Shown: piece after piece, positions 1 through 64,000 of the stretch
Layout: each line of letters begins with the position of its first letter
How positions within the stretch are numbered: the stretch's first letter is position 1
Virus record (IMG/VR): IMGVR_UViG_3300020183_000007
Coordinates: 1 to 64,000 of that record
From: a virus
Length of the DNA stretch: 64,000 bases
Reading direction: 5' to 3' (one strand)
The notes under the pieces: model-generated
Told to the model about the DNA's origin: nothing
The model's input: only the letters and a program-made list of their open reading frames with translations
The model's database searches: none
Program-made: the position numbers and the translations under genes

Positions 1-279
1 AACTCTTCCATACTTTTCTTTCTTATCAATAATAGTTTCAATTTTGACTTTATGATTTGCTGCGGTTAGCCATTGGTCAGTAAATTCTTTTGCCGCTAAT
101 CCCATTTTCTTTTCTTCAACATTAGAAGTTCTACTTTCAGGTGTATTAACTCCATATAATCGAACTCTACCCTTCTTCAACACATCAAAGCCAAGATCAA
201 TAATGATATCAAAAGTATCACCATCAACAACCTTTTTTACTTCAGCATTATATATCCACGGGTTTAATTTATCTGACAT
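1..279 (-). CDS. Thermonuclease (SNase-like), C-terminus cut by window edge
   Basis: The first 93 codons of a staphylococcal-nuclease-type protein are visible; the rest lies outside the window. Residues about 15-50 carry the family signature: a VVDGDTFD metal-binding strand, then RVRLYGVNTPESR, which supplies the equivalents of SNase Arg35 and Glu43. KYGRV at the cut edge matches the segment holding Arg87. The usual Asp40 is Asn here (VNTPE). The family cleaves DNA and RNA using calcium. There is no signal peptide in the visible part, so an intracellular role or a virion role is possible. The ATG follows directly on the TAA of the methyltransferase gene, with AGGAG inside that gene's end, so the two are probably translated together. 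A second SNase-like domain ends the giant protein at 32559-43715. Confidence 0.85.
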   Translation of the reverse strand, partial: MSDKLNPWIYNAEVKKVVDGDTFDIIIDLGFDVLKKGRVRLYGVNTPESRTSNVEEKKMGLAAKEFTDQWLTAANHKVKIETIIDKKEKYGRV

Positions 280-1173
280 TTATATCTCCTTAATTTGATT
301 AACTATCCAATATATTACAGGGGAAACAGCCCCATTGCCACACATTTTATATCTAACATTATCAGAATTATATTTACCATCAGCTCTATATAGAGTATGA
401 TTATCTGGCCAACCCATCAATCTTTCGCATTCTAAAGGTGTAAATTCTCTAACGCATAGACTGTTATTGTCTTCTACTACAATTAAATTTTCTCCTCTAC
501 TTGAGGGCTTTCCTCCTTTGCCACCGCTTCTAAGGCAGCTAGCAATCTTTTCGGAAAAATACTCTTGTTTGCTAACATTCTTCTGAGAATTCCCCGAGCC
601 GCTTTTGCTGACAGGTAATATTTTTTCGGGACATCTTTGTGCTGTTGCATGATCGAAGACAGATATAAGGTATATTCTTTTTCTTCGCTGGGGCACTCCA
701 AAGTATTGTGCATCCAGGACTGCCCATTCCGAGAAATGCGCCCCTGCTTCATCCATTTCGTAGAGGACTTGCCCAAAGTCGGCACCTGCGTTGGATGATA
801 AGGCGCCCGTAACATTTTCCCAGATTGAAATTTTTGGATATTCTCCATTTGTCTTTTCTCTCATCTCTTTAATTATTCTAATCGCCTCATAAAATAAAAC
901 AGATTGCTCTGCATTTAATCCAATTTTATTACCGGCACTTGATAAATCTTGACAAGGTGAACCAAAAACTATCAAATCTACTGCGGGGAGATCATATCCG
1001 TTAACATCTTTTATATCACGATACTTTGGAACATTGGGCCAGTGATATGATAACACTTGTTGACAATTTTGATCAATTTCAACCTGAAAAGTGCACTGAA
1101 GACCTGCAAAGTCTAAGCCTATATCTATCCCACCAGCCCCTGCAAACAAAGAGCCATAGCTTTTTATGGGCAA
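280..1173 (-). CDS. C5 cytosine DNA methyltransferase
   Basis: A 297-aa DNA (cytosine-5-)-methyltransferase that transfers methyl from S-adenosylmethionine to cytosine in a short recognition site. The ordered motifs are visible: motif I FAGAGG at residues 10-15, motif IV with catalytic Cys in GSPCQ (Cys74), motif VI ENV at 119-121, motif VIII QRRKR at 162-166, a variable target-recognition stretch at about 175-235, motif IX around REFTPLECERLMGWPD, and motif X KMCGNGAVSPV near the C-terminus. The length is normal for a compact enzyme. The start is TTG, one base after the stop of the glycosyltransferase gene, with a weak AGAGAT upstream; the first motif begins only nine residues later, which supports this start. 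No restriction endonuclease is visible beside it, so protection of phage DNA from host restriction is the simplest role. The specificity cannot be read. Confidence 0.93.
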   Translation of the reverse strand: MPIKSYGSLFAGAGGIDIGLDFAGLQCTFQVEIDQNCQQVLSYHWPNVPKYRDIKDVNGYDLPAVDLIVFGSPCQDLSSAGNKIGLNAEQSVLFYEAIRIIKEMREKTNGEYPKISIWENVTGALSSNAGADFGQVLYEMDEAGAHFSEWAVLDAQYFGVPQRRKRIYLISVFDHATAQRCPEKILPVSKSGSGNSQKNVSKQEYFSEKIASCLRSGGKGGKPSSRGENLIVVEDNNSLCVREFTPLECERLMGWPDNHTLYRADGKYNSDNVRYKMCGNGAVSPVIYWIVNQIKEI

Positions 1174-1174
1174 T

Positions 1175-1966
1175 TTAATCTCTTTCTATTCCCATGAAAT
1201 CACAAGCTTTTCTAAATATATCTCTGCTGATTGGAAACTTACCATCTGCCTCACTTCCAACACTCGATGACTTATGCCAGCTATGTCCTATAGAAATAGA
1301 TCCATCATAAAAAACCTTATAGCCTTTATGTCTAGCAAAATAAGAGCACCAAGTTTCTTCATAATAATGTGGCGTAGGAAGAAATGCTCCTGTAGCGTAT
1401 GGATACATCTTTCTATATTGCTCATCATTTGTTAGCGAATCCCAAACGCTTCGCCTAATAAAGTAAGCTGAACCAGAAACAGTAACGCATTCAACCATAT
1501 CTCTATATAAAATATCATTAGGGTCATGCTCTTTCCAGCCCCTATGCTTTGGATCAACATTGGACCCAACAATGCCAGCGTGAGTTATGAAACCATTTTC
1601 GTCTCTTTGCTTTGGTCCAAGAATATCTATAAACGTATTTTGCGAAAAAGAATCCATAGCCGCGCTAACAGAATAACTGTCCATCCATACATCAGCATTT
1701 AGAAGACATATAATTTCAGAACTACCTATAGCAGCTAGCTGATTACATGCAGCCGAATAACCTACGTTATCATTAAATTTAACATCATCAATATGATATC
1801 TTTTATCATTTGATTTTATCCACTTTTGCGTGTCATCAGAAGAATTATTATCTGCTATATAAAGATTCCACTTTTTGTCTACCAGATGCAAGTCGTTATG
1901 AAGACAATCTAAAAATCTATTTAGCAGATGCCTAGTATTATAATTAACTATACATAAATCAATCAT
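1175..1966 (-). CDS. Glycosyltransferase family 2 (GT-A fold)
   Basis: A 263-aa GT2-type glycosyltransferase. The N-terminus MIDLCIVNYNTR is a typical first strand of the GT-A fold. Further on are ADNNSSDD (nucleotide-sugar binding), NVGYSAACNQ, and LLNADVWMD, where NAD takes the place of the metal-binding DxD. These are hallmarks of rhamnosyltransferase-like GT2 enzymes, which use nucleotide sugars. The ORF extends 13 codons further upstream, but the internal ATG at 1966 matches the family N-terminus and overlaps the preceding gene's stop by eight bases. No membrane segment or signal peptide is evident. The acceptor is unknown: phage GT2 enzymes may act on DNA bases, virion proteins or the host surface. 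The neighbouring DNA methyltransferase makes a DNA substrate conceivable but does not show it. Confidence 0.85.
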   Translation of the reverse strand: MIDLCIVNYNTRHLLNRFLDCLHNDLHLVDKKWNLYIADNNSSDDTQKWIKSNDKRYHIDDVKFNDNVGYSAACNQLAAIGSSEIICLLNADVWMDSYSVSAAMDSFSQNTFIDILGPKQRDENGFITHAGIVGSNVDPKHRGWKEHDPNDILYRDMVECVTVSGSAYFIRRSVWDSLTNDEQYRKMYPYATGAFLPTPHYYEETWCSYFARHKGYKVFYDGSISIGHSWHKSSSVGSEADGKFPISRDIFRKACDFMGIERD

Positions 1967-2222
1967 TGATTGCTCTTTCTGTATCGGTAATTGCAGTGAA
2001 TGCATTCTGTGGACTCATACCAAAATCAACTAAATGAAGAAACTCGTCTTCAGCATATCCTATGGTCTTTGAACCGTAAAATTCAGTTAAACGATTAAGG
2101 TACTGCGCAATATTTGGTTGATTGTTTTTTTGTATTAGTCTCTTTTGAGAACTTAATCTACCAATAACTGATCCTATAGCAAACATGGCTAACAAGAATG
2201 CTGCTTTTTCACCATTCTTCAT
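1959..2222 (-). CDS. Small membrane-anchored protein, unknown function
   Basis: I do not recognise this protein. From the preferred ATG at 2222 it is 87 aa: a short basic N-terminus (MKNGEK), one hydrophobic segment (AAFLLAMFAIGSVIGRL, about residues 7-23), then a soluble tail of mixed charge with GYAEDEFLHLVDFGMSP. The layout suggests an N-terminal anchor with the body in the cytoplasm. The reading frame is open upstream to 2336, but those codons overlap the preceding gene. ATGs at 2231, 2228 and 2222 all lie next to that gene's stop, so the start is uncertain by three codons. The stop overlaps the start of the glycosyltransferase gene, implying coupled translation. Confidence 0.55.
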   Translation of the reverse strand: MKNGEKAAFLLAMFAIGSVIGRLSSQKRLIQKNNQPNIAQYLNRLTEFYGSKTIGYAEDEFLHLVDFGMSPQNAFTAITDTERAIND

Positions 2223-2442
2223 ATTCATCATCTTGCATTTCGTGACGATTTTCATAAGCTTGCGCCCTAACCATATCTGCAACATCTTTATAGTATTGAA
2301 CATATTGCTCTTCTGCGTCCATGGAAACATAGTCATAAGTTTCCGCTATATGCAGGGCTATGTCATACGGCATGACAATTGCTGTATCATCTACGTTTAG
2401 TTTTAAGCTAATTTTTTTCTTGTACGATTGCTTCTTGCTCAT
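2209..2442 (-). CDS. Hypothetical 77-aa protein
   Basis: A 77-aa protein without a recognised domain. It starts with a Lys-rich stretch (MSKKQSYKKK) followed by a probable beta/alpha body and ends in a very acidic tail (MQDDEYEEW). A good GGAAG ribosome-binding site lies seven bases before the ATG. It overlaps the 3' end of the upstream gene by 35 bases, typical of compact phage gene blocks. Nothing in the sequence points to a function. Confidence 0.6.
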   Translation of the reverse strand: MSKKQSYKKKISLKLNVDDTAIVMPYDIALHIAETYDYVSMDAEEQYVQYYKDVADMVRAQAYENRHEMQDDEYEEW

Positions 2443-2641
2443 TGCTTTCTTCCTGATTATTTACTCTATGTATACTAATGCTGCCGGTGTCTGGTTCAAA
2501 TGTTATAAAAAAAACATTTTTATCATTTGCCGAATAACCTTCTGGCGGCGGACTTTCCAACGCAATCTTTTTAGAAGAACAACCATATATTTGACTATGC
2601 TCTTTATAGACTAGAATATAGTTTAATTTAGCTGCTGGCAC
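2408..2641 (-). CDS. Hypothetical 77-aa protein (GTG start)
   Basis: A 77-aa protein starting with GTG at 2641, supported by AGAGGT eight bases upstream. It looks like a small beta-rich domain (NYILVYKEHSQIYG, then NVFFITFEPDTGSISIHRV) with a charged, probably disordered C-terminus (NNQEESNEQE). No family recognised. It overlaps the next gene by 35 bases. It is preceded by a 67-base AT-rich gap containing only weak promoter-like hexamers. Confidence 0.55.
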   Translation of the reverse strand: MPAAKLNYILVYKEHSQIYGCSSKKIALESPPPEGYSANDKNVFFITFEPDTGSISIHRVNNQEESNEQEAIVQEKN

Positions 2642-2708
2642 TTTTTACCTCTATAGTTTATATTCAGCGTATTGCCACAATAAATATCTTTTATTAAAGT
2701 GAAGTTAA

Positions 2709-2882
2709 TTACCATATTAGCAGAATCCCAGCTATAAATCCACTTATAATTGCTAATGCAACAGCAACTCTTCTTGATGCTACCTTAGTAGAGTCTAAGG
2801 ATTGCTGAAATACTTGCAACGATATGCACCAATTAATCATAAATGAAAATAAGATTAGCTTTAATATATCTAGGGCAATCAT
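2709..2882 (-). CDS. Small two-helix membrane protein (57 aa)
   Basis: A short ORF between the thyX stop and the gap before 2641. Its ATG overlaps the TGA of thyX in an ATGA arrangement (2882-2879). The translation is 57 aa, with an N-terminal hydrophobic helix (LKLILFSFMINWCISL), a polar linker with KVASRR, and a second hydrophobic helix (VAVALAIISGFIAGILLIW) ending at the stop. Two short helices joined by a basic loop recall holins, spanins or other phage membrane proteins, but there is no specific match. The stop-start overlap and clean membrane topology argue that it is real. Expression is presumably coupled to thyX. Confidence 0.6.
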   Translation of the reverse strand: MIALDILKLILFSFMINWCISLQVFQQSLDSTKVASRRVAVALAIISGFIAGILLIW

Positions 2883-3580
2883 AATTCACCAATAAGTAGT
2901 GGTATAGAAACTGGAAACTTATCTATTATTAAATCTCTTACTGCAAGGGCGTAAAGTTGTATTTCTTTTTGCGAGTCTTCGGCCAATCTCTGAGAGAGAA
3001 ACAATGCTATCGACTGAAGACTGCAAGACCATCTATAAATTACATACATACCATAAGCTGGCAAAAACAATCTTGCTTGCTCAGGTGCTACACCAGAATT
3101 TATTGCCATAGCATAGTGTGCCTCCCCCTGCTCTACGTAATCCAGCAGTTGTTGGGTCAATATTGCCCCAGTCCAAGGATCTACGGGGCCACCAGATCCC
3201 TGCTTTTTATTATCTGCAGCTAATCTCCAGTCATCTTTTAGCGGTACATAAAACTCTGGATCCATGGTAATATAACGTCTACTAGATTCATTCCAGGAAT
3301 CCATTGTATGATCTGCGCCAACAACATATTTCCAATGCTGACGCGCAACCATTAAAGGTGCCTTTAACTCAAAGGTGGCAAAGGCGTGTCTGAAGGGGGA
3401 CATATGATTTTCCCTAGCCAAAAAATGCAGTAATCGTCCATCTGCTACAGACATCTCTGTAGACTCTTTGGCAAATGAAGCTCTTGCTGCATTCACTATG
3501 GAAAGGTCAGAGCCCATAACATCTACAAGTCTAACATAGCCTTTATCTAAAACTTCTATAGAATTAATAACTTTCTCCAT
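2879..3580 (-). CDS. thyX: FAD-dependent thymidylate synthase ThyX
   Basis: A 233-aa flavin-dependent thymidylate synthase, converting dUMP to dTMP with methylenetetrahydrofolate, FAD and NADPH. The recognisable core is SPFRHAFATFELKAPLMVARQ followed by a signature region ending SWNESSRRY. The classical RHR of the ThyX motif is replaced by a WKYVVG-type stretch, as in the phage-type variant in which VARQ is followed by a lysine-containing segment and NExSRRY. The C-terminal half includes RWSCSLQSIALFLSQRL, consistent with the tetramer interface. The ORF is open to 3643, but those codons overlap the upstream gene. The ATG at 3580 (MEKVINSIEVLDKG) fits the family start and overlaps that gene by 17 bases. 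It sits just after the ribonucleotide reductase, so the two form a DNA-precursor block. Confidence 0.9.
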   Translation of the reverse strand: MEKVINSIEVLDKGYVRLVDVMGSDLSIVNAARASFAKESTEMSVADGRLLHFLARENHMSPFRHAFATFELKAPLMVARQHWKYVVGADHTMDSWNESSRRYITMDPEFYVPLKDDWRLAADNKKQGSGGPVDPWTGAILTQQLLDYVEQGEAHYAMAINSGVAPEQARLFLPAYGMYVIYRWSCSLQSIALFLSQRLAEDSQKEIQLYALAVRDLIIDKFPVSIPLLIGEL

Positions 3581-3917
3581 TTTCAGATTCATCCTCTTCA
3601 AAATCTTCATCATCATCAATTGTAAAAATAATAAAATTTTCACTTATAGAATCATTGAAATCTTCAGACATTCTATACAGTAAACCTAACTTTTCAAACT
3701 CTTCACTACCAGGTTGAGCCAAATTAGACTCACCCTCATTCATTCCTTCTATTATTTCTGCTATGTTATTCAGAGCGTCAATTAATGATCTTTGTATCAA
3801 CAACAAGTCTTTGATTGCTAACGGACCATCTTTGAAGCAACTTTCGGAAAAGTCTTTTAATTCCTCTGAATTAATTATCTCAGAAAACTTTTTTTCAAAA
3901 TCAGGATCTTCGGGCAT
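3564..3917 (-). CDS. Hypothetical acidic protein (117 aa)
   Basis: A 117-aa strongly acidic protein lying between the ribonucleotide reductase and ThyX genes. It is predicted mostly helical (for example KDLLLIQRSLIDALNNIAEIIEGM at about residues 37-60, quoted only to show the amphipathic pattern), with a C-terminal run of Asp and Glu (DDDEDFEEDE). AAGGTG lies a few bases before the ATG, which comes one base after the upstream stop. No family recognised. The context suggests a possible accessory role in nucleotide metabolism, but the sequence does not demonstrate it. Confidence 0.6.
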   Translation of the reverse strand: MPEDPDFEKKFSEIINSEELKDFSESCFKDGPLAIKDLLLIQRSLIDALNNIAEIIEGMNEGESNLAQPGSEEFEKLGLLYRMSEDFNDSISENFIIFTIDDDEDFEEDESENGESY

Positions 3918-3918
3918 A

Positions 3919-5976
3919 TCACACCTTTAAATTATCTTTTATAAACCTAATTTCGCATGAATCAGTTGTGCAATACTGCTCCCCTATAGCATCAGCAGCA
4001 AGCCCAGCGTATATTCCATCTAAATCTATCGGTAATAGGTTTTTTGAGCAGTTATCATAATCATTTTCATCTATCTGCGTATAAGGCATTTGTGGATAAA
4101 CAAAATTTCCCTGGGGCAAAAATGACACAGTCTTCAGCTGGCCATCGTACATGTGAAGAACTGTACCAACATGATGTTTTTCTTCTTTTGCATCAAATGA
4201 TATTGTAACTGAAACAGAATTGTCAGACCAATATCTCTGAGCTGTTGCAGCTAGGGACATTTTTTCAAAGATTGTTACATCTTTTTCTGATCTACGAGAA
4301 TCTGACTTTATTGGGAAAAAAACAACAGATGTAGTATCTGGTGATTCAGAAGCTGGCTCTACTATATAATTAGCCATTTTAAATAGCGGTAACATTGCAT
4401 CGTCGTTTGCGAATCTAATCGCTCTCAGAAAATATTTACCACCAGGGGTCCAATGTACTCCTGGAGATTCTCCGGCCAAAATAGAAACTGTACCAGAGGG
4501 TTTTATGGTAGTGGTTTTGATTGACTCACGTATACCTAACCATTCTGAATAAATATTGTCATATCTTTGAACAGTTTGATAACCATTATCCAACCACTCT
4601 CTTAATACGGGCAAGCCTAGTCTATCGGCAAAGTTTGCAACACCGGAAACTGATGTACCGATTCTACGGTTTCTTTGCATGATAGCATTTGTTTCTTCCC
4701 AATGAGTTGGAAGAAGCGTTACCGTTTTAGCATATAGGTACGCAAACTTCAAAGTTCTCTTAAAATCCTCCAAAGAATCATGCCTATTCAAGTATGTTTC
4801 AACTAGTGTGCAGCATTCATAAGACTCAAGGGATTGCTCTGCGCATGGATTATATCCTGCTACACGATGATCTTTATTATTTGGTGGATCCGCTAATCTT
4901 CCATATTTTCGTGACATGTCCATCCAAATTACACCTGGCTCACCGTTTCTAGATATTCCATCAACGATACTTGACAAATCTGTTCCAACAGATGTTTCTA
5001 CAGAGTTATTGGACATCCATCCCCAACCAGGAGCTTCTGCTAAATAGGAGTTTCTTTCCGGAAACTTTTCAGAATTCTTAAGATTTAAAAAGTTTTGGTC
5101 ATCCAAGCGCCCAATCAATAGCTCTGCCGATCTACGAACATTTCCAGATACAACACAAACACCTATAGTGTTACCAATATCAGCTATGTCAACTCTAGTT
5201 AATTTTTGCCCAGCTCTACCTTCAAACATCTTTCTAACATGATTGTGGAGCCTAATAAGTGGATCTGCGCCTGCTGCAGTGCCGCCAAATGTTTTAATTG
5301 CAGTACCCAAGGGCCTAATTAAGGAGTAATCAAATTCTAATGGGTTTTGATCTGGCTTTAAATACGAATTGATTAGAGCAACAACAGAGTTAACCCAACC
5401 TTCACGAGAATCCTCGATGGTATCTATGACCATTGGTCTGGTAGGCTCATAGATATTAAAATCTTTATCAGCGCCTTTGTCGTCAAATCCTACGCCCACA
5501 CCCAGCATTGATGCCTCCATAAGAAAGCCGAATGGCTTAGCGGGATTTGCTTTTGTCATTTCTGAGGTGCTAACAAAAGCGCAGTTCTGCAAAGCAGCAG
5601 AGTTTCTTTGCACCATCACCAGAGGGGTGCCCATAACCCAAAGCCCTCGACCAGGAGGTGTCCACTTTAAATTAAACAATCTATCAAAAGCTTCTTTGGC
5701 AGACGCTTGAGCCTTGATATCATTCCATGGTAGTCTATTTTTTTTGCAGTGTTCTTTTTGCAGAGAATACATTCCGTTAATTACTCGTTCACATACATCA
5801 ACCCAAGTTTCTTTAGTGCCATTTTCTTTGATTCTAGAATATGTTCTTAGAAATGTAATTTCTCCGACAGAATTACCTGCAGCATCTGCATAGCCGAACG
5901 GCGCCTTAACCTTTTTGTATGTCTCCACAAAATCATCACTTAAACGAAAAGTGAATAAAGATAAACCCTCAGACAT
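3919..5976 (-). CDS. nrdJ: Class II (adenosylcobalamin-dependent) ribonucleoside triphosphate reductase
   Basis: A 685-aa monomeric class II ribonucleotide reductase of the Lactobacillus leichmannii RTPR type, reducing ribonucleotides to deoxyribonucleotides with a radical generated from adenosylcobalamin. Visible signatures: WTPPGRGLWVMGT, then QNCAF (about residue 129, first active-site Cys), GVGVGFDDKG, SGNVRRSAE, NPCAEQSLESYECC (about residue 375, thiyl-radical and partner cysteines), GTSVSGVANF, IKPSGTVSILAG, and a C-terminal redox pair CTTDSC with C-x4-C spacing. It is somewhat shorter than the roughly 740-aa reference enzyme. AGGAG lies six bases before the ATG. A cobalamin-dependent enzyme works with or without oxygen but needs host B12, which hints at a B12-making or B12-importing host. 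Confidence 0.95.
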   Translation of the reverse strand: MSEGLSLFTFRLSDDFVETYKKVKAPFGYADAAGNSVGEITFLRTYSRIKENGTKETWVDVCERVINGMYSLQKEHCKKNRLPWNDIKAQASAKEAFDRLFNLKWTPPGRGLWVMGTPLVMVQRNSAALQNCAFVSTSEMTKANPAKPFGFLMEASMLGVGVGFDDKGADKDFNIYEPTRPMVIDTIEDSREGWVNSVVALINSYLKPDQNPLEFDYSLIRPLGTAIKTFGGTAAGADPLIRLHNHVRKMFEGRAGQKLTRVDIADIGNTIGVCVVSGNVRRSAELLIGRLDDQNFLNLKNSEKFPERNSYLAEAPGWGWMSNNSVETSVGTDLSSIVDGISRNGEPGVIWMDMSRKYGRLADPPNNKDHRVAGYNPCAEQSLESYECCTLVETYLNRHDSLEDFKRTLKFAYLYAKTVTLLPTHWEETNAIMQRNRRIGTSVSGVANFADRLGLPVLREWLDNGYQTVQRYDNIYSEWLGIRESIKTTTIKPSGTVSILAGESPGVHWTPGGKYFLRAIRFANDDAMLPLFKMANYIVEPASESPDTTSVVFFPIKSDSRRSEKDVTIFEKMSLAATAQRYWSDNSVSVTISFDAKEEKHHVGTVLHMYDGQLKTVSFLPQGNFVYPQMPYTQIDENDYDNCSKNLLPIDLDGIYAGLAADAIGEQYCTTDSCEIRFIKDNLKV

Positions 5977-5977
5977 T

Positions 5978-6676
5978 TTATACTCCTACCTTTTTAATAT
6001 ATTTATTGTTTGTTTTATTCAACTCTGCTAATTTTATTTTTTTTATTTCATTTATAGAATACACTTTGTGTATTTGTTTCTCAAAAAAGTATCCACTTCT
6101 CCAATTGAATACTTTGTCCACATTTTGCTTATGATTCATAAATATGTTACAAATAACTGCTCCACCATACACCTTAACTAAATTAGAAAACTTGACTTTT
6201 AAACTCTCCATATCTATTTTAAAACAATTTTCGTTTTCTTCCGTTCTTTGGTAAAGCCAATTATAAGCCTGCCTAGTTATTGGCGAAACATCAATTGGAT
6301 CTATGACTCCAATCTCTATTGCCTGATTTCTAAGTTCAACAACCTTTAAATCTTCTTTGAGAATATCTATATACATCGAAAACCAATCATGCTTATTAAA
6401 TTGAGCCCAACCGGTACACCAAAAAAGCAAATTAGTTGGCGGATCTGGTATAGTCGTATTTTCCATGAATGGCAGTATTGTTGCGCAACTAATTGCCTTT
6501 TTAACATGTTCTTTAGCTAGCTCTTGATCATGAAGTTTATTAATAGAATTAGTCCATAAAGTATTTATTGATTGCTCCCAACTAACATCAGCAACATATA
6601 GTTTTAAATATTTTTCTGCAACGGGAAAGGGCAGAGACTTGTTTGCTATTGCTTCTCGAAGCTCTTGTATAGACAT
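5978..6676 (-). CDS. Hypothetical protein (232 aa)
   Basis: A 232-aa protein that I cannot assign. It looks largely alpha-helical, with a central Trp-rich stretch (NLLFWCTGWAQFNKHDWF at about residues 80-100) and a Lys-rich C-terminus (KIKLAELNKTNNKYIKKVGV). No metal-binding or nucleotide-binding motif is obvious, nor a membrane segment. AGGA lies eight bases before the ATG. It is the first gene after the terminator at 6742-6764 and ends one base before the ribonucleotide reductase gene, so it heads the metabolic block. Confidence 0.6.
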   Translation of the reverse strand: MSIQELREAIANKSLPFPVAEKYLKLYVADVSWEQSINTLWTNSINKLHDQELAKEHVKKAISCATILPFMENTTIPDPPTNLLFWCTGWAQFNKHDWFSMYIDILKEDLKVVELRNQAIEIGVIDPIDVSPITRQAYNWLYQRTEENENCFKIDMESLKVKFSNLVKVYGGAVICNIFMNHKQNVDKVFNWRSGYFFEKQIHKVYSINEIKKIKLAELNKTNNKYIKKVGV

Positions 6677-6741
6677 CTTTAATCCTAAATAACCTCACAT
6701 AAATTAGTTTAAACATATATATTTGCCAGTATAAAGAGACA

Positions 6742-6764
6742 GCCCCGTCAACTTCAGACGGGGC
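6742..6764 (-). terminator. Hairpin terminator after the holin gene
   Basis: A perfect 8-bp G+C-rich stem, GCCCCGTC paired with GACGGGGC, with a 7-base loop. On the minus strand it is followed by TGTCTCTTTAT, a moderate T-rich tail. It separates the structural/lysis block from the nucleotide-metabolism block. Confidence 0.8.
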
Positions 6765-6789
6765 CGCTCCTCTATCGACTTTCTGACAG

Positions 6790-6822
6790 ATACATTATAT
6801 CACGTCATAGCCACTATGTAAT
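6790..6822 (-). promoter_or_regulatory. Probable sigma70-type promoter with extended -10
   Basis: On the minus strand, TATAAT (6799-6794) is preceded by TGA, giving an extended -10, and by ATTACA (6822-6817; four of six match TTGACA) at a 17-base spacing. The start point would be near 6787. It fires towards the terminator at 6764-6742, so it would give a short RNA unless transcription reads through. The 13-mer TGATATAATGTAT recurs exactly at 57189-57177. Confidence 0.55.
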
Positions 6823-6828
6823 ACTAAA

Positions 6829-7029
6829 TTAACTCTTTATAGTTGCTGCGCTTTTTGCATCACCAATTTTTGTAGCGGCAAAACCTTTGATAACGCTAAT
6901 CCCAGCAGCAACTGCTGCGGTTGTAGCGGACTTAAGTTCATCAACCCCGCCAACAGTATAAACTGCCACAAAAGCTTGAACCGCAGTCCATATTGCTCTT
7001 TCAATAATATCTTTGTGTAATTTAGTCAT
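6829..7029 (-). CDS. Putative holin (r1t-like)
   Basis: A 66-aa protein with two hydrophobic segments: RAIWTAVQAFVAVYTVGGV at about residues 11-29 and a second, weaker one, TTAAVAAGISVIKGFAATKI. A short charged N-terminus (MTKLHKDIIE) precedes them and a polar tail (DAKSAATIKS) follows. The order ER-AIWTAVQAF-then-GG recalls the phage r1t holin family, small inner-membrane proteins that form pores for lysis. It follows another small membrane protein with a 4-base overlap and is the last gene before a terminator, a usual place for a lysis gene. No separate endolysin lies next to it. The only peptidoglycan hydrolase in the window is the tail-associated one at 30227. Confidence 0.65.
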   Translation of the reverse strand: MTKLHKDIIERAIWTAVQAFVAVYTVGGVDELKSATTAAVAAGISVIKGFAATKIGDAKSAATIKS

Positions 7030-7346
7030 ATAACTCCCTTGTTAAGAATACTTTTTCTAACCAGCTTCTCTATAAGAAGATGAAAAGTTAAACCTAACCA
7101 CACTCCTACTGGTATAATTGCTGTTAATGGTTTTTCAGTTAATCTCCAAAAAGATCTAGTTAAAGTTTCAATCTTTCTGGACTTTATAGCGTACACGTCG
7201 TAAGCTATAATTCCTAATACTAATGCGCCCCAAGCGGTTATCCCGCTTTTTCTTTCCTCTTTTTCAAGAATTAAGGGAGCGCATGTAATATTAGAGAGCT
7301 TTAGCCGAAGGCACTCCGTACCACTCTTGAACTTTTTCACGACCAT
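7026..7346 (-). CDS. Small membrane protein upstream of holin
   Basis: A protein of about 106 aa with two hydrophobic segments: ITAWGALVLGIIAYDVYAI and PLTAIIPVGVWLGLTFHLLI, joined by a basic linker (KSRKIETLTRSFWR). The layout matches the small membrane proteins encoded beside holins in many actinobacterial phages (DUF7427-like), with a helix containing G-I-x-AY-D/E followed by a second helix. The start is awkward. No in-frame ATG or GTG occurs between the upstream gene's stop and the first helix, so the best start is ATG at 7346 (GGAG three bases before) or GTG at 7340 (GGAG nine bases before). Both lie inside the preceding gene, giving an overlap of about 50 bases. A non-standard start such as ATT nearer the helix is also possible. 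Confidence 0.6.
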   Translation of the reverse strand: MVVKKFKSGTECLRLKLSNITCAPLILEKEERKSGITAWGALVLGIIAYDVYAIKSRKIETLTRSFWRLTEKPLTAIIPVGVWLGLTFHLLIEKLVRKSILNKGVI

Positions 7347-7923
7347 AATCTCCAGTTGTATTAGCTTGACCGTAATTACTGGTAAACACTGTAGCACTAT
7401 CTACGCCATGAAATTCAGTGGGCTTAAAAACGCCGAATGACGATGGCGCACCATTAGCTTCGGTTCTTGGTCCGTGACCAGTATCAGAAAATATATTAGC
7501 GGATGCCACACCGTCAAAGATGTAGTTATTATACAGGGAGTAATTTGTATCTGCTGTTGGCGAATGTCCATAGTCTGATGAGAATACCTTTGCCCCATCA
7601 AGACCTTTGTACTCTAGCGGACGGAATCTTGCACCATCGTATGTTGCGCTGCCGTCAGCAAAAGTGCCCGAGAGTGGATGGACGTAAAGAGTGGTTCCAA
7701 TAAATACTTGCGACAAAAATCTATTACCAGGACGTTCACCAGTTCCAGGAATATGATCATTATCTGGGGCACCGTCTAATACGTGACTAGTGCTGTAAAG
7801 CGGGTAAAATGAATAGGTACCAGTACCCTTAGACTTTTCGGTCATAGTGGTGTGTGGGTTGACCATCTCGGATGATGATCTGCCCTTTAAAACTGGTCTG
7901 GGTCCTACGTAAAAAGTGGCCAT
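7291..7923 (-). CDS. Virion protein with short Gly/Ala repeats
   Basis: A 210-aa protein with a 90-residue N-terminal region (start MATFYVGPRPVLKG) and a C-terminal half built from four degenerate repeats: EYKGLDGAKVFSSDYGH, IFDGVASANIFSDTGHG, EFHGVDSATVFTSNYGQ and EWYGVPSAKAL. The shared pattern is aromatic-x-G-(L/V)-x-(S/G)-A-x-(V/I)-F. Such repeats suggest a beta structure on the virion surface, for example a decoration or tail-fibre accessory protein. AAGGAG lies seven bases before the ATG. It is the last gene of the tail block and its 3' end overlaps the next membrane-protein gene. The assignment as structural rests on position and repeat character, not on a named family. Confidence 0.6.
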   Translation of the reverse strand: MATFYVGPRPVLKGRSSSEMVNPHTTMTEKSKGTGTYSFYPLYSTSHVLDGAPDNDHIPGTGERPGNRFLSQVFIGTTLYVHPLSGTFADGSATYDGARFRPLEYKGLDGAKVFSSDYGHSPTADTNYSLYNNYIFDGVASANIFSDTGHGPRTEANGAPSSFGVFKPTEFHGVDSATVFTSNYGQANTTGDYGREKVQEWYGVPSAKAL

Positions 7924-7969
7924 TTATTTTCTCCTTGTCAGAAATCTATATACTTATAGTAATTTTAAA

Positions 7970-9223
7970 TTAGATATATTCAATAATTAAATCGGAAAGA
8001 ACTGGCGCAGTTTTGTCATCTAACTGATTCAGGGTGACTTCTATCCATACATGATTAGAGGCACCGGGATTGATTAAGCTATATGTCCCAGCATCGTCGT
8101 ATATAATTCTGTAGCTAAAAGCTTCATCAAGCTGACTTTCCGCTACATTATATATCTTGGGCGAGACATTTGTCACTTCTTGTACAACGGTGCCGACGGG
8201 GGCGGAATACTTTATAATTATTTTACCAGTTTGTAAATATTTCTCATATTTAACGTCCAAATCAGAAAGACCATATGTGTAAATATACTTTCCTGTTTCT
8301 GTTAAATAATTTTTTTGATTCATCTTAATTCTTATGGCTGTTATATTTGTTTCCGGAAAATGGAAACATAGTGGTCCAGAATTTTTAATAGAATCAGAAC
8401 CAAGAGATGACCACCCACCAGGCGCTACCTTTCCTATGGCTGAGGCGACTGAATCGTAAAAACTATTTTTATTTAAAGGTATCCAAGTATCTGCTGGAGT
8501 CAATGAGGGATTAGCGACTGTCGTATATTCAATCGAATATATCTCACAGCCAAAAGCCGGAAATGGGTTTAGCTTAATAACATTAGATTTCAATATCCCA
8601 ACAGCGTCGTTGGGTATTGCCACATATAACATAAGCTGTGCACCAGTTGTGGGATTTGTATTAGAAACTACTGTTCTTCTCCAAACTTTATCAGCAGCAT
8701 CTAAGATGCAATTATATATTGGGGTACTGTCAATTACCGCACCAGGAGTATCCACACCTGCATAGGAAATGTCTATTCTGGTTTTAAAATAATCTGGGAC
8801 TACCTGTCCAACACCAGCCTGACCAAACTTTAGCTTTGAGAATGATCCACTAGACACTTTTGGTAGAGTTATTGCGTTATATGAGGGGTCAAAGCTTAAT
8901 AACTCCGTTCCGGCAATTGAAAAGCTTGTTCCAACAAAATTATTATAATCCAACTGTGAAAAAGAATATATTGACAATGTATTAGAATTTGACTCTAAGG
9001 CAGAAACCCTATCGCTTAGATCCTGTATTGCATTAGCTAAAAATATGTGATCTTTTAAAACTCTTTCAAAAGCACTAGACAACTTAGCGTCTATGATATT
9101 TGCCCTATTATAAAGGTAAACTAAATCTTCATAATTTTCCTGTATCCTCGAATTATAGTCCGAGCTATCCACGGGGCCATTGTATTTATAGTCTCTTTTT
9201 TTAGTTTTTAATACATAAGTCAT
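7970..9223 (-). CDS. Baseplate/tail-fibre-type structural protein
   Basis: A protein of about 417 aa. It begins with a helical region and a probable coiled coil (NIIDAKLSSAFERVLKDH to SALESN, about residues 40-80), followed by beta-rich domains containing FHFPETNITAIRIKMNQ, reminiscent of a galactose-binding-like sandwich. It ends PVLSDLIIEYI. The same design of helical N-terminus, beta domains and a final strand of the type P-x-L/I-x-x-L/I-x-I recurs in the proteins at 9622, 11763 and 16525, so this looks like one of a paralogous set of baseplate-associated or fibre proteins. ATG at 9223 has GGTGG five bases upstream and is preferred to the ATG four codons earlier. No enzymatic motif seen. 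Confidence 0.6.
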   Translation of the reverse strand: MTYVLKTKKRDYKYNGPVDSSDYNSRIQENYEDLVYLYNRANIIDAKLSSAFERVLKDHIFLANAIQDLSDRVSALESNSNTLSIYSFSQLDYNNFVGTSFSIAGTELLSFDPSYNAITLPKVSSGSFSKLKFGQAGVGQVVPDYFKTRIDISYAGVDTPGAVIDSTPIYNCILDAADKVWRRTVVSNTNPTTGAQLMLYVAIPNDAVGILKSNVIKLNPFPAFGCEIYSIEYTTVANPSLTPADTWIPLNKNSFYDSVASAIGKVAPGGWSSLGSDSIKNSGPLCFHFPETNITAIRIKMNQKNYLTETGKYIYTYGLSDLDVKYEKYLQTGKIIIKYSAPVGTVVQEVTNVSPKIYNVAESQLDEAFSYRIIYDDAGTYSLINPGASNHVWIEVTLNQLDDKTAPVLSDLIIEYI

Positions 9224-9224
9224 A

Positions 9225-9620
9225 TCATCCACCATTTTCTAATCTAGAAACTTTATTGATTAATCTAGACAATTTTCCACTTAACTTATTAGTAGTGTCA
9301 ATTGTCAGCGTTTCCAATGAAGGACTTGCCTCATCTATATACCTTTGCAAGGAAGCAAAATCGTAGGAAATGCCATCGTCTATTTTTGCTTGCTCTGTAT
9401 AATCTGTTATATCCCCAATAAAATATGTTAACTTATCTAAAATAGAATTATCAACTTCATTTAAATGATTTAATATTCTAGAAAAATCTATCTTTAATAA
9501 ATTACTCTCTAGATTTTCCATTAAACTATTTCTAGGAGATTTAAATTTTGCTCTATCAATCTGATAAAGTGGTTCAATAATTCTATTTATTTTATTGGAA
9601 TTTCTATAGCTAATAGCCAT
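9225..9620 (-). CDS. Hypothetical helical structural protein (131 aa)
   Basis: A 131-aa, mostly helical protein lying within the baseplate/fibre series. It has a hydrophilic N-terminus (MAISYRNSNKINRI) and an amphipathic C-terminal helix (KLSGKLSRLINKVSRLENGG) likely to form a coiled coil. It starts one base after the upstream stop, and its end abuts the next start. No family recognised. Position suggests a small component or chaperone of the adjoining fibre-like proteins. Confidence 0.55.
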   Translation of the reverse strand: MAISYRNSNKINRIIEPLYQIDRAKFKSPRNSLMENLESNLLKIDFSRILNHLNEVDNSILDKLTYFIGDITDYTEQAKIDDGISYDFASLQRYIDEASPSLETLTIDTTNKLSGKLSRLINKVSRLENGG

Positions 9621-9621
9621 C

Positions 9622-11766
9622 TTATCCTTCTTCGTTGTGCTTGAATCTTATTCTTATATTATCTATTATTGGAGAAACTAATGGGTTTTTATCCCTATAC
9701 AAATCAGCCCTATATCTAACGGCCTTGACTAGTTTAGAATTTTCCCCATAATAAACTATTTTTGACTTACCCGATAAATGTCTAGAGCTTATTACTTCAC
9801 GAGCACCAAAAGCTTGATCTACGGTAAATACATAGTTTGTTTGTGCGACTCTCTGCCTAAACTCATATGGATCAAGGTATGAGTAATAGTCTAAAAATAT
9901 GGTACCATAATCAGATAATCTTCTTCCAGACATGATATTAAATGTAATTAAACCTTCAAAATTTTTGTCATATGTTATCTTAATATAGTTAATTCCAGTT
10001 TTGAAATTCCATTCAATATCTTGAGACAAAATACCAGATGGAAGATCCGCAATCAAAACATCGTTTAAATATATTGCTAATGTAAAATCTTCCCTACTTT
10101 TAGTTACAGTATGTATTACAGTATTATCTCTTGTGGCAGAAAGACTGGTTTCTAATAAGCCGGAACAAATTCCATTAAACCCAGGACTTATTGCGTTTAA
10201 CTGATTTTCAATAGGACTTGTTTGCGTAATATCTGAGGAAGACTGTGAGATTTTTTGTGACCATATATTTAAAGACTTATAATATTGCTCTGTTATGTTT
10301 GAATTAGAGGATCTAAGCATTGCGTAGTTTCTTATGGAATTTATACCATTTAGAATAAATGGCTGCTTTACTTCCTCTGCGCCAATATTGCAAACTCTAT
10401 AAACAGTTTTACCAGAATATATATTTGTATTTGGATTTAATTCATTAATATTTCCAGAAGTAGAATTTAAATCTATTAGCTCAAAACCGCCTACTTGTCC
10501 AGCACCGTCGTAAATTAATTTATTATTTTTATCGGTTGCTTGTAGATTTGCAATTGTTGAATTTGAATTAGATGAGGCATTTTCTGGATCAATTGCTATC
10601 CAATTAAAAGCGTCAATTCCGCTTGCTCCAGGAATATCTGCCGCAACAAAGTAGTTTACATCATATCCAGGACCAACCTGATGTTGGACGCTTAAGCCAA
10701 CAGATTCTATTGCCAATAAACCATTGTCCACTTCTGGTATTGATATTGGAGACGAAACTATTATAGCTGCTTTATCATGATATTTTGATCCAATATAAAT
10801 GTCTCTCAATCCAAATTCATAAATATAAGGTTTATTAGAGTTGTTTAAAACCTCATCAGGAAATGTTTTAAACAAAATTAAAGTAATACTTGAATAATTA
10901 AGAGGATTTAAATTGAAAGAAAATCTATCGTAGTCAGATCTAGTATCTTTAATGATATTTTGTTCTGGAACTTCTTTATTTAATGGTTTTGCTAAAATTC
11001 CAATTCCAACTCCAGAAGACGCCAATAAAGTACCTTCGATTTTAGAGATAGTATAATTAGAATTAACTGGTATAGTCATTATTGCGCTTACTACACCTAA
11101 TTCAGCGGATTCATATCTACATGACCAATATGTGTCGCTAAGTCCATCTGTTATATTTTCCAATTCAGAAATGACATATGGCGCAACAACTTGTACGCCA
11201 TTTAGGTCAACGGACAATGTAACACTGGAAGGATTGATCAATGAAGATGTTATCATATCAAATATGCCAGAATGTATAATTGGTATAGTCACGTTTCCAG
11301 CTTTGACATCAACAAACGCATCTGTTAAGGTTAAATCAATGTTTTTAGTTGATGTGAAGTTTTCTAAGTAAGAGTAATAAAATCCATCAGAATTATTTAT
11401 AGAAAAGATTAATTCATCAACTTTTCCTTCTAATTCTCGACGCTTAGATTTTAGATTATCCAACTTTTTATTAAGAGCTGTAATAGTCTCCATCATTTGA
11501 TAATTATTTTGAGTTGTACAATCATAAGCTACTTCTAAATTAAATAATGCCTTAATCATTAGCTCATTTAAATCTTCATGATCAAAAATATTTTTTCTTG
11601 TAAAAATATCATAATCCATAGGTATAGGATAACCTAGTTTATAGATAGAAAAATAATCATTAAAAAGTTTTCTTATCTCTATTTCACTTGGTCTAGTTCC
11701 AGATGAGTAAAGTAGTTTATTTACATTATTTAAAAACTTTATTTTCTGCATGCTTGCTATGTTCAT
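9622..11766 (-). CDS. Large baseplate/tail-fibre-type structural protein
   Basis: A 714-aa protein. The first 150 residues are helical, including a strong coiled coil (TALNKKLDNLKSKRRELEGKV). Long beta-rich segments follow, with GYDVNYFVAADIPGASGIDAF, quoted only in part here, and LAIYLNDVLIADLPSG, and a C-terminus with SPIIDNIRIRFKH that matches the closing strand of its neighbours. It overlaps the upstream gene by four bases (ATGA), with AGGT nine bases before the ATG. No catalytic motif was found. The repeated architecture along this region suggests successive arms or sleeves of a baseplate or receptor-binding apparatus, inferred from order and composition. Confidence 0.6.
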   Translation of the reverse strand: MNIASMQKIKFLNNVNKLLYSSGTRPSEIEIRKLFNDYFSIYKLGYPIPMDYDIFTRKNIFDHEDLNELMIKALFNLEVAYDCTTQNNYQMMETITALNKKLDNLKSKRRELEGKVDELIFSINNSDGFYYSYLENFTSTKNIDLTLTDAFVDVKAGNVTIPIIHSGIFDMITSSLINPSSVTLSVDLNGVQVVAPYVISELENITDGLSDTYWSCRYESAELGVVSAIMTIPVNSNYTISKIEGTLLASSGVGIGILAKPLNKEVPEQNIIKDTRSDYDRFSFNLNPLNYSSITLILFKTFPDEVLNNSNKPYIYEFGLRDIYIGSKYHDKAAIIVSSPISIPEVDNGLLAIESVGLSVQHQVGPGYDVNYFVAADIPGASGIDAFNWIAIDPENASSNSNSTIANLQATDKNNKLIYDGAGQVGGFELIDLNSTSGNINELNPNTNIYSGKTVYRVCNIGAEEVKQPFILNGINSIRNYAMLRSSNSNITEQYYKSLNIWSQKISQSSSDITQTSPIENQLNAISPGFNGICSGLLETSLSATRDNTVIHTVTKSREDFTLAIYLNDVLIADLPSGILSQDIEWNFKTGINYIKITYDKNFEGLITFNIMSGRRLSDYGTIFLDYYSYLDPYEFRQRVAQTNYVFTVDQAFGAREVISSRHLSGKSKIVYYGENSKLVKAVRYRADLYRDKNPLVSPIIDNIRIRFKHNEEG

Positions 11767-13919
11767 GATCTTTTTACCTTAGCTATTAATTGGTACGAAT
11801 ATATATTAGGCGTAAAATTATATGTACCTTTTTTGTTCGCAACTATTTTAACAACAATTTCTTTAACTTCTTTTGGAATAGTTGGAAAGGATAAATATGA
11901 TGCGCCAGATAATCTATATTCATTAAGTATAGATTGATTAAAGAACACTATTTCAGGAACACCATTAAAGTCTAATTGCACCGGAGAAATCTCTATCCAA
12001 TTGGATCCTTGATCTGCAGATATGTATGTTTCAATATTTATTTTTGTAGAATGAACCTGATTTATAGTAGCTTGTACGTCAAGCATTACAGATTCAATAG
12101 GATAATCAAACTTAAATGGAAAAGAAATTATCTGCATTTCATCCTTGTATTTCTCCCTATACACATCTATATCTCTAATTCCTATCGCCCATCTTTTAGC
12201 ATTATATAATTCTTCTGCCTGCTGAAGAATAACTCTATGAGAAATTTCTTTTTGCACAGGTACAAATGACTGTTGCACAATCGAAATATCTTGCATTACC
12301 CCTAACTCTGGATGCGAAAATGGAGTGGCACCTAAATATAAATCCAAAAGATCATTCAAATCTTCTTGAGCAGCTGCTGCGGTATCATAGTTTTTTGTTA
12401 TGTAACTATCTTCATCTTTAACTGGCTCAGAAACAAATTGAGCCTCTTCTCCAGTTGTTGTCCATCTATGAAAATAAACCGTAGAACTAGTTGGAGTAGC
12501 TGAATCGCTAAAGAATGAGGCAGCTATGAAATAAGCCGTTAGGGATGTTGGCTTCTTTTTTAAGCTAACATTTATATCTGTTACATTTTGTGTAGTAGTT
12601 TTATATTTAGTTGGATTAGATAGTGTTGGTATTAATTGATATTTATTGTATTTAATTGATTCGTATATATCCCTGCTCAAGGCATCTGGGTTGAATCTTG
12701 ATAAATTGACAAAAGGATTATTAGCGTTTATTGAGCTTGGTTTCCAATAAACGTGTTTTATTTCTACGTTTGAATAAGCCGTCTGCCTAAAAGATATTTC
12801 TATTTTAGAAACTTCTCTTTCAGGAAATCTTACTGTAGCTTTGTTGTAAAAATAGTTTTGCGCAATTTCAATATTCAATGGGATTAATGATGAGCCAATA
12901 AAAATATTTTCCTTTAAAACATTTTCTGAAGAACCATTTTTAGCAAAAACTACAACTTCTGTAACTTCTATATATTTAGAGGAACCAAAAAATGGAGTTA
13001 TATCAATACTATTTGCAATTCTTCCGGAATTAGAAGTTAGTTTTAGTTTCAAAGTTAAGGGATCAGCTATTGGATGCGAAGACCAATCTACTACATTGGA
13101 CTCATTAGAATTAGAACTATTCATTTCTGTTTTAAGAAACTTAAATTCATTCTCCTGAGGCGCAATAGTAAATGGTGGTTTTGCTATTGACTTATCTACA
13201 TTTAAACTTTCATATTCAAAATATGTAAGAGGATTATTGTCATTAATGCTTCTTAGGTTATTTAATGTTTTATTATTCTCAAAAACATATTTATATTGAG
13301 ATGTATTTTCATCATTATTAGACTTTATAATTTGATGACTATTGCCAATAAAACCATTTCCAGATAAAACTTCTATTGAATCAATGGTCCATCGTTTAGA
13401 GGATTCTATCGCTAACGACGCAGCCCCGCCCTTAATAAGTGGATTTGAGCCTTTTGTTATTTTTGTATAATCAATTAAATCATCATTTTCAAATGAATCA
13501 CCAACATAAATTAGATCATCAGATGGACTACGAGAATACATTTGCAAAATTTTACACTTGGAAACTATTCTTTCCGAGTACCTTTTTTCTCCTTCAACTT
13601 CTTTAGAAAAAAGATTAAATATATTAATGGTCTTGGCGTTGAGGTAATCTATTTGCTTTGACAAAATAGATACGTCTTGTGCATACTCTGTAAAAAATTT
13701 ATTAAACTTTTCAGATCTTGGTGGCTCACCTTTTATGAAGGGCGAATAAGATGCCAAAGGGGCTCCTATTTGATTCTTAATTTCATTTAATATTTTTAAA
13801 TATTGTTCTGCTATTTCATCTTTTGTAATTAATGACGCAGAGTTTATTGCGGTAATTAACTGAGCCACCTTATGTAGCATTTGCTGATACGGCATAGTGT
13901 TTGCTGATAGTTGTGTCAT
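11763..13919 (-). CDS. Large baseplate/tail-fibre-type structural protein
   Basis: A 718-aa protein with a helical N-terminal region (MPYQQMLHKVAQLITAINSA onwards, coiled-coil-like to about residue 115), then beta-rich modules. RWTIDSIEVLSGNGF and VEIKHVYWKP look like strands of discoidin-like sandwiches. The C-terminus has KEVKEIVVKIVANKKGTYNF followed by NIYSYQLIAKVKRS, the same closing arrangement as in the adjoining proteins. AGAG precedes the ATG. The protein is probably a virion component of the baseplate periphery. The sequence gives no indication whether it binds a receptor. Confidence 0.6.
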   Translation of the reverse strand: MTQLSANTMPYQQMLHKVAQLITAINSASLITKDEIAEQYLKILNEIKNQIGAPLASYSPFIKGEPPRSEKFNKFFTEYAQDVSILSKQIDYLNAKTINIFNLFSKEVEGEKRYSERIVSKCKILQMYSRSPSDDLIYVGDSFENDDLIDYTKITKGSNPLIKGGAASLAIESSKRWTIDSIEVLSGNGFIGNSHQIIKSNNDENTSQYKYVFENNKTLNNLRSINDNNPLTYFEYESLNVDKSIAKPPFTIAPQENEFKFLKTEMNSSNSNESNVVDWSSHPIADPLTLKLKLTSNSGRIANSIDITPFFGSSKYIEVTEVVVFAKNGSSENVLKENIFIGSSLIPLNIEIAQNYFYNKATVRFPEREVSKIEISFRQTAYSNVEIKHVYWKPSSINANNPFVNLSRFNPDALSRDIYESIKYNKYQLIPTLSNPTKYKTTTQNVTDINVSLKKKPTSLTAYFIAASFFSDSATPTSSTVYFHRWTTTGEEAQFVSEPVKDEDSYITKNYDTAAAAQEDLNDLLDLYLGATPFSHPELGVMQDISIVQQSFVPVQKEISHRVILQQAEELYNAKRWAIGIRDIDVYREKYKDEMQIISFPFKFDYPIESVMLDVQATINQVHSTKINIETYISADQGSNWIEISPVQLDFNGVPEIVFFNQSILNEYRLSGASYLSFPTIPKEVKEIVVKIVANKKGTYNFTPNIYSYQLIAKVKRS

Positions 13920-13929
13920 AGTGTTCTCT

Positions 13930-16524
13930 TTACAATGTTAAAGAATTTAGCTTCTCATAATATGGATCATTATTAATGGTTTTCATTTTGACAATAACGC
14001 TATCGACGGATATTGGATCAGAAGAGTCAATAATGTTTTTTCTTATCACTAATCTAAATCGCAAATCATTAGGTATATATTGATAGTAAACTGTAAATGG
14101 CTGATTAATCGGCCTGTTGAAAACGACATTTTTACCATTTTGGATAAATAGTGTTTCAGTCGTAGAATAAAATGAAACCTTTTCTACGGAAAGAGAGTAA
14201 TTAGTTAGATTAATTGCCACTGTTCCATCTGAAAGAATAATTTTTACAGGGTTGTACCCAGCATTGTTGCTAATAAAATTTGTTCCTGTTGATTTATTAT
14301 AAATTATTCTAGCATAACTATCCCTATCCACATAAGGAGAATAACTTAATCTGATTGATGCATTGAAATCAGTCGAAGAAAAAGTTTCACCCGAACCATC
14401 GTCTGAAGAATAGTTTTTTAAAGATTGAAGAATTACATTTCTTTTTATAAAATCAACCTCATCAGGCGCAGTGAATGCGAAATCTAAATCATAAGAAACT
14501 ATAAATCTGCTATTTACATTAAATTGACTTTGCGAAATAGAAATGGTATTTTCATCAATCGAATAACTATAGTTAGTAGAAATTCTGGGCAACAAAACTC
14601 CGTCTTTATATACAATAATTGAATCATTTTTAGGTTTAAATCTTAATTTAGCTTTTCTAGTGACATTATTTGTAAACAAAATTTCAGATTGAACAATTTT
14701 ATTGCCATAAGTTGATATTGGTATCCAGTCAGATTCACTTAATGGCAGTGGCTTATTGGATATAGATATCTCGTATGATGCCGGAGCTAGTATGTCTCTA
14801 TTTACATTGGAAACACCGGCATTATTGTTAAAGAAATATGGCTTTACTTTAGCTGCAATAATTTGCCCATTAACAGGAATTTTTTTGCTAACAAAAACAG
14901 CTTTATTAGTATCTTGATTTAATGTTTCTATGAACTCTATTGATCTAAGAGAAAAACTGTATTCATAGCTAGAATTGGATTCTAGCACAGATAATTGAGA
15001 GTTTAACGAAGCTACTGGAGTAGCTAGAATTCCAGTGTTATATTGTTGATCAGATTGGGACCTGACGTTAGTGCTCGAACCCATGATGAATCCGGACGCA
15101 AATAAAGAAGATCCTGCTGTTATGCCTTCAATATATTTATCAGAATCAAATATTTTGTATTTTCCAGAAAAAGTATTCAACATAGAATTAATTGCATTAA
15201 CGAATACAGGGGTATTAGTAAATACGTTTTTATCTTCAATAATTAGATTATTAAATTCTTTAATTTGCTCATCTAAATTATTTATGTAGCTATCAAATTC
15301 CTGCGGAAACCTGTATGTGTAGTAGTCTATATCTGTTTTTTTATTTTTAGATATTCCTTTTACCGTACTTTTTCTTTTGAAAAACCAATAAATAATATCT
15401 TGAAATCTACTAAAACTTTTTTTGCGCTCATCTATTACAGCTTTCACAAATGAATCCAAAACTTTAGAGTTTAGCTCAGAATTAATTGGTGGCCTATTAT
15501 TCTTAATGTAATCTTGCTGATTAAATATCAGAATAATCTTATTAACTGATTTCTTATTAAATCTTAAATCAAAAACTCTATTTAGCAATGCTGGCCTGTT
15601 TAGTAGAATGGTATAGTTTTCTGACGGCGTAATATTATTCGCATCTATAGGAGAATTGTGGTATACAACAGCCTGTAATAGCTTAAAATTAGTTGATTGA
15701 TTAGACTGAAATCTAATTGTATCTATATTAATAGGTCTTTGTAAGACTATTTCAACAGCTGCGATTGCTCCACTAACAGTAGAATAATCATAGTTAAAAT
15801 ATTTTATATAATCTTTTAGCTGTGCAGATAAAATAGCTGGAGACTTTATTGTCACTGACCATGAATCAGAAAAATTATCATTAAATAAATTTTCAAAATT
15901 AGAATTTGTTGTCACATAATTATTATAATTAGTAGCAATTTTTATAGACTTTATATTTCTAATGATATTTTTTACATCTTGTCCCTTACCAATTTTTAAA
16001 GCACCGCTGACAGGATCTATGAAGGCATTATTTGTTTCCGAAAAAGGTATGCCATCCCTATCTGGAATTGCAAACTGAACTCCATCTGCCCTATAGTCAT
16101 TAAGGAAGCTATCAAATTTCTCTATATAGTTTGCGTTAAACAAATCATCTTTACCAGAAATAAATTCATAGTTATCTATAAACACTTGTAGCTTATCTAA
16201 ATCTTCTTCTACTTTTTGTATTTCAGAATCAAAAACGCTAACAATAGAATTTAAAGCTATACCGGTAGCATTGGCTGCATTAAATAAATTTTGCATTCTT
16301 AGGTAGGCGTTTCTGAACGCATCCACCATTGCTTCTTTTGTTAGAAGGGAAAAAGACGCAACTTTAGCTCCCGTATAATTTAGATCTACTGTCATATTTG
16401 ACATTTTTGTTACTAAAAAATTTAAATCTGTTTTTTCAAGCCTCATATCTCTTATGAGAGACGAAACAGTCGCCCTAGAGGCGGAAGAATATAAGCTAAT
16501 TGTTTCCGGTAATGCGTGTATCAT
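13930..16524 (-). CDS. Large baseplate/tail-fibre-type structural protein
   Basis: An 864-aa protein of the same general design as its neighbours: about 130 helical residues (including SEIQKVEEDLDKLQVFIDNY), then a long series of beta modules. One module has LRFKPKNDSIIVYKDGVLLP, a strand-turn-strand typical of fibre domains. Other segments (FDLRFNKKSVNKIILIFNQQ) recall carbohydrate-binding sandwiches. Its ATG follows immediately on the TAA of the upstream gene, with a GGGGAAG about ten bases before it. No enzymatic signature. Role inferred from position between other structural genes. Confidence 0.6.
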   Translation of the reverse strand: MIHALPETISLYSSASRATVSSLIRDMRLEKTDLNFLVTKMSNMTVDLNYTGAKVASFSLLTKEAMVDAFRNAYLRMQNLFNAANATGIALNSIVSVFDSEIQKVEEDLDKLQVFIDNYEFISGKDDLFNANYIEKFDSFLNDYRADGVQFAIPDRDGIPFSETNNAFIDPVSGALKIGKGQDVKNIIRNIKSIKIATNYNNYVTTNSNFENLFNDNFSDSWSVTIKSPAILSAQLKDYIKYFNYDYSTVSGAIAAVEIVLQRPINIDTIRFQSNQSTNFKLLQAVVYHNSPIDANNITPSENYTILLNRPALLNRVFDLRFNKKSVNKIILIFNQQDYIKNNRPPINSELNSKVLDSFVKAVIDERKKSFSRFQDIIYWFFKRKSTVKGISKNKKTDIDYYTYRFPQEFDSYINNLDEQIKEFNNLIIEDKNVFTNTPVFVNAINSMLNTFSGKYKIFDSDKYIEGITAGSSLFASGFIMGSSTNVRSQSDQQYNTGILATPVASLNSQLSVLESNSSYEYSFSLRSIEFIETLNQDTNKAVFVSKKIPVNGQIIAAKVKPYFFNNNAGVSNVNRDILAPASYEISISNKPLPLSESDWIPISTYGNKIVQSEILFTNNVTRKAKLRFKPKNDSIIVYKDGVLLPRISTNYSYSIDENTISISQSQFNVNSRFIVSYDLDFAFTAPDEVDFIKRNVILQSLKNYSSDDGSGETFSSTDFNASIRLSYSPYVDRDSYARIIYNKSTGTNFISNNAGYNPVKIILSDGTVAINLTNYSLSVEKVSFYSTTETLFIQNGKNVVFNRPINQPFTVYYQYIPNDLRFRLVIRKNIIDSSDPISVDSVIVKMKTINNDPYYEKLNSLTL

Positions 16525-19269
16525 TTAAGACCAATCTTCCCCTTCCATGTTTTGCAAATCGAAAACAATTCCGGCTGTTAAGTTATTTCTAATAATATTA
16601 TATATTTCTTTTGGTGAAGTAAAGTTTTGCTTAACATTTTCAGGTATTTTAATTATAACATATCCGCCATTCATATATGCAGTTGCATTTGCGGGATATA
16701 CGTCCCAGTGAGACAGAATTTCAGGAACTTCATTAACTATATCTGAATTTTCTATATCAGCCCGAATCCCACCACCCCTTAATCTAAGGTCGGACAGTTT
16801 AGGCTTAACTTTATTTGGGTTGTTAGTAACATATATTATTGCTATGCAAAGCGCAAATGGATCGTAGTCTATGGATGTTTCATCAAAAATAGTAGAACTA
16901 TATGTAAAATTAATCAAATTTGGATATTGAAATTCAGTTATTTTTTCATAGCTAAATACATTTACCTCAGATTGATTAGGTGTGTTTTTCTTATATATAT
17001 TTCGTGGTGTCAGATATATATACATAGGTTTATCAAACTGTACACTGTCAGAATTTAAGAATGGATTCAAAGGTATAGGGTCTCCATTAATTTGTCTGAC
17101 TAAAGAATTTTTATTTACAGTTGAATAATTTACTTTAATTAAAGATGGATCACTTGGAATTATTCGTTTTTTAAATTTTATTAATCCATTATCACAATCT
17201 ACATCTAATATAAGAGAGTCCTCAACTTTTACCCAAGCTGATGTTACACTTGCCCTAGTATACACTTCTACTTGTTGGCGGACTATTCCACCTATCGACT
17301 GCATATAGTCAGTTTTGTGATTCCAACTTAAAATTGGAGTTTTTCTTAATTTAATTGATTTATTATCAACAACTATAGGATGTTCATTAGATATATCATA
17401 ATATCCATATCCATATATTTTTGACCAAGAAACTCCCGGTAGATCCATGGTGGAGTATTCGGCTAACATTTCTTGCCCAGAATATATTGACTTCCAATCA
17501 GTATATTGGATAAGGGAATCAATTTTTACCTTTTTATTAAAAGAACCATTTGTCACCGGCAATTCCCATGCATCGTATTTTGATAGATTAGCATTAATAT
17601 TATTAACTTGTATTCCAGATCCATTGTTATATTTAACTGAATATATAGGGGTTAAATACTTTAATGGAATTCTTACAGGGATAAACGTAGTGGAATTATT
17701 TTGGCCAACAAAATCATTATCTCCATTAGCACCATCCGCGTCCAACGCACAAACTGCTATATAGATATTTTCAAAATTAGTAAAAGATGATCTCGTATAG
17801 AAATCAATATAGCTTAGAGAACTTCCAAGCATTTCTTGAGTGTTTAGATCATAAAAGCCATACCTCAACCCATCTGCGGGCAGCTCATTAACTAACGAAA
17901 AATATCCGTAAGCAATGTCTCTCTCCTCCTGAGAAAGCGTTGCCGGATTTGATATTGACGCAGATATCTGCGCTAATGTTGGCAGACCGACTGGTTTGCC
18001 GCTCGAATCGCACAACAGCAATACACCGTCTCCATAATTAATAGAGTTTTTTCCTTCAGGAAACATTTGACCAAGACGATTCTTTAGTCTGTAACCGGAA
18101 GACAAGTCTATTACGGTCGTCCTAGTAAGGGCATCGCCGTAAAATGTACTTGAGGTTTCTAACACTACATTATTTTCCTGTGTCTGCCTAATTGATATGG
18201 GTGATCCGGATACAGTTTCGCCAAGGCTCACTGTGTCAGATAGGCTTAAATTTGCTAAAGCAAAGGTTCCAGATACTACATTGCTTCTAAAATTAGGAAT
18301 TTTTATTTCATATTCTCCAGTTGAAATATAGTCAATGCTGTTAAGATTTATTCCTGAACCAGAAGTAAATGTTAACTGTCTTTGATTAATGCCATCTGGA
18401 TAATATGTTAATCGCGATATATATTGTGTTTGTTGCGCAGATACTCTTTCTACACTTGAAAGATTTATTAAAGCTGGAGAAGATGGAGTGACATCATTTA
18501 GTGACGTAATAAAATTAGCTTTTACAGTAATTGTAATAGGATCATCATAATCTACAACCTGTGTTATATCTGGATCTTGCGCTAAAGCTAATACATTTAT
18601 TTCCGATATACCGAACCCTTCACCTTGACCTAGTCCATATATTGGTCCGCCCACAAGATTAACCCATATATATCTGGCACTTTCGCCAGATCTGCCATTC
18701 ATTGGTATCTCTATATTTCCGGTTGCAGCAGAGAGATCTAGCGCCTCGATATTCGGATAGTGAAATATATTTGAAGAAAAAGAAGAATGCCAACCGAAAG
18801 AAATAGCCTTATAATTCCTCCATCTAATATCCTGATCTGGAACTATAATAATTTTTTCAATACCAATAATAGATTGTGGTATCTCGAAAAATATTACATC
18901 AGAGGCAGAACTTGGACCGGCTACTCCTGTAAATGTTGTTTTTCTATATACTTTTCCAGTATTAATATCTGGGGCTAAACCCATCTCTTCAACCTTTTGT
19001 ATATATTTCCTAATATCTTCAGACGCAAAGGACTTCCAACTTTCAAACAAACTATTATTAGTCGTTTTTAAGTTCAACCAATATTTAGCTAAATACCATT
19101 TAGTTTCACTATCAACCTTACCATCAATATATCTCTGATTATTTGATATCTGAAAAGATCTAACAGCAGACGCAGTCGAAGAACCATAATCGCCATCTAT
19201 TGCTTTTGAATAGAAGCCCGAGGCACCGAGCGTATATTGTATGTATTTGACATATTCATGTGTTGCCAT
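16525..19269 (-). CDS. Structural protein with N-terminal peptidoglycan-binding domain
   Basis: A 914-aa protein. Residues about 5-68 form a PG_binding_1-type domain: VKYIQYTLGASGFYSKAIDG, then DYGSSTASAVRSFQ and DGKVDSETKWYL, the helical fold that anchors hydrolases to cell-wall peptidoglycan. The remaining roughly 840 residues are beta-rich, with galactose-binding-like and Ig-like character and a section KPKLSDLRLRGGG resembling the closing strands of the neighbouring proteins. No hydrolase motif is visible, so it is probably a virion protein that grips the cell wall during adsorption or penetration. AAGGA lies six bases before the ATG. Confidence 0.75.
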   Translation of the reverse strand: MATHEYVKYIQYTLGASGFYSKAIDGDYGSSTASAVRSFQISNNQRYIDGKVDSETKWYLAKYWLNLKTTNNSLFESWKSFASEDIRKYIQKVEEMGLAPDINTGKVYRKTTFTGVAGPSSASDVIFFEIPQSIIGIEKIIIVPDQDIRWRNYKAISFGWHSSFSSNIFHYPNIEALDLSAATGNIEIPMNGRSGESARYIWVNLVGGPIYGLGQGEGFGISEINVLALAQDPDITQVVDYDDPITITVKANFITSLNDVTPSSPALINLSSVERVSAQQTQYISRLTYYPDGINQRQLTFTSGSGINLNSIDYISTGEYEIKIPNFRSNVVSGTFALANLSLSDTVSLGETVSGSPISIRQTQENNVVLETSSTFYGDALTRTTVIDLSSGYRLKNRLGQMFPEGKNSINYGDGVLLLCDSSGKPVGLPTLAQISASISNPATLSQEERDIAYGYFSLVNELPADGLRYGFYDLNTQEMLGSSLSYIDFYTRSSFTNFENIYIAVCALDADGANGDNDFVGQNNSTTFIPVRIPLKYLTPIYSVKYNNGSGIQVNNINANLSKYDAWELPVTNGSFNKKVKIDSLIQYTDWKSIYSGQEMLAEYSTMDLPGVSWSKIYGYGYYDISNEHPIVVDNKSIKLRKTPILSWNHKTDYMQSIGGIVRQQVEVYTRASVTSAWVKVEDSLILDVDCDNGLIKFKKRIIPSDPSLIKVNYSTVNKNSLVRQINGDPIPLNPFLNSDSVQFDKPMYIYLTPRNIYKKNTPNQSEVNVFSYEKITEFQYPNLINFTYSSTIFDETSIDYDPFALCIAIIYVTNNPNKVKPKLSDLRLRGGGIRADIENSDIVNEVPEILSHWDVYPANATAYMNGGYVIIKIPENVKQNFTSPKEIYNIIRNNLTAGIVFDLQNMEGEDWS

Positions 19270-19281
19270 AATATTCCTTAA

Positions 19282-22200
19282 TTAAGATGCTGTTCTATCT
19301 AAAAATTCAGCTGGAATAACAATTGTCGAACCCAACTTTTGTCTGAGCTGTTGCAAGGTCATTAGTGGGTAGATAAGCAAGATCTTTACCCCATCACCTT
19401 CTGGCCGCCCTATTTCCAAACTATATTGACTCAAGCTGTTTTTCGTAACAGTTCCGATATTGTAATCTTTACCATCAAGTGAGCCATCGTTTATCCAATA
19501 TCTCCATGTTGCAATTGGAAAAGGGGTAGAGCCTGGTCCGGGTAACTGGACTCTGCCTATATTTAATTGTTGGACCCATAATGATCTAAAATTAGTAGAA
19601 GAAGTCATTTGAGGAACTGCTGTGGCAACAACTTCAGTTGGGGTTGGTATTCTATTTTGAGGAACTGTTGTGGCAACAACTTCAGTTAGGGTTGGTATTC
19701 TATTTATTCTTTGCTCAATTCTATCTGGAGATTGATAAATATCAGGAGCAGCAGGGGGATTTAACTGATAGTAATTTGATTCATACAACGAAGATATATA
19801 ATCGCCAACAGCCTGTGCGTCTTCTGTCGACAAGAGTCTTTTATCACTACCTCCAGAGGAATCCCAACCTTGTTTCCAAATTCTAGTTTGACCATGAATA
19901 TCTATATCACCAGTATAAGGAAAAACATTAGATGTTTCAGATGTAGACTTAGCTCTTAATAAATCATAGTCATCAATTGCAGATTTAATAGAAGATGTTC
20001 TTAACGTTCTAATTGCTGGCTCTGGCGTTACAACAGTTGTTCTAGTTCTCTTAATTGTTCCCATTAAATCATAAACTAATTCACCATTTAATTTAGTTTG
20101 AAAAACTGTTGGTTGATCTATTCCCTCATAAGAAACAAAAGAAGACTTTAATCTAAATGAATAAGAATGAAAACCAGAAGATTGATTGAACCCACTTAAT
20201 AACTGTCTACTTGACGAGCTATTAATTGGTCTCTCCAATAACGTATAAGGTCCCATACCAGAAATAGGAGAAAGAGATCTTGAATATTTTATCGTATAAG
20301 CGTATAACGCTGCGTTTGCTGGATGTGCGGTATTCCCAGTCGGTTGATTAATCTGATGTAGATAATAAGAAGACGGTATATTTACTGTTAAAGAATTATT
20401 ATTATCTATTTTTGTCGCATCTTTAATCGAAACGTCGGGATTTGTTACTTCAATAAAGAAATCTATATCATTAACCGACACCTCAGATAGTATCGAAACC
20501 TGCGTTGCTGGAAGCTTTAATGACATTTTTTCTTTAAAATAATTTAATACACTAGTGTTATTAGAGGCAGAGTTTTTTGTAAGAACACGTGCATAAACAA
20601 ATGTTGAAGATGATATTGGTGTTACTTCAAAATCGTCTTTTTCAGAATCGTCTAGTGCATCACTGTACATTACCCAGGAAGAATTCCAGTCTGTAACAAG
20701 GTTGGTTAAAGAAGATATTGTAGAAGTAGACTGTTGAGCTCTAGCTTTAGAGTACATTGCATAAGAAACCGCATTATATAATAACTTAAACGGTCCCTCT
20801 ATTATTGCTGGTAATACATTTTCTGTCTCAATATTTCCAGCATGCGTGTTTTCATTGTTGTCGTTAACTGGAATTTCGGATCCAGATAAAGAATAGACTT
20901 TATTACAGTATTCCATTACTGGGAAAGTAGTAGCTATAACGTTGCCTTTTGACAAATTATCAACAGCCGGAGAGTATGATATCGCAGCGCCAATAGATTT
21001 CTGAGATCCTGAAGTGGGACCAACTTTAACAAAACTATTATCAGATACAATATTTGAAAAATATTTATAAGTTTTAGGGTTTAAATCTCTTGTGTATCTA
21101 GATCCAAATACTCCATAATAATTTTTTTCAAAAATGTTATCGTTGATATCCCAGCCACCATTTTTATTTGAATTAATAAGATAGCTGTCAGAATTTATAG
21201 AAGCCGTAGTGGCTGACGATGATTCTACCATCTGTAGTTGTGAGCCACAAAAAAGCCTTTGAGCATCAGGGCAATTAGTTAAATCTAAAAATAAGGTACC
21301 AAATTTATTGGTAATATAATCATTGATTTTTTGTGCTTGAAGCGGAGTAATAGAAATATCGGGTGACCAAAAAACAATGTCAAACCTAGACAGATCTTGT
21401 ATCGTGACTGTGTCTATATCTATTAACCAATGTGATTTTGTATTCTTACTTTGTGTATTAATTAATGGATTTTCAAAATTAAAATTAGATAAATTAAATG
21501 GCGAATTTTCTAGCCTATATATTACATACGGGCTAATATTAGATCCCGAGACACTACCGGAATATAGTATGCAAGCATTAACAGTTCTATTGGCTCCGAA
21601 GTTTACCTGTGTTAAATTGAGAGCTCTTCTTACTCTGCCCACAATTCTCCAATTAAATACCTCGTAAGTTCTATAATCTTTTATTGCTTTGCTGGGCACT
21701 ATAGCTTGATACCCATTTTTGACTATATTTGATTGACCAGATGTATTAACAAATCTATTGTCTACTTTCTTTATAGAAAAAGTATTAGAACCCAAATAAT
21801 TAGGGTCTATAACAAAAGATTCTTCAGGGACTTCCTTAAACATTGGTACAGCATTAATATTTTCTGTATATCTAAGCTGATGATTGTGCCTCTTACCTTT
21901 TTCGTCTACCTCAAACTTATTATAGATTATTTTTAAACCAACAGGTGTAGTGGAGTCTAGAAATACAAGAATTCTGTAAGGTAATTCTGTATCATTTAGA
22001 TTGTAGTCTGTTTTAAATGGCTCTAAAAGAATTTTATACTTTGGCTTATTTGTATCTTTATCAACATAATCTTTGCCATATTGATCGATTATTTTAATTC
22101 CCACATCAGAAATCCGTGTGCTGTCCAGATAATCATTTAAAGTAATAACCGAAAAGACAGCTTGAGCGACAGTAAAATATCTACTTACATAATAGTGATG

Positions 22201-22548
22201 GGCAAAATTATTACTATCTATCTCAGAAGAGATAAATTTTTGAGATGATGTAATTCTATTGGTGAAAATATTACTTACGCTAATATCATTATTGGCAATG
22301 GTTGAGGAACCATCCGACCTCGTCAATATGCCAAATTCATCTGCGTACATTAATTCCGACTGATCAGAAAGCGAAATCCTATTTTCCAATATTGTTCCAG
22401 ATAGATCAAATATTGTGATATTTTTTTCTGGAGAAATTGGATCAACATTAAACCACCCTAAAACAACAGAATCTTTAGGTGCATTTTGACCAATCTTAAC
22501 TGATTTCTCATTATTGGAATTTGTTAAATTAACAAACTTTTCCATCAT
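19282..22548 (-). CDS. Large baseplate/fibre protein with possible Rossmann-like segment
   Basis: A 1088-aa protein in the baseplate/fibre series. Around residues 320-440, ACILYSGSVSG, then LSRFDIVFWSP, QAQKINDYITNKFGTLFLDL resembles the alpha/beta pattern of glutamine-amidotransferase-like (ThuA/DUF4350-type) domains, although no catalytic Cys-His pair stands out. The rest is beta-rich. Near the C-terminus are two copies of a 16-residue unit (RIP-T-TEVVAT-VPQ), from an exact-length 48-bp tandem repeat at 19609-19704. It overlaps the upstream gene by four bases, with GAGGA just before the ATG pair. A structural role is inferred. Confidence 0.55.
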   Translation of the reverse strand: MMEKFVNLTNSNNEKSVKIGQNAPKDSVVLGWFNVDPISPEKNITIFDLSGTILENRISLSDQSELMYADEFGILTRSDGSSTIANNDISVSNIFTNRITSSQKFISSEIDSNNFAHHYYVSRYFTVAQAVFSVITLNDYLDSTRISDVGIKIIDQYGKDYVDKDTNKPKYKILLEPFKTDYNLNDTELPYRILVFLDSTTPVGLKIIYNKFEVDEKGKRHNHQLRYTENINAVPMFKEVPEESFVIDPNYLGSNTFSIKKVDNRFVNTSGQSNIVKNGYQAIVPSKAIKDYRTYEVFNWRIVGRVRRALNLTQVNFGANRTVNACILYSGSVSGSNISPYVIYRLENSPFNLSNFNFENPLINTQSKNTKSHWLIDIDTVTIQDLSRFDIVFWSPDISITPLQAQKINDYITNKFGTLFLDLTNCPDAQRLFCGSQLQMVESSSATTASINSDSYLINSNKNGGWDINDNIFEKNYYGVFGSRYTRDLNPKTYKYFSNIVSDNSFVKVGPTSGSQKSIGAAISYSPAVDNLSKGNVIATTFPVMEYCNKVYSLSGSEIPVNDNNENTHAGNIETENVLPAIIEGPFKLLYNAVSYAMYSKARAQQSTSTISSLTNLVTDWNSSWVMYSDALDDSEKDDFEVTPISSSTFVYARVLTKNSASNNTSVLNYFKEKMSLKLPATQVSILSEVSVNDIDFFIEVTNPDVSIKDATKIDNNNSLTVNIPSSYYLHQINQPTGNTAHPANAALYAYTIKYSRSLSPISGMGPYTLLERPINSSSSRQLLSGFNQSSGFHSYSFRLKSSFVSYEGIDQPTVFQTKLNGELVYDLMGTIKRTRTTVVTPEPAIRTLRTSSIKSAIDDYDLLRAKSTSETSNVFPYTGDIDIHGQTRIWKQGWDSSGGSDKRLLSTEDAQAVGDYISSLYESNYYQLNPPAAPDIYQSPDRIEQRINRIPTLTEVVATTVPQNRIPTPTEVVATAVPQMTSSTNFRSLWVQQLNIGRVQLPGPGSTPFPIATWRYWINDGSLDGKDYNIGTVTKNSLSQYSLEIGRPEGDGVKILLIYPLMTLQQLRQKLGSTIVIPAEFLDRTAS
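19609..19704 (-). repeat. Two-copy 48-bp tandem repeat inside 19282-22548
   Basis: Two adjacent 48-bp units differing at two or three positions, encoding the 16-residue unit RIP(T)(L/P)TEVVAT(T/A)VPQN twice. In frame, so it lengthens a Thr/Val/Pro-rich linker near the C-terminus of the protein. Confidence 0.9.
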
Positions 22549-25500
22549 TGTTCCTCATGATCTGGATGCACTAGCTCATAATCAGCTATATGGTTTGGCG
22601 TTGACCCAAAAATGCCCATTTGATACTGATCGTACTTTCTCAAAGGCACCCATCTTGGGGGCGTCCAATTGGGTGTTGCACTGTTATATATAATAGTATT
22701 TGAATCATTGTGTTTATAAACAAAGTTTGGTGTTGCTATAATATCTGATTTTTCCTGCTTATTTGATGTGTAAATATTGGGCAGTGGGGGACTCAGTTCC
22801 TGGTCATACTGGACTGTATCGTAGGACTCATACCAGTAAATAACATCTCCAGATATAGTAACATTTTGGCCAGCATTAATTTCCTGATCTGCCAGCAAAA
22901 TAGTCTTGGCATAGTCTTCATCTGCTATATTTACTCTTGCGAACCAATATCCAGGAGTAGCCGAATCTTGAGCTGTTGCCACACTTGCTATTTCCAACTT
23001 TCCATCAGAAGATGTATAAGCCGTATAATCTGGTGTCGCAGCAAAAAGATCCTTTAAGGTTCTAGCTTTATTCCAGGAAACACGTAAGATTTTACCCCAT
23101 GGCTGATTATTCCATAAAACCTGTCCGACTATAGACACTGACTGATCAGAGCCGGCATTTATTATTAATGAGGATGGCGCAGCTTTTAGTCTTAGTATTT
23201 CCGAATCTGCGATATTAATATCAAATGGTACAAATGTTACATATCCTTGGGTCTGACTATTGACATTGCCGTACGGAGTTGCAGAGCCAATTCCAGAAAT
23301 GAACACATTGCTTGACTGATATTTCTCTTCACCAGTGTAGGAATAGCGAATTATAGTTTTGGCTATACCATTATCATTAGTGGTAACATAGGCTGGTGTA
23401 GCTGAAACTATATCGCCATAAACATGAAAAGTTTGACCTGGCTTAAAATTATTATTTTCATCATAAGAAACAATGGTCAAATACATTAAATCATCTTGTA
23501 AGTTAGAGATATTTCCTGGAGACAAAACTGCTTTTGCGCTAGCAAAATTGTAATCTGTCTTTGAAATATACACAAACCCTTCGTCTAATGGATTTAACGA
23601 GGGCAGCAATGAAAGATCTATCGAATGACTATTATCATTCAATGAAGACTCATACGTAACAGAGTAGACTTGATCTGTATTTGGGGTAGAGCTAAAGTAA
23701 ACTGATGAACTAAAAATTTCGGTATTAGGGTTGTATACGTTTTTGTCAACATACCAGGCATTTCTGACATCGTAACTGACATTATACTTTCTGCCATATA
23801 CAGAAGGTGTTGCAGCGCTGAAGCAATTCAACTCATTTGTGGAAGTAGATAAATTATCAAATAGTACAACACCAGTGTAGGAATCTGTAACAGATATATT
23901 TTCAACATTTTGATAAGCTAGGTAAATAGTGTTGCTAACGTTACCGTAAATTTCTTCAGTATTACTAAATAAAATATTTCCAGGAGTTGCAGCGTCTTCA
24001 AAAAGAATATTTCTATATTCCTCTTCGCCTACTTTGACTATTATTGGGGAACCAGATCTTGGATATCGACTAATCGGCAGGGAGAAAAATCTCCCTGTGG
24101 CGGAATCAGTAATTGGATTGGAATATATATAGTATTCATCTTGATTTAAGTATAGCCAGCCAGTATGAATTGCTGGATTATTTTGCACTACTTCCTGAAT
24201 GTCTCTAGCTATTCTTACGTCAATATCTATATCTTCATTATTACTAAATGCGTTATTAATATTTGTAATTGAAGAATTTTTATCACTTACATATGGCTCT
24301 ATATATTGAGTATCAGATATTAATTGTATATCTTTTATAATATAATTTATTTCAGAATTTAATCCAAAAGAGTCTTTTGATAAATAAATTCTCTTTAGGA
24401 AATCATCTGAATTAAAGAATAGATTATCTGCCGCCTCTGAACTTTCGTAGACATTATCCAAAGAATCTATATACCCACTAAATATTTGAGGTGTTGTTTC
24501 AGAAGTGAAAGGTGAATACTTGGTAAAATAAATGGGATAGAAATTATTACTAGCTGATTCAAATGTTAAATACGATGGTGTCGCATAATAGTTTATTGTA
24601 GCTGAATCAAAGTAATCTGGGCTGGCAATTTCAGCGTTTGAAGAATTATAGGTTTTATATATTATATTTGGAGATGATGGGACAAGATATCTTTCATTAT
24701 CATCTGGATTTATAGCTGCACCGCCATGCAAAGTATTTATAATGCTAGTTTCATTAAAGTAAGTTAGACCAATAGGTTTAATATTGTCTATATATAGATA
24801 TTGAGGTGTTGCTTGAGGCGGAAGGATCAATCTATCTACAAGATCATCTATGTGCATAGAATAATTTTGTGTCCCCGATGCAGTTAAATTGTTGCTTTCA
24901 TTTAAAAAGAATGATGACGTAATCGTTTGAGTATTAAAACTTGCTAGCTTTGTTTCATATACAGTTGATCCTATTCTTATATTGGCATCTGTGTACGTAT
25001 AATTACTTGGAGAAGCCAACTCAACTTGCTGCATATAAGAAGGATTAGTATAATAGGTCGTGCTGGGAGTAGATTTAGAGAATCCTCCTCTGTAGTTTGC
25101 GGTAGCTAAAGACTTATCATATGTTTGTGTAACATAATTCCATCCACCGTTTGAGAAAACTATTTTTACAGAATCTACATCGTCAAAATTAATTGTATTT
25201 ACACTAGGCGAACTTGAGGCATTATAATATAGGTTGTTATAGATCTTATCTTTAAACTGAAGAGTAGATACTGTATACCCATCATCATTAAAAATTTTAA
25301 TTAAATTAAACTCTGGACTGGATGGATGATTCTCTGAAAATCTATTTCCAACATAAAAATCATCTCTATTTAAATAATTTAAATTAGAATAAAAAGTTGA
25401 TGGTGTTGCGTAATTAGCGTGAGCTTTAACACCTATTTCATAAGTTAAACCAACTCCAATTCTAGATGAAGTATTCCTATAAACTCTAACGTGGCCAGCG

Positions 25501-27632
25501 CTACTTCCAGATCCCTCATTGAAAATACCCCCTATAGCTAGAATAGTTCCGTCTGAAGAAAGCGAAACAGAATAACCCGATAGATCGCCAGCTGCTTCTC
25601 CATCTATATCGGAGCCTCTTTGGTTCCAGGATGTTCCGTTCCAAACGTATACTCTAACGTGGCCAGCGTTACTTCCAGATCCATCATTACCCGTAGCCCC
25701 TATAGCTAAAATGGTTCCGTCTGAAGAAAGCGAAACAGAATAACCCGATGTATCGCCAGCTACCTCTCCATCTATATCGGAGCCTCTTTGGTTCCAGGAT
25801 GTTCCGTTCCAAACGTATACTCTAACGTGGCCAGCGTTACTTCCAGATCCATCATTGAAAATACCCCCTATAGCTAGAATAGTTCCGTCTGAAGAAAGCG
25901 AAACAGAATAACCCGATTGATCGCCAGCTACCTCTCCATCTATATCGGAGCCTCTTTGGTCCCAGGACTGAAGAGTCATCCCCGCTGCGTAATCTGGAAC
26001 TCTCTTTAGATAAGAAAGATACCAAGAATAATCAACTTTGATTGGAGCATAAACCTCTTCAATGCCATCCTCGTAGATACCAGATATGCTTACGTATCCA
26101 GAAAAAGACGTTGTAGCCTTTTCTTCAGCCTCTAGTATTAGCTTAGCGTCGGCGTAGTCACCAACACCAGATTGATAATACTGTGGCGAAGAACTGGTAT
26201 CGACATCATATATAGCAGGGATATAGGATATGCCTTCTCCATCCATTCCGCCGTAATCCCAATATCCTTCTTCCCATCTAACATAACCTATATTTGAAGG
26301 ATATCTTTCGTTAATACTTTCGATAAGATCAACGAATGGCTTAAGGGGTTTGCCTGAAGGAGTAAACCATGGAGTACTTTTTTCCATATCAGAAATTTCG
26401 ATAACATCTGGAGTTGCGCCAAGATAATCTGAATCTGGTTCAAGACCATAAGCTTTCCATATATCCAGCTCTCTTCTTACGGTTCTTTTAAATCCATCCG
26501 TATGAGCTGCGGGATAATTTAATGATACATCAAGAATTCTTTTCTTGTATCTGGAATTAGACTCCAACAGCAACCTAGGAAGACCCACCCGTGCACCAAA
26601 TTCATCAAAATTATTTGGTACGTGCAAAGGTTGTTGGTTGTATTCGGTATCATTTATTTTTAATGAAGAAAACTCCCGCATAGATATTATTTGCTTGTTT
26701 GCCTGACTGTAATAATATACGTAGTCAGTTGATTGGCACCTATAGAATGAAGCCAAACTGTCCATCTGAACAAGTGGAACATCGTCTCCTGTAACCTTTA
26801 GAATATTTACAGGTACATCATAGGAAACATAAGCCCAGGCAAGCATGTTTTCATCTGCGCTTGATATATAATGATTAATATCGTAAAGGTTTAATTCATT
26901 ATCAAAATTATCAAGAGTCTCTTGAACTAACGCTGTTAAGAATTTTCCAGCTGTAGAACTCGGAACAAACAATGACGGTGTTGCAGGATTTTCTGAATCT
27001 GCAAACATATCTGTCCAAGTTGGAAACCTCTTTAATATATTTCTAGCGTGTTCGGAAGCAATAGCTGGAACTGGATCGTGTACCCCAACCTCTAAATAGA
27101 ATAGAAGACCTAGATCATTAGTGTTTAATGTTTCAGTAAATATTTCTAGTTCTATTTTTATCCAAGGCTTACAATCTCTTATGAAAATTATATTTGAATC
27201 AAAAGATAATACAGACTTTAACCATGGACCGTCCGCAGAGTCTGATTCATGCATTTGCAAATTAAATGTTGGAACCTCAGTTCCGGGAAGATTGGTGAAG
27301 ACATGTCTATACGCCAATACATCTATTTTTGATGTAGTATCAACAAATCTTAATACAGAAGGAGTGGCCTGCTCGTAAACAATTTCACCAATATCAGTAA
27401 CGTATAATGCGCTATTCGATAAAGGGGTAGCAAGTTCTGCGGTATAAGATGGAGAGGTATATTCTAGCCCAACGTATATATTGTCGCCTATTGTGTTTAG
27501 GCCATATCTTGATCTCACATAGGAATAATTGGTAAAGGAGTCATTTTTATATAGATTTATAGCATTACTTGTCCATGTGTTGCCGGACTTATTGAAGTCT
27601 CCGCTTTTTAAAAGTAACAAATACTGCTTCAT
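22545..27632 (-). CDS. Giant baseplate wedge / tail protein I-like with FG-GAP-like repeats
   Basis: A 1695-aa protein following the J-like wedge gene, the usual place for a gpI/gp7-type wedge. Residues about 190-390 (ARNILKRFPTWTDMF to LLLESNSRYKKRILDV and TDGFKRTVRRELDIW) look like the tail-protein-I region that docks on the wedge. Residues about 555-717 hold three near-identical 56-aa repeats with SLSSDGTILAIG and NAGHVRVY, of the FG-GAP/beta-propeller type. Later parts are Ig-like (FHVYGDIVSA with TTNDNGIAKTIIRYS at about 1395-1430). The chain is peppered with A/S-T/S-P tripeptides. The ATG at 27632 has AAGGA six bases upstream; a TTG one codon earlier is less likely. It probably projects from the baseplate as a fibre or sensor. 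Confidence 0.7.
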   Translation of the reverse strand: MKQYLLLLKSGDFNKSGNTWTSNAINLYKNDSFTNYSYVRSRYGLNTIGDNIYVGLEYTSPSYTAELATPLSNSALYVTDIGEIVYEQATPSVLRFVDTTSKIDVLAYRHVFTNLPGTEVPTFNLQMHESDSADGPWLKSVLSFDSNIIFIRDCKPWIKIELEIFTETLNTNDLGLLFYLEVGVHDPVPAIASEHARNILKRFPTWTDMFADSENPATPSLFVPSSTAGKFLTALVQETLDNFDNELNLYDINHYISSADENMLAWAYVSYDVPVNILKVTGDDVPLVQMDSLASFYRCQSTDYVYYYSQANKQIISMREFSSLKINDTEYNQQPLHVPNNFDEFGARVGLPRLLLESNSRYKKRILDVSLNYPAAHTDGFKRTVRRELDIWKAYGLEPDSDYLGATPDVIEISDMEKSTPWFTPSGKPLKPFVDLIESINERYPSNIGYVRWEEGYWDYGGMDGEGISYIPAIYDVDTSSSPQYYQSGVGDYADAKLILEAEEKATTSFSGYVSISGIYEDGIEEVYAPIKVDYSWYLSYLKRVPDYAAGMTLQSWDQRGSDIDGEVAGDQSGYSVSLSSDGTILAIGGIFNDGSGSNAGHVRVYVWNGTSWNQRGSDIDGEVAGDTSGYSVSLSSDGTILAIGATGNDGSGSNAGHVRVYVWNGTSWNQRGSDIDGEAAGDLSGYSVSLSSDGTILAIGGIFNEGSGSSAGHVRVYRNTSSRIGVGLTYEIGVKAHANYATPSTFYSNLNYLNRDDFYVGNRFSENHPSSPEFNLIKIFNDDGYTVSTLQFKDKIYNNLYYNASSSPSVNTINFDDVDSVKIVFSNGGWNYVTQTYDKSLATANYRGGFSKSTPSTTYYTNPSYMQQVELASPSNYTYTDANIRIGSTVYETKLASFNTQTITSSFFLNESNNLTASGTQNYSMHIDDLVDRLILPPQATPQYLYIDNIKPIGLTYFNETSIINTLHGGAAINPDDNERYLVPSSPNIIYKTYNSSNAEIASPDYFDSATINYYATPSYLTFESASNNFYPIYFTKYSPFTSETTPQIFSGYIDSLDNVYESSEAADNLFFNSDDFLKRIYLSKDSFGLNSEINYIIKDIQLISDTQYIEPYVSDKNSSITNINNAFSNNEDIDIDVRIARDIQEVVQNNPAIHTGWLYLNQDEYYIYSNPITDSATGRFFSLPISRYPRSGSPIIVKVGEEEYRNILFEDAATPGNILFSNTEEIYGNVSNTIYLAYQNVENISVTDSYTGVVLFDNLSTSTNELNCFSAATPSVYGRKYNVSYDVRNAWYVDKNVYNPNTEIFSSSVYFSSTPNTDQVYSVTYESSLNDNSHSIDLSLLPSLNPLDEGFVYISKTDYNFASAKAVLSPGNISNLQDDLMYLTIVSYDENNNFKPGQTFHVYGDIVSATPAYVTTNDNGIAKTIIRYSYTGEEKYQSSNVFISGIGSATPYGNVNSQTQGYVTFVPFDINIADSEILRLKAAPSSLIINAGSDQSVSIVGQVLWNNQPWGKILRVSWNKARTLKDLFAATPDYTAYTSSDGKLEIASVATAQDSATPGYWFARVNIADEDYAKTILLADQEINAGQNVTISGDVIYWYESYDTVQYDQELSPPLPNIYTSNKQEKSDIIATPNFVYKHNDSNTIIYNSATPNWTPPRWVPLRKYDQYQMGIFGSTPNHIADYELVHPDHEEQ
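25481..25967 (-). repeat. Three 168-bp tandem repeats (FG-GAP-like, 56 aa each)
   Basis: Three in-frame units of 168 bp, nearly identical in DNA. The landmark GTGGCCAGCG recurs on the plus strand at 25491, 25659 and 25827. Each encodes GSDIDGE-AGD-SGYSVSLSSD, then GTILAIG, NDGSGSNAGHVRVY and WNGTSWNQR (the last unit ends at VRVY). The low divergence implies recent duplication or ongoing homogenisation. Confidence 0.92.
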
Positions 27633-27647
27633 CAATCATCCTTAAAA

Positions 27648-27667
27648 TATTAATTTATAAATTAATA
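27648..27667. repeat. 20-bp perfect AT-only palindrome
   Basis: A perfect inverted repeat built from TATTAATTTA and its complement. It spans the stop codon of the J-like gene and the gap before the next gene. It lacks a G+C stem or a loop, so it is a poor terminator. It could be a protein-binding site or simply AT-rich spacer. Confidence 0.5.
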
Positions 27668-28831
27668 ATTAGTTCCACCCATTATAACAGAACTCACACT
27701 TATCGCACCTGCTACTGGATATTTTTTAACTGTATCTAATGAGAAATCTGCAATTGGGAGAACTGAACCATCGGCTAACATTGCCGTTATATAGCATCCG
27801 CGAATATAATCTGATGATAACTTAATCTGCCTTTCAATTTCAGAAACTAATACTACATCTCCTACGGTTAATGAATTTAGATACCTCTTTACAAAAAGTG
27901 AAGCCTGATTTCTAATTCCACTAGCAAGATTTTCACTTAAGCCCATTGGTAAACTAACGGTTATCTCTACATTTATGCTAACTCGTTCGGCCATCCTAAC
28001 ATTAAATCTCACTCCAATTGGTTTGACAGCGCTAACTGCTATCATTACTCTTTGAGGTAAATTTGCCATATCAGTAGCTGTTTCTGGCACAATTATGACG
28101 TCACATGATCCAACTCCATATGTACCCTCCCTAATTCTAACGTCCCTAACTCCTCTAACCGCTAAGGCTGCAAATCTAATTGACTCAGCTGTACCTGGAG
28201 CTTTTGCTTTTACAGAAGCTATGATTCTTCTTCTAAAATTAGTATCTGATTCTGCGCTCGTGTTAGAGTGAACCTCTTTTGGATTGGAGCAAAATAATAT
28301 TACTCCAGCCGGAGAAAAAGCATTGTGTTTAGTTAAAGTGCTAACTGGCGCAACATAAGCGTTGTCTGTGAAATTTGGATCAACTCTTCCATAGGCCCTG
28401 GTGGATCCTTTGCCAATAATTACATCTCCAGCTAATTTATATGTGTATTGCTTTGTGATAAAATTAGATACATCATTATAAACTAATGTTCCAGACGGTA
28501 TTGTCACATCTGTACTATGCGGTTTATCAATAAAAAATTGAATATTAAAAGATTCACGATCCTGGCTTGAATAGTCGCTAACATTTCTTCTAGTTATACC
28601 ATACAAATCGCCTATAAGATCTAAATTTCTCCCGGATGCGGTCATAAGATCTCCCTGCATAAGGTTGAATCTCAGTGCCTCATACAAGTCCGACACTTCA
28701 CTGGTGAAGGCTTCAGCAAAAGCTCTAGCTATAGAGCCTGGATAAACAGCCGATATGCCTGCATTTTTTTGTAAACCATTTAAAACGCTGACTAATATGT
28801 CAGCTTTATTTTTTATTCCGTACATTGGCAT
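27662..28831 (-). CDS. Baseplate J-like protein (gpJ/gp6 family wedge)
   Basis: A 389-aa baseplate wedge of the baseplate J family. Characteristic stretches: the N-terminal helix with YPGSIARAFAEAFTSEVSDLY, SGRNLDLIGDLYGI, the beta segment DVTIPSGTLVYND, the AESDTNFRRRI helix, and APGTAESIRFAALAVRGVRDV, followed by DVIIVPETATD. In contractile tails this protein joins the gp25-like wedge to the outer baseplate and triggers sheath contraction. AGGAG lies seven bases before the ATG, which comes one base after the upstream stop. Gene order gp25-like, J, I-like is the classic wedge order. The length is normal. Confidence 0.92.
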   Translation of the reverse strand: MPMYGIKNKADILVSVLNGLQKNAGISAVYPGSIARAFAEAFTSEVSDLYEALRFNLMQGDLMTASGRNLDLIGDLYGITRRNVSDYSSQDRESFNIQFFIDKPHSTDVTIPSGTLVYNDVSNFITKQYTYKLAGDVIIGKGSTRAYGRVDPNFTDNAYVAPVSTLTKHNAFSPAGVILFCSNPKEVHSNTSAESDTNFRRRIIASVKAKAPGTAESIRFAALAVRGVRDVRIREGTYGVGSCDVIIVPETATDMANLPQRVMIAVSAVKPIGVRFNVRMAERVSINVEITVSLPMGLSENLASGIRNQASLFVKRYLNSLTVGDVVLVSEIERQIKLSSDYIRGCYITAMLADGSVLPIADFSLDTVKKYPVAGAISVSSVIMGGTNY

Positions 28832-28832
28832 C

Positions 28833-29213
28833 TCATGCTCCTAAAGTTTGGCTAACGGAAAGAATAATGGGCTCATTGATATCTGATATGATGTGAATAT
28901 CAAATCTGATTATATCCCTACTTGTTGGGACTGCCTTAATTTGAATACCCCTACCCTTAAAAAGACCTTCTTTTTGAATACCAGCCATTATTAAGGCTTT
29001 GCCAAATTCAGCTGTTTCCTTGGTTTGTGGCATTCCATAGAGTCTTGAAAGATCCACCCCTAACTGTGGATAAATATAGAAATCTCCAGGTTCAGTCATA
29101 ATTCTTAAGTAAATCTGCTGGACATCCTCATGCATAGAGGATGGAGCTAGGGCAATATCCCTATTACCATCAAGCATCAGGTCTCCATTTAATGTCAAAT
29201 ACAAATCACTCAT
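28833..29213 (-). CDS. gp25/GPW-like baseplate wedge
   Basis: A 126-aa protein of the gp25/GPW lysozyme-like baseplate family, which in T4 and P2 initiates sheath polymerisation at the baseplate. The sequence shows LMLDGNRDIAL near the start and the diagnostic DVQQIYLRIMTEPGDFYIYP followed by GVDLSRLYGM. The T4-like EPR motif residues are largely replaced (TEPGDF). It overlaps the upstream spike gene by eight bases, with AAGGAAA before the ATG. Despite the name lysozyme-like, the family has no confirmed enzymatic activity. Confidence 0.9.
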   Translation of the reverse strand: MSDLYLTLNGDLMLDGNRDIALAPSSMHEDVQQIYLRIMTEPGDFYIYPQLGVDLSRLYGMPQTKETAEFGKALIMAGIQKEGLFKGRGIQIKAVPTSRDIIRFDIHIISDINEPIILSVSQTLGA

Positions 29214-29850
29214 TTGTTTCCTTTAATGCAAGATTATGAGCTTGCTCAAAACTACTTCCATCTTTTATTAACTGAATCATCAACAATATATGCTCTTTGG
29301 AGTGATCCGTCTGATATATCTCAAGTAGAGCTATTTGCTCATCGGTTAGCCCAGCTAAATCATATTCCGATTCATATGATTGTTGAGTTTGCTCTTGTTT
29401 TTTGGCAAAACCAAACTCACCTACTATAGTAATAGGAATTTGTGTTTCTTGATCTGCATATTCTTGAGCATTATTTAAATAATAGGCAACACCGTTAGTT
29501 GCTGAATGAATATTTTTATGATTAATCTTTACTAAAGTTGGCTCTATATAAGAGGAGGCGCAATAGTTAAAGTTGTAGCTATTCCATCTTAGCCCGTCTT
29601 CTTTTGTAAATAATCTTACAGAATCTCCAAATAAAGAAATAGATTTGGACTTTGCACTTATAACGATACCAACACCAGGCGCAGCAAATATTTCTATATC
29701 GCCACGATCATTTAATCTTATAAAACTAGATAGATCTGGATGAGTTAGCCCAACTTCTCTTTCGGAAAACTCTTTTCTTTTTCTAATCTCAACCCCTACG
29801 GGAACCGTAGGTTGCTGATAGTTATCTCTTTGTATCGATTCTTTAGTCAT
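29206..29850 (-). CDS. Tail spike / membrane-piercing beta protein
   Basis: A 214-aa protein. The central segment SSFIRLNDRGDIEIFAAPGVGIVISAKSK, quoted only as FIRLNDRGDIEIFAAPG here for pattern, followed by SISLFGDSVRLFTKEDG, has the short repeated beta strands of spike proteins below the hub (gpV/gp5 C-terminal-like). The last 60 residues are helical (LTDEQIALLEIYQTDHSKEH). It overlaps the OB-fold gene by four bases (ATGA) and lies between it and the gp25-like wedge, exactly where spike genes occur. No PAAR-type tip motif is visible, so the tip may be another protein. Confidence 0.7.
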   Translation of the reverse strand: MTKESIQRDNYQQPTVPVGVEIRKRKEFSEREVGLTHPDLSSFIRLNDRGDIEIFAAPGVGIVISAKSKSISLFGDSVRLFTKEDGLRWNSYNFNYCASSYIEPTLVKINHKNIHSATNGVAYYLNNAQEYADQETQIPITIVGEFGFAKKQEQTQQSYESEYDLAGLTDEQIALLEIYQTDHSKEHILLMIQLIKDGSSFEQAHNLALKETNE

Positions 29851-30218
29851 GAGCTAACCATAAAATTAGGAATTCCAGTATTAACAGTATTGTAATATCT
29901 ATAATTCCCCATATTACCTGCATCATTATAAAAGTTTATAATATATGGCTTTGTTTCATTGCTGTCGCGAAAACCAATTAAACATCTACTGCCTGGAGTG
30001 GGAGCCACAGCCTGAACGCCATTGGTTACTGGACAAACAACATTTTTTATAATATTACCTATATTTTGAGAATACTGATCTTCCAATACAACTACAGCCG
30101 TGTTTTGATGTTTGTCATAAGATGCTATAATACCAGGCCTATTCCTGGCTTTTTGCATTTCAGTGGCATCTATTTGATCTTGTATTTTTTTATCGAATTT
30201 AGGGTAATTAACTGGCAT
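29847..30218 (-). CDS. Baseplate OB-fold (gp5/gp45-type) protein
   Basis: A 123-aa protein. After a helical start, the segment RPGIIASYDKHQNTAVVVLED and then VVCPVTNGVQAVAPTPGSRCLIGF with YIINFYND show the five-strand OB-fold pattern of the domain that joins the hub to the spike in contractile tails (N-terminal domain of T4 gp5, Mu gp45). AGGAG lies six bases before the ATG. It is followed immediately by the spike gene. It is shorter than gp5 and carries no lysozyme; the hydrolase is in the upstream gene. Confidence 0.78.
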   Translation of the reverse strand: MPVNYPKFDKKIQDQIDATEMQKARNRPGIIASYDKHQNTAVVVLEDQYSQNIGNIIKNVVCPVTNGVQAVAPTPGSRCLIGFRDSNETKPYIINFYNDAGNMGNYRYYNTVNTGIPNFMVSS

Positions 30219-30226
30219 TTTTGCTC

Positions 30227-32548
30227 CTAACTATCTCCATTTGCGTATTGTCTTGGGAATACTTCTCCGCTAATCCATCTTTCTATATATTTAGCTGAGT
30301 AGTTTGCTACTACTGGCAAAAATACAGATGGATCATTGGCGTATACATTTCTTATCCACCTTTTTAAATGTTCTGCTGTTTTACCCGTTTTATCAGTATA
30401 TACGTCTACTGCGTCCTGAAACTTGACTCCGCTATTCATCCAACCGTAAGCTTTGTATCCATCTCCCCAAACCTGAAATTGATATCCATCAAGTTTAGGT
30501 TCTCCAAAAGTTGGAAGTCTTCCTGTACGAGCAGTATAGGCTAACCAAGCCTGATTTCTAGGTATCCACAATCTTCTGTCCACCAATGGTCTCATCTCTT
30601 CTACTACCTTATTACTGGAATTACCGTTGTAAAATAAAGATAGATGATATTTATCATTTATAATTTTATTATACGTATCTTGAGTTGGCCTAGTTTCGCC
30701 TGGATAAACTGAGTCCCAATTAGCTGAAGCTATGAGCCATCCCTGCATCTGCGTCTTTCCATTTGTATCTGTTAATTCATAGGTTTTAGTTCCATGCGCC
30801 AAACCAGAACTTCTCGTATACCTTGGGGTACCACCAGAATATCCAAATCCACCAGCACCCATATTAATCTGTAAAAAGCCTAAAGAAATAAAATCTGTAT
30901 CACCAATATAAAATCCAGTAGGCCTACAATTACTTTCTCTTACAGCTACTGCTGCCAAACATGCTGCAAGTTCGGGTGTGCACCATGTTTGGGTCAAAAC
31001 ATCATAAACTCCATCTAAACCTAAACTAAAATCCCATTGCCCATAATAGTTTTGATCTAACGAACTAGCTGTAGTGCCGGGGTATAATCCTCTTTCAATT
31101 TGACGCTCCAAACTATCTACGGCACCAGGAAATCCAGATGGACGCGAGGTAACACTGCCACCGGAAACATTTGTCCCAGAAACTGTCATAGCTCCACCAG
31201 GACCAACATATTTACCAGCTCTCATTCCGCTAAAGCTTAAGTGTATGTGATCTCTATGACCTGAATCAGCGTGAAAGTTTAAATATTGTAAATATGGTCT
31301 ATTAAGTTTTATCGCAGCAGTCACTGGTTCTAAATCATCAATTATTCCCATATCAGTCTTAAGTCTATCGCTAATGACAATTAGATCTGGGATAAGGTAC
31401 TGGGGAACCTCGGATAAAGCTTCTAGTAATATATCTAAAGCAGAACCATATATAGTCACATGATTTGGTGAACTATGAGTTGTTTCTACGTCAAACGCTT
31501 CTTCATTAATTCTTCCAACTTTTCTTATATCTATAGCTCTACCGAAAGTATGATCTCCGGGAATAAATTTATCTGGCTTAATGTATTTTTCCTGATCTGG
31601 ATCTCTTCCCGCACCAAGACCACCAGATATATAGTAGTTTTTTTCGTGCAGGAGTATTAATAATTCTATCAAAGATGCTGATAAAAATGCGTTTGCAACA
31701 CCCAAAGTAGGATTTTGAACTATTAGGTCGTCGCTCAAAACTCTTTGGGTATTATCTACTTTAGCATCGGGGAAGTAAGTAAAAGATCCATTATAGACTT
31801 CTCTAGGGTCTGCTGCCCATTCATTCGGAATATCAAATCTAAATCCACCAATACTAGAGTAATCACCTATTTGTCCTTCATATTTTGTTCTAAGCAGATT
31901 CAACCTTTCTCTATACCAGCTTTTTTCTTCTTCTGTCATTTCCGCTATTAAAGCAACATCCCTTCTTCCCGCACTTTGCATCTCACTAATACCCGGGGAA
32001 CTTGATCCACCGGATCCTCTATTATTTTCTAACGGATTTCTGCTTTCAGAGGAAGTAATCATTGTATTTCTTATAATTTGCAAAGAATTTTCAACAAAAG
32101 TATTGCCAATATTTTTTCCGGCCATACTCTTAGATAGTATTTTATTCCATGCCGCAGCTCCGGTTAGAGTGGCATTATTAGAGCCAGTAGGATCCCCCTC
32201 GGGGCCAACACTAAAATCTGTTGCTTCAGGGTTAGCTATTGTAATGGTCGCATTTTCGGGAGTGGTAGCGGATGCAGCTGCAGCTCCGCCAGTAATCAAA
32301 CCATTTAAAGATGCAGATACACTTGCATTCATGGCTGCTATAGGATATTTTTTACTTCTATTTAAAACATCTCCAGCCATAACTCCAGTTACATCAAAAG
32401 AACTTAATGTTCTTCCTGTGGCAGGAGGCGCTAAAGAAGCGCTAGTGTTTAAAACTGGTGATTTTCCACCGGGGTAAAAATCCCCATGTATAGTTTTAGC
32501 AAAAGATGCGCTATCAGAAAGAGATTCATTATTAATATTAAATGACAC
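30227..32548 (-). CDS. Tail-associated lysin: M15 peptidase plus lytic-transglycosylase-like domain
   Basis: A protein of about 773 aa with two cell-wall hydrolase domains. Residues about 330-435 contain HTFGRAID, an exact HxxGxAxD zinc motif, and later GHRDHIHLSF, supplying HxH; together these define an M15/LAS peptidase that cuts peptide cross-links. Residues about 530 onward contain AVRESNCRP with a candidate catalytic Glu and SLGFLQINM, typical of lysozyme/SLT-like glycan cleavage. The 320-residue N-terminus is Ala/Ser-rich and probably mediates assembly. The best start is GTG at 32548, with GGGAG six bases upstream; an in-frame TTG seven codons earlier overlaps nothing useful. Located between the giant hub gene and the OB-fold gene, it should sit at the tail tip and open the wall during entry. 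Confidence 0.85.
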   Translation of the reverse strand: MSFNINNESLSDSASFAKTIHGDFYPGGKSPVLNTSASLAPPATGRTLSSFDVTGVMAGDVLNRSKKYPIAAMNASVSASLNGLITGGAAAASATTPENATITIANPEATDFSVGPEGDPTGSNNATLTGAAAWNKILSKSMAGKNIGNTFVENSLQIIRNTMITSSESRNPLENNRGSGGSSSPGISEMQSAGRRDVALIAEMTEEEKSWYRERLNLLRTKYEGQIGDYSSIGGFRFDIPNEWAADPREVYNGSFTYFPDAKVDNTQRVLSDDLIVQNPTLGVANAFLSASLIELLILLHEKNYYISGGLGAGRDPDQEKYIKPDKFIPGDHTFGRAIDIRKVGRINEEAFDVETTHSSPNHVTIYGSALDILLEALSEVPQYLIPDLIVISDRLKTDMGIIDDLEPVTAAIKLNRPYLQYLNFHADSGHRDHIHLSFSGMRAGKYVGPGGAMTVSGTNVSGGSVTSRPSGFPGAVDSLERQIERGLYPGTTASSLDQNYYGQWDFSLGLDGVYDVLTQTWCTPELAACLAAVAVRESNCRPTGFYIGDTDFISLGFLQINMGAGGFGYSGGTPRYTRSSGLAHGTKTYELTDTNGKTQMQGWLIASANWDSVYPGETRPTQDTYNKIINDKYHLSLFYNGNSSNKVVEEMRPLVDRRLWIPRNQAWLAYTARTGRLPTFGEPKLDGYQFQVWGDGYKAYGWMNSGVKFQDAVDVYTDKTGKTAEHLKRWIRNVYANDPSVFLPVVANYSAKYIERWISGEVFPRQYANGDS

Positions 32549-32558
32549 AATAAACTCC

Positions 32559-35500
32559 CTATTGCCCAACTCTTGCGGGCATTATTGCTGATTCTTCGGC
32601 ACTGATGACAGAATTCCCCTCAATTTGAAGCTGCTTAGTATATACTGTAGCCAAGTTATTTGTTACCAATTCCCAATTTAGGGTAACAGGATGGCCATTT
32701 TCATAGTATTCATCCCAGAATATAGTAGGCCATTCTCTAGTTTTATTATAGGTAGATTCTAGTACTTTATACTGCACTAAATCGTTATACAATTTAATTG
32801 TTTCACTATTGGATAATCCATATTTAGTATTTGTATCGAGTGTTATGGATAGTGGCGAAGTGTAAACTAAGCCTAATGCTGAAAGCGCATTTAATATTGA
32901 GTCTTTCTTAACAAAAAGTGGTGAATCTTGATATATAGAGTTAAAGAATAATTGTTTTATTTTTTGCTCTGCGCCGGCGCCAATTTGATTATCTATAAAA
33001 CATTTTTCAACAAAATCTTTTGCTGCCTGGACTATAGACTCTGGCTGATAATACCATACTGTACCAAGGATTCTATTTGACTCTGTAACATCTTTAGTAT
33101 AGTTTGCAACAGTATTTTGCTCTGCCCCAGCCTCGAAATCAGATTCAGAAATAACAGAACTCGACGCTGCGTTGTTAATTCTTATTCTTAAAACTACTAA
33201 TCTGTTTTCTAATTTAGATTGTACGAATATCTTAGCTTTACCACCAGGAGTATTGATTGCAGTCATTTTCGTTGATGGCGTTGAGTCATTACTATAGCTA
33301 ACTCCTAAATCGCCATCATTTGATGTAACAGTAAATGTATTAATTTCGCCAGAGTCTATTCCATCAAATCTGACAGTAAATTTTGCCCCAGAAATAACAT
33401 CCTGTACATCAAATGTGTCACCATCTTTAAATTTTATAACTTTAGCAATAACGCTAAATAGTGAAGGTTGGAGATTAGTTTTATCTGGACCTAGCCCACT
33501 TAATTGTAGCACTCTTGCATGAACTAGAGCATTCTCGTAATCTATGTATCTTATTAGATCTGTTGTCTGCCTTTCTTGCCAACCTAAACTCTTCAAAAGA
33601 TCGTCGCTTCTAATAAAAATATTTCCTTCTGGTGTTCTAACTTTTGTCCTTGCACCGAGCAGGCCGGGGAGCAATACTTTAGAGTGATGCCTGCCAACAA
33701 CCATACCCTGATTATAAGATAGTCCAGCATCCATCGGCTGACCATTCTTGCTAAGATATTGAACATAACATCCGTGTTGGTCAAGAACATTGTCTCTAAT
33801 CCATTTCCAACCCTTCCATGCCAATTGACCAACTATTGGCACAGACAAACCCATAGCAAAGCCTGCTACTCCGGTAGCGCCAGCGCCAGCTGCAGCCGCT
33901 GCGATGCCCACTCCGCCAGTTAAGGCAGTAGTCATTCCCTGAAAAACAGATCTGCTAGCAGAAGAACCATATTGCTTAATCACAGCTTCTGCTTTTTGGG
34001 GAAGAGTTGTAGCTGTTTGATTTGCCATAATATCCTTAATTAAAGCAGTAGATCCATGAGTGTATTGTAATCCACCAATCATCTGGGGGCTTAAGGCGTC
34101 GGATAAAGCATCTACTGATACCATTCCGCCTAAATTAATGCCGCTGTTGGATGCCATTATATTATCCATATAGAAACGTGTATCATTTCTTAGGTTTTGC
34201 ACAGTGAACCATGAGTTAATCCATGAGCTCAAAAACCATCTGGCAGGATCGTTAACGGTCACCAAAGCATTTGGTGTAATCGATGTAATATAGCCCATTT
34301 CTGGAGTAAAGTGATGTACTATTTGTTCAACTTCAAAAATGCCGTACATTCTTTCATAAACATCCGACAAGTAAACCAGGTCATGCGGACGTATATCAGC
34401 ATTCCCGATTATAATTAATTCCCCACCATATATATCTTTAATTGATTCTCTCAGGTGCGCTAACGCTATTCTTCTAGCAGATAGTTCGTCAGGTGTGCCC
34501 TGAATATTTTTTGCTATACCCCTGACTGTTTCCAGGGGATGCATTAGTGGATGCAGCACACCGAGAAATCCAGATCCAACGAAATTATCGTAATACAAAC
34601 CTGTTTCAACAGTTTTTTCAGTTTGACGCTCTGCTGGCGCGCCTTTGTCTAGGGCTACTGTAATTGGATACTTGCCATCTGAGACAGCTGTAACAACAGT
34701 AGAAACTCCATTTAGGTTTTCTTGAATCTGATTAGATATAATATGAGAAAATGAACTTAAATAATGCAATCTTTGGAATGATTGCCTAACTTCCACAACT
34801 GGCTCACCATACTCACGAGTAAACGGATTATCTACAGCCCTCAATAGGCTACCCTCTCTTCCAAGCGAATAATAAATAGAATCATTTAGAACTTTATTTA
34901 ATATATGAGCTTGCCTACTAAAATTACCAACTTCGGTGATAGCATATCCCATTTGCATCATGGCCAATTTAAACATACCTAAAAGACCAGAAAGACCGTC
35001 GCCTATTGCACTCATAATTGGCCCTATGTTTCTATCATAGAAATTACCAACGCTTTCTGATATTCCACTAATAAAAGTAGAAGAACCAGTTCCTTCCGAT
35101 TTTGTGGAAACTAAAAGCTTCAGAAATTTATTTTTATCCTTAGCGTATTCACCATAAGGATTTATAAAAGCTTCAAAAATTTTATCAACAGGTTTGAATG
35201 ACCATTGCCCCTCAGAACCGCCTCCACCACTTGTTATAATTCCCCTTTTACGGTTGGGCTTTAATACTAACCATGCTCTACCATAAGCTGTACTCCAAAG
35301 ATTTTGTCTAAATATTCCAACCATTAAAAGAAATAATTGTTTTGGAGTTTTAATTTTTTCACTTAGAGCAATAGCCTCTTCAGGATTTTTTTTATTTTCT
35401 AAAGCGTACTCTAATATCGAGTTTGTAACTCCAGACTCAAAAAAGTTTTCTTTGATTCCATTAAGAGCGTCAGCAATAGTAGCATTAAAAAATTGTATTA

Positions 35501-38500
35501 TCCCTGTATCAGATTCTTTTTCTGCTGCTATTAAGTCTATATAGTTTTTTCTTATAAACTCTACTGCGTTTCTTCTTTGAGTAGCGTTTGTTGACGGAAC
35601 ACCTTGACCACCCATCTGTGGATTATTGGGTATATTAAAATAATCTGCACCTAACAAAATAGCTAATTCATCTACTGCGGTATTTTCAGTGTTAGATAAA
35701 CCTGCGATTGGAATGTTTGAATCCTCAAAATTACTAAATGAGTTTTCGTTTGAGGATCCTAATATTCTAGCAAATTCTTCTGGAAATGCGTCCGTTGAAT
35801 CTGGGTCCATTCCATAAATTCTTGCAAAAATAGCTTTAACGCTATCATATGTATGATAACCAAATCTGAACTGATCCCATATATCATTTGCTTGATTCAG
35901 ATTTCTTCCATTACCAGCTATAACTGATACATTCGGGTCAAAATTTTCATCATAATAAGATCGAGCTTCAACTGAAACAGAGTCCAAAGGGTCATATACA
36001 CTTAAGAATGCAGCTCTGCCCTTACTTGTCTTTACATCTCCGGTTGTACTCAGCTCTTCATCTAAAACGTCATATAAATAACTTCTAGAAAGTTGTTCAT
36101 TTCCTACTAGATCGGAATCTTCACTTGATCCTAAACCACCAGACTCTGCTGAGGAATTAAAGTTTGTAGCATCTAATAGTGCATTAAAGTAACCTATAAA
36201 TGGTTTATCTCTTCCGTCTGGAACTGCTAAAGCATTGCCGCCAAAATCAAATCTGCTAGAAGATATTTCCGCATTTATAGGAATCCACTCCGAGAATATA
36301 TTTGGAGGATCTACCATGTCCTCATCATAAACCTTAAATCTAGAGCCAGCTCCACCTTGAAGTTCATTTATTAAATCCTGAGAAGTTGTGCGTCTTGCTG
36401 TCAGTTCTGATAACTGACCATCTTCTGTCATTGTGTAATTTCCAAAACCAAGGATCATGCTGTCATCCGGAGATCTGGCTCCTCTTTCAAGGAATCTTTT
36501 TATCGGAGCTGCTGCTGAAGATATTACACCTACAGGAACATCGTCTGGCACAAATGCAAACATACATTCCACTGGCTGTGGATTTATACTTAATCCACTT
36601 TCATTTTCATAATTTAACTCATCTTCATTACCAAAAATAGATACATTTAATCTATCGGTAATTCTATTTCCTATATATATAGGAGCGCTAATATATTGCG
36701 AAACGTTTAAAGCATAACCAAGCGCAGTGCCTGCAGCGCTGCCTACAGCGCCAGCTGCACTTGCCATTGTATTTATCCATGATGGCAATTGGTTTAATAT
36801 ATCGGATTCCTCTGAGTTAGCGGTTAATTTAAAACTTAAATTTTTTGATATGAAGTTACCCAAATACCATGCAGCGTCTGGAGAAACTACAGCTGCCGCC
36901 GTATCATCATCATCTCCCCATAGGAAATATGCTGGAGCGCAAACAACAGCCCTATTAGTTCTGGGACTATAAACTAAGACTTTTCTCTTTTTATAATCTT
37001 CTGCTGTTCCATATAAATCCGTAAATCCATACTTTTCTTTGAACTTTTCCAATGTTTCATCATAGACAGTTATGTTATTAAAGCCCGAAGGAGCTTGCGT
37101 AGAAGAGAATCCAGGATTATATGGCCATTTCATAGCAATGTAAAATTGTTCTGCCTCTGCTGCTGTTTGCTGAGAGGCAGGGAGGTCACCGGGAGATCCC
37201 CATTCTTCATAAGATATCTGATTTGATATCTCATACTCAAACGAATAATCATCAGCATTTCTCTTTGCCTCAGAAGAGCTAACTGAGTATTGTGTAATTG
37301 CAGCTGGGTCAACAGATATGCTTAATCTATTAGCTAAAACAGAGGGCAGAGGCATTCTTACATACTTTGTATTTGCTCCACCAATAAAAGACAAACCATC
37401 TACATCAATAATATTATCAATAAAAGTTGAGAACCCCAAAGGACGATCTAACTCTAATATTCCAGAAGATGGCACTAGAGTTAGTTCATTATTTAAAATG
37501 AACTTGCTTTCATACTGAAGCAGGGTAAACATGTTGGCCATAAAAGTTGCGCCACCAAAAGATCTTCTATCTTCTGCCATTGCCTCATTGACAAACCCTT
37601 GAAATTCTTCGGCGTCCATTGGAACTTCGCCTTCATTATCTAGAAACTTTCTTCCAGATTTGCCAATATCCTTAAAATGACTGGCTGCGTTCTGAAAAAC
37701 TCCGCCGTCTCTAATACTATAAGATGTAGAGTCTAATATAATAGTTTCATTGATTGTGTAAAACGGGTACCTAAATCTTGGCGGAAGATTATCCAACTGA
37801 GCATGGGCTTTTGTCATTGGAGCAATAGTTGTAGTCGGATCTCCAACAGGAAGGTGGAAACCAACTCTTGTTAAGCCAACTACTGTTGGTAGTTTTGCTA
37901 CTACCACTTTAGTTCCGTCGTCTTGTGTTTCAGAAAAGCTTGAAGCTAATGGTGAGTTAAAGTTAATTAATTTTTCTTTCAAAAATGCCGTAGGCTTATA
38001 AATGCCCTGTGAATTAACTTGATCACTAGCTAAGCTTGCCATTGTATCTGACAGTTCATTAGATCTTTTAAATGCTTCATAATCAGCAAGTGTGTTACTG
38101 GATCTATTTATATTACTCATAATATTTTGAATATCTTCATCTGCCGAACGATATTTTGGATAGCCAGGTAATTCTAGTTCAGAGCCTCTTTGCGTACTAG
38201 GAAAACCAGTAGTTACAGGTACTACGCCCGAAGTGTAAAGCCAGTGAGGCTTACCATAAAATATTGTAGATCTATCTTCAAAAGGTCTAATGGCTACAAT
38301 ATAATTGGGTAACAATCTAGCGCAAACCTGGAATAAATCCCATACAGTTCTCATATATGTTTGAGCCCTGAAGGAGACTTCGTCAAAACCTGGTAGGTCA
38401 TCATCATCGTTTGGTGAAATAATACCCATTGTTCGGAAAAGATTGGTGCCACCTCTTCCTCTTAATATTCCAAATAATCCACCACCAGCTATTCCAGAAC

Positions 38501-41500
38501 CTATAGCAAAATTTACTCCAGGTATTAGACCTACAGCTCCAGCCAATCCACCCATAAGTATATTTTTAGTTGCGTTTGCCCTACCCTCACTAGATACTAG
38601 TTGATTTCCGGCAGTCATTGTTGAAATTGCTGTTTTGGCTGACACGGACTCATTTTGAGCTTCTACTATAAGACGATTCCAAGATCTGTCTCCGGCTCTT
38701 TCCAAATACGCTTGTCCTTTTAGTTTTTTACTATCTTCCTCCACTAAAGACGAAGCTGTCAACCATCCATCATCTATGTCTCCACCAAGGAACTGAGCAA
38801 AGCCTGTTCCATTTCCTGGATAAATATTTCTTTTGAAAATTTCTAAATCAACCTCTGCACAGAAGTTAGACATTAACTGCCCCATGCTAGTCATTATTCT
38901 TCCATCTCCAAAGAATGTGCTAACAGGGTTTCTTGTAAAAACATTAGTTGCCAACTTGAATGATGCCGCATTGGCAGCTCCGCCAACATCTCCTTGACCA
39001 AGATTAGAATAAACGCTTGCTACAACATTTCTTATTCCATCAGCTCTTGCCCTCTCTGATTCGCTTAATGGTTCGTATAGTGTTGAGCCAAAATGTCTAA
39101 TACCAAATCTATTTTCAGAAAAGACTGTTCCATTTGTAGCTCTAGCAAAAGCTTCCCTAAATCTTGATGCGCCCATTGAAAGCAATCTAACCATTAGGTC
39201 TCTAGGTTCAGACAAATACATGCCAGTATCTACGCCACCATCTATTTTACCTGTGTCGCCTTTTTTATTTGTAGAGTTAACTATTGCACTAAGCTCAATT
39301 GCATCAGACTGTGCTGTTACTGTAACAATTTCACCTTGCTCCACATTTGTTATCACACCATTGAAAACTGTTTGCAAAGAGTTTGGATTAGCACCATATC
39401 CAACCCTAAGATGAACGCGAACTCCAGGCTTTAATCTAATATTATTAATATCTACAACATAATCATTTCTCATTCCTGAGACAATATTTTTAGCTATATT
39501 CAAAGTTCTATCCAAAATAGATTCAATACCTTGAGTAAAGTCTATTGGAGCATCATTTGGTTGGTTATCTCTAGAATTAAAAATTTCAGTAGAAGGACGT
39601 GTAGTCAATTTTGAATACATATTTGATACTCTAAATATTAAAGTATCACCCAAGAGATCCTCTGAGGAAACAACGGAAAAATCTACTATAGACTGCAACC
39701 CATAAAAGTTATCGAATAATTTAACACCAGCAAAAAAACCACCTTCGTCAATTAACCATAACATGTAGGTGGGAAATGCCCTGATCATTCTTCCAGATAT
39801 ATCTCTATACTGTACATCGTTCATCATCTTTTGAATATGGCTACCAAAGGATCCATCATAAGCTTTTTGATACTTATTTAATGACTGAACACCTTCTACG
39901 CCGGTAAGGGCATTTTTGCAACCTCTATCTGGCGTTTGTGTATCCTCAACCTGATTCTCTACTAGTCTCTTGTCTCCATGGTCATCTATCAAAACATTGG
40001 CTCCATCAACTGTTAAATAAAATCTTCCATTGTCTTTATTAATATAGCCAAAATGAGTCCCTAATGCTGATTGCATCATTGCCGGAATGTCTGATCCGGA
40101 TCCAGCTTCTTGCGGATTTGTTGCTGGAATCAAGTATATAACTTTATGAAAATCAACTTCATCTGGATTAAAGCTGACTTCTGTTTCAGTTGCTAAATGA
40201 GAATTTGTCAAAACCTGTTTGATTAAATTTAGCGTTTCTGCACTACTATAATTTACATTACCAACGGAATAACCGGCTCCAGAAATTTCTTCAAATACTG
40301 GATTATCTTCAGTTGATTGTGCAGAAATAAAAACATAATCGGTTAATAAGGCTTGCTTTTCTGAAGTTTGAAACTCAGAAGTTTCTGCTTGTACCACTTC
40401 TTGGAAAAGACTAATAAAGTTATGAACGCTTATGCCGCTACTGTTCACATAGTCTATGATTTCGTCAATTAATATTTTATTATTATTTGCTCTTAAAAGC
40501 TGCGGCAATGGCTCATTGGCAATATCCTTATAAGCGTATCTTCTAAGAAAATCTGTAATTCTATTTTTAACTTGATTTTTTCTTATTTCTATACCACGCG
40601 CATCTCCCAGCTTAGCCCAATTATCACTATAATCAAATTTAAAATCTTTTGTTATATCTGGTTGATAAGTAAAGTTATTAATGACATCTCTGTCAAACAT
40701 TTCAAAACTTCTAAAATAGAAGTCTGGATCCAAATTGCCAACTATTTCATTTTCTTTATCACGAACTTCCAGCGGCATATCGGGATATGCATTAAATGCT
40801 CCCCACAACTGCTTAATTCTTAAAAATGGATTTCTTTTTGACCCAAAGTGGTCAATAAAATCTTTTTGCTGCTTTGATGAAAGCTTTTCTCTTTTTTGCT
40901 GAAATATGTCAAAGTCAACAAAACTTAATTGAACATTGTAAACATGTGGATAATTTGGTATTGTATCGACTTTGAAGTTTAATGGAATAACATATTTGAT
41001 TCCACATAGTGCGCTAATAATATTTTTAATTCCAAGGAAACCAATAACTCCCGTAGAGTGTTCAAGCCTTGCTAATGAATTGATATGATCAAAAATTGCT
41101 CTAATTTTATAAAGCTCTCTTTCACCAAAAACAGTCATTGATATATTGACATATGAATCTTTTCCACCTATATACTGATATGTTGGTTCCTCCTGCATTT
41201 GCACTTGCAACTTCGAAAGGTTGTTTCCAAGACTTACGCTTACACCATTAACTATAGCTTTTTTAGGGTCTAAATCAACTCTGTTCATTGGGACTTCCCA
41301 TTCCTGGAAATGGTAATCTCCCTCCCTTAAACGCTTTGCCTCCATAAGATTTTGGATATAGCCATCAGAAAAAAAGCGATCATACAGTGATAATAAGAAT
41401 GCATCAGTTACTTGTTGACGAATTTTTTTTTCGTCAGGCACGGCTGTTTCGGTGCCTAAAACTTTTCTTTTTTCAATCTCTTCGACAATCAAAGTTTCAA

Positions 41501-43715
41501 TAATATTACCAGAAGAATAAACTGAATCCCAAATACTTTTTTTGATAAAGTTTAAACTAACACTATTATTTTTATTATTGAAAACTGGATCATTCAATAT
41601 ATATGATCCTTCTGTTGGATATAGGGTAAAGTAGTCTACATCAAATGGCATTTGGTCTGGAGTTAGGTAATTCAACAACCATTCTTTTTCTTGTGTCGTC
41701 AACTTTAATATGTTGCTTGATATAAATGACTGTACCTTGTATTTATAGATTCCAGCCCTGTAGTCACTTTGATTAATACCAGCAGTAATTATATCTACAG
41801 ATTGCCTAACAGCTGTCTTAATAGAAGGGGGGAATGTTGGCTCTAGAGAAAGAGACTTGATTTGATCTAAATCACGAATTGCTGGTGTATTTGGAGAAAT
41901 TTCAATTCCGAATTTTGCCAGCAAACCATTCCACAGTCCAAAACTTTGTTGATTAAGAATTTTTTCCTGCTCACTTCTGAAAGAAGAAGTATCAGGTAAG
42001 AACATTTTTGTTTGAGTTTCAGCTGGAGTATAAAAAGTTAAGTTACTACCGTCTCTCCACTGAGCAACTATATTGGTATATAAAACATCATTTTCATACG
42101 TGTTAAGCAGTTCTACTGTGTCATCCGTTAAAGAAGAATCTACTAGCGCAGATTCATCGATTAAAATAGGTCCATGTGGATTTTTCTGATATATATATGA
42201 GTCACTACGAATTATTCCAGTATTATCTTCTGTCTCTTGGACATTTTTATTATCGGACGTCTTTAGTAAGAAGGATTCGTTTGCGTATTTATGCATTGCA
42301 CCCGCTGCTTTACCCATGTACTGCCTGTATTTACCCCAATGAATTGCTTGATTAAAGTCTTTGAGCATTGGCAAAAATGGTTTGTGATTATAAGCGAGCA
42401 GCTCTAAATCAACCATTAAAGAAAATGGATAATTAGGAACTGTAGAAACAGACATAGAAGATAATGCCACAGCTGAAATTCCATGGACAGAATTTATATA
42501 ATCATTTTTTATTGGAAGTATTGGAGAGTATTTAAATGCTGCTACTAATCCACGCAAAGAAGAAAGAAACTTATCTATTTTTTCTTCCGAATCTCCAGTA
42601 TTCTTAAAATCTATTTTAAAATTTTCCTTAAGATCTATTGCCGAAGCATCGCTTATATGCATGCCCCATATTTCTTCATAGTTTGGAAAGAATAATCTTA
42701 AAGAGATTGAAGTTTCTTTATAGCCAGCATTATATTTGGGAGTATTTCTTTGTCTGATTGCTCCGCCAGTAAGTGATCCAGTTTTAAATGCAGAATTAAC
42801 CGTGATAGAAATAGGCGGTACATAAAAATTAGCTGCGCCTAAACGCAAATGAAAAATATCAGGTTTTTTGGGAGGTATATGAGCTCTATATGGAAAGTCT
42901 TCTATTGCCTTACGAATTCTTTCGGAAGTGTTACCTCCAATTCTAAAAGCCATAGTAAATATTGGCTCACCATTTGGAGCAAGACCAAAAGCTTTTTCCA
43001 ATTCATCAATAGCATCCTCTTCCCTATTGAGGGTATCCTCTTTTCCGCCACCCTTGCCTGCATTTGAGTAGTCGCCTGTTACAGCCAACGCATCAAAAAC
43101 AAACGTCATTAAACCCGGCAGGTAGTGATTTATAATAGAGAAAGATATAGGATCCGCTTGAAGATTGTAAACTACTTGGCTTAATAAAGTAAGCCATTCG
43201 GTATCAACCGCTGGATCTATGTGATAATCTAAAGACTTTTGTGTAATATACACATTTTGTAGTCTTTTCTTGCCCAATTCACTTATTTCATAGGCGAATG
43301 ATGCTAGATATAGTAGGCCGGTAGATTCTAGCCTTTTATACAAATTTACCAGAAGAGTATTGTCGTCAATGATTGAAGACAATGTGCCCCCAAGCGTAAA
43401 AACTCTAGTAGTAGCTTCTACCCTTTTCTGATAGTTATCTTTCGCTTCTTCCAGACCAGATGAATAATCTGCAAGGGTTGCATAATGATCTATATCAAGT
43501 ATGGGAAGAATTTCAGGCCTAGTTAAAGAAAAAAACCTTTCAAAAGCTTCTTCTGAGTTTTTGTACCGAGACTTAGGTAAATAATCATCGGTTAGATTAA
43601 GCGGACCAACCGTCATCATATTCACAAAAGCTTTTTGACTGTAATTATATGACAATGGGTCTGCGGAGTTTAAATTCTGTTCTTCTTGATTTTCCGATTG
43701 TTCGATATTAGACAT
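32559..43715 (-). CDS. Giant baseplate hub-like virion protein (3718 aa) with C-terminal SNase-like domain
   Basis: One uninterrupted 3718-codon frame. Residues about 285-465 and 808-948 look like two copies of one domain (each ending around STVPNYPFSLMVDLEL or DTIPNYPHVYNVQLSF). At about 1430, GVRVHLRVGYGAN with TVFNGVITNVE resembles the gpD/gp27 hub barrel; NYIVAIRPFEDRSTIFYG (about 1808) and DLVYLSDVYERMYGIFEVEQ (about 3120) look like further hub parts, so large insertions may split the hub. Around 2262, VYSPRTNRAVVCAPAYFLWG resembles an RlpA-type barrel. Glycine-rich hydrophobic stretches occur near 1735, 2320 and 3272. Residues about 3430-3570 form an SNase-like domain with DGDT, VRFDGIDSGE and NRILGTVWY, keeping the Arg35, Glu43 and Arg87 equivalents. 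AAGG precedes the ATG; stop TAG. Confidence 0.75.
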   Translation of the reverse strand: MSNIEQSENQEEQNLNSADPLSYNYSQKAFVNMMTVGPLNLTDDYLPKSRYKNSEEAFERFFSLTRPEILPILDIDHYATLADYSSGLEEAKDNYQKRVEATTRVFTLGGTLSSIIDDNTLLVNLYKRLESTGLLYLASFAYEISELGKKRLQNVYITQKSLDYHIDPAVDTEWLTLLSQVVYNLQADPISFSIINHYLPGLMTFVFDALAVTGDYSNAGKGGGKEDTLNREEDAIDELEKAFGLAPNGEPIFTMAFRIGGNTSERIRKAIEDFPYRAHIPPKKPDIFHLRLGAANFYVPPISITVNSAFKTGSLTGGAIRQRNTPKYNAGYKETSISLRLFFPNYEEIWGMHISDASAIDLKENFKIDFKNTGDSEEKIDKFLSSLRGLVAAFKYSPILPIKNDYINSVHGISAVALSSMSVSTVPNYPFSLMVDLELLAYNHKPFLPMLKDFNQAIHWGKYRQYMGKAAGAMHKYANESFLLKTSDNKNVQETEDNTGIIRSDSYIYQKNPHGPILIDESALVDSSLTDDTVELLNTYENDVLYTNIVAQWRDGSNLTFYTPAETQTKMFLPDTSSFRSEQEKILNQQSFGLWNGLLAKFGIEISPNTPAIRDLDQIKSLSLEPTFPPSIKTAVRQSVDIITAGINQSDYRAGIYKYKVQSFISSNILKLTTQEKEWLLNYLTPDQMPFDVDYFTLYPTEGSYILNDPVFNNKNNSVSLNFIKKSIWDSVYSSGNIIETLIVEEIEKRKVLGTETAVPDEKKIRQQVTDAFLLSLYDRFFSDGYIQNLMEAKRLREGDYHFQEWEVPMNRVDLDPKKAIVNGVSVSLGNNLSKLQVQMQEEPTYQYIGGKDSYVNISMTVFGERELYKIRAIFDHINSLARLEHSTGVIGFLGIKNIISALCGIKYVIPLNFKVDTIPNYPHVYNVQLSFVDFDIFQQKREKLSSKQQKDFIDHFGSKRNPFLRIKQLWGAFNAYPDMPLEVRDKENEIVGNLDPDFYFRSFEMFDRDVINNFTYQPDITKDFKFDYSDNWAKLGDARGIEIRKNQVKNRITDFLRRYAYKDIANEPLPQLLRANNNKILIDEIIDYVNSSGISVHNFISLFQEVVQAETSEFQTSEKQALLTDYVFISAQSTEDNPVFEEISGAGYSVGNVNYSSAETLNLIKQVLTNSHLATETEVSFNPDEVDFHKVIYLIPATNPQEAGSGSDIPAMMQSALGTHFGYINKDNGRFYLTVDGANVLIDDHGDKRLVENQVEDTQTPDRGCKNALTGVEGVQSLNKYQKAYDGSFGSHIQKMMNDVQYRDISGRMIRAFPTYMLWLIDEGGFFAGVKLFDNFYGLQSIVDFSVVSSEDLLGDTLIFRVSNMYSKLTTRPSTEIFNSRDNQPNDAPIDFTQGIESILDRTLNIAKNIVSGMRNDYVVDINNIRLKPGVRVHLRVGYGANPNSLQTVFNGVITNVEQGEIVTVTAQSDAIELSAIVNSTNKKGDTGKIDGGVDTGMYLSEPRDLMVRLLSMGASRFREAFARATNGTVFSENRFGIRHFGSTLYEPLSESERARADGIRNVVASVYSNLGQGDVGGAANAASFKLATNVFTRNPVSTFFGDGRIMTSMGQLMSNFCAEVDLEIFKRNIYPGNGTGFAQFLGGDIDDGWLTASSLVEEDSKKLKGQAYLERAGDRSWNRLIVEAQNESVSAKTAISTMTAGNQLVSSEGRANATKNILMGGLAGAVGLIPGVNFAIGSGIAGGGLFGILRGRGGTNLFRTMGIISPNDDDDLPGFDEVSFRAQTYMRTVWDLFQVCARLLPNYIVAIRPFEDRSTIFYGKPHWLYTSGVVPVTTGFPSTQRGSELELPGYPKYRSADEDIQNIMSNINRSSNTLADYEAFKRSNELSDTMASLASDQVNSQGIYKPTAFLKEKLINFNSPLASSFSETQDDGTKVVVAKLPTVVGLTRVGFHLPVGDPTTTIAPMTKAHAQLDNLPPRFRYPFYTINETIILDSTSYSIRDGGVFQNAASHFKDIGKSGRKFLDNEGEVPMDAEEFQGFVNEAMAEDRRSFGGATFMANMFTLLQYESKFILNNELTLVPSSGILELDRPLGFSTFIDNIIDVDGLSFIGGANTKYVRMPLPSVLANRLSISVDPAAITQYSVSSSEAKRNADDYSFEYEISNQISYEEWGSPGDLPASQQTAAEAEQFYIAMKWPYNPGFSSTQAPSGFNNITVYDETLEKFKEKYGFTDLYGTAEDYKKRKVLVYSPRTNRAVVCAPAYFLWGDDDDTAAAVVSPDAAWYLGNFISKNLSFKLTANSEESDILNQLPSWINTMASAAGAVGSAAGTALGYALNVSQYISAPIYIGNRITDRLNVSIFGNEDELNYENESGLSINPQPVECMFAFVPDDVPVGVISSAAAPIKRFLERGARSPDDSMILGFGNYTMTEDGQLSELTARRTTSQDLINELQGGAGSRFKVYDEDMVDPPNIFSEWIPINAEISSSRFDFGGNALAVPDGRDKPFIGYFNALLDATNFNSSAESGGLGSSEDSDLVGNEQLSRSYLYDVLDEELSTTGDVKTSKGRAAFLSVYDPLDSVSVEARSYYDENFDPNVSVIAGNGRNLNQANDIWDQFRFGYHTYDSVKAIFARIYGMDPDSTDAFPEEFARILGSSNENSFSNFEDSNIPIAGLSNTENTAVDELAILLGADYFNIPNNPQMGGQGVPSTNATQRRNAVEFIRKNYIDLIAAEKESDTGIIQFFNATIADALNGIKENFFESGVTNSILEYALENKKNPEEAIALSEKIKTPKQLFLLMVGIFRQNLWSTAYGRAWLVLKPNRKRGIITSGGGGSEGQWSFKPVDKIFEAFINPYGEYAKDKNKFLKLLVSTKSEGTGSSTFISGISESVGNFYDRNIGPIMSAIGDGLSGLLGMFKLAMMQMGYAITEVGNFSRQAHILNKVLNDSIYYSLGREGSLLRAVDNPFTREYGEPVVEVRQSFQRLHYLSSFSHIISNQIQENLNGVSTVVTAVSDGKYPITVALDKGAPAERQTEKTVETGLYYDNFVGSGFLGVLHPLMHPLETVRGIAKNIQGTPDELSARRIALAHLRESIKDIYGGELIIIGNADIRPHDLVYLSDVYERMYGIFEVEQIVHHFTPEMGYITSITPNALVTVNDPARWFLSSWINSWFTVQNLRNDTRFYMDNIMASNSGINLGGMVSVDALSDALSPQMIGGLQYTHGSTALIKDIMANQTATTLPQKAEAVIKQYGSSASRSVFQGMTTALTGGVGIAAAAAGAGATGVAGFAMGLSVPIVGQLAWKGWKWIRDNVLDQHGCYVQYLSKNGQPMDAGLSYNQGMVVGRHHSKVLLPGLLGARTKVRTPEGNIFIRSDDLLKSLGWQERQTTDLIRYIDYENALVHARVLQLSGLGPDKTNLQPSLFSVIAKVIKFKDGDTFDVQDVISGAKFTVRFDGIDSGEINTFTVTSNDGDLGVSYSNDSTPSTKMTAINTPGGKAKIFVQSKLENRLVVLRIRINNAASSSVISESDFEAGAEQNTVANYTKDVTESNRILGTVWYYQPESIVQAAKDFVEKCFIDNQIGAGAEQKIKQLFFNSIYQDSPLFVKKDSILNALSALGLVYTSPLSITLDTNTKYGLSNSETIKLYNDLVQYKVLESTYNKTREWPTIFWDEYYENGHPVTLNWELVTNNLATVYTKQLQIEGNSVISAEESAIMPARVGQ

Positions 43716-43723
43716 GCTTCACC

Positions 43724-44170
43724 TTAGGTAAACGTCATATTATTTTTGATAATCTTAGACAATCTTTCACTAGAAGAATCTTTCATAGTGGAAGAACTAT
43801 AATTATCTATTATACTACTTCTTGTTTCTTTTGTAAAAGAATTAAAGTTAAAATTACCACTTAATTTTGTATTAAAATTTTTAGAATATCTAGCCTTTTG
43901 ATGTCTCTTGCCACTATAACCACTTTCATCCATCAAAATATGTGCGGGAGATGAATTCTCTAAACCCTCAAAAGAGCCCCTAACCTTATCCGACTGACCA
44001 GATGCTTGAATCTTTTGGCGTGACTCAGACACAACATTCTTAGTAGGGCTTTTACTCGAAGCTATTTTTGCTGCATACTTATTAGCTGTAATGCTTCTAT
44101 GAGATGTATCTTTTGGCTGTTTTGCAGCGGAGGCTAAAGTTTTATTTTGATCTTTAACACTTAATATCAT
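43724..44170 (-). CDS. Hypothetical basic, disordered protein (148 aa)
   Basis: A 148-aa protein rich in Ser, Lys, Asn and Thr, without hydrophobic core or recognised domain. It starts MILSVKDQNKTLASAAK and ends KIIKNNMTFT. Composition suggests an intrinsically disordered, positively charged protein. AAGG lies about eight bases before the ATG. It sits between two giant virion genes, so it may be a small virion component, an assembly factor, or a DNA- or membrane-binding peptide. None of these is shown directly. Confidence 0.55.
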   Translation of the reverse strand: MILSVKDQNKTLASAAKQPKDTSHRSITANKYAAKIASSKSPTKNVVSESRQKIQASGQSDKVRGSFEGLENSSPAHILMDESGYSGKRHQKARYSKNFNTKLSGNFNFNSFTKETRSSIIDNYSSSTMKDSSSERLSKIIKNNMTFT

Positions 44171-44180
44171 CTAATCAACC

Positions 44181-47100
44181 TTAAAATGAGCTAGCGAGCT
44201 GCTGATATGGATCAGACGTCACACTTGGGATCCTATTATACATAGTACTGTTAATCGGTCCATTAGTAAGTCCAGAAGCTGCTTGTTGAAATCTTTCAAC
44301 ATCCTGCCTAGAACCATATAAGGAAACCTTGTAACTCATTCCAGAAGCAGATGCCTGTCCACCAATTTGGGGAACAGAAACATTAGAAGTTGGATATCCC
44401 TGCTCATAAGCTGATCCACCAGGAAGAAGCGGAGGACCCGCAGCGTCTTCTGTTGTTTTATCTTTTTTATTTTGATATAAAAAGCTTCCCGCTATCAATA
44501 GTCCTGCTGCGATGGCAGTTTTTTGAACAGATGGCTTAGAAAACTGCTCTGTTAAATAATCCATATCTAAACGTTTAAATTTAGATGGATTTACATTGGA
44601 TGGAGATTGATCTTCAAGATCTCTCAAAACATTACCAACTATACCCTTTGGTTTATCTTTGCGTCCGACGACTTTATCTGCAGATATTTGACCATTCAAA
44701 AAATCGTCTATTGCGGGATCCAAAATGTCTCTTTCATATAGAGCCCTAGATCTTATGGCATTAGATATGGTTTTTATAGTTTCATCTGTAGTATCTTCCA
44801 CACCTTTTCCTACAGCTTGACTTAATTGTTGCATGTCGATACCTAAATCTGCAAACATTCCAGAAACATCGCCATATTGAGAAAGGTCTAAAGCCCTTTG
44901 TTTGGTGTTGCCTTCAATAATATCCGTAAGCAGTAACTCCCTCGTGGATGATGTGGCGCTAAAGAAATTGTCAACAATATTTTTGACTTGTAAATTTGAA
45001 GTTGCCTTTGTGTAGGCTGCTTTATTCCTTTTCGCCATGTTAAGTCTGGCAAAAAGATTAGCAAATTCTTCATTTGAATCCTCGGTAAGATCAGTTAACT
45101 GCTCAAAAACATATGAGCTCATTCCACGATCTGAAGCTTCTAATTGAAGTGCATTTAATAAATTAAATCCAGTTAAAGGTCTTTGTGATCTAACTTCATC
45201 AATTCCTCTTAATAAATTGTCTCCTAATTCAGTTTTTAATATTTCAGCTCTTAATCGAGCCTGTTCAAAGCCCATAGATAGCTCTTGCCTTCTGGCAGCA
45301 TCGATAAACTGTCCATCCTCTATGCCTTCTCTAAATAATTTTTGTGCGTCTCTATAAGCTGCATTGGCTTCCATAAGTTCGTCAAAAATATTCTGATTTG
45401 CATCTAAAATAGCTTTTGCAGATAATTGTGCTTCAGTAGCGTTTTTGCCCATGCCAGCAGTAAGCGTATCTCTTAGTTCTTTCATATTATCGCCAAATCT
45501 TTTTCTCGCTGCGTTGAAACTATCTTGAGCTTGCTGAGCAATTTCAATTGTTTTAGAAAGATTACCTCTACCAATAACTCCTATATCTGTTAGGGCCGTT
45601 ATTATTTTAGCTTTAGAAGGGGCATCTCCGCCTTCAAACAGATTCTTTAATTTACTAAGATCTTCATCAGTTTGTATTCCTTCAGCAATCCTAGCCTCAG
45701 CGCCCTTTATATAACTCTCAGCAAAAGCTGTAAGGTCATCTTTGTTTAACTTTCCAAAATCAATGAGAGCCTTGTCGAGAACAAACTGTTGCCCCCCTCT
45801 ATGTTGTAGATATCCGAACATTTCCCCATATTGACTCACAGCTTCTGCGCCGCTTGTTTCTAGATCAAAATTATTTCCATACATTCTTCTAAAAATATCC
45901 ATGCCATATCTAGTATCTGCTGCTGCTTCTGCCTCCATTTTTAATTTCAGTCTTCCAGAAGTAAATGTTTGGGTCATGTCTACTGCGGTTTCCGATGATG
46001 GAAAACCTACCAATAGCCCTTTCCCATTGTCATATCGCCTAAGTGCATCGTTAATTGCTTGATCAGATCCAAAAGCTTTTTCAAATTGAGCCAAACCATC
46101 TGCAATTACCGTAGCTCTGTTAACATGCTTACCAAGATTGTTAGCGTTTTCCGTAGATGCTTTTTCCATGCTTTCAAGATAGAATTTATTAAATGCAATA
46201 GCTTTTTTATTTTTATCTAATTGAAAACTATCTAAAGTTTCACGAAAAGCTTTTGAAGCTTTCTTTATATCTGCCTGTGCCTGTTCTAATGCCGCCAGCT
46301 GCACTGGATCATCGTAAACAGAACCAGGTATAAACTGACCGGAATATGCCGGACCTTTTAATGCTTGTATCTGATCTCTGATAGCACCTAGTTGCGTTTT
46401 TTGCTGATCTGTCATAAGATGCTCATACATCCGATAAATATCATCTTCAAGATTCATTTCCATAACTTCAGTCTTTAACTTTTGAAAGCCAAGGGAAGTT
46501 AAGCCCGGATCAACGCCAGCAAAATCAACTAATCTAGATCCTGCAAAAAAATCAACTGTACTAGCACCCTGCTTTAGGACGCCTAGTGATTCGAAATATG
46601 CTCTATCAAAAGTTCTTGCTTTTCCACCATACAATCTATCTCTAACATCTATAATTGTTTCCTCAAGTTCATCTAATAATGCAGACTGATCAATTCGTGT
46701 CATTTCTTCTGATGTGAATTTTCCAGATAAATTTTGCTGTAAAATATTTAATCTGTCTAAGGTTGGAGAACTACCAGAACCTGCCAATTTTTCTTTTTCA
46801 TCTAAAATCATTTGATCTAAAGTTTTCATAAAATCTGCGTTATGACCAAATAATTCTTGATAACTTTCTATATCATTAAAGCGAACAAACCCAATCATTT
46901 CGCCTGCACCCGTGGGCTGACGAGCCATGGCCATAGCCAAACGTCTTTTGCCATTAGACATGTAGGTTCCCAAAACTGGTAGCCCTTTGTCGTCAAGGTC
47001 GAATCCACCAAGAGCATGGTGGAACCTAATAACATCCCTTTCGCTCATTAATAAGTTGTGATTAGAAAATCTTACACGAGTTGTACTGAGACTGAATCCT

Positions 47101-49256
47101 TCATCCATCATTATATTTTGATCAGTCATATCCAAGAACATTCTGCCACTTGATATACCAATCTGGGTAGATTCTGCGTTCAAAGCAAATCTATACACAT
47201 CGGGCATTACTGGTAGTGGTATTCCCTTTTTAATCTTAAAAAATTCTTTTTGAGCAAAATCTATAATTCTATTCATAGCCCTGGGATGCTGATCTAGCGG
47301 AATGCCACTTCTATGGATTTCAAGTATCTCTTGCGCCATATTCCTATTCATTAGTTGAGAAAATTGCTGAGTGTCTAATATATCTTCAGATTGGAAATTT
47401 GCAGCGCTTAATAGGGATTGATAAAATTTTCCATTCTCATCAATCCTATTTGCTTTTAACATCTCGTTAAATTCTTTTTGTAAAGCAAGAGAATACTCTC
47501 TACCCAATTGTTGCGATTGTGGCGAACCAAATACTGCTGCATGAAACGCATCAAGCATAGGATCGGCATAGACTGCACCTTTAGACTCTCCGGTACCAGA
47601 AATGTTTAGAATGTCTGTTAAACCAGATATTCTAGTTTCTCTTTTCGTTGTTGCCTTTGGTGCAATAATAGAATATTTTGTATATCTTCCAGTAAACTCA
47701 ACACTCATTGCTGCGCCTTTTAGAGAGAATATTCTAGCGGGGCGCGCTTGATCTCCCGCATCAAAGACAACATTTCCACGAACAGTTATTTGAGACAAGC
47801 CCTTAGATTTATCTAATTGGCTCGAGGATCTCTGAATTTCTCTTTTTTTCAAAAGAATATCTTGTTTTTCTAATCTACTAGTAGCCTGTGCATACTGTTT
47901 ATCTAATTCATCTATCTCAGATTGATACCCTTTTCGAATAGCTTTAGTATAGGAATCATTTATCAACATAGAACCATCTGACCCCTTTTCCATCTCATCA
48001 AGTAAAACGTCAATAATGTTAAACTTTTTATCTATTTCACTTAAAGCCTTTTCATCGCCAGCTGCACCTTTTTCTAACCTATCTTTCAATAAACCAAGCT
48101 TACTTTTCAAAACATCTGTACCATATTTGCCAACAGTAATATCTACATCTCCACTGTCTATAGCGTCTTGCATAGCTATCTTTAGATAATTGCCAATATC
48201 AGAATATACTTCAGTTTTTATTGGCCCTGGCCCAGTCTGTCCACGAATTACCTCATCTAAAATTATTTTATAAAAATCCTTAGATCTATCTTGACCCCCA
48301 ATCATCCAAGAATCTCTTATTCTTTGCGCTGCGTCTGCGGCTTTTTCTGCATTGTTCATTCCTGAAACATTTTTCAATGTATCAATATCTAGAGCTAACC
48401 CCAGTGCCTCAAAAACTGGATCAGTGTTAAGAATTGAATCAGCGAATGATAACCCAGGCTTACCAACTTCATCCAATATTGATTCTAGAGCACCACCAGA
48501 AACAGAAACCTCTCTTGGAGACAAAACGCCACGCAATCTTTTATCCAACTTTTGAATTAAAGAAGCTACTTTTTTATTTCCCGACCTCAAAGCGTCCTCT
48601 AAAACATCTGGATCTATAGCAGATACATTTGCTGCCTGCATCACTTCCAATGTTTGATCTAAACCTAGAACTTGTTTTTTGCCAGCAATTGTCGCAACCA
48701 AGTTCAAAGCAATTCCGCCATCATCCGTAGGTAAGAGTAAACCATAGCCTTTTTGCTTCTGTGCATCAAAAAAGGCTTTTAGCGCTTCAGTGCCCTGCTG
48801 AGTATCTAGTCCACCTTTATGAATAGCGATATTCATCTCTAAAGCTTCTATACCAAAAAGATTTTGCTGTATGGCGACTTTTTCCATATCCCTTAAAACC
48901 TGACCATATCCCCTATATACAACGGGGACATCATCTTTTGATAATCTGTAAACTTCAGTAATATGCAGCGAAGAAAAATATTCTATAGCGTCGTTAACAG
49001 AGTTAAATACTTTCCTGCCTTCATCTGGATCAAAATAAGATGACCTATATTTTAAAATGTTATCTGCTGGATCGACAAACGGTTCTATTAACCTTTTTTG
49101 GCCAGTAGGTATTTTTCCTATTATTCTTCTAGCTGCTCTAACTTGTTTCTCTGGAGATAAAGGAGACAAGTACGCAGACAAATAGTCGCTAAAGGATTCA
49201 TACTCAGGAATCTCTTGTCTTCGTTTTTCTAGAAAACTAGCTATTTTCCCCAACAT
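44181..49256 (-). CDS. Giant virion protein (1691 aa), unassigned, with polymerase-like motif
   Basis: A 1691-aa largely helical protein downstream of the tape-measure candidate. I cannot assign it to a family. Residues about 745-795 contain HHALGGFDLDDKGLP, a spacer, then MARQPTGAGEMIG. The Asp cluster after GG recalls the DxDGD signature of double-psi beta-barrel RNA polymerases, but the spacing is imperfect (DLDD, no third Asp at the expected place). Long coiled-coil-like stretches occur around 410-470 and 1200-1300. One hydrophobic helix near residue 1588 (TAIAAGLLIAGSFLYQ) is followed by a Pro/Gly/Ser-rich tail. A second tape-measure-like or ejected internal protein is the conservative reading. 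The ATG follows the upstream stop by two bases. Confidence 0.65.
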   Translation of the reverse strand: MLGKIASFLEKRRQEIPEYESFSDYLSAYLSPLSPEKQVRAARRIIGKIPTGQKRLIEPFVDPADNILKYRSSYFDPDEGRKVFNSVNDAIEYFSSLHITEVYRLSKDDVPVVYRGYGQVLRDMEKVAIQQNLFGIEALEMNIAIHKGGLDTQQGTEALKAFFDAQKQKGYGLLLPTDDGGIALNLVATIAGKKQVLGLDQTLEVMQAANVSAIDPDVLEDALRSGNKKVASLIQKLDKRLRGVLSPREVSVSGGALESILDEVGKPGLSFADSILNTDPVFEALGLALDIDTLKNVSGMNNAEKAADAAQRIRDSWMIGGQDRSKDFYKIILDEVIRGQTGPGPIKTEVYSDIGNYLKIAMQDAIDSGDVDITVGKYGTDVLKSKLGLLKDRLEKGAAGDEKALSEIDKKFNIIDVLLDEMEKGSDGSMLINDSYTKAIRKGYQSEIDELDKQYAQATSRLEKQDILLKKREIQRSSSQLDKSKGLSQITVRGNVVFDAGDQARPARIFSLKGAAMSVEFTGRYTKYSIIAPKATTKRETRISGLTDILNISGTGESKGAVYADPMLDAFHAAVFGSPQSQQLGREYSLALQKEFNEMLKANRIDENGKFYQSLLSAANFQSEDILDTQQFSQLMNRNMAQEILEIHRSGIPLDQHPRAMNRIIDFAQKEFFKIKKGIPLPVMPDVYRFALNAESTQIGISSGRMFLDMTDQNIMMDEGFSLSTTRVRFSNHNLLMSERDVIRFHHALGGFDLDDKGLPVLGTYMSNGKRRLAMAMARQPTGAGEMIGFVRFNDIESYQELFGHNADFMKTLDQMILDEKEKLAGSGSSPTLDRLNILQQNLSGKFTSEEMTRIDQSALLDELEETIIDVRDRLYGGKARTFDRAYFESLGVLKQGASTVDFFAGSRLVDFAGVDPGLTSLGFQKLKTEVMEMNLEDDIYRMYEHLMTDQQKTQLGAIRDQIQALKGPAYSGQFIPGSVYDDPVQLAALEQAQADIKKASKAFRETLDSFQLDKNKKAIAFNKFYLESMEKASTENANNLGKHVNRATVIADGLAQFEKAFGSDQAINDALRRYDNGKGLLVGFPSSETAVDMTQTFTSGRLKLKMEAEAAADTRYGMDIFRRMYGNNFDLETSGAEAVSQYGEMFGYLQHRGGQQFVLDKALIDFGKLNKDDLTAFAESYIKGAEARIAEGIQTDEDLSKLKNLFEGGDAPSKAKIITALTDIGVIGRGNLSKTIEIAQQAQDSFNAARKRFGDNMKELRDTLTAGMGKNATEAQLSAKAILDANQNIFDELMEANAAYRDAQKLFREGIEDGQFIDAARRQELSMGFEQARLRAEILKTELGDNLLRGIDEVRSQRPLTGFNLLNALQLEASDRGMSSYVFEQLTDLTEDSNEEFANLFARLNMAKRNKAAYTKATSNLQVKNIVDNFFSATSSTRELLLTDIIEGNTKQRALDLSQYGDVSGMFADLGIDMQQLSQAVGKGVEDTTDETIKTISNAIRSRALYERDILDPAIDDFLNGQISADKVVGRKDKPKGIVGNVLRDLEDQSPSNVNPSKFKRLDMDYLTEQFSKPSVQKTAIAAGLLIAGSFLYQNKKDKTTEDAAGPPLLPGGSAYEQGYPTSNVSVPQIGGQASASGMSYKVSLYGSRQDVERFQQAASGLTNGPINSTMYNRIPSVTSDPYQQLASSF

Positions 49257-49258
49257 TT

Positions 49259-52200
49259 TTATCTAACCCCTGCACTTATGTCAATTTGTTGACCACCAAA
49301 TGGATTCATTACCGGAGTAACAGAACCGCTAACTCCCATGCCATTCATTAAAGAGCGCAACCTATATGACACATCAGCATTGGAGTTCGAAGAGTAGTCA
49401 AACCGAGGATAACTCGGATTAGCCAAATTAGCTTCTCTTATTTGTTGAGGATAGTAACCCATTTGAGACATTTCAAGACCCATGTGCTGACCTATTTTAA
49501 TCTTAACAGAGTCCATATTTGTATTGGGATGCCAGCCCTCCCACCCCTCACCGGGAAGTTCGTGTCTACTAAAATAATCTGTTAACTCTGGACGCTTCTC
49601 AACAGGCATCCCCCATGCTGCTTCGTATATTCTTCTTTCTAATCTTCCAGCTGTAGAAAGTATCCTTTCCCTATCTTCTTCTGGAGCATTAATCATTGCC
49701 TTAAAATGCTCTCTCTTCCTTTTTGGAATCGCTAAAGATAAAGATTCTACATCACTTCCATATTTACCTGTACCAATAGCTTCTATTGGTGCTCCATACA
49801 TTGTTCTTTTTGCTGCTGATCTAAACTGAAAAGCTGCTGCTGCGTCTCCGGAAGATTCTGCCATGTTAGCTAACCTTGTATTTTTTACATAACTTAGAAT
49901 ATCAGCATACTCTTCAAGGGCTAATTCCTTTTTTCTTTCTATTGGTATAAATCTATCTCCAGTTATTGCCTCTTGAAGATTTGCCCCAGTAGAAGCTACT
50001 AAACCAGTCGCGGCACCTAGGCCAGACATGACTAATTTTCCAGGCTGCGTTCTACCTGCAAAGAGTCCGAAAGCAGCTAAGCTTGCAGAAGCAGCTAATG
50101 GATTTCTATCTGCAGCTTTGTTAAGCATTGGTTCTATAAAGCTTTCAAATGGCCTTTGCCATTCGGGGAATGTAGCCCCATAAACATTATTTCTTTCCCA
50201 ATCTTCTACTGCTGTCTGTTTATTAATAAATTTTCTATTGATAAAAGTATCTCTGTGAGCAATGTATTCTGCAGCTCTGGATAGATTGTGGACTAATGGA
50301 TTAGTTCCAGCTTCTTGAGCGGTTTTGCCCACATGACTGTATTCAGAAAAGCTTTCCTTCTGCTGTATAGATGCCACTCTCTCTCTAATGCTGTCTGCTT
50401 GCAGTCTTTCTGATGGATCATCTAAATAGCTGTTAATTTTTTTATCTAAATATCTATACTGCTTAGAATATGGAGCGACATCACCAAGTATTTTAAACTG
50501 ATCCAATAAACCATATCTTCCAGTTTCGTCTGAATGTAACTGGTTTAATCTTTCATAAGCGACTCCGGGTAAACGCAATTCGCCTTCTTGAACTTTTGTA
50601 AAAGGATCTCCCCTAGTAAAATCTAAATAATATTCTGGTCCTGGCAAAAATGGATACTGTTTGCCCATGGTGTTTTGTATTGGATTAAGGTAATCCACAC
50701 CAGTTCTTTCTTTTGGTATAAATCTTCTAGTTATTTCGGAAAATTCTATCGAACCAAAATTTCTTCCACCCAACATTGGAACGTCGCCAAGTCCACCAAG
50801 ATTATAATCCCAGAACTGCCTACTCATACCGTATGCTTTAGAGGCAGACTGTAGAACAGCTCTTTGTGGTTCAAAGTCTCCTTGACCATATCCAAAAGAT
50901 TCTCTGAATGTTGCGCTAGCAAAACCATAGATACCTAAGGCCTCTTGGGTTCTGTACCCAAATTCTTGAAGCTGCACCTGTGGATCGCTAACTGAAATTG
51001 GCGAACCTGCACCAACAATTCTTGGCGGCATCATCCCAGGAGTTTTTGGTGGACCATATGCCATCTGAGTATACTGATTATTTATTTGACCTATATTTTG
51101 CATAGTCGAATATTTAGCAGTATTTAAAGCTCCTGCCCTGCCTGCCAACTGAGCATTTATTGATGCCTGCATTCCTGGTCCGGGCCCACCAGAAGAAACA
51201 CCCATTGACATCATAGGCATTCCCCCCTGCGCTGATCCGCCAATAAAAGCTTGACCAGATTGCTGCTGCGCAGCTTGCCCTGGCAGCATTGGCATGGCTG
51301 CTTGCTGCAAATAAGCGCTTGCATCATATGCTCCAGACTGCCCTGCTGGAGCATAGTTTGATAAGGCTTGGGAAACTTCTTGTTCGTGCATTTTTACTTG
51401 AGGCTTTAATACTCTACCCAAAGTGGCATTTAGAGCAGGAGTTAGCGGACCAAAAGGACCAGAAAAATACTCTCCACTCACAGGATAAGGTCTGTCCTCA
51501 TAATGTTTTCTTTCAAAACGATATGGATCCAATGGACGCAGTGGAGATACATCTGTATAAAATAACGCTCTTTCAATAGGTGAACCATACGTGTCAGAAG
51601 TAAACATCGACCCTGTTTCAATCTTACGATAAATGCTAGGCCTATAATACATTATCTTTCCGCCCATAAAAGGCGTATTACCTAATGGCCAAAAACGACC
51701 TTGTCTTATGGGTACTTCGCCCTCAAAAAGCTGTTCTCTTTTTTCTTCATAGCTCATTCCGCCAGGCATAATTCCCGCACCTAATGCATGAACTTCGCCT
51801 ACAGCTTTTGCGGCAGCGCCAACAAAGAATGGAGAATAAACCCTTTCTCCTCTTGCATCTTTTTCGTTTACCATTCCACCAATTGTTCTATCAGCAGTCA
51901 TAAACGCTAATCCACCGGCATATAGTGGTAATACTCTTTTGCCTATCATACCTCGCGCAAAAAGATCCAATGGAGAGCCATACTGATTTACGTCTAGTTG
52001 CAAACCAACTGTGCCAAAATATTTATTTAATCTTTCCACACCATGAGAAACTGCGGCAGAGAGATTAGAATAATTTTCCGGACTACTATAAGTATTTATC
52101 CCTGCAACACTCTTTAATGCGCCTACAGGATTTCTAGAAAATACGCTACCAAAAGTAGGAACCAATAAAACGTCTGCTCCAGGCCCAGTAGCAGAACCCA

Positions 52201-55200
52201 GTGGGTCTGTAGCTAAATGAGATATCTTAAACGATGCGGTGCTTAGTGAGGGATATAATAATTTTTTAGCTAAACCCAGCTTACCTATTTCTCCAACTCT
52301 TTCAATTGAACCTGTTGCAAATGGCTGAATTAGTTCAGGGGCAGCTTCTAATGATTCTATTGTATTTGCAAGTGCTCTTCTTTGAACCTGAATTTCTTTT
52401 AGAAAGGATCTGTTAGCTCTTACTGAGTTTAGATTGGTTAGAGCTCCAAATGCTGCGGCTTGTGCTTCGGCCAATTCGCCAGCTGGCATTTCTTTAGCCA
52501 TCTGTGCTAAAGCTTGGTTTATTTTAATAAAATTTTGACCAAATGTTTGACTCGTACTATTTGCAATTAATTCATTTCTTTGAATTAAAAACTTAAATAA
52601 TTCGTTTGTTAACTCATCTTCTCTTGTAATAATTGTTGGGCTAACCGAACGAATTTGTGAACCAGATAAAAGATCTGATTCTTCTAATACTTTCCTAATT
52701 CTAGATTCACTTTGGTACAACGTTGCGGGATCAATGCCCTGTCTTCTTAAAACATTTGCATCTCTTTCGATATTTCTAAGTAAGACATTAGCGAAGTCTA
52801 TTTTGTCTTGCACATTCTGAAGATCAGTTATTCTCCTACCATTAAATGTAGCTAAGGCCGGATCTGCTACTTCAATTTTTTGCATTGCACGTCGAGAAAA
52901 ACCGGCTTTAAATGTTCTTCTTCTAAAACCTTCAAAAGCTTCTAGCAAAGCTTTTTCTGAAACCATTTCTTGACCAGTTTCGGCATTGATTACATTTACC
53001 TTTTGAACATTGCCATCTACATCTTTAATGATGTTCCTTCTTAAGGTGCCGGCTTTTGTGATGATATCTTTTCCGGCTATTACTTCTGCAAAAAATCTAG
53101 GATTTTCTGGATCGATATTTCTTCTAGAAAATCTAGACATGAAACCAAATATTGAGTTTGGCTGGTCATAGTTTATATCAAAAGCTTGTCTAAATCTCAA
53201 TTCTTTTTCTGGCGTTACACCAAATCTAGATAGAGCAGAAAAGAATTTACTTCTAAATGTATTTTCCTGATAGTTTAAAGAGTTAAGTGACTCAGCATCT
53301 CTTTCGGCAGCAGCGTTTCTGGCTGCACGAGTTAAAAGCTGCGAACTGTTTTTCTTTAAAGGTCTAAAAGTTCCATCTAATGTTCTAGAAGTGTATTGTT
53401 GAGCCATGACGTTGTAATTAAACGCCATAACATTGCCTTTGGTTTTTCCACCACTAAAAAATAAATAGAAGTCAGCAGATTTATCTGCTTCCTGCAAAAA
53501 CGGCTGAGAAATTTTACCTTGGATAAATTGGAATGGTGCTCGTCCAGACATTTCATTAAACGACTGCTTAGCGGCTAAATCTGCTGGATTAAAACCAAGA
53601 ACTGGTATTCTTAAATCATTAGCTAAAAAGTTTCCAACATTTCTTACAGACTGTTTTATTCCAGAAACATCTAAAATATTACCTGTTTTAGTGATAAAGA
53701 TATCAGGAAGAACAGAAACACTCGAAGCTGTTTTTGTTGGATCAGCCCTAACCATACTGGATGATAATTGATTAATAAAACTTTGAGTTTCCTCATCTAG
53801 ATTTGCGAACACTCCACGTTGAGTTGCCTCGTCAACAGTTATTTGCCTTAAACCTAAAAGATTAAAACCGCTAGCAAAAACACCAGAGCTTATTTGCTTT
53901 TCTCTAACAAGAAAACTTCTTAGCTGACCAAGGTTTTTTACATCAAGACCAACCTTACCTAAAGACTCCCCTAACTCACCCCTAGTTAAGTCTGTGCCAT
54001 CAGCTGATTTTAGTTTCATTCCTAATCTTTGAGCAGATCTTTTAATTAGAAAATCTTTTTGTGCGTAAGATAAGTTATCCAAATCAAGAAAATCTTCAAA
54101 ATCTGCTTTCTTAGTTTTTAAAACTTTTCCAGCTACCTTAAACATTCCTTGTTCCTGGAATGCCTTATACCCCTTTGTGGCTTTAGCTTTTATGGCGGCC
54201 TGAAACTCTGCTCCTGCGAAGAGTCTGTTTGCATCAATGATTGATTGCTGTAGAACATCAGAATTGCCAACTTTTTGAACAAATTCATCTGCTCTATTTT
54301 TTGATAAAGTTCCTTTAAATCTATTTATTATTTCGTCAAATGGCTCATCGCCATCAAGGAGTATTTTAGTTTCGCCTATAGTTATTCTTCTTGATGGCTC
54401 CATAGCGGTTTTATTGATATCTATATCGTCAATAAACTTTGCTATAGTTTTTGCAAAATCATCTCTATCTGACGTTGCAGTTTTTTCCATCAAAGATCTA
54501 TATAAGACCTTCTTATACTCGGTTTGCTCTATTCCCTTATAGAACTCTGACGAATAAAAACTCTCAGAACCCATTGGTCCACCAAATGTTCTAGCCATTT
54601 TGCTAGCCATAGTGGCCATTCTATTGGAAGAGTTAGCTTGAAGATTTTCTATAATTCCTTTTAGCTGCCTTCTGTAGGCGTCAGGATTTGCAGCGCCATA
54701 TTTTTGAACAGCAGCATCAAAGTCAATGGCTCTAGTTACGACATCGTAACCTTGACCTACTTTACGGAATTGATTTATACCCTGTCTAACGGCACTGCCA
54801 ACGCCTCTAAGTCCAGGAAATAAATCTATATATCCAGAATTTCCATTAACGTCATTACCAAATGCGTATTGGGTCGCTACATTTCTTGCCCTTTTAAGCT
54901 TAGACCCCTTGGAATCTTCATAGATTTGCTTTGCTCTAAGATTTCTTGTTCTTGAAAGAATCGTATTAATATCAACTCTTTGTTGATTATATTCTGTAGT
55001 AGCAGCTTTTATCGCTCCACTGGTTTGAGCAGAAACTTTTATAGCTTTTTGAGTTATATTTGCTAAATCATGACCAACTTCAGACATAATATCTGCCAAA
55101 TTAACAAACATTCTTGAAGAAGTTGTTTTCAGATCTGTCGTGCCAGTCGACCTTGCCAAGTCTGACATTGAATATCTAAAATTAGACAGTGAAGATCTAG

Positions 55201-55954
55201 CATTCCCGATGGCAGCGCCACCGACTTCGAACGGAATCATCATTGAGACTAGGTTAATTGTGGAATCTTTAACAAAATCTGTAACTACGTCAACAGGATT
55301 ATACCATTTAACCTTAGAATCGTCTCTACCGCCAAAAATTGGATCAACTATAGCTTTCTGACCAACATACATCGCCGGCAGTTCGTAGGGCATTCTACGG
55401 GCCATAGAGACTAAGCGAGACTGAGATTCCTCTCGGAAACCCCATACTCCAGCTGTCTCATACTCTATCCCTTTTCCACTTCTTCTAATTTCTCCAGCAG
55501 TCCAGTGATAACCTCTGTCTGTGTGCTTGATCACGCCGGTAGTAAGCTTGCCTTCTGCTGTCTCAAAGACAAGTCGGGAATACGGATCTAGTTGATCGGG
55601 AGTATTCCCATCAATCATTCGGCTAACACCAGAAAGCTCGTCTAACTCTTTTCTGATTTTAGGAAATACATTAACAATATTAGAAGAAAATCTGCTAGCA
55701 CCACTGTCAGCTCTATCCTGAACAGTCTTGGCCAGCCTTAGTCCACCCTCTTTTGTTAGCTTTGACAAAACAAAAGCCGAAGCCATTGTTGTTGCTGCAG
55801 TAGATATAAATCTTAGAACAGGGTGATCATTTAAAGCTTTTGTAATAAAAGACGAATTAGGGGCATCTCCCCTTTCTTCATCAACCATAGTTGGGACGTC
55901 TCTAGACGTCACGCTGTAGCCTAGATTATGAATAGGTCCCGGATCTCTAATCAA
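49259..55954 (-). CDS. Probable tail tape measure protein (2231 aa)
   Basis: A 2231-aa protein directly following the two assembly-chaperone-type genes, the normal position of the tape measure, which sets tail length and is ejected through the tube. By the usual rule of about 0.15 nm per residue it would correspond to a tail of roughly 330 nm. Hydrophobic segments are seen near residues 48-67 and about 1955-1990 (PLAASASLAAFGLFAG, then SGLGAATGLVAS). Residues about 1528-1648 are an unusual Gln/Gly/Met/Pro-rich stretch (MLPGQAAQQQSGQAF, GGMPMMSMGV). Most of the rest is helical with Lys/Arg. The start is TTG at 55954, supported by AGGGAAAG; no ATG lies nearby. The adjacent 1691-aa protein is the main alternative for the tape measure. 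Confidence 0.72.
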   Translation of the reverse strand: MIRDPGPIHNLGYSVTSRDVPTMVDEERGDAPNSSFITKALNDHPVLRFISTAATTMASAFVLSKLTKEGGLRLAKTVQDRADSGASRFSSNIVNVFPKIRKELDELSGVSRMIDGNTPDQLDPYSRLVFETAEGKLTTGVIKHTDRGYHWTAGEIRRSGKGIEYETAGVWGFREESQSRLVSMARRMPYELPAMYVGQKAIVDPIFGGRDDSKVKWYNPVDVVTDFVKDSTINLVSMMIPFEVGGAAIGNARSSLSNFRYSMSDLARSTGTTDLKTTSSRMFVNLADIMSEVGHDLANITQKAIKVSAQTSGAIKAATTEYNQQRVDINTILSRTRNLRAKQIYEDSKGSKLKRARNVATQYAFGNDVNGNSGYIDLFPGLRGVGSAVRQGINQFRKVGQGYDVVTRAIDFDAAVQKYGAANPDAYRRQLKGIIENLQANSSNRMATMASKMARTFGGPMGSESFYSSEFYKGIEQTEYKKVLYRSLMEKTATSDRDDFAKTIAKFIDDIDINKTAMEPSRRITIGETKILLDGDEPFDEIINRFKGTLSKNRADEFVQKVGNSDVLQQSIIDANRLFAGAEFQAAIKAKATKGYKAFQEQGMFKVAGKVLKTKKADFEDFLDLDNLSYAQKDFLIKRSAQRLGMKLKSADGTDLTRGELGESLGKVGLDVKNLGQLRSFLVREKQISSGVFASGFNLLGLRQITVDEATQRGVFANLDEETQSFINQLSSSMVRADPTKTASSVSVLPDIFITKTGNILDVSGIKQSVRNVGNFLANDLRIPVLGFNPADLAAKQSFNEMSGRAPFQFIQGKISQPFLQEADKSADFYLFFSGGKTKGNVMAFNYNVMAQQYTSRTLDGTFRPLKKNSSQLLTRAARNAAAERDAESLNSLNYQENTFRSKFFSALSRFGVTPEKELRFRQAFDINYDQPNSIFGFMSRFSRRNIDPENPRFFAEVIAGKDIITKAGTLRRNIIKDVDGNVQKVNVINAETGQEMVSEKALLEAFEGFRRRTFKAGFSRRAMQKIEVADPALATFNGRRITDLQNVQDKIDFANVLLRNIERDANVLRRQGIDPATLYQSESRIRKVLEESDLLSGSQIRSVSPTIITREDELTNELFKFLIQRNELIANSTSQTFGQNFIKINQALAQMAKEMPAGELAEAQAAAFGALTNLNSVRANRSFLKEIQVQRRALANTIESLEAAPELIQPFATGSIERVGEIGKLGLAKKLLYPSLSTASFKISHLATDPLGSATGPGADVLLVPTFGSVFSRNPVGALKSVAGINTYSSPENYSNLSAAVSHGVERLNKYFGTVGLQLDVNQYGSPLDLFARGMIGKRVLPLYAGGLAFMTADRTIGGMVNEKDARGERVYSPFFVGAAAKAVGEVHALGAGIMPGGMSYEEKREQLFEGEVPIRQGRFWPLGNTPFMGGKIMYYRPSIYRKIETGSMFTSDTYGSPIERALFYTDVSPLRPLDPYRFERKHYEDRPYPVSGEYFSGPFGPLTPALNATLGRVLKPQVKMHEQEVSQALSNYAPAGQSGAYDASAYLQQAAMPMLPGQAAQQQSGQAFIGGSAQGGMPMMSMGVSSGGPGPGMQASINAQLAGRAGALNTAKYSTMQNIGQINNQYTQMAYGPPKTPGMMPPRIVGAGSPISVSDPQVQLQEFGYRTQEALGIYGFASATFRESFGYGQGDFEPQRAVLQSASKAYGMSRQFWDYNLGGLGDVPMLGGRNFGSIEFSEITRRFIPKERTGVDYLNPIQNTMGKQYPFLPGPEYYLDFTRGDPFTKVQEGELRLPGVAYERLNQLHSDETGRYGLLDQFKILGDVAPYSKQYRYLDKKINSYLDDPSERLQADSIRERVASIQQKESFSEYSHVGKTAQEAGTNPLVHNLSRAAEYIAHRDTFINRKFINKQTAVEDWERNNVYGATFPEWQRPFESFIEPMLNKAADRNPLAASASLAAFGLFAGRTQPGKLVMSGLGAATGLVASTGANLQEAITGDRFIPIERKKELALEEYADILSYVKNTRLANMAESSGDAAAAFQFRSAAKRTMYGAPIEAIGTGKYGSDVESLSLAIPKRKREHFKAMINAPEEDRERILSTAGRLERRIYEAAWGMPVEKRPELTDYFSRHELPGEGWEGWHPNTNMDSVKIKIGQHMGLEMSQMGYYPQQIREANLANPSYPRFDYSSNSNADVSYRLRSLMNGMGVSGSVTPVMNPFGGQQIDISAGVR

Positions 55955-55967
55955 TTTCTTTCCCTAC

Positions 55968-56597
55968 TTATCTTATACCCCACAGCTTTTGGGCAATAGG
56001 ATCTTCATATACAGCCTCGCCATCTTTCTTGGAAAGATTATGTCTAGCTGCAGAAATCTTCTGTTTTTGCTCTTCTTCTTCGGGATCTATCAACTGAATC
56101 TTTAAGTCAGTAGATTCCATACCATTAGCATTTTGTTTTATTTCAATTATCTTTTCAGATAAAGCTACTTTTTCTGCTAATTCAGAGAAAGTCATATTCT
56201 CCAAATCTTCTGGAGTATATGATGTTATAGTAGCTAAAACAAATGCTTTCATTAAATTTTTAACTTCAGTTGCTTCAAACCTTTTTTCATCAAGAATTCT
56301 CTTAGCAATTGAAGCACTGAAGAAGCCAGATATATCTAATATTTCGGAAGACAAGTTGGCAACAATACCCGGGGGTATCGTCATCGTATCGAAACCCTCC
56401 GGGTATATTACGGCAAATTCGAGAATAATATCTTCGATGTCAGAAGAGTCAACATCTTCTAGGGTTTTTAGATAAAGAATTTTATCGTATTCTTTGAAGG
56501 TTAATTCTCTGAAAACAACAGTTTCATTTTTTATATTAACACTATAAATGTTGCCGTATTTATTTTTCAAAGAAAAAATAAAATCAGCTGTTAACAT
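55968..56597 (-). CDS. Tail assembly chaperone-type protein (second of pair)
   Basis: A 209-aa protein between a similar gene and the tape-measure candidate. The motifs KYGNIYSVNIKNETVVFREL, EYDKI, FAVIYPEGFDTMTIP and SSEILDISGFFS align by eye with KQYGDIYVTSI, EYKQI, CMLYPRFD and SQEVLEASGFV in the preceding gene, so the two are paralogues. Genes in this place usually encode cytoplasmic chaperones that coat the tape measure during tail assembly. The C-terminal part is charged (PEEEEQKQK), as is common for them. The ATG is one base after the upstream stop. It lies in a different frame, but an independent start is likely because both proteins contain the full shared domain. Confidence 0.72.
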   Translation of the reverse strand: MLTADFIFSLKNKYGNIYSVNIKNETVVFRELTFKEYDKILYLKTLEDVDSSDIEDIILEFAVIYPEGFDTMTIPPGIVANLSSEILDISGFFSASIAKRILDEKRFEATEVKNLMKAFVLATITSYTPEDLENMTFSELAEKVALSEKIIEIKQNANGMESTDLKIQLIDPEEEEQKQKISAARHNLSKKDGEAVYEDPIAQKLWGIR

Positions 56598-56598
56598 T

Positions 56599-57156
56599 TT
56601 ATAACTGTCTTACCTCTAGCGCTACGAATCCAGAAGCCTCTAATACCTCCTGGGATATTAGTGATGGCAAGCCAGCCATAAACCCTACTGCATTGGTCTT
56701 ATCAAATCTAGGGTAGAGCATACACAGTTCAGCTATAGTTTCTTCGTTCCAAAGATTAGCCTCAGCTGTAGATAACTGACCAGACTGAACCAATTGCTCC
56801 ATCTTCTTAACAATTTGCTTGTATTCAGCTCTATTAAGAACACGCCACACAACATGCTTATCATATGTGATTGAGGTGACATAAATGTCGCCGTACTGCT
56901 TTTTCCACTCTTTGACAATACCGGCTTTAGGACCGTCTTTCCAGATTTCTTCTTCGTCTGGGACCTGTTCTATGTCGGTATACTGCTTTTGTTCCTCTTC
57001 AGCGATATCTGCCAAAAACTGCTCATCATCTTCCAATTCAACATCCATAGAATTTATATCATCAGATCCTGAAAGGGTAAAATTAATTTCCTGAGAAGTA
57101 TTTGTATCTTCTATTTCTAGATTCTGTAAAACAACTTTTCTTTTATTTTCCATCAT
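56599..57156 (-). CDS. Tail assembly chaperone-type protein (first of pair)
   Basis: A 185-aa protein with a highly acidic first 70 residues (VELEDDEQFLADIAEEEQ, DEEEIW) followed by the domain it shares with the next gene: KKQYGDIYVTSI, HVVWRVLNRAEYKQI, ETIAELCMLYPRFD, ISQEVLEASGFV. Position before the tape-measure candidate points to a tail assembly chaperone. AAGGAG precedes two consecutive ATGs; the second, at 57153, has the better spacing (five bases after GGAG), so the true start may be one codon later. A probable promoter lies just upstream at 57190-57177, so the pair and the giant genes behind it may be transcribed separately from the tail-tube group. Confidence 0.72.
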   Translation of the reverse strand: MMENKRKVVLQNLEIEDTNTSQEINFTLSGSDDINSMDVELEDDEQFLADIAEEEQKQYTDIEQVPDEEEIWKDGPKAGIVKEWKKQYGDIYVTSITYDKHVVWRVLNRAEYKQIVKKMEQLVQSGQLSTAEANLWNEETIAELCMLYPRFDKTNAVGFMAGLPSLISQEVLEASGFVALEVRQL

Positions 57157-57176
57157 ATCTCCTTGAACTAATCATT

Positions 57177-57190
57177 ATACATTATATCAT
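57177..57190 (-). promoter_or_regulatory. Probable promoter (extended -10) before the chaperone pair
   Basis: In the 36-base gap before 57156 the minus strand reads TGATATAATGTAT, an extended -10 (TGA-TATAAT, 57189-57181), with a second TATAAT seven bases on. No good -35 is visible. The same 13-mer is found at 6802-6790. Confidence 0.5.
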
Positions 57191-57192
57191 AA

Positions 57193-58194
57193 TCATATTA
57201 TAGGAGCTAAACCACCTAGTGTTTGACCCAAATTTGTTACATAATTTAAATTCTCCGCAATTGCCAAAGGTGCCAACGGACCAGAAGAAACATTTTCAGC
57301 CGAAGCTCTCTTTATAAAAGTTGTGTCTACCTCTGTGAAATAATGATCTCTTGCCATAAATTGATAAGTTTCCACAACTGGCTGCCCACCTGGGGCATAT
57401 ACTGTTGACATATTAATCAGGTTTACTTCTTGTATTACAATTTTCATTGGAGAACTTAAAGAAGTGGATTTAACCACTCTTTGATTAACGTCAGAAAGCA
57501 TTGTTCTAGAAAGATTATCTAAAGAACCATTAAATTCTAGATCATTTGTATCTGTCTGAAATAGGTTTTTGGGCGACAAAGCGACTTCCTCCATGCCATA
57601 AACTATAACAAGGTTAAAAGGAGGATGTGCGCTAAATATATTTCTATTAGAGTCTATGATATTCTTAAAATATGGATCATCTGTAATTCTGTCTAACTGA
57701 CCTCTTTCCCAATATTTATCAATTAAAGCCTCATCTTCTTCTGTTTCTAATTGGCTTCTTAAATTAGATAGAACTCTGCCTGGAGCACTTTTGTTATTTG
57801 CTAGTGCAGATCTAGTTGATGCTGCCTTCTCTAGTAATTCCGTCATCCTTCTCGGGTATCTAGTGTATAAGGCTATTTCTCCAGTTATAATTCTAGTTCC
57901 ATACATTATAGCATCGTAATTGTATGACCAAAATCCATATAATGGCTGTTTTTCTTGACGTACATTGAAAGCAAAAGTTGCTATATCTAATTCATCATTG
58001 GGATCAAATAATCCATCAATAAAAATTTTGATATCCTCTCCGCTAAAGTAATAATCGTAATAGTTGCTAAATCTTCGATCTGTAGAATTACCACCACTCC
58101 AAGTTAAGTCTAGTCTTTCATTGATTGGATTAAATTCTTTTCTAGCGTTACTGGAAAAAATTCCAGGAAAAACCTGTGCAATTGGTGCTGGCAT
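57193..58194 (-). CDS. Tail tube-like paralogue 3
   Basis: A 333-aa protein related by pattern to the two tube-type proteins upstream: FSGEDIKIFIDG, IATFAFNVRQEKQPLYGFWSYN, GTRIITGEIALYTRYPRRMTE, PPFNLVIVYG, then MKIVIQEVNLINMS and VVETYQFMARDHYF. This follows the same order as the segments (S/T)GAD, REKAPIYTMG, GIAGSLIFTVF, PPFDI-VTF and ETMTYVARE in the tail tube. It has a longer insertion between the halves (about residues 125-190). It could be a tube-initiator or tube-baseplate adaptor, as many contractile systems carry diverged tube proteins between hub and tube. AAAGG precedes the ATG. Confidence 0.68.
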   Translation of the reverse strand: MPAPIAQVFPGIFSSNARKEFNPINERLDLTWSGGNSTDRRFSNYYDYYFSGEDIKIFIDGLFDPNDELDIATFAFNVRQEKQPLYGFWSYNYDAIMYGTRIITGEIALYTRYPRRMTELLEKAASTRSALANNKSAPGRVLSNLRSQLETEEDEALIDKYWERGQLDRITDDPYFKNIIDSNRNIFSAHPPFNLVIVYGMEEVALSPKNLFQTDTNDLEFNGSLDNLSRTMLSDVNQRVVKSTSLSSPMKIVIQEVNLINMSTVYAPGGQPVVETYQFMARDHYFTEVDTTFIKRASAENVSSGPLAPLAIAENLNYVTNLGQTLGGLAPII

Positions 58195-58206
58195 GATATT
58201 ACCTTT

Positions 58207-59004
58207 CTAGAGACGGAATCTTCGAGGAGGCACAACCTCAACCGGAACTGTTGGTCTATTGTAGTTTGTATTATAATATTCAGTTTCTTCAACTTGCTCC
58301 TGCAGAGCAGCTAGATCAGCAATAATTAAATCACCAAAAACATTTGTACTGATTTGATCCCTAGCTTTCATCTCATCAGTGTAGGATGTGTCCCTGGAAA
58401 CTGTACTATCATCAGGCATTCTGACCAGAGGTTGTATGCCCCTAGCCATATAGGTGTATGTTTGTTCGGTAATTAAGTCATCTATAGATAGAGTCTGCCC
58501 TTCATCGACTATTGTTACTCCAAATATTTTCATCTTTGAACCAATACCATATTCATTGAAGAATGTTATAACAATATCAAATGGGGGCAACATATCTGCC
58601 AATGGAGCAAAGTACCCGGTTTTTCTTGCTAAATATTGCTTAAATTCTTTTATACGATAAAAAGCGTACTCGTTAAAAACTGTAAATATTAAGCTTCCAG
58701 CAATTGTTCTGCCACCTTTTATAAATCCCCTAACGTTAACATGACCTAGCGTTCTTACTGGAGAATTCTCTCTGTGTATAGAATAGGAAATTGTTTGCAG
58801 TTCTCCAAGATTTATAGAATCTCCTTGAGACTCGACATTTCCATCTGGACCTATTACTGGTAAAACAATTGTGGCAACAGCGTCTGCGCCAGAATATGAC
58901 ATTGTAGATAAATATTTTTCCCAGTCATAAAGATCATTGCCACTTTGCGGAGCGGGTTCTTGTTGTTTACTTTTTCTAAAAGTATATGTTTTAATTTGTC
59001 CCAT
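58207..59004 (-). CDS. Tail tube-like paralogue 2
   Basis: A 265-aa protein clearly related to the tail tube encoded just upstream: YSGADAVATIVLP, SIHRENSPVRTLGH, GRTIAGSLIFTVFNEY, PPFDIVITFFNEYG, MKIFGVTIVDEGQTLSIDD, TYTYMARGIQPL. It has an additional N-terminal 30 residues and a 60-residue C-terminal extension rich in Glu and Pro. The start is ATG at 59004 with GGAG six bases upstream; an ATG 15 codons earlier falls inside the terminator hairpin and lacks a ribosome-binding site. As it follows the terminator it should be made in smaller amounts than the main tube, as expected for a tube-initiation or end ring. Confidence 0.78.
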   Translation of the reverse strand: MGQIKTYTFRKSKQQEPAPQSGNDLYDWEKYLSTMSYSGADAVATIVLPVIGPDGNVESQGDSINLGELQTISYSIHRENSPVRTLGHVNVRGFIKGGRTIAGSLIFTVFNEYAFYRIKEFKQYLARKTGYFAPLADMLPPFDIVITFFNEYGIGSKMKIFGVTIVDEGQTLSIDDLITEQTYTYMARGIQPLVRMPDDSTVSRDTSYTDEMKARDQISTNVFGDLIIADLAALQEQVEETEYYNTNYNRPTVPVEVVPPRRFRL

Positions 59005-59012
59005 TAAAATCT

Positions 59013-59052
59013 CCAAAAAATAAATAAATGCATGGAAGATACCTCCCATGCA
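59013..59052 (-). terminator. Strong intrinsic terminator after the tail tube gene
   Basis: On the minus strand TGCATGGGAG, loop GTAT, CTTCCATGCA (10-bp stem with one G-T wobble, 59052-59029), then TTTATTTATTTTTT. It lies between the tail tube gene and its paralogue, so it would reduce transcription into the downstream genes. Confidence 0.88.
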
Positions 59053-59077
59053 CTTATTTCGGCGACACTAGAAATTA

Positions 59078-59740
59078 TCAGGGTCTGATGATTGTTGTGT
59101 TCAATCCCTCAGGTGGTATTCCTGCCAAGTTAGTTGGATCAACAAGAGTGTCATTTCTAATTGTGTACATGGGACCAAGTTCACGGGCAACATATGTCAT
59201 TGTTTCTTCGATAACAATGTCATCCATTGAGGCGCCAGAACCCTCGTTGAGAAGCTCTACACCGAAGATCGATCTAACGGCAGCCTGGCCATACTCATTG
59301 GCAAATGTTACAGTAATGTCAAAGGGTGGAATTTGGTCAGCGTAGAAAGGAACCTTTCTAACTACTCCAGTCTTCTGCTCGTTTACTTCAGCGATGCCTC
59401 TTCTATGGCCATTATCGCCAGGAAGGGTATTGTGACTTCTGGTATAGAAGTCCATAGGTCTGTTTTGCGAGTAGTTCTGATCTAACATCTTGTATAGAGC
59501 TGGGCGATCAAAGACTGTAAAAATTAATGAACCAGCGATACCTCTTTTGCCTCTCGAAAAAGAGCGTGGGTTAGGTGATCCCATGGTGTAGATTGGGGCC
59601 TTTTCTCTGGTGACCGAGAAAGTAATGCCGGAAAGGGCACCTATTTCTACTCCACCAAATGTAGCTACAATGTCTGCACCTGAGAATGTGGTATAAGTAT
59701 TAAGATACTTGTTAACTGATGTATATTCCTCTGCTGCCAT
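59078..59740 (-). CDS. Major tail tube protein
   Basis: A 220-aa protein of the contractile-tail tube type, following the sheath gene as is usual. Features: TTFSGADIVATFGGVEIG (beta hairpin), GITFSVTREKAPIYTMGSPN, GKRGIAGSLIFTVFD, QIPPFDITVTFANEYG, VELLNEGSGASMDDI and ETMTYVARELGPM. These are the strands of the tube-ring beta barrel shared with Hcp-like proteins. A perfect AGGAGGG lies nine bases before the ATG, the best ribosome-binding site in this part of the window, in keeping with a very abundant virion protein. A strong terminator follows at once. Two paralogues lie downstream. Confidence 0.88.
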   Translation of the reverse strand: MAAEEYTSVNKYLNTYTTFSGADIVATFGGVEIGALSGITFSVTREKAPIYTMGSPNPRSFSRGKRGIAGSLIFTVFDRPALYKMLDQNYSQNRPMDFYTRSHNTLPGDNGHRRGIAEVNEQKTGVVRKVPFYADQIPPFDITVTFANEYGQAAVRSIFGVELLNEGSGASMDDIVIEETMTYVARELGPMYTIRNDTLVDPTNLAGIPPEGLNTTIIRP

Positions 59741-59768
59741 TTTGTTTTACCCTCCTAATCGGTAATTG

Positions 59769-61031
59769 TTATAGATTAATGGCTACTCTGACTTCGATCT
59801 CCTTGAGCTCGAAGGCAGGTGTTAAAATGAGGTCTACAATCGCCTTGTTTTCGTTTGGTATGTATGATACTGTAAAGTCGCTACCAAGCAAGGCTCCTAC
59901 GATTTGCATACCTCTCAAGCCAGAAGTGATAGCTGTTTCCATCGCATTTCTTGTTTGAATGTTTGATGGTTCGCCAACAAATCTCTGGCAAGCTTGTCTT
60001 ACAATAGATGTTGCGTCGTCTATAATTCTCTTTGTTGAAAGACGAGTATAGTCTGATGTTGCCCAAGCAAATGTTAAGCCTTCTCCGAATACTGGAATCT
60101 TATTAAAGTTTATAATAACAGTATTTACGCCCTTGCCTCCAAGAGTGCTCTGCTGAGTTCTTGAGGGGGCATAACGAACAGCCTCTACGTTGAAAAGAGC
60201 TTTATTTACTAGTGAACTAAATGAAGGAAGTAAACTTAGAGCGCCAGCTACATGGGCTGCACCGTTAGAGTAACCAAACTCTGTTGTACCAGACTGGTAA
60301 TTTACAGGCTTAATCTCTGCTGCGACTACAACAACATATGGTCCAGTTTCCTTGAAAAGCGCGCTAGCGTTTCTGTTAGGTAGGTCTGTCAAAGCTAAGT
60401 GCGCAGAAACCTGACCGGGTGTCATAACCTCTGTTGTGCTGTAGTATGGCTTTATGCCCATAATTGCAATGCAAGGATTAATATTTTCTGAGATATCCTT
60501 AACTTTTGCGGCGACCTGGTAAGCCCAGTTGCTTAGAACTGTTGAGGTATTGTCTGCAACGAAGCCGTATGATGCATCATCGCTGGGTGTAGCTGGGTTT
60601 TGCCAGTCGTTTGGATGAGCCCCTCTACCCCAAGGAATAATCATGTCTGGGATAGCAGCTTCGGCAGCAGTAAATGCTGCATCGAAAACTGATCCACCAT
60701 AAGAAGAACTTGTTACAGTTCCTGTGGCTGCAGGGCTAGTGGGGTCGGTATCCCATTTGGTGTCAGAAGGAAGTGGAACAATAAAAATTCTTCCAGCTCC
60801 AGCTAAAACAAGCTCCAAATAAGCTCGGTGAGCGTCTGAGCCGTCACCAAATGCGGTGATAGCATCTGCCTCATTGGTAACTCTGACGACGTCAAGATCT
60901 GCTACTGAACCAGTATTATTTGCTGTGCTACGACGTGCTATTGCAACTATTCTAGGACCAACAGGTGTATCCTGACGTGATACACTGTAGAAGCGATCTC
61001 TAATTAATGTTTTTACTCCAGGTATAGCCAT
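59769..61031 (-). CDS. Tail sheath protein (major)
   Basis: A 420-aa contractile tail sheath protein. The N-terminal part shows TPVGPRIVAIARRSTANN and EADAITAFGDGSDAHRAYL, typical of the first sheath domain. The C-terminal part, DYTRLSTKRIIDDATSIVRQ, CQRFVGEPSN, ETAITSGLRGM and SDFTVSYIPNE, holds the interlocking arms and core strands conserved in sheaths. Subunits form a helix round the tube and contract to drive it through the envelope. A promoter-like element lies about 45 bases upstream and GGAGG precedes the ATG at a rather long 12 bases. The tube gene follows after 28 bases. Confidence 0.92.
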   Translation of the reverse strand: MAIPGVKTLIRDRFYSVSRQDTPVGPRIVAIARRSTANNTGSVADLDVVRVTNEADAITAFGDGSDAHRAYLELVLAGAGRIFIVPLPSDTKWDTDPTSPAATGTVTSSSYGGSVFDAAFTAAEAAIPDMIIPWGRGAHPNDWQNPATPSDDASYGFVADNTSTVLSNWAYQVAAKVKDISENINPCIAIMGIKPYYSTTEVMTPGQVSAHLALTDLPNRNASALFKETGPYVVVVAAEIKPVNYQSGTTEFGYSNGAAHVAGALSLLPSFSSLVNKALFNVEAVRYAPSRTQQSTLGGKGVNTVIINFNKIPVFGEGLTFAWATSDYTRLSTKRIIDDATSIVRQACQRFVGEPSNIQTRNAMETAITSGLRGMQIVGALLGSDFTVSYIPNENKAIVDLILTPAFELKEIEVRVAINL

Positions 61032-61074
61032 ATTAGTTTCAATCCTCCAAATAATAAACTTTTTTGAATCTTCA

Positions 61075-61104
61075 ATTATAGTAACACATAACTTATAAAA
61101 ACAA
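61075..61104 (-). promoter_or_regulatory. Probable promoter before the sheath gene
   Basis: In the 112-base gap between 61144 and 61031 the minus strand has TATAAT (61080-61075) with TTGTTT (61104-61099) eighteen bases upstream. The start point would be near 61068, giving a short leader to the sheath gene. Otherwise the gap is AT-rich with no clear hairpin. Confidence 0.5.
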
Positions 61105-61143
61105 CTACAAAGTTACCTTCAGAGCGTTTTTATATATACCATT

Positions 61144-62007
61144 TCACGTGTTTGGAGTTGCCGTCTGGAACAGATCTATTATATTACCACTTGTACCTCG
61201 ATAATTGGGCGTTGCTAGCTGATTCACTAACAGCTCCTTCTCGTAGGCCATCCAAGTTCTTGCATCAACAACAATTTTTTCGATTCTTCTATTGGACATC
61301 GCAAATGTTTTTTCTGTTGTCAACATATAGGTCACAGTTCTTTTATGAACGTCTTTAGCATCTCTGTTAATTTCAGAGTCAGATAAACGCCTAGAGTAAA
61401 CTAATTCAGAAGCGCCTGCAGCTTTAAAAATAGATGTATATTCTAACATAAAATTCTCAAATGCCTCAATTACCTGATCACATAAAACCGCTGCATCAAG
61501 GTCATCTCTGGTAGTTAAGCCATTGGCGCCTTGGAAAGTGCCAACTTTAGACATAACGGTAAAACCAATAATGTTTTGAAAACGCTGGCCATAAATGGTC
61601 ACAGTGTTAGATAATACATTTTGCCTCATTCTTGGTTTGGGTTCAGTTGTATGTGCTTTTCTTAACTCTAAATGATATCCTATGATTGCGGGGAATTCAT
61701 CAAGACCAACATAGGTCGAAGATGGAGCGGAAGATAGATCCCCAGAGGTGACATCTGTCCCGCCATTATCTTTATAGGTCACATAAGTTTCTCTATTTAC
61801 ACTCGATGGAAGTATGGGTATTGCTGGATAGCTTTCTTCCCATATTTTCTTAACTAAACCAATAAATTCTAAATAACTTAAATTACCAGAATAAATTTCC
61901 TCAATACCATGTTCATCTAGTCTTCTGTACCCAGGTGCCTGCAACTGAGGATATGCATATCTAAGGTTTTCGGAAAAACTAGGAAAATCTCTATTAATAT
62001 ATCCCAT
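61144..62007 (-). CDS. Tail terminator/neck-type structural protein
   Basis: A 287-aa protein between the two sheath-like genes. It has a helical start (SFSENLRYAYPQLQAPGY), a mixed centre (YHLELRKAHTTEPKPRMRQN, VTIYGQRFQNIIGFTV) and a core resembling tail-terminator folds (EAFENFMLEYTSIFKAAG followed by RRLSDSEINRD, RTVTYMLTTEKTF). Tail terminators cap the tube and bind the head connector; the sequence pattern and position near the connector gene fit, but I do not see a decisive motif. Two ATPN motifs occur in the last 25 residues. AGGAG lies six bases before the ATG. Confidence 0.55.
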   Translation of the reverse strand: MGYINRDFPSFSENLRYAYPQLQAPGYRRLDEHGIEEIYSGNLSYLEFIGLVKKIWEESYPAIPILPSSVNRETYVTYKDNGGTDVTSGDLSSAPSSTYVGLDEFPAIIGYHLELRKAHTTEPKPRMRQNVLSNTVTIYGQRFQNIIGFTVMSKVGTFQGANGLTTRDDLDAAVLCDQVIEAFENFMLEYTSIFKAAGASELVYSRRLSDSEINRDAKDVHKRTVTYMLTTEKTFAMSNRRIEKIVVDARTWMAYEKELLVNQLATPNYRGTSGNIIDLFQTATPNT

Positions 62008-62008
62008 T

Positions 62009-63604
62009 TTAAGCTCCTGGACCAGCTGCTAAAGAAAAGTTAATTTTCTTAAGAGCAAAATATGATATTAATTCTATATCAAAAATTAATTTACCTTTTG
62101 TTGAATCAGAGAACTTTGCATTAAAAGAATAGTCTAAAATAGCTTTATTAGTCTTTAGAAATTGCAAATATTTCTTTGACTCATCAATAATATTATCAAA
62201 TGCCAATAAATCATGACCAGCTGCTGCAATACCTTTTATTTCGCTAACAACTGCTGCAACTAATCTCATTTGGAATAGTTTACTAAAAACAGAATCTTGA
62301 TTTGCCATAGTATATTCATTAGTTGCATAAGTTTCAAAAGGAATAGCTCTTCTAGTTTTTCTTCCCCTGTAAACTGTATTTATCCCTAGAGTTTCCAATC
62401 TTTCATATTCCAAATAAGTTAGATCTGAACCAAATAGCGATAATGCGCCAGGTATTCTAGTTCTGATTAATGCTTTTGCCTGTTGATTTGCCGCAACCAT
62501 CCCAGCGTAAGCTGCAGCTGCAGCTGACGTGTAGCTAATTTTAAGTTGTGGATGTTGAAAAACCAATTCGCCATAAATAGGTATCACATACCTACCTTTA
62601 TCCGATGATATTTGTCCGTCCAAATAGGTGGTAAATTTATTGGTAAATAATGAATTAGCTTCTAAGATATCTATATCAGATGGCTTTATTCCATCTGATC
62701 TTGAACCAATAATCCCCATCTGAACAAATCCCGTAGAATTATGAAAAGACGAACAATAGTTTGCCAGTTGAGTAATAAAATCAACTCCACCAGTATTCAT
62801 AATACTAGTCTCCAATGGTACAACTATATCAACAAAATCTAAATCGATTATATCCTCATATGTTTGAGTCAATCTATCATAGTATCTTTCATAAAAAGTA
62901 CTCTGAGTGCCTGGTGTAGCATCATTGATGGCAAAAACTGTGGTTGATAAATTTTTTTGAGCGTAACCCTCTACATATTCTGACATTGGCGCAACAGCAC
63001 AAATCATAATATCCCTAGCGCCACAGGAATAGGCATCTAGCACTCCCCTCAAAAGGGGACTATTGGTATTTGCACCTATTAAATCTACTGCATGTTGAAT
63101 GGAATTAATTCTAATTGGGTAGTTTAATTGCATTCCATCAGCGTGACCGAGAAGTAGTATAGTGCTTGTATTTCTTTTGTCCAATTGCTGATAAGTTGGC
63201 TTGTAGTTTATGACAGAAGATTTTGGTGAGGCAATAGTCACTGATGAAACTTCATTTGTGGAGTTTTTTACTTGAAAAGTTGCTGTTGCATTTATATTTT
63301 GAACAGTGCTACTTGTTCTAGCTATAATAGTATAAACGTATTCATATAAGTTTTGTGGAACCTTATAGGTAAACGTGTACTCACCAACTGCAGATCTAAC
63401 TATAGAATTATTATTTTGATTTGCATTGTCTAGCAATAATGAGAAGGGTCCATCGATTACTGGCCCAGAGCCAGTATCTCCCCTGAGAACATAAACAACA
63501 ACATCTACCGGAGTAGACAAATTGCCAGGATCATAAATAGATCCATCATAATCAGTAAAAACAAATTTAAATTCTGCTGTCTGTCCTTTTGATAAAACTA
63601 TCAT
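62009..63604 (-). CDS. Second sheath-like protein with N-terminal beta domain
   Basis: A 531-aa protein. Residues 1-120 form an Ig-like/beta domain (KGQTAEFKFVFTDYDG, GEYTFTYKVPQNLYEYVYTI). Residues from about 135 resemble sheath proteins: NTSTILLLGHADGMQ, INSIQHAVDLIGANTNSPLL, and near the C-terminus AAAAYAGMVAANQQA, RIPGAL, LTYLEYERLETLGINTVYRG and MRLVAAVVSEIKGIAAAGHDLL. These are the parts conserved between sheath core domains. It is therefore probably a sheath paralogue, perhaps a specialised ring at the neck or baseplate or a second sheath type. It begins four bases after the connector gene's stop, with AGAGAG before the ATG. Confidence 0.8.
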   Translation of the reverse strand: MIVLSKGQTAEFKFVFTDYDGSIYDPGNLSTPVDVVVYVLRGDTGSGPVIDGPFSLLLDNANQNNNSIVRSAVGEYTFTYKVPQNLYEYVYTIIARTSSTVQNINATATFQVKNSTNEVSSVTIASPKSSVINYKPTYQQLDKRNTSTILLLGHADGMQLNYPIRINSIQHAVDLIGANTNSPLLRGVLDAYSCGARDIMICAVAPMSEYVEGYAQKNLSTTVFAINDATPGTQSTFYERYYDRLTQTYEDIIDLDFVDIVVPLETSIMNTGGVDFITQLANYCSSFHNSTGFVQMGIIGSRSDGIKPSDIDILEANSLFTNKFTTYLDGQISSDKGRYVIPIYGELVFQHPQLKISYTSAAAAAYAGMVAANQQAKALIRTRIPGALSLFGSDLTYLEYERLETLGINTVYRGRKTRRAIPFETYATNEYTMANQDSVFSKLFQMRLVAAVVSEIKGIAAAGHDLLAFDNIIDESKKYLQFLKTNKAILDYSFNAKFSDSTKGKLIFDIELISYFALKKINFSLAAGPGA

Positions 63605-63605
63605 C

Positions 63606-63977
63606 TTATTTCTCTCTTGTAGCGCCTACAATCCAATAGCTTACCTTACCCATACGCCCTCTTACCGCAGTAACAGCATCTATTGTAAACATGGTATATT
63701 TTTTGTTTACTTTCAAAGAAAAATTTTCGTATATTCTGTCACCCTCTTTGGGGCTAATATTATCTTCGAAATAATATACGGCATCGTATTTTGTGAATAG
63801 CCCATCTTGGGCTTCTGAGGCTGAAAGAGAATTGGTTACACCTGATTGACCTACCTGCCTAGTCGTGACTCTTTCAAATTTATTAGAATGATTTCCATTT
63901 AATAATATTCTTTGAATATAGATATCATGACCCCATTCTCGAAGAACTTTTTTAAAACTCCTTTTTACATCAATCAT
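63606..63977 (-). CDS. Head-tail connector/completion-type protein
   Basis: A 123-aa protein with a helical N-terminus (VKRSFKKVLREWGHDIYIQR) followed by a small beta barrel (GLFTKYDAVYYFEDNISPKEGDRIYE, FTIDAVTAVRGRMGKVSYWIV; quoted in parts to show the pattern). LREWGHDIYIQR followed by a beta domain is common among head-closure and stopper proteins that join portal and tail. It lies upstream of the sheath genes and overlaps the preceding gene by four bases (ATGA). Assignment by pattern and position. Confidence 0.55.
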   Translation of the reverse strand: MIDVKRSFKKVLREWGHDIYIQRILLNGNHSNKFERVTTRQVGQSGVTNSLSASEAQDGLFTKYDAVYYFEDNISPKEGDRIYENFSLKVNKKYTMFTIDAVTAVRGRMGKVSYWIVGATREK

Positions 63978-64000
63978 ACTTCTTGAGGCCCCTTCTTGGC
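63974..64000 (-). CDS. Last codons of an upstream gene (cut by window edge)
   Basis: The minus strand reads codons for A-K-K-G-P-Q-E-V followed by TGA, which overlaps the ATG of the next gene as ATGA. Only eight residues are visible, so nothing can be said of function. The stop-start overlap, the same as at several other junctions here, is the reason for calling it. Confidence 0.5.
   Translation of the reverse strand, partial: AKKGPQEV

Follow-up and report, generated by a model that had tools for sequence, protein, structure and literature searches.

A staphylococcal nuclease-type domain on a giant baseplate hub protein of a large lake virus, and its recurrence in a family of phage hubs

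Nuclease domains described on related hubs

Tail hubs usually carry domains that cut peptidoglycan. Hydrolase domains of this kind are known on hubs of the family studied here (PMC2147016), and our analysis also finds one on the hub of Acinetobacter phage ME3 and a weaker match on that of Moorella phage MTATph1. A nuclease was described in 2007 by Hardies et al., who reported a staphylococcal nuclease (SNase)-related N-terminal domain on the hub of the BtI1 phage element, a homologue of gp147 of 0305phi8-36, which they assigned to the T4 gp27/P2 gpD family, and to whom it was “not obvious why” such a domain should be there (PMC2147016). Compared by its description only, the BtI1 hub is like the hub encoded in the window (the whole stretch of DNA analyzed, i.e., the opening 64 kb of a lake virus record of 179,608 bp) in being gp27-type, in coming from the same wide phage lineage, and in having a fused SNase-related domain, which is N-terminal in BtI1 and C-terminal here. 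This was the only report of a hub SNase found in the literature that was searchable, which omits most subscription papers, and it means that an SNase on a hub of this kind is not new. The initial annotation of this locus, which knew of no described hub with such an arrangement, is therefore contradicted by the BtI1 case, and also by the ME3 hub (vB_AbaM_ME3, ME3_37), which has a Pfam-level SNase (4.7e-14) in addition to an M23 peptidase.

The ME3 hub, annotated by homology to 0305phi8-36, has a hub core homologous to that of the window protein, whereas its SNase is internal (aa 1126-1241, beside the M23 peptidase) and lies nearer to free-standing SNases in our tree, with modest support. Homologous giant hubs with an SNase that retains R35, E43 and R87 (staphylococcal nuclease numbering) are also present in Bacillus phage KLEB27-3, MTATph1, pAD3 (B. 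velezensis) and pN497-ZHONG (Cytobacillus), the last two being phage-plasmids whose hubs are annotated “nuclease”; unlike the window protein, all four have the SNase at the N-terminus (aa ~130-300) and no C-terminal SNase. In place of the latter, the MTATph1 hub has a VanY/M15-like peptidase at its C-terminus (VanY-like match, E 0.0026, below the Pfam cut-off), suggesting that hub ends may behave as enzyme slots.

Two further groups of proteins are relevant. Staphylococcal nuclease and free-standing phage SNases (PF00565, phrog_452) share with the window domain the order of the fold, the DGDT motif, R35, E43 and R87, whereas the window domain is part of a 3718-aa virion-type protein and contains a longer, variable insert between E43 and R87 (90 residues here). 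In the evolved VgrG proteins of Type VI secretion systems, as in the window hub, a C-terminal enzymatic domain is fused to a gp27-like hub (PMC6838775). The window hub, in contrast, is that of a phage tail with baseplate genes around it, and neither a Pfam search of its C-terminal 813 aa nor a PHROG search of the whole protein identified a VgrG or spike family, with no gp5-like spike recognized.

The hub gene and its surroundings

The carrier protein is identified as a baseplate hub from its homology, from the order of the surrounding genes and, weakly, from its fold, in agreement with its initial description as a tail hub protein. Its gene and the segments of its product are as follows.

32559..43715, minus strand, giant baseplate hub-type protein, 3718 aa, homologous to the KLEB27-3, MTATph1 and ME3 hubs
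39021..39863, minus strand, hub core segment, aa 1285-1565, kept in nearly all hub relatives fetched (22-100% identity)
34161..34598, minus strand, second hub core segment, aa ~3040-3185, from PHROG matches and alignment with known hubs
33816..33932, minus strand, Gly/Ala-rich hydrophobic segment, aa ~3262-3300, seen directly in the sequence
33483..33764, minus strand, conserved linker domain, aa ~3318-3411, NGQPMDAGLSYNQGMVVG..., the best-conserved stretch of the C-terminal region among 37 relatives
32991..33464, minus strand, SNase-type nuclease domain, aa ~3418-3575, from fold, profiles and active-site conservation
32562..32990, minus strand, C-terminal helical domain, aa 3576-3718, with the motif WPTIFWDEYYE.G.PVTLNWELV.NNLA

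Searches of reference phages with tblastn matched the protein to the hubs of KLEB27-3 (E 8e-28) and MTATph1 (E 2e-25), and to the “baseplate hub protein” of ME3 (E 7e-8). An AlphaFold2 (AF2) model of the first core segment, of low confidence (pLDDT 56), had baseplate or tail-tip proteins as most of its top PDB matches (best E 4e-3). Within the second core segment, aa 3076-3168 match phrog_8809 and, weakly, the tail protein family phrog_52, and the alignment with the KLEB27-3, MTATph1 and ME3 hubs reaches to about residue 3173. Beyond this point, the C-terminal 436 aa gave no tblastn match in the reference phages, nor did the C-terminus of the relative L052, whereas the hub core did; stretches resembling the linker domain, NGKEFSAGINGHNGCVYG and YQGREFTAGINGHKGLVVG, are nevertheless present in the MTATph1 and KLEB27-3 hubs. 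In three relatives (L052, L053 and L056) the giant hub is split (~10 kb), with the ORF for the C-terminal part starting no more than about 424 aa ahead of the region matched.

The following genes in the window bear on the role of the hub.

27662..28831, minus strand, baseplate J-like protein (PF04865, 5.4e-11; phrog_6, 1.1e-36)
28833..29213, minus strand, baseplate wedge-like protein (phrog_120, baseplate wedge subunit, E 3.8e-4)
30227..32569, minus strand, 780-aa neighbor, probable tail peptidoglycan hydrolase, from motifs read by eye
1..279, minus strand, free-standing SNase gene, cut at the contig start (PF00565, 28.3 bits)

The J-like and wedge-like genes are downstream of the hub gene, and in a relative (L009) the ORF sizes follow a matching order. 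The gene for the 780-aa protein overlaps the end of the hub gene by 11 nt. At E<=1, its product has neither a Pfam nor a PHROG match; by eye, it contains an M15-peptidase-like motif (H..GRAID...HRDHIH) and lytic-transglycosylase-like motifs, and BLASTP aligns it with the MTATph1 hub C-terminus over 38 aa (E 0.005). Three other proteins are encoded on the minus strand nearby: one of 1696 aa (22545-27635) that matches the FG-GAP_2 repeat (E 3e-7) and may be a tail adhesin; and two giant ones just upstream of the hub, one of 1691 aa (44181-49256) with no PHROG match and one of 2231 aa (49259-55954) with no Pfam match.

Full copies of the free-standing gene in relatives are canonical SNases; for example, the full-length copy in L067 matches PF00565 at 2e-14 and has SNase matches in the PDB. 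Close relatives of this gene occur in hundreds of IMG/VR stretches, and in the window a C5 cytosine methylase gene (280-1173, minus strand) is located just upstream of it. At least 13 contigs carry both a hub SNase and a free-standing SNase. The hub copy is thus not simply the only nuclease of the phage, and the retention of both genes suggests that they have different jobs.

An SNase-type domain and its conservation

When searched as a single sequence against Pfam and the PDB, the window domain yielded nothing useful, and we therefore used alignments, profiles and the predicted fold. These identify residues ~3418-3575 as an SNase-type domain with an apparently complete active site. The initial annotation had placed an SNase-like domain within the last ~300 residues; it is present there, and the ~143 residues that follow it make up another conserved domain that is not a nuclease, mostly helical in the AF2 model and with nearly invariant W/D/E/Y/G/L/N/W/E positions (alignment A4). 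Within the SNase-type domain, DGDTFDV begins at residue 3431, VRFDGIDSGE at 3448 and NRILGTVWY at 3547, such that D19 and D21 of SNase correspond to D3431 and D3433, R35 to R3449, D40 to D3454, T41-P42 to S3455-G3456, E43 to E3457 and R87 to R3548. The three catalytic residues originally proposed to be kept (Arg35, Glu43 and Arg87) are therefore all in place.

The AF2 model of aa 3318-3718 has a pLDDT of 71 overall, rising to about 80-94 in most strands and helices of the SNase part, and follows the SNase order beta1-beta2-beta3-alpha1-beta4-beta5-alpha2. As in SNase, R35 lies within beta3, E43 in the loop after it and R87 where beta5 begins. A Foldseek search of the PDB with this model gave staphylococcal nuclease and SND1 as top matches (prob 0.98-1.00), the best with prob 1.00 and E 5.7e-4, and the target TM for SNase being ~0.5-0.56; in a viral structure library the best match was an uncultured phage's “baseplate hub protein”, and nucleases, several with the name TNase, came next. 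Both the fold prediction and the structural search thus bear out the proposed SNase-like domain. Profile searches did so in part. An alignment of 14 hub domains (A7) matched one of nine phage SNases over motifs I-II in hhalign (95%, E 2.8e-8), and the endonuclease family phrog_452 was matched by 13 of 25 relatives (best E 2.8e-5) and by the window sequence alone at E 0.044. Neither the window domain nor any of the 25 C-terminal hub members reached the PF00565 cut-off, and we therefore call the domain SNase-type, by fold and active site, rather than a Pfam SNase member.

A first scan with the C-terminal 319 aa found eight IMG/VR loci; a later scan that included the preceding hub region found 37, of which 36 continue past the region used. 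In A7, where mean column identity is ~42%, the D, D and T of DGDT are invariant, as are the positions equivalent to R35, E43 and R87. Among lineages less than 90% identical, 18 of 19 keep D21, R35, E43 and R87. With one lineage (L062) left out, all four are among the 14 invariant columns of 160 (hypergeometric P 4e-5); with it included, only D21 stays invariant and the test is not significant (P 0.19). L062 encodes a natural “dead” hub SNase (11345-12373), with G, K, R and N at the equivalents of D19, R35, E43 and R87, and its loss of R35, E43 and R87 together indicates that catalysis is dispensable in one lineage. The more distant L052, in contrast, is textbook-like (DGDTIHV...VRLEGIDTPE...NDRTLATIFY) and retains T-P where the window has S-G. 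Compared with staphylococcal nuclease, P42 is mostly replaced in window-type SNases, and the calcium ligand D40, present in the window domain, is Asn in most relatives and in the free-standing phage SNase.

In L048 (~11785-11846) and in L050 and L051 (~11800-11861), the hub ORF stops within the SNase, between E43 and R87, and the sequence resumes in the +1 frame, with no start codon seen nearby in the new frame. The ~40 nt of this site (CAACGGAGATAATCTTCArACAGATGAAGACTTTGATGC) are almost identical in two otherwise diverged lineages, and the site is a candidate programmed +1 frameshift, or a shared indel.

Across the hub family, SNase domains are located at three positions, and an alignment demonstrated that R35, E43 and R87 line up across all of them: N-terminal in KLEB27-3, MTATph1, phage-plasmids of the Bacillus group and many IMG/VR contigs; internal in ME3; and C-terminal in the clade of the window. 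Among 40 further loci, an N-terminal SNase is clear in 10 (L159-L168, with near-identical copies among them), about a dozen give weak N-terminal matches broken by large inserts in which DGDT, R, E and GR are visible, and one (L184) has a C-terminal SNase. Many of the N-terminal SNases of L169-L192 seem to hold insertions of 100-200 aa between E43 and R87. N-terminal SNases are degenerate in three loci (L173, L179 and L195), and four related hubs (L155-L158) contain no recognizable SNase.

In our tree the C-terminal SNases form one group (100/100), which fits a single change of position. This grouping is the only firm result of the tree: tests rejected neither a tree with all hub SNases together (p-AU 0.48) nor one with the C-terminal type beside free-standing SNases (p-AU 0.49), and the C-terminal type could descend either from the N-terminal SNase of a hub, by a move within the protein, or from a free-standing SNase, by a new acquisition. 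We disfavor recent copying of the free-standing SNase gene of the window itself, as the two are in different groups and on long branches.

Possible roles of the hub nuclease

SNase chemistry needs Ca2+ at levels that are usual outside cells and in the envelope and uncommon in the cytoplasm. We consider it probable that the C-terminal region of this hub provides a catalytic, presumably Ca2+-dependent SNase at the tip of the virion, acting on nucleic acid that it meets as the cell is entered. In this scheme, the SNase would be a module fused to the tail-tip hub of a large phage with a contractile tail; on account of its Ca2+ need, it would be near-silent in the low-Ca2+ cytoplasm during virion assembly; the hub would bring it to the cell envelope along with the peptidoglycan hydrolases encoded nearby; and in the outside water or the host envelope it would become active and cut nucleic acid encountered at adsorption and entry. 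Delivery to, or action at, the host envelope, as originally proposed, is plausible as a reading, and the sequence alone does not separate the targets named with it, i.e., extracellular DNA, host nucleic acid or competing phage DNA. A Gly/Ala-rich hydrophobic segment had also been noted near residue 3272, and it is indeed present at ~3262-3300. Its Gly/Ala part is deleted in L033-L037, where VPIVGQLAW is retained, and we have dropped the idea that the segment is needed for delivery of the nuclease.

Several observations count against a catalytic entry nuclease: the triple loss in L062, the degenerate SNases, the four hubs without one, the Asn at D40 in most relatives (though this is shared with the free-standing SNase), and a window domain below the Pfam cut-off. 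Some of these would suit a non-catalytic OB-fold module that binds nucleic acid or holds the hub together, its active site inherited and not needed, since L062 keeps the domain despite losing its catalytic residues and degenerate N-terminal versions persist; moreover, OB-folds are usual in hub and spike proteins. However, if the OB-fold were purely structural, nothing would explain the persistence of the charged set, which is retained in 18 of 19 C-terminal lineages and, as R35, E43 and R87, in the N-terminal and internal hub SNases also, and we therefore regard a non-catalytic role as unlikely.

The hub, or a fragment of it, might instead act inside the newly entered cell and degrade host or rival-phage DNA or RNA. 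The cytoplasm would be a poor setting for this, given the calcium levels that SNases need. The location of the SNase at the C-terminus, after a hydrophobic stretch, recalls the evolved VgrG proteins, in which the C-terminal domain is the effector (PMC6838775); in most relatives outside the window's clade, however, the SNase is N-terminal or internal, demonstrating that a position after this stretch is not required, and we give an intracellular effector only a small chance. Marginally less probable again is an action on the phage's own DNA, for instance at the leading end of the genome, close to the tail tip, or else during packaging in the infected cell. The hub is located at the exit of the DNA channel, which is in favor of this, and a non-specific nuclease beside that channel would endanger the genome, which is against it. 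A T4 head-completion nuclease is noted to function in packaging (PMC7824862), but nothing here links the hub to packaging, and the free-standing SNase is a simpler candidate. Finally, an unrelated domain might by chance resemble SNase in three short motifs, and the lack of any Pfam or PDB sequence match to the window sequence alone could be cited in favor of this; in light of the profile match, the co-conservation of the active-site residues and above all the structure search, it is so improbable that it can be set aside.

The hub SNase is a real and recurring feature that is not wholly new, and its occurrence at three positions with the catalytic residues retained indicates that the 2007 case was no one-off. 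KLEB27-3, MTATph1 and ME3 offer cultured models for asking why a hub has an SNase, and a nuclease on the tail hub would imply that nucleic acid is an obstacle or a target during phage entry. More tentatively, and with the odds against it, a catalytic SNase may long have been a regular component of tail-tip hubs throughout a lineage of large phages like 0305phi8-36, BtI1 and ME3, whether N-terminal, central or C-terminal, and may serve as an entry nuclease switched by calcium, clearing or destroying nucleic acid at the envelope of the host. If this is true, it would constitute a general, unrecognized step of infection in these phages.
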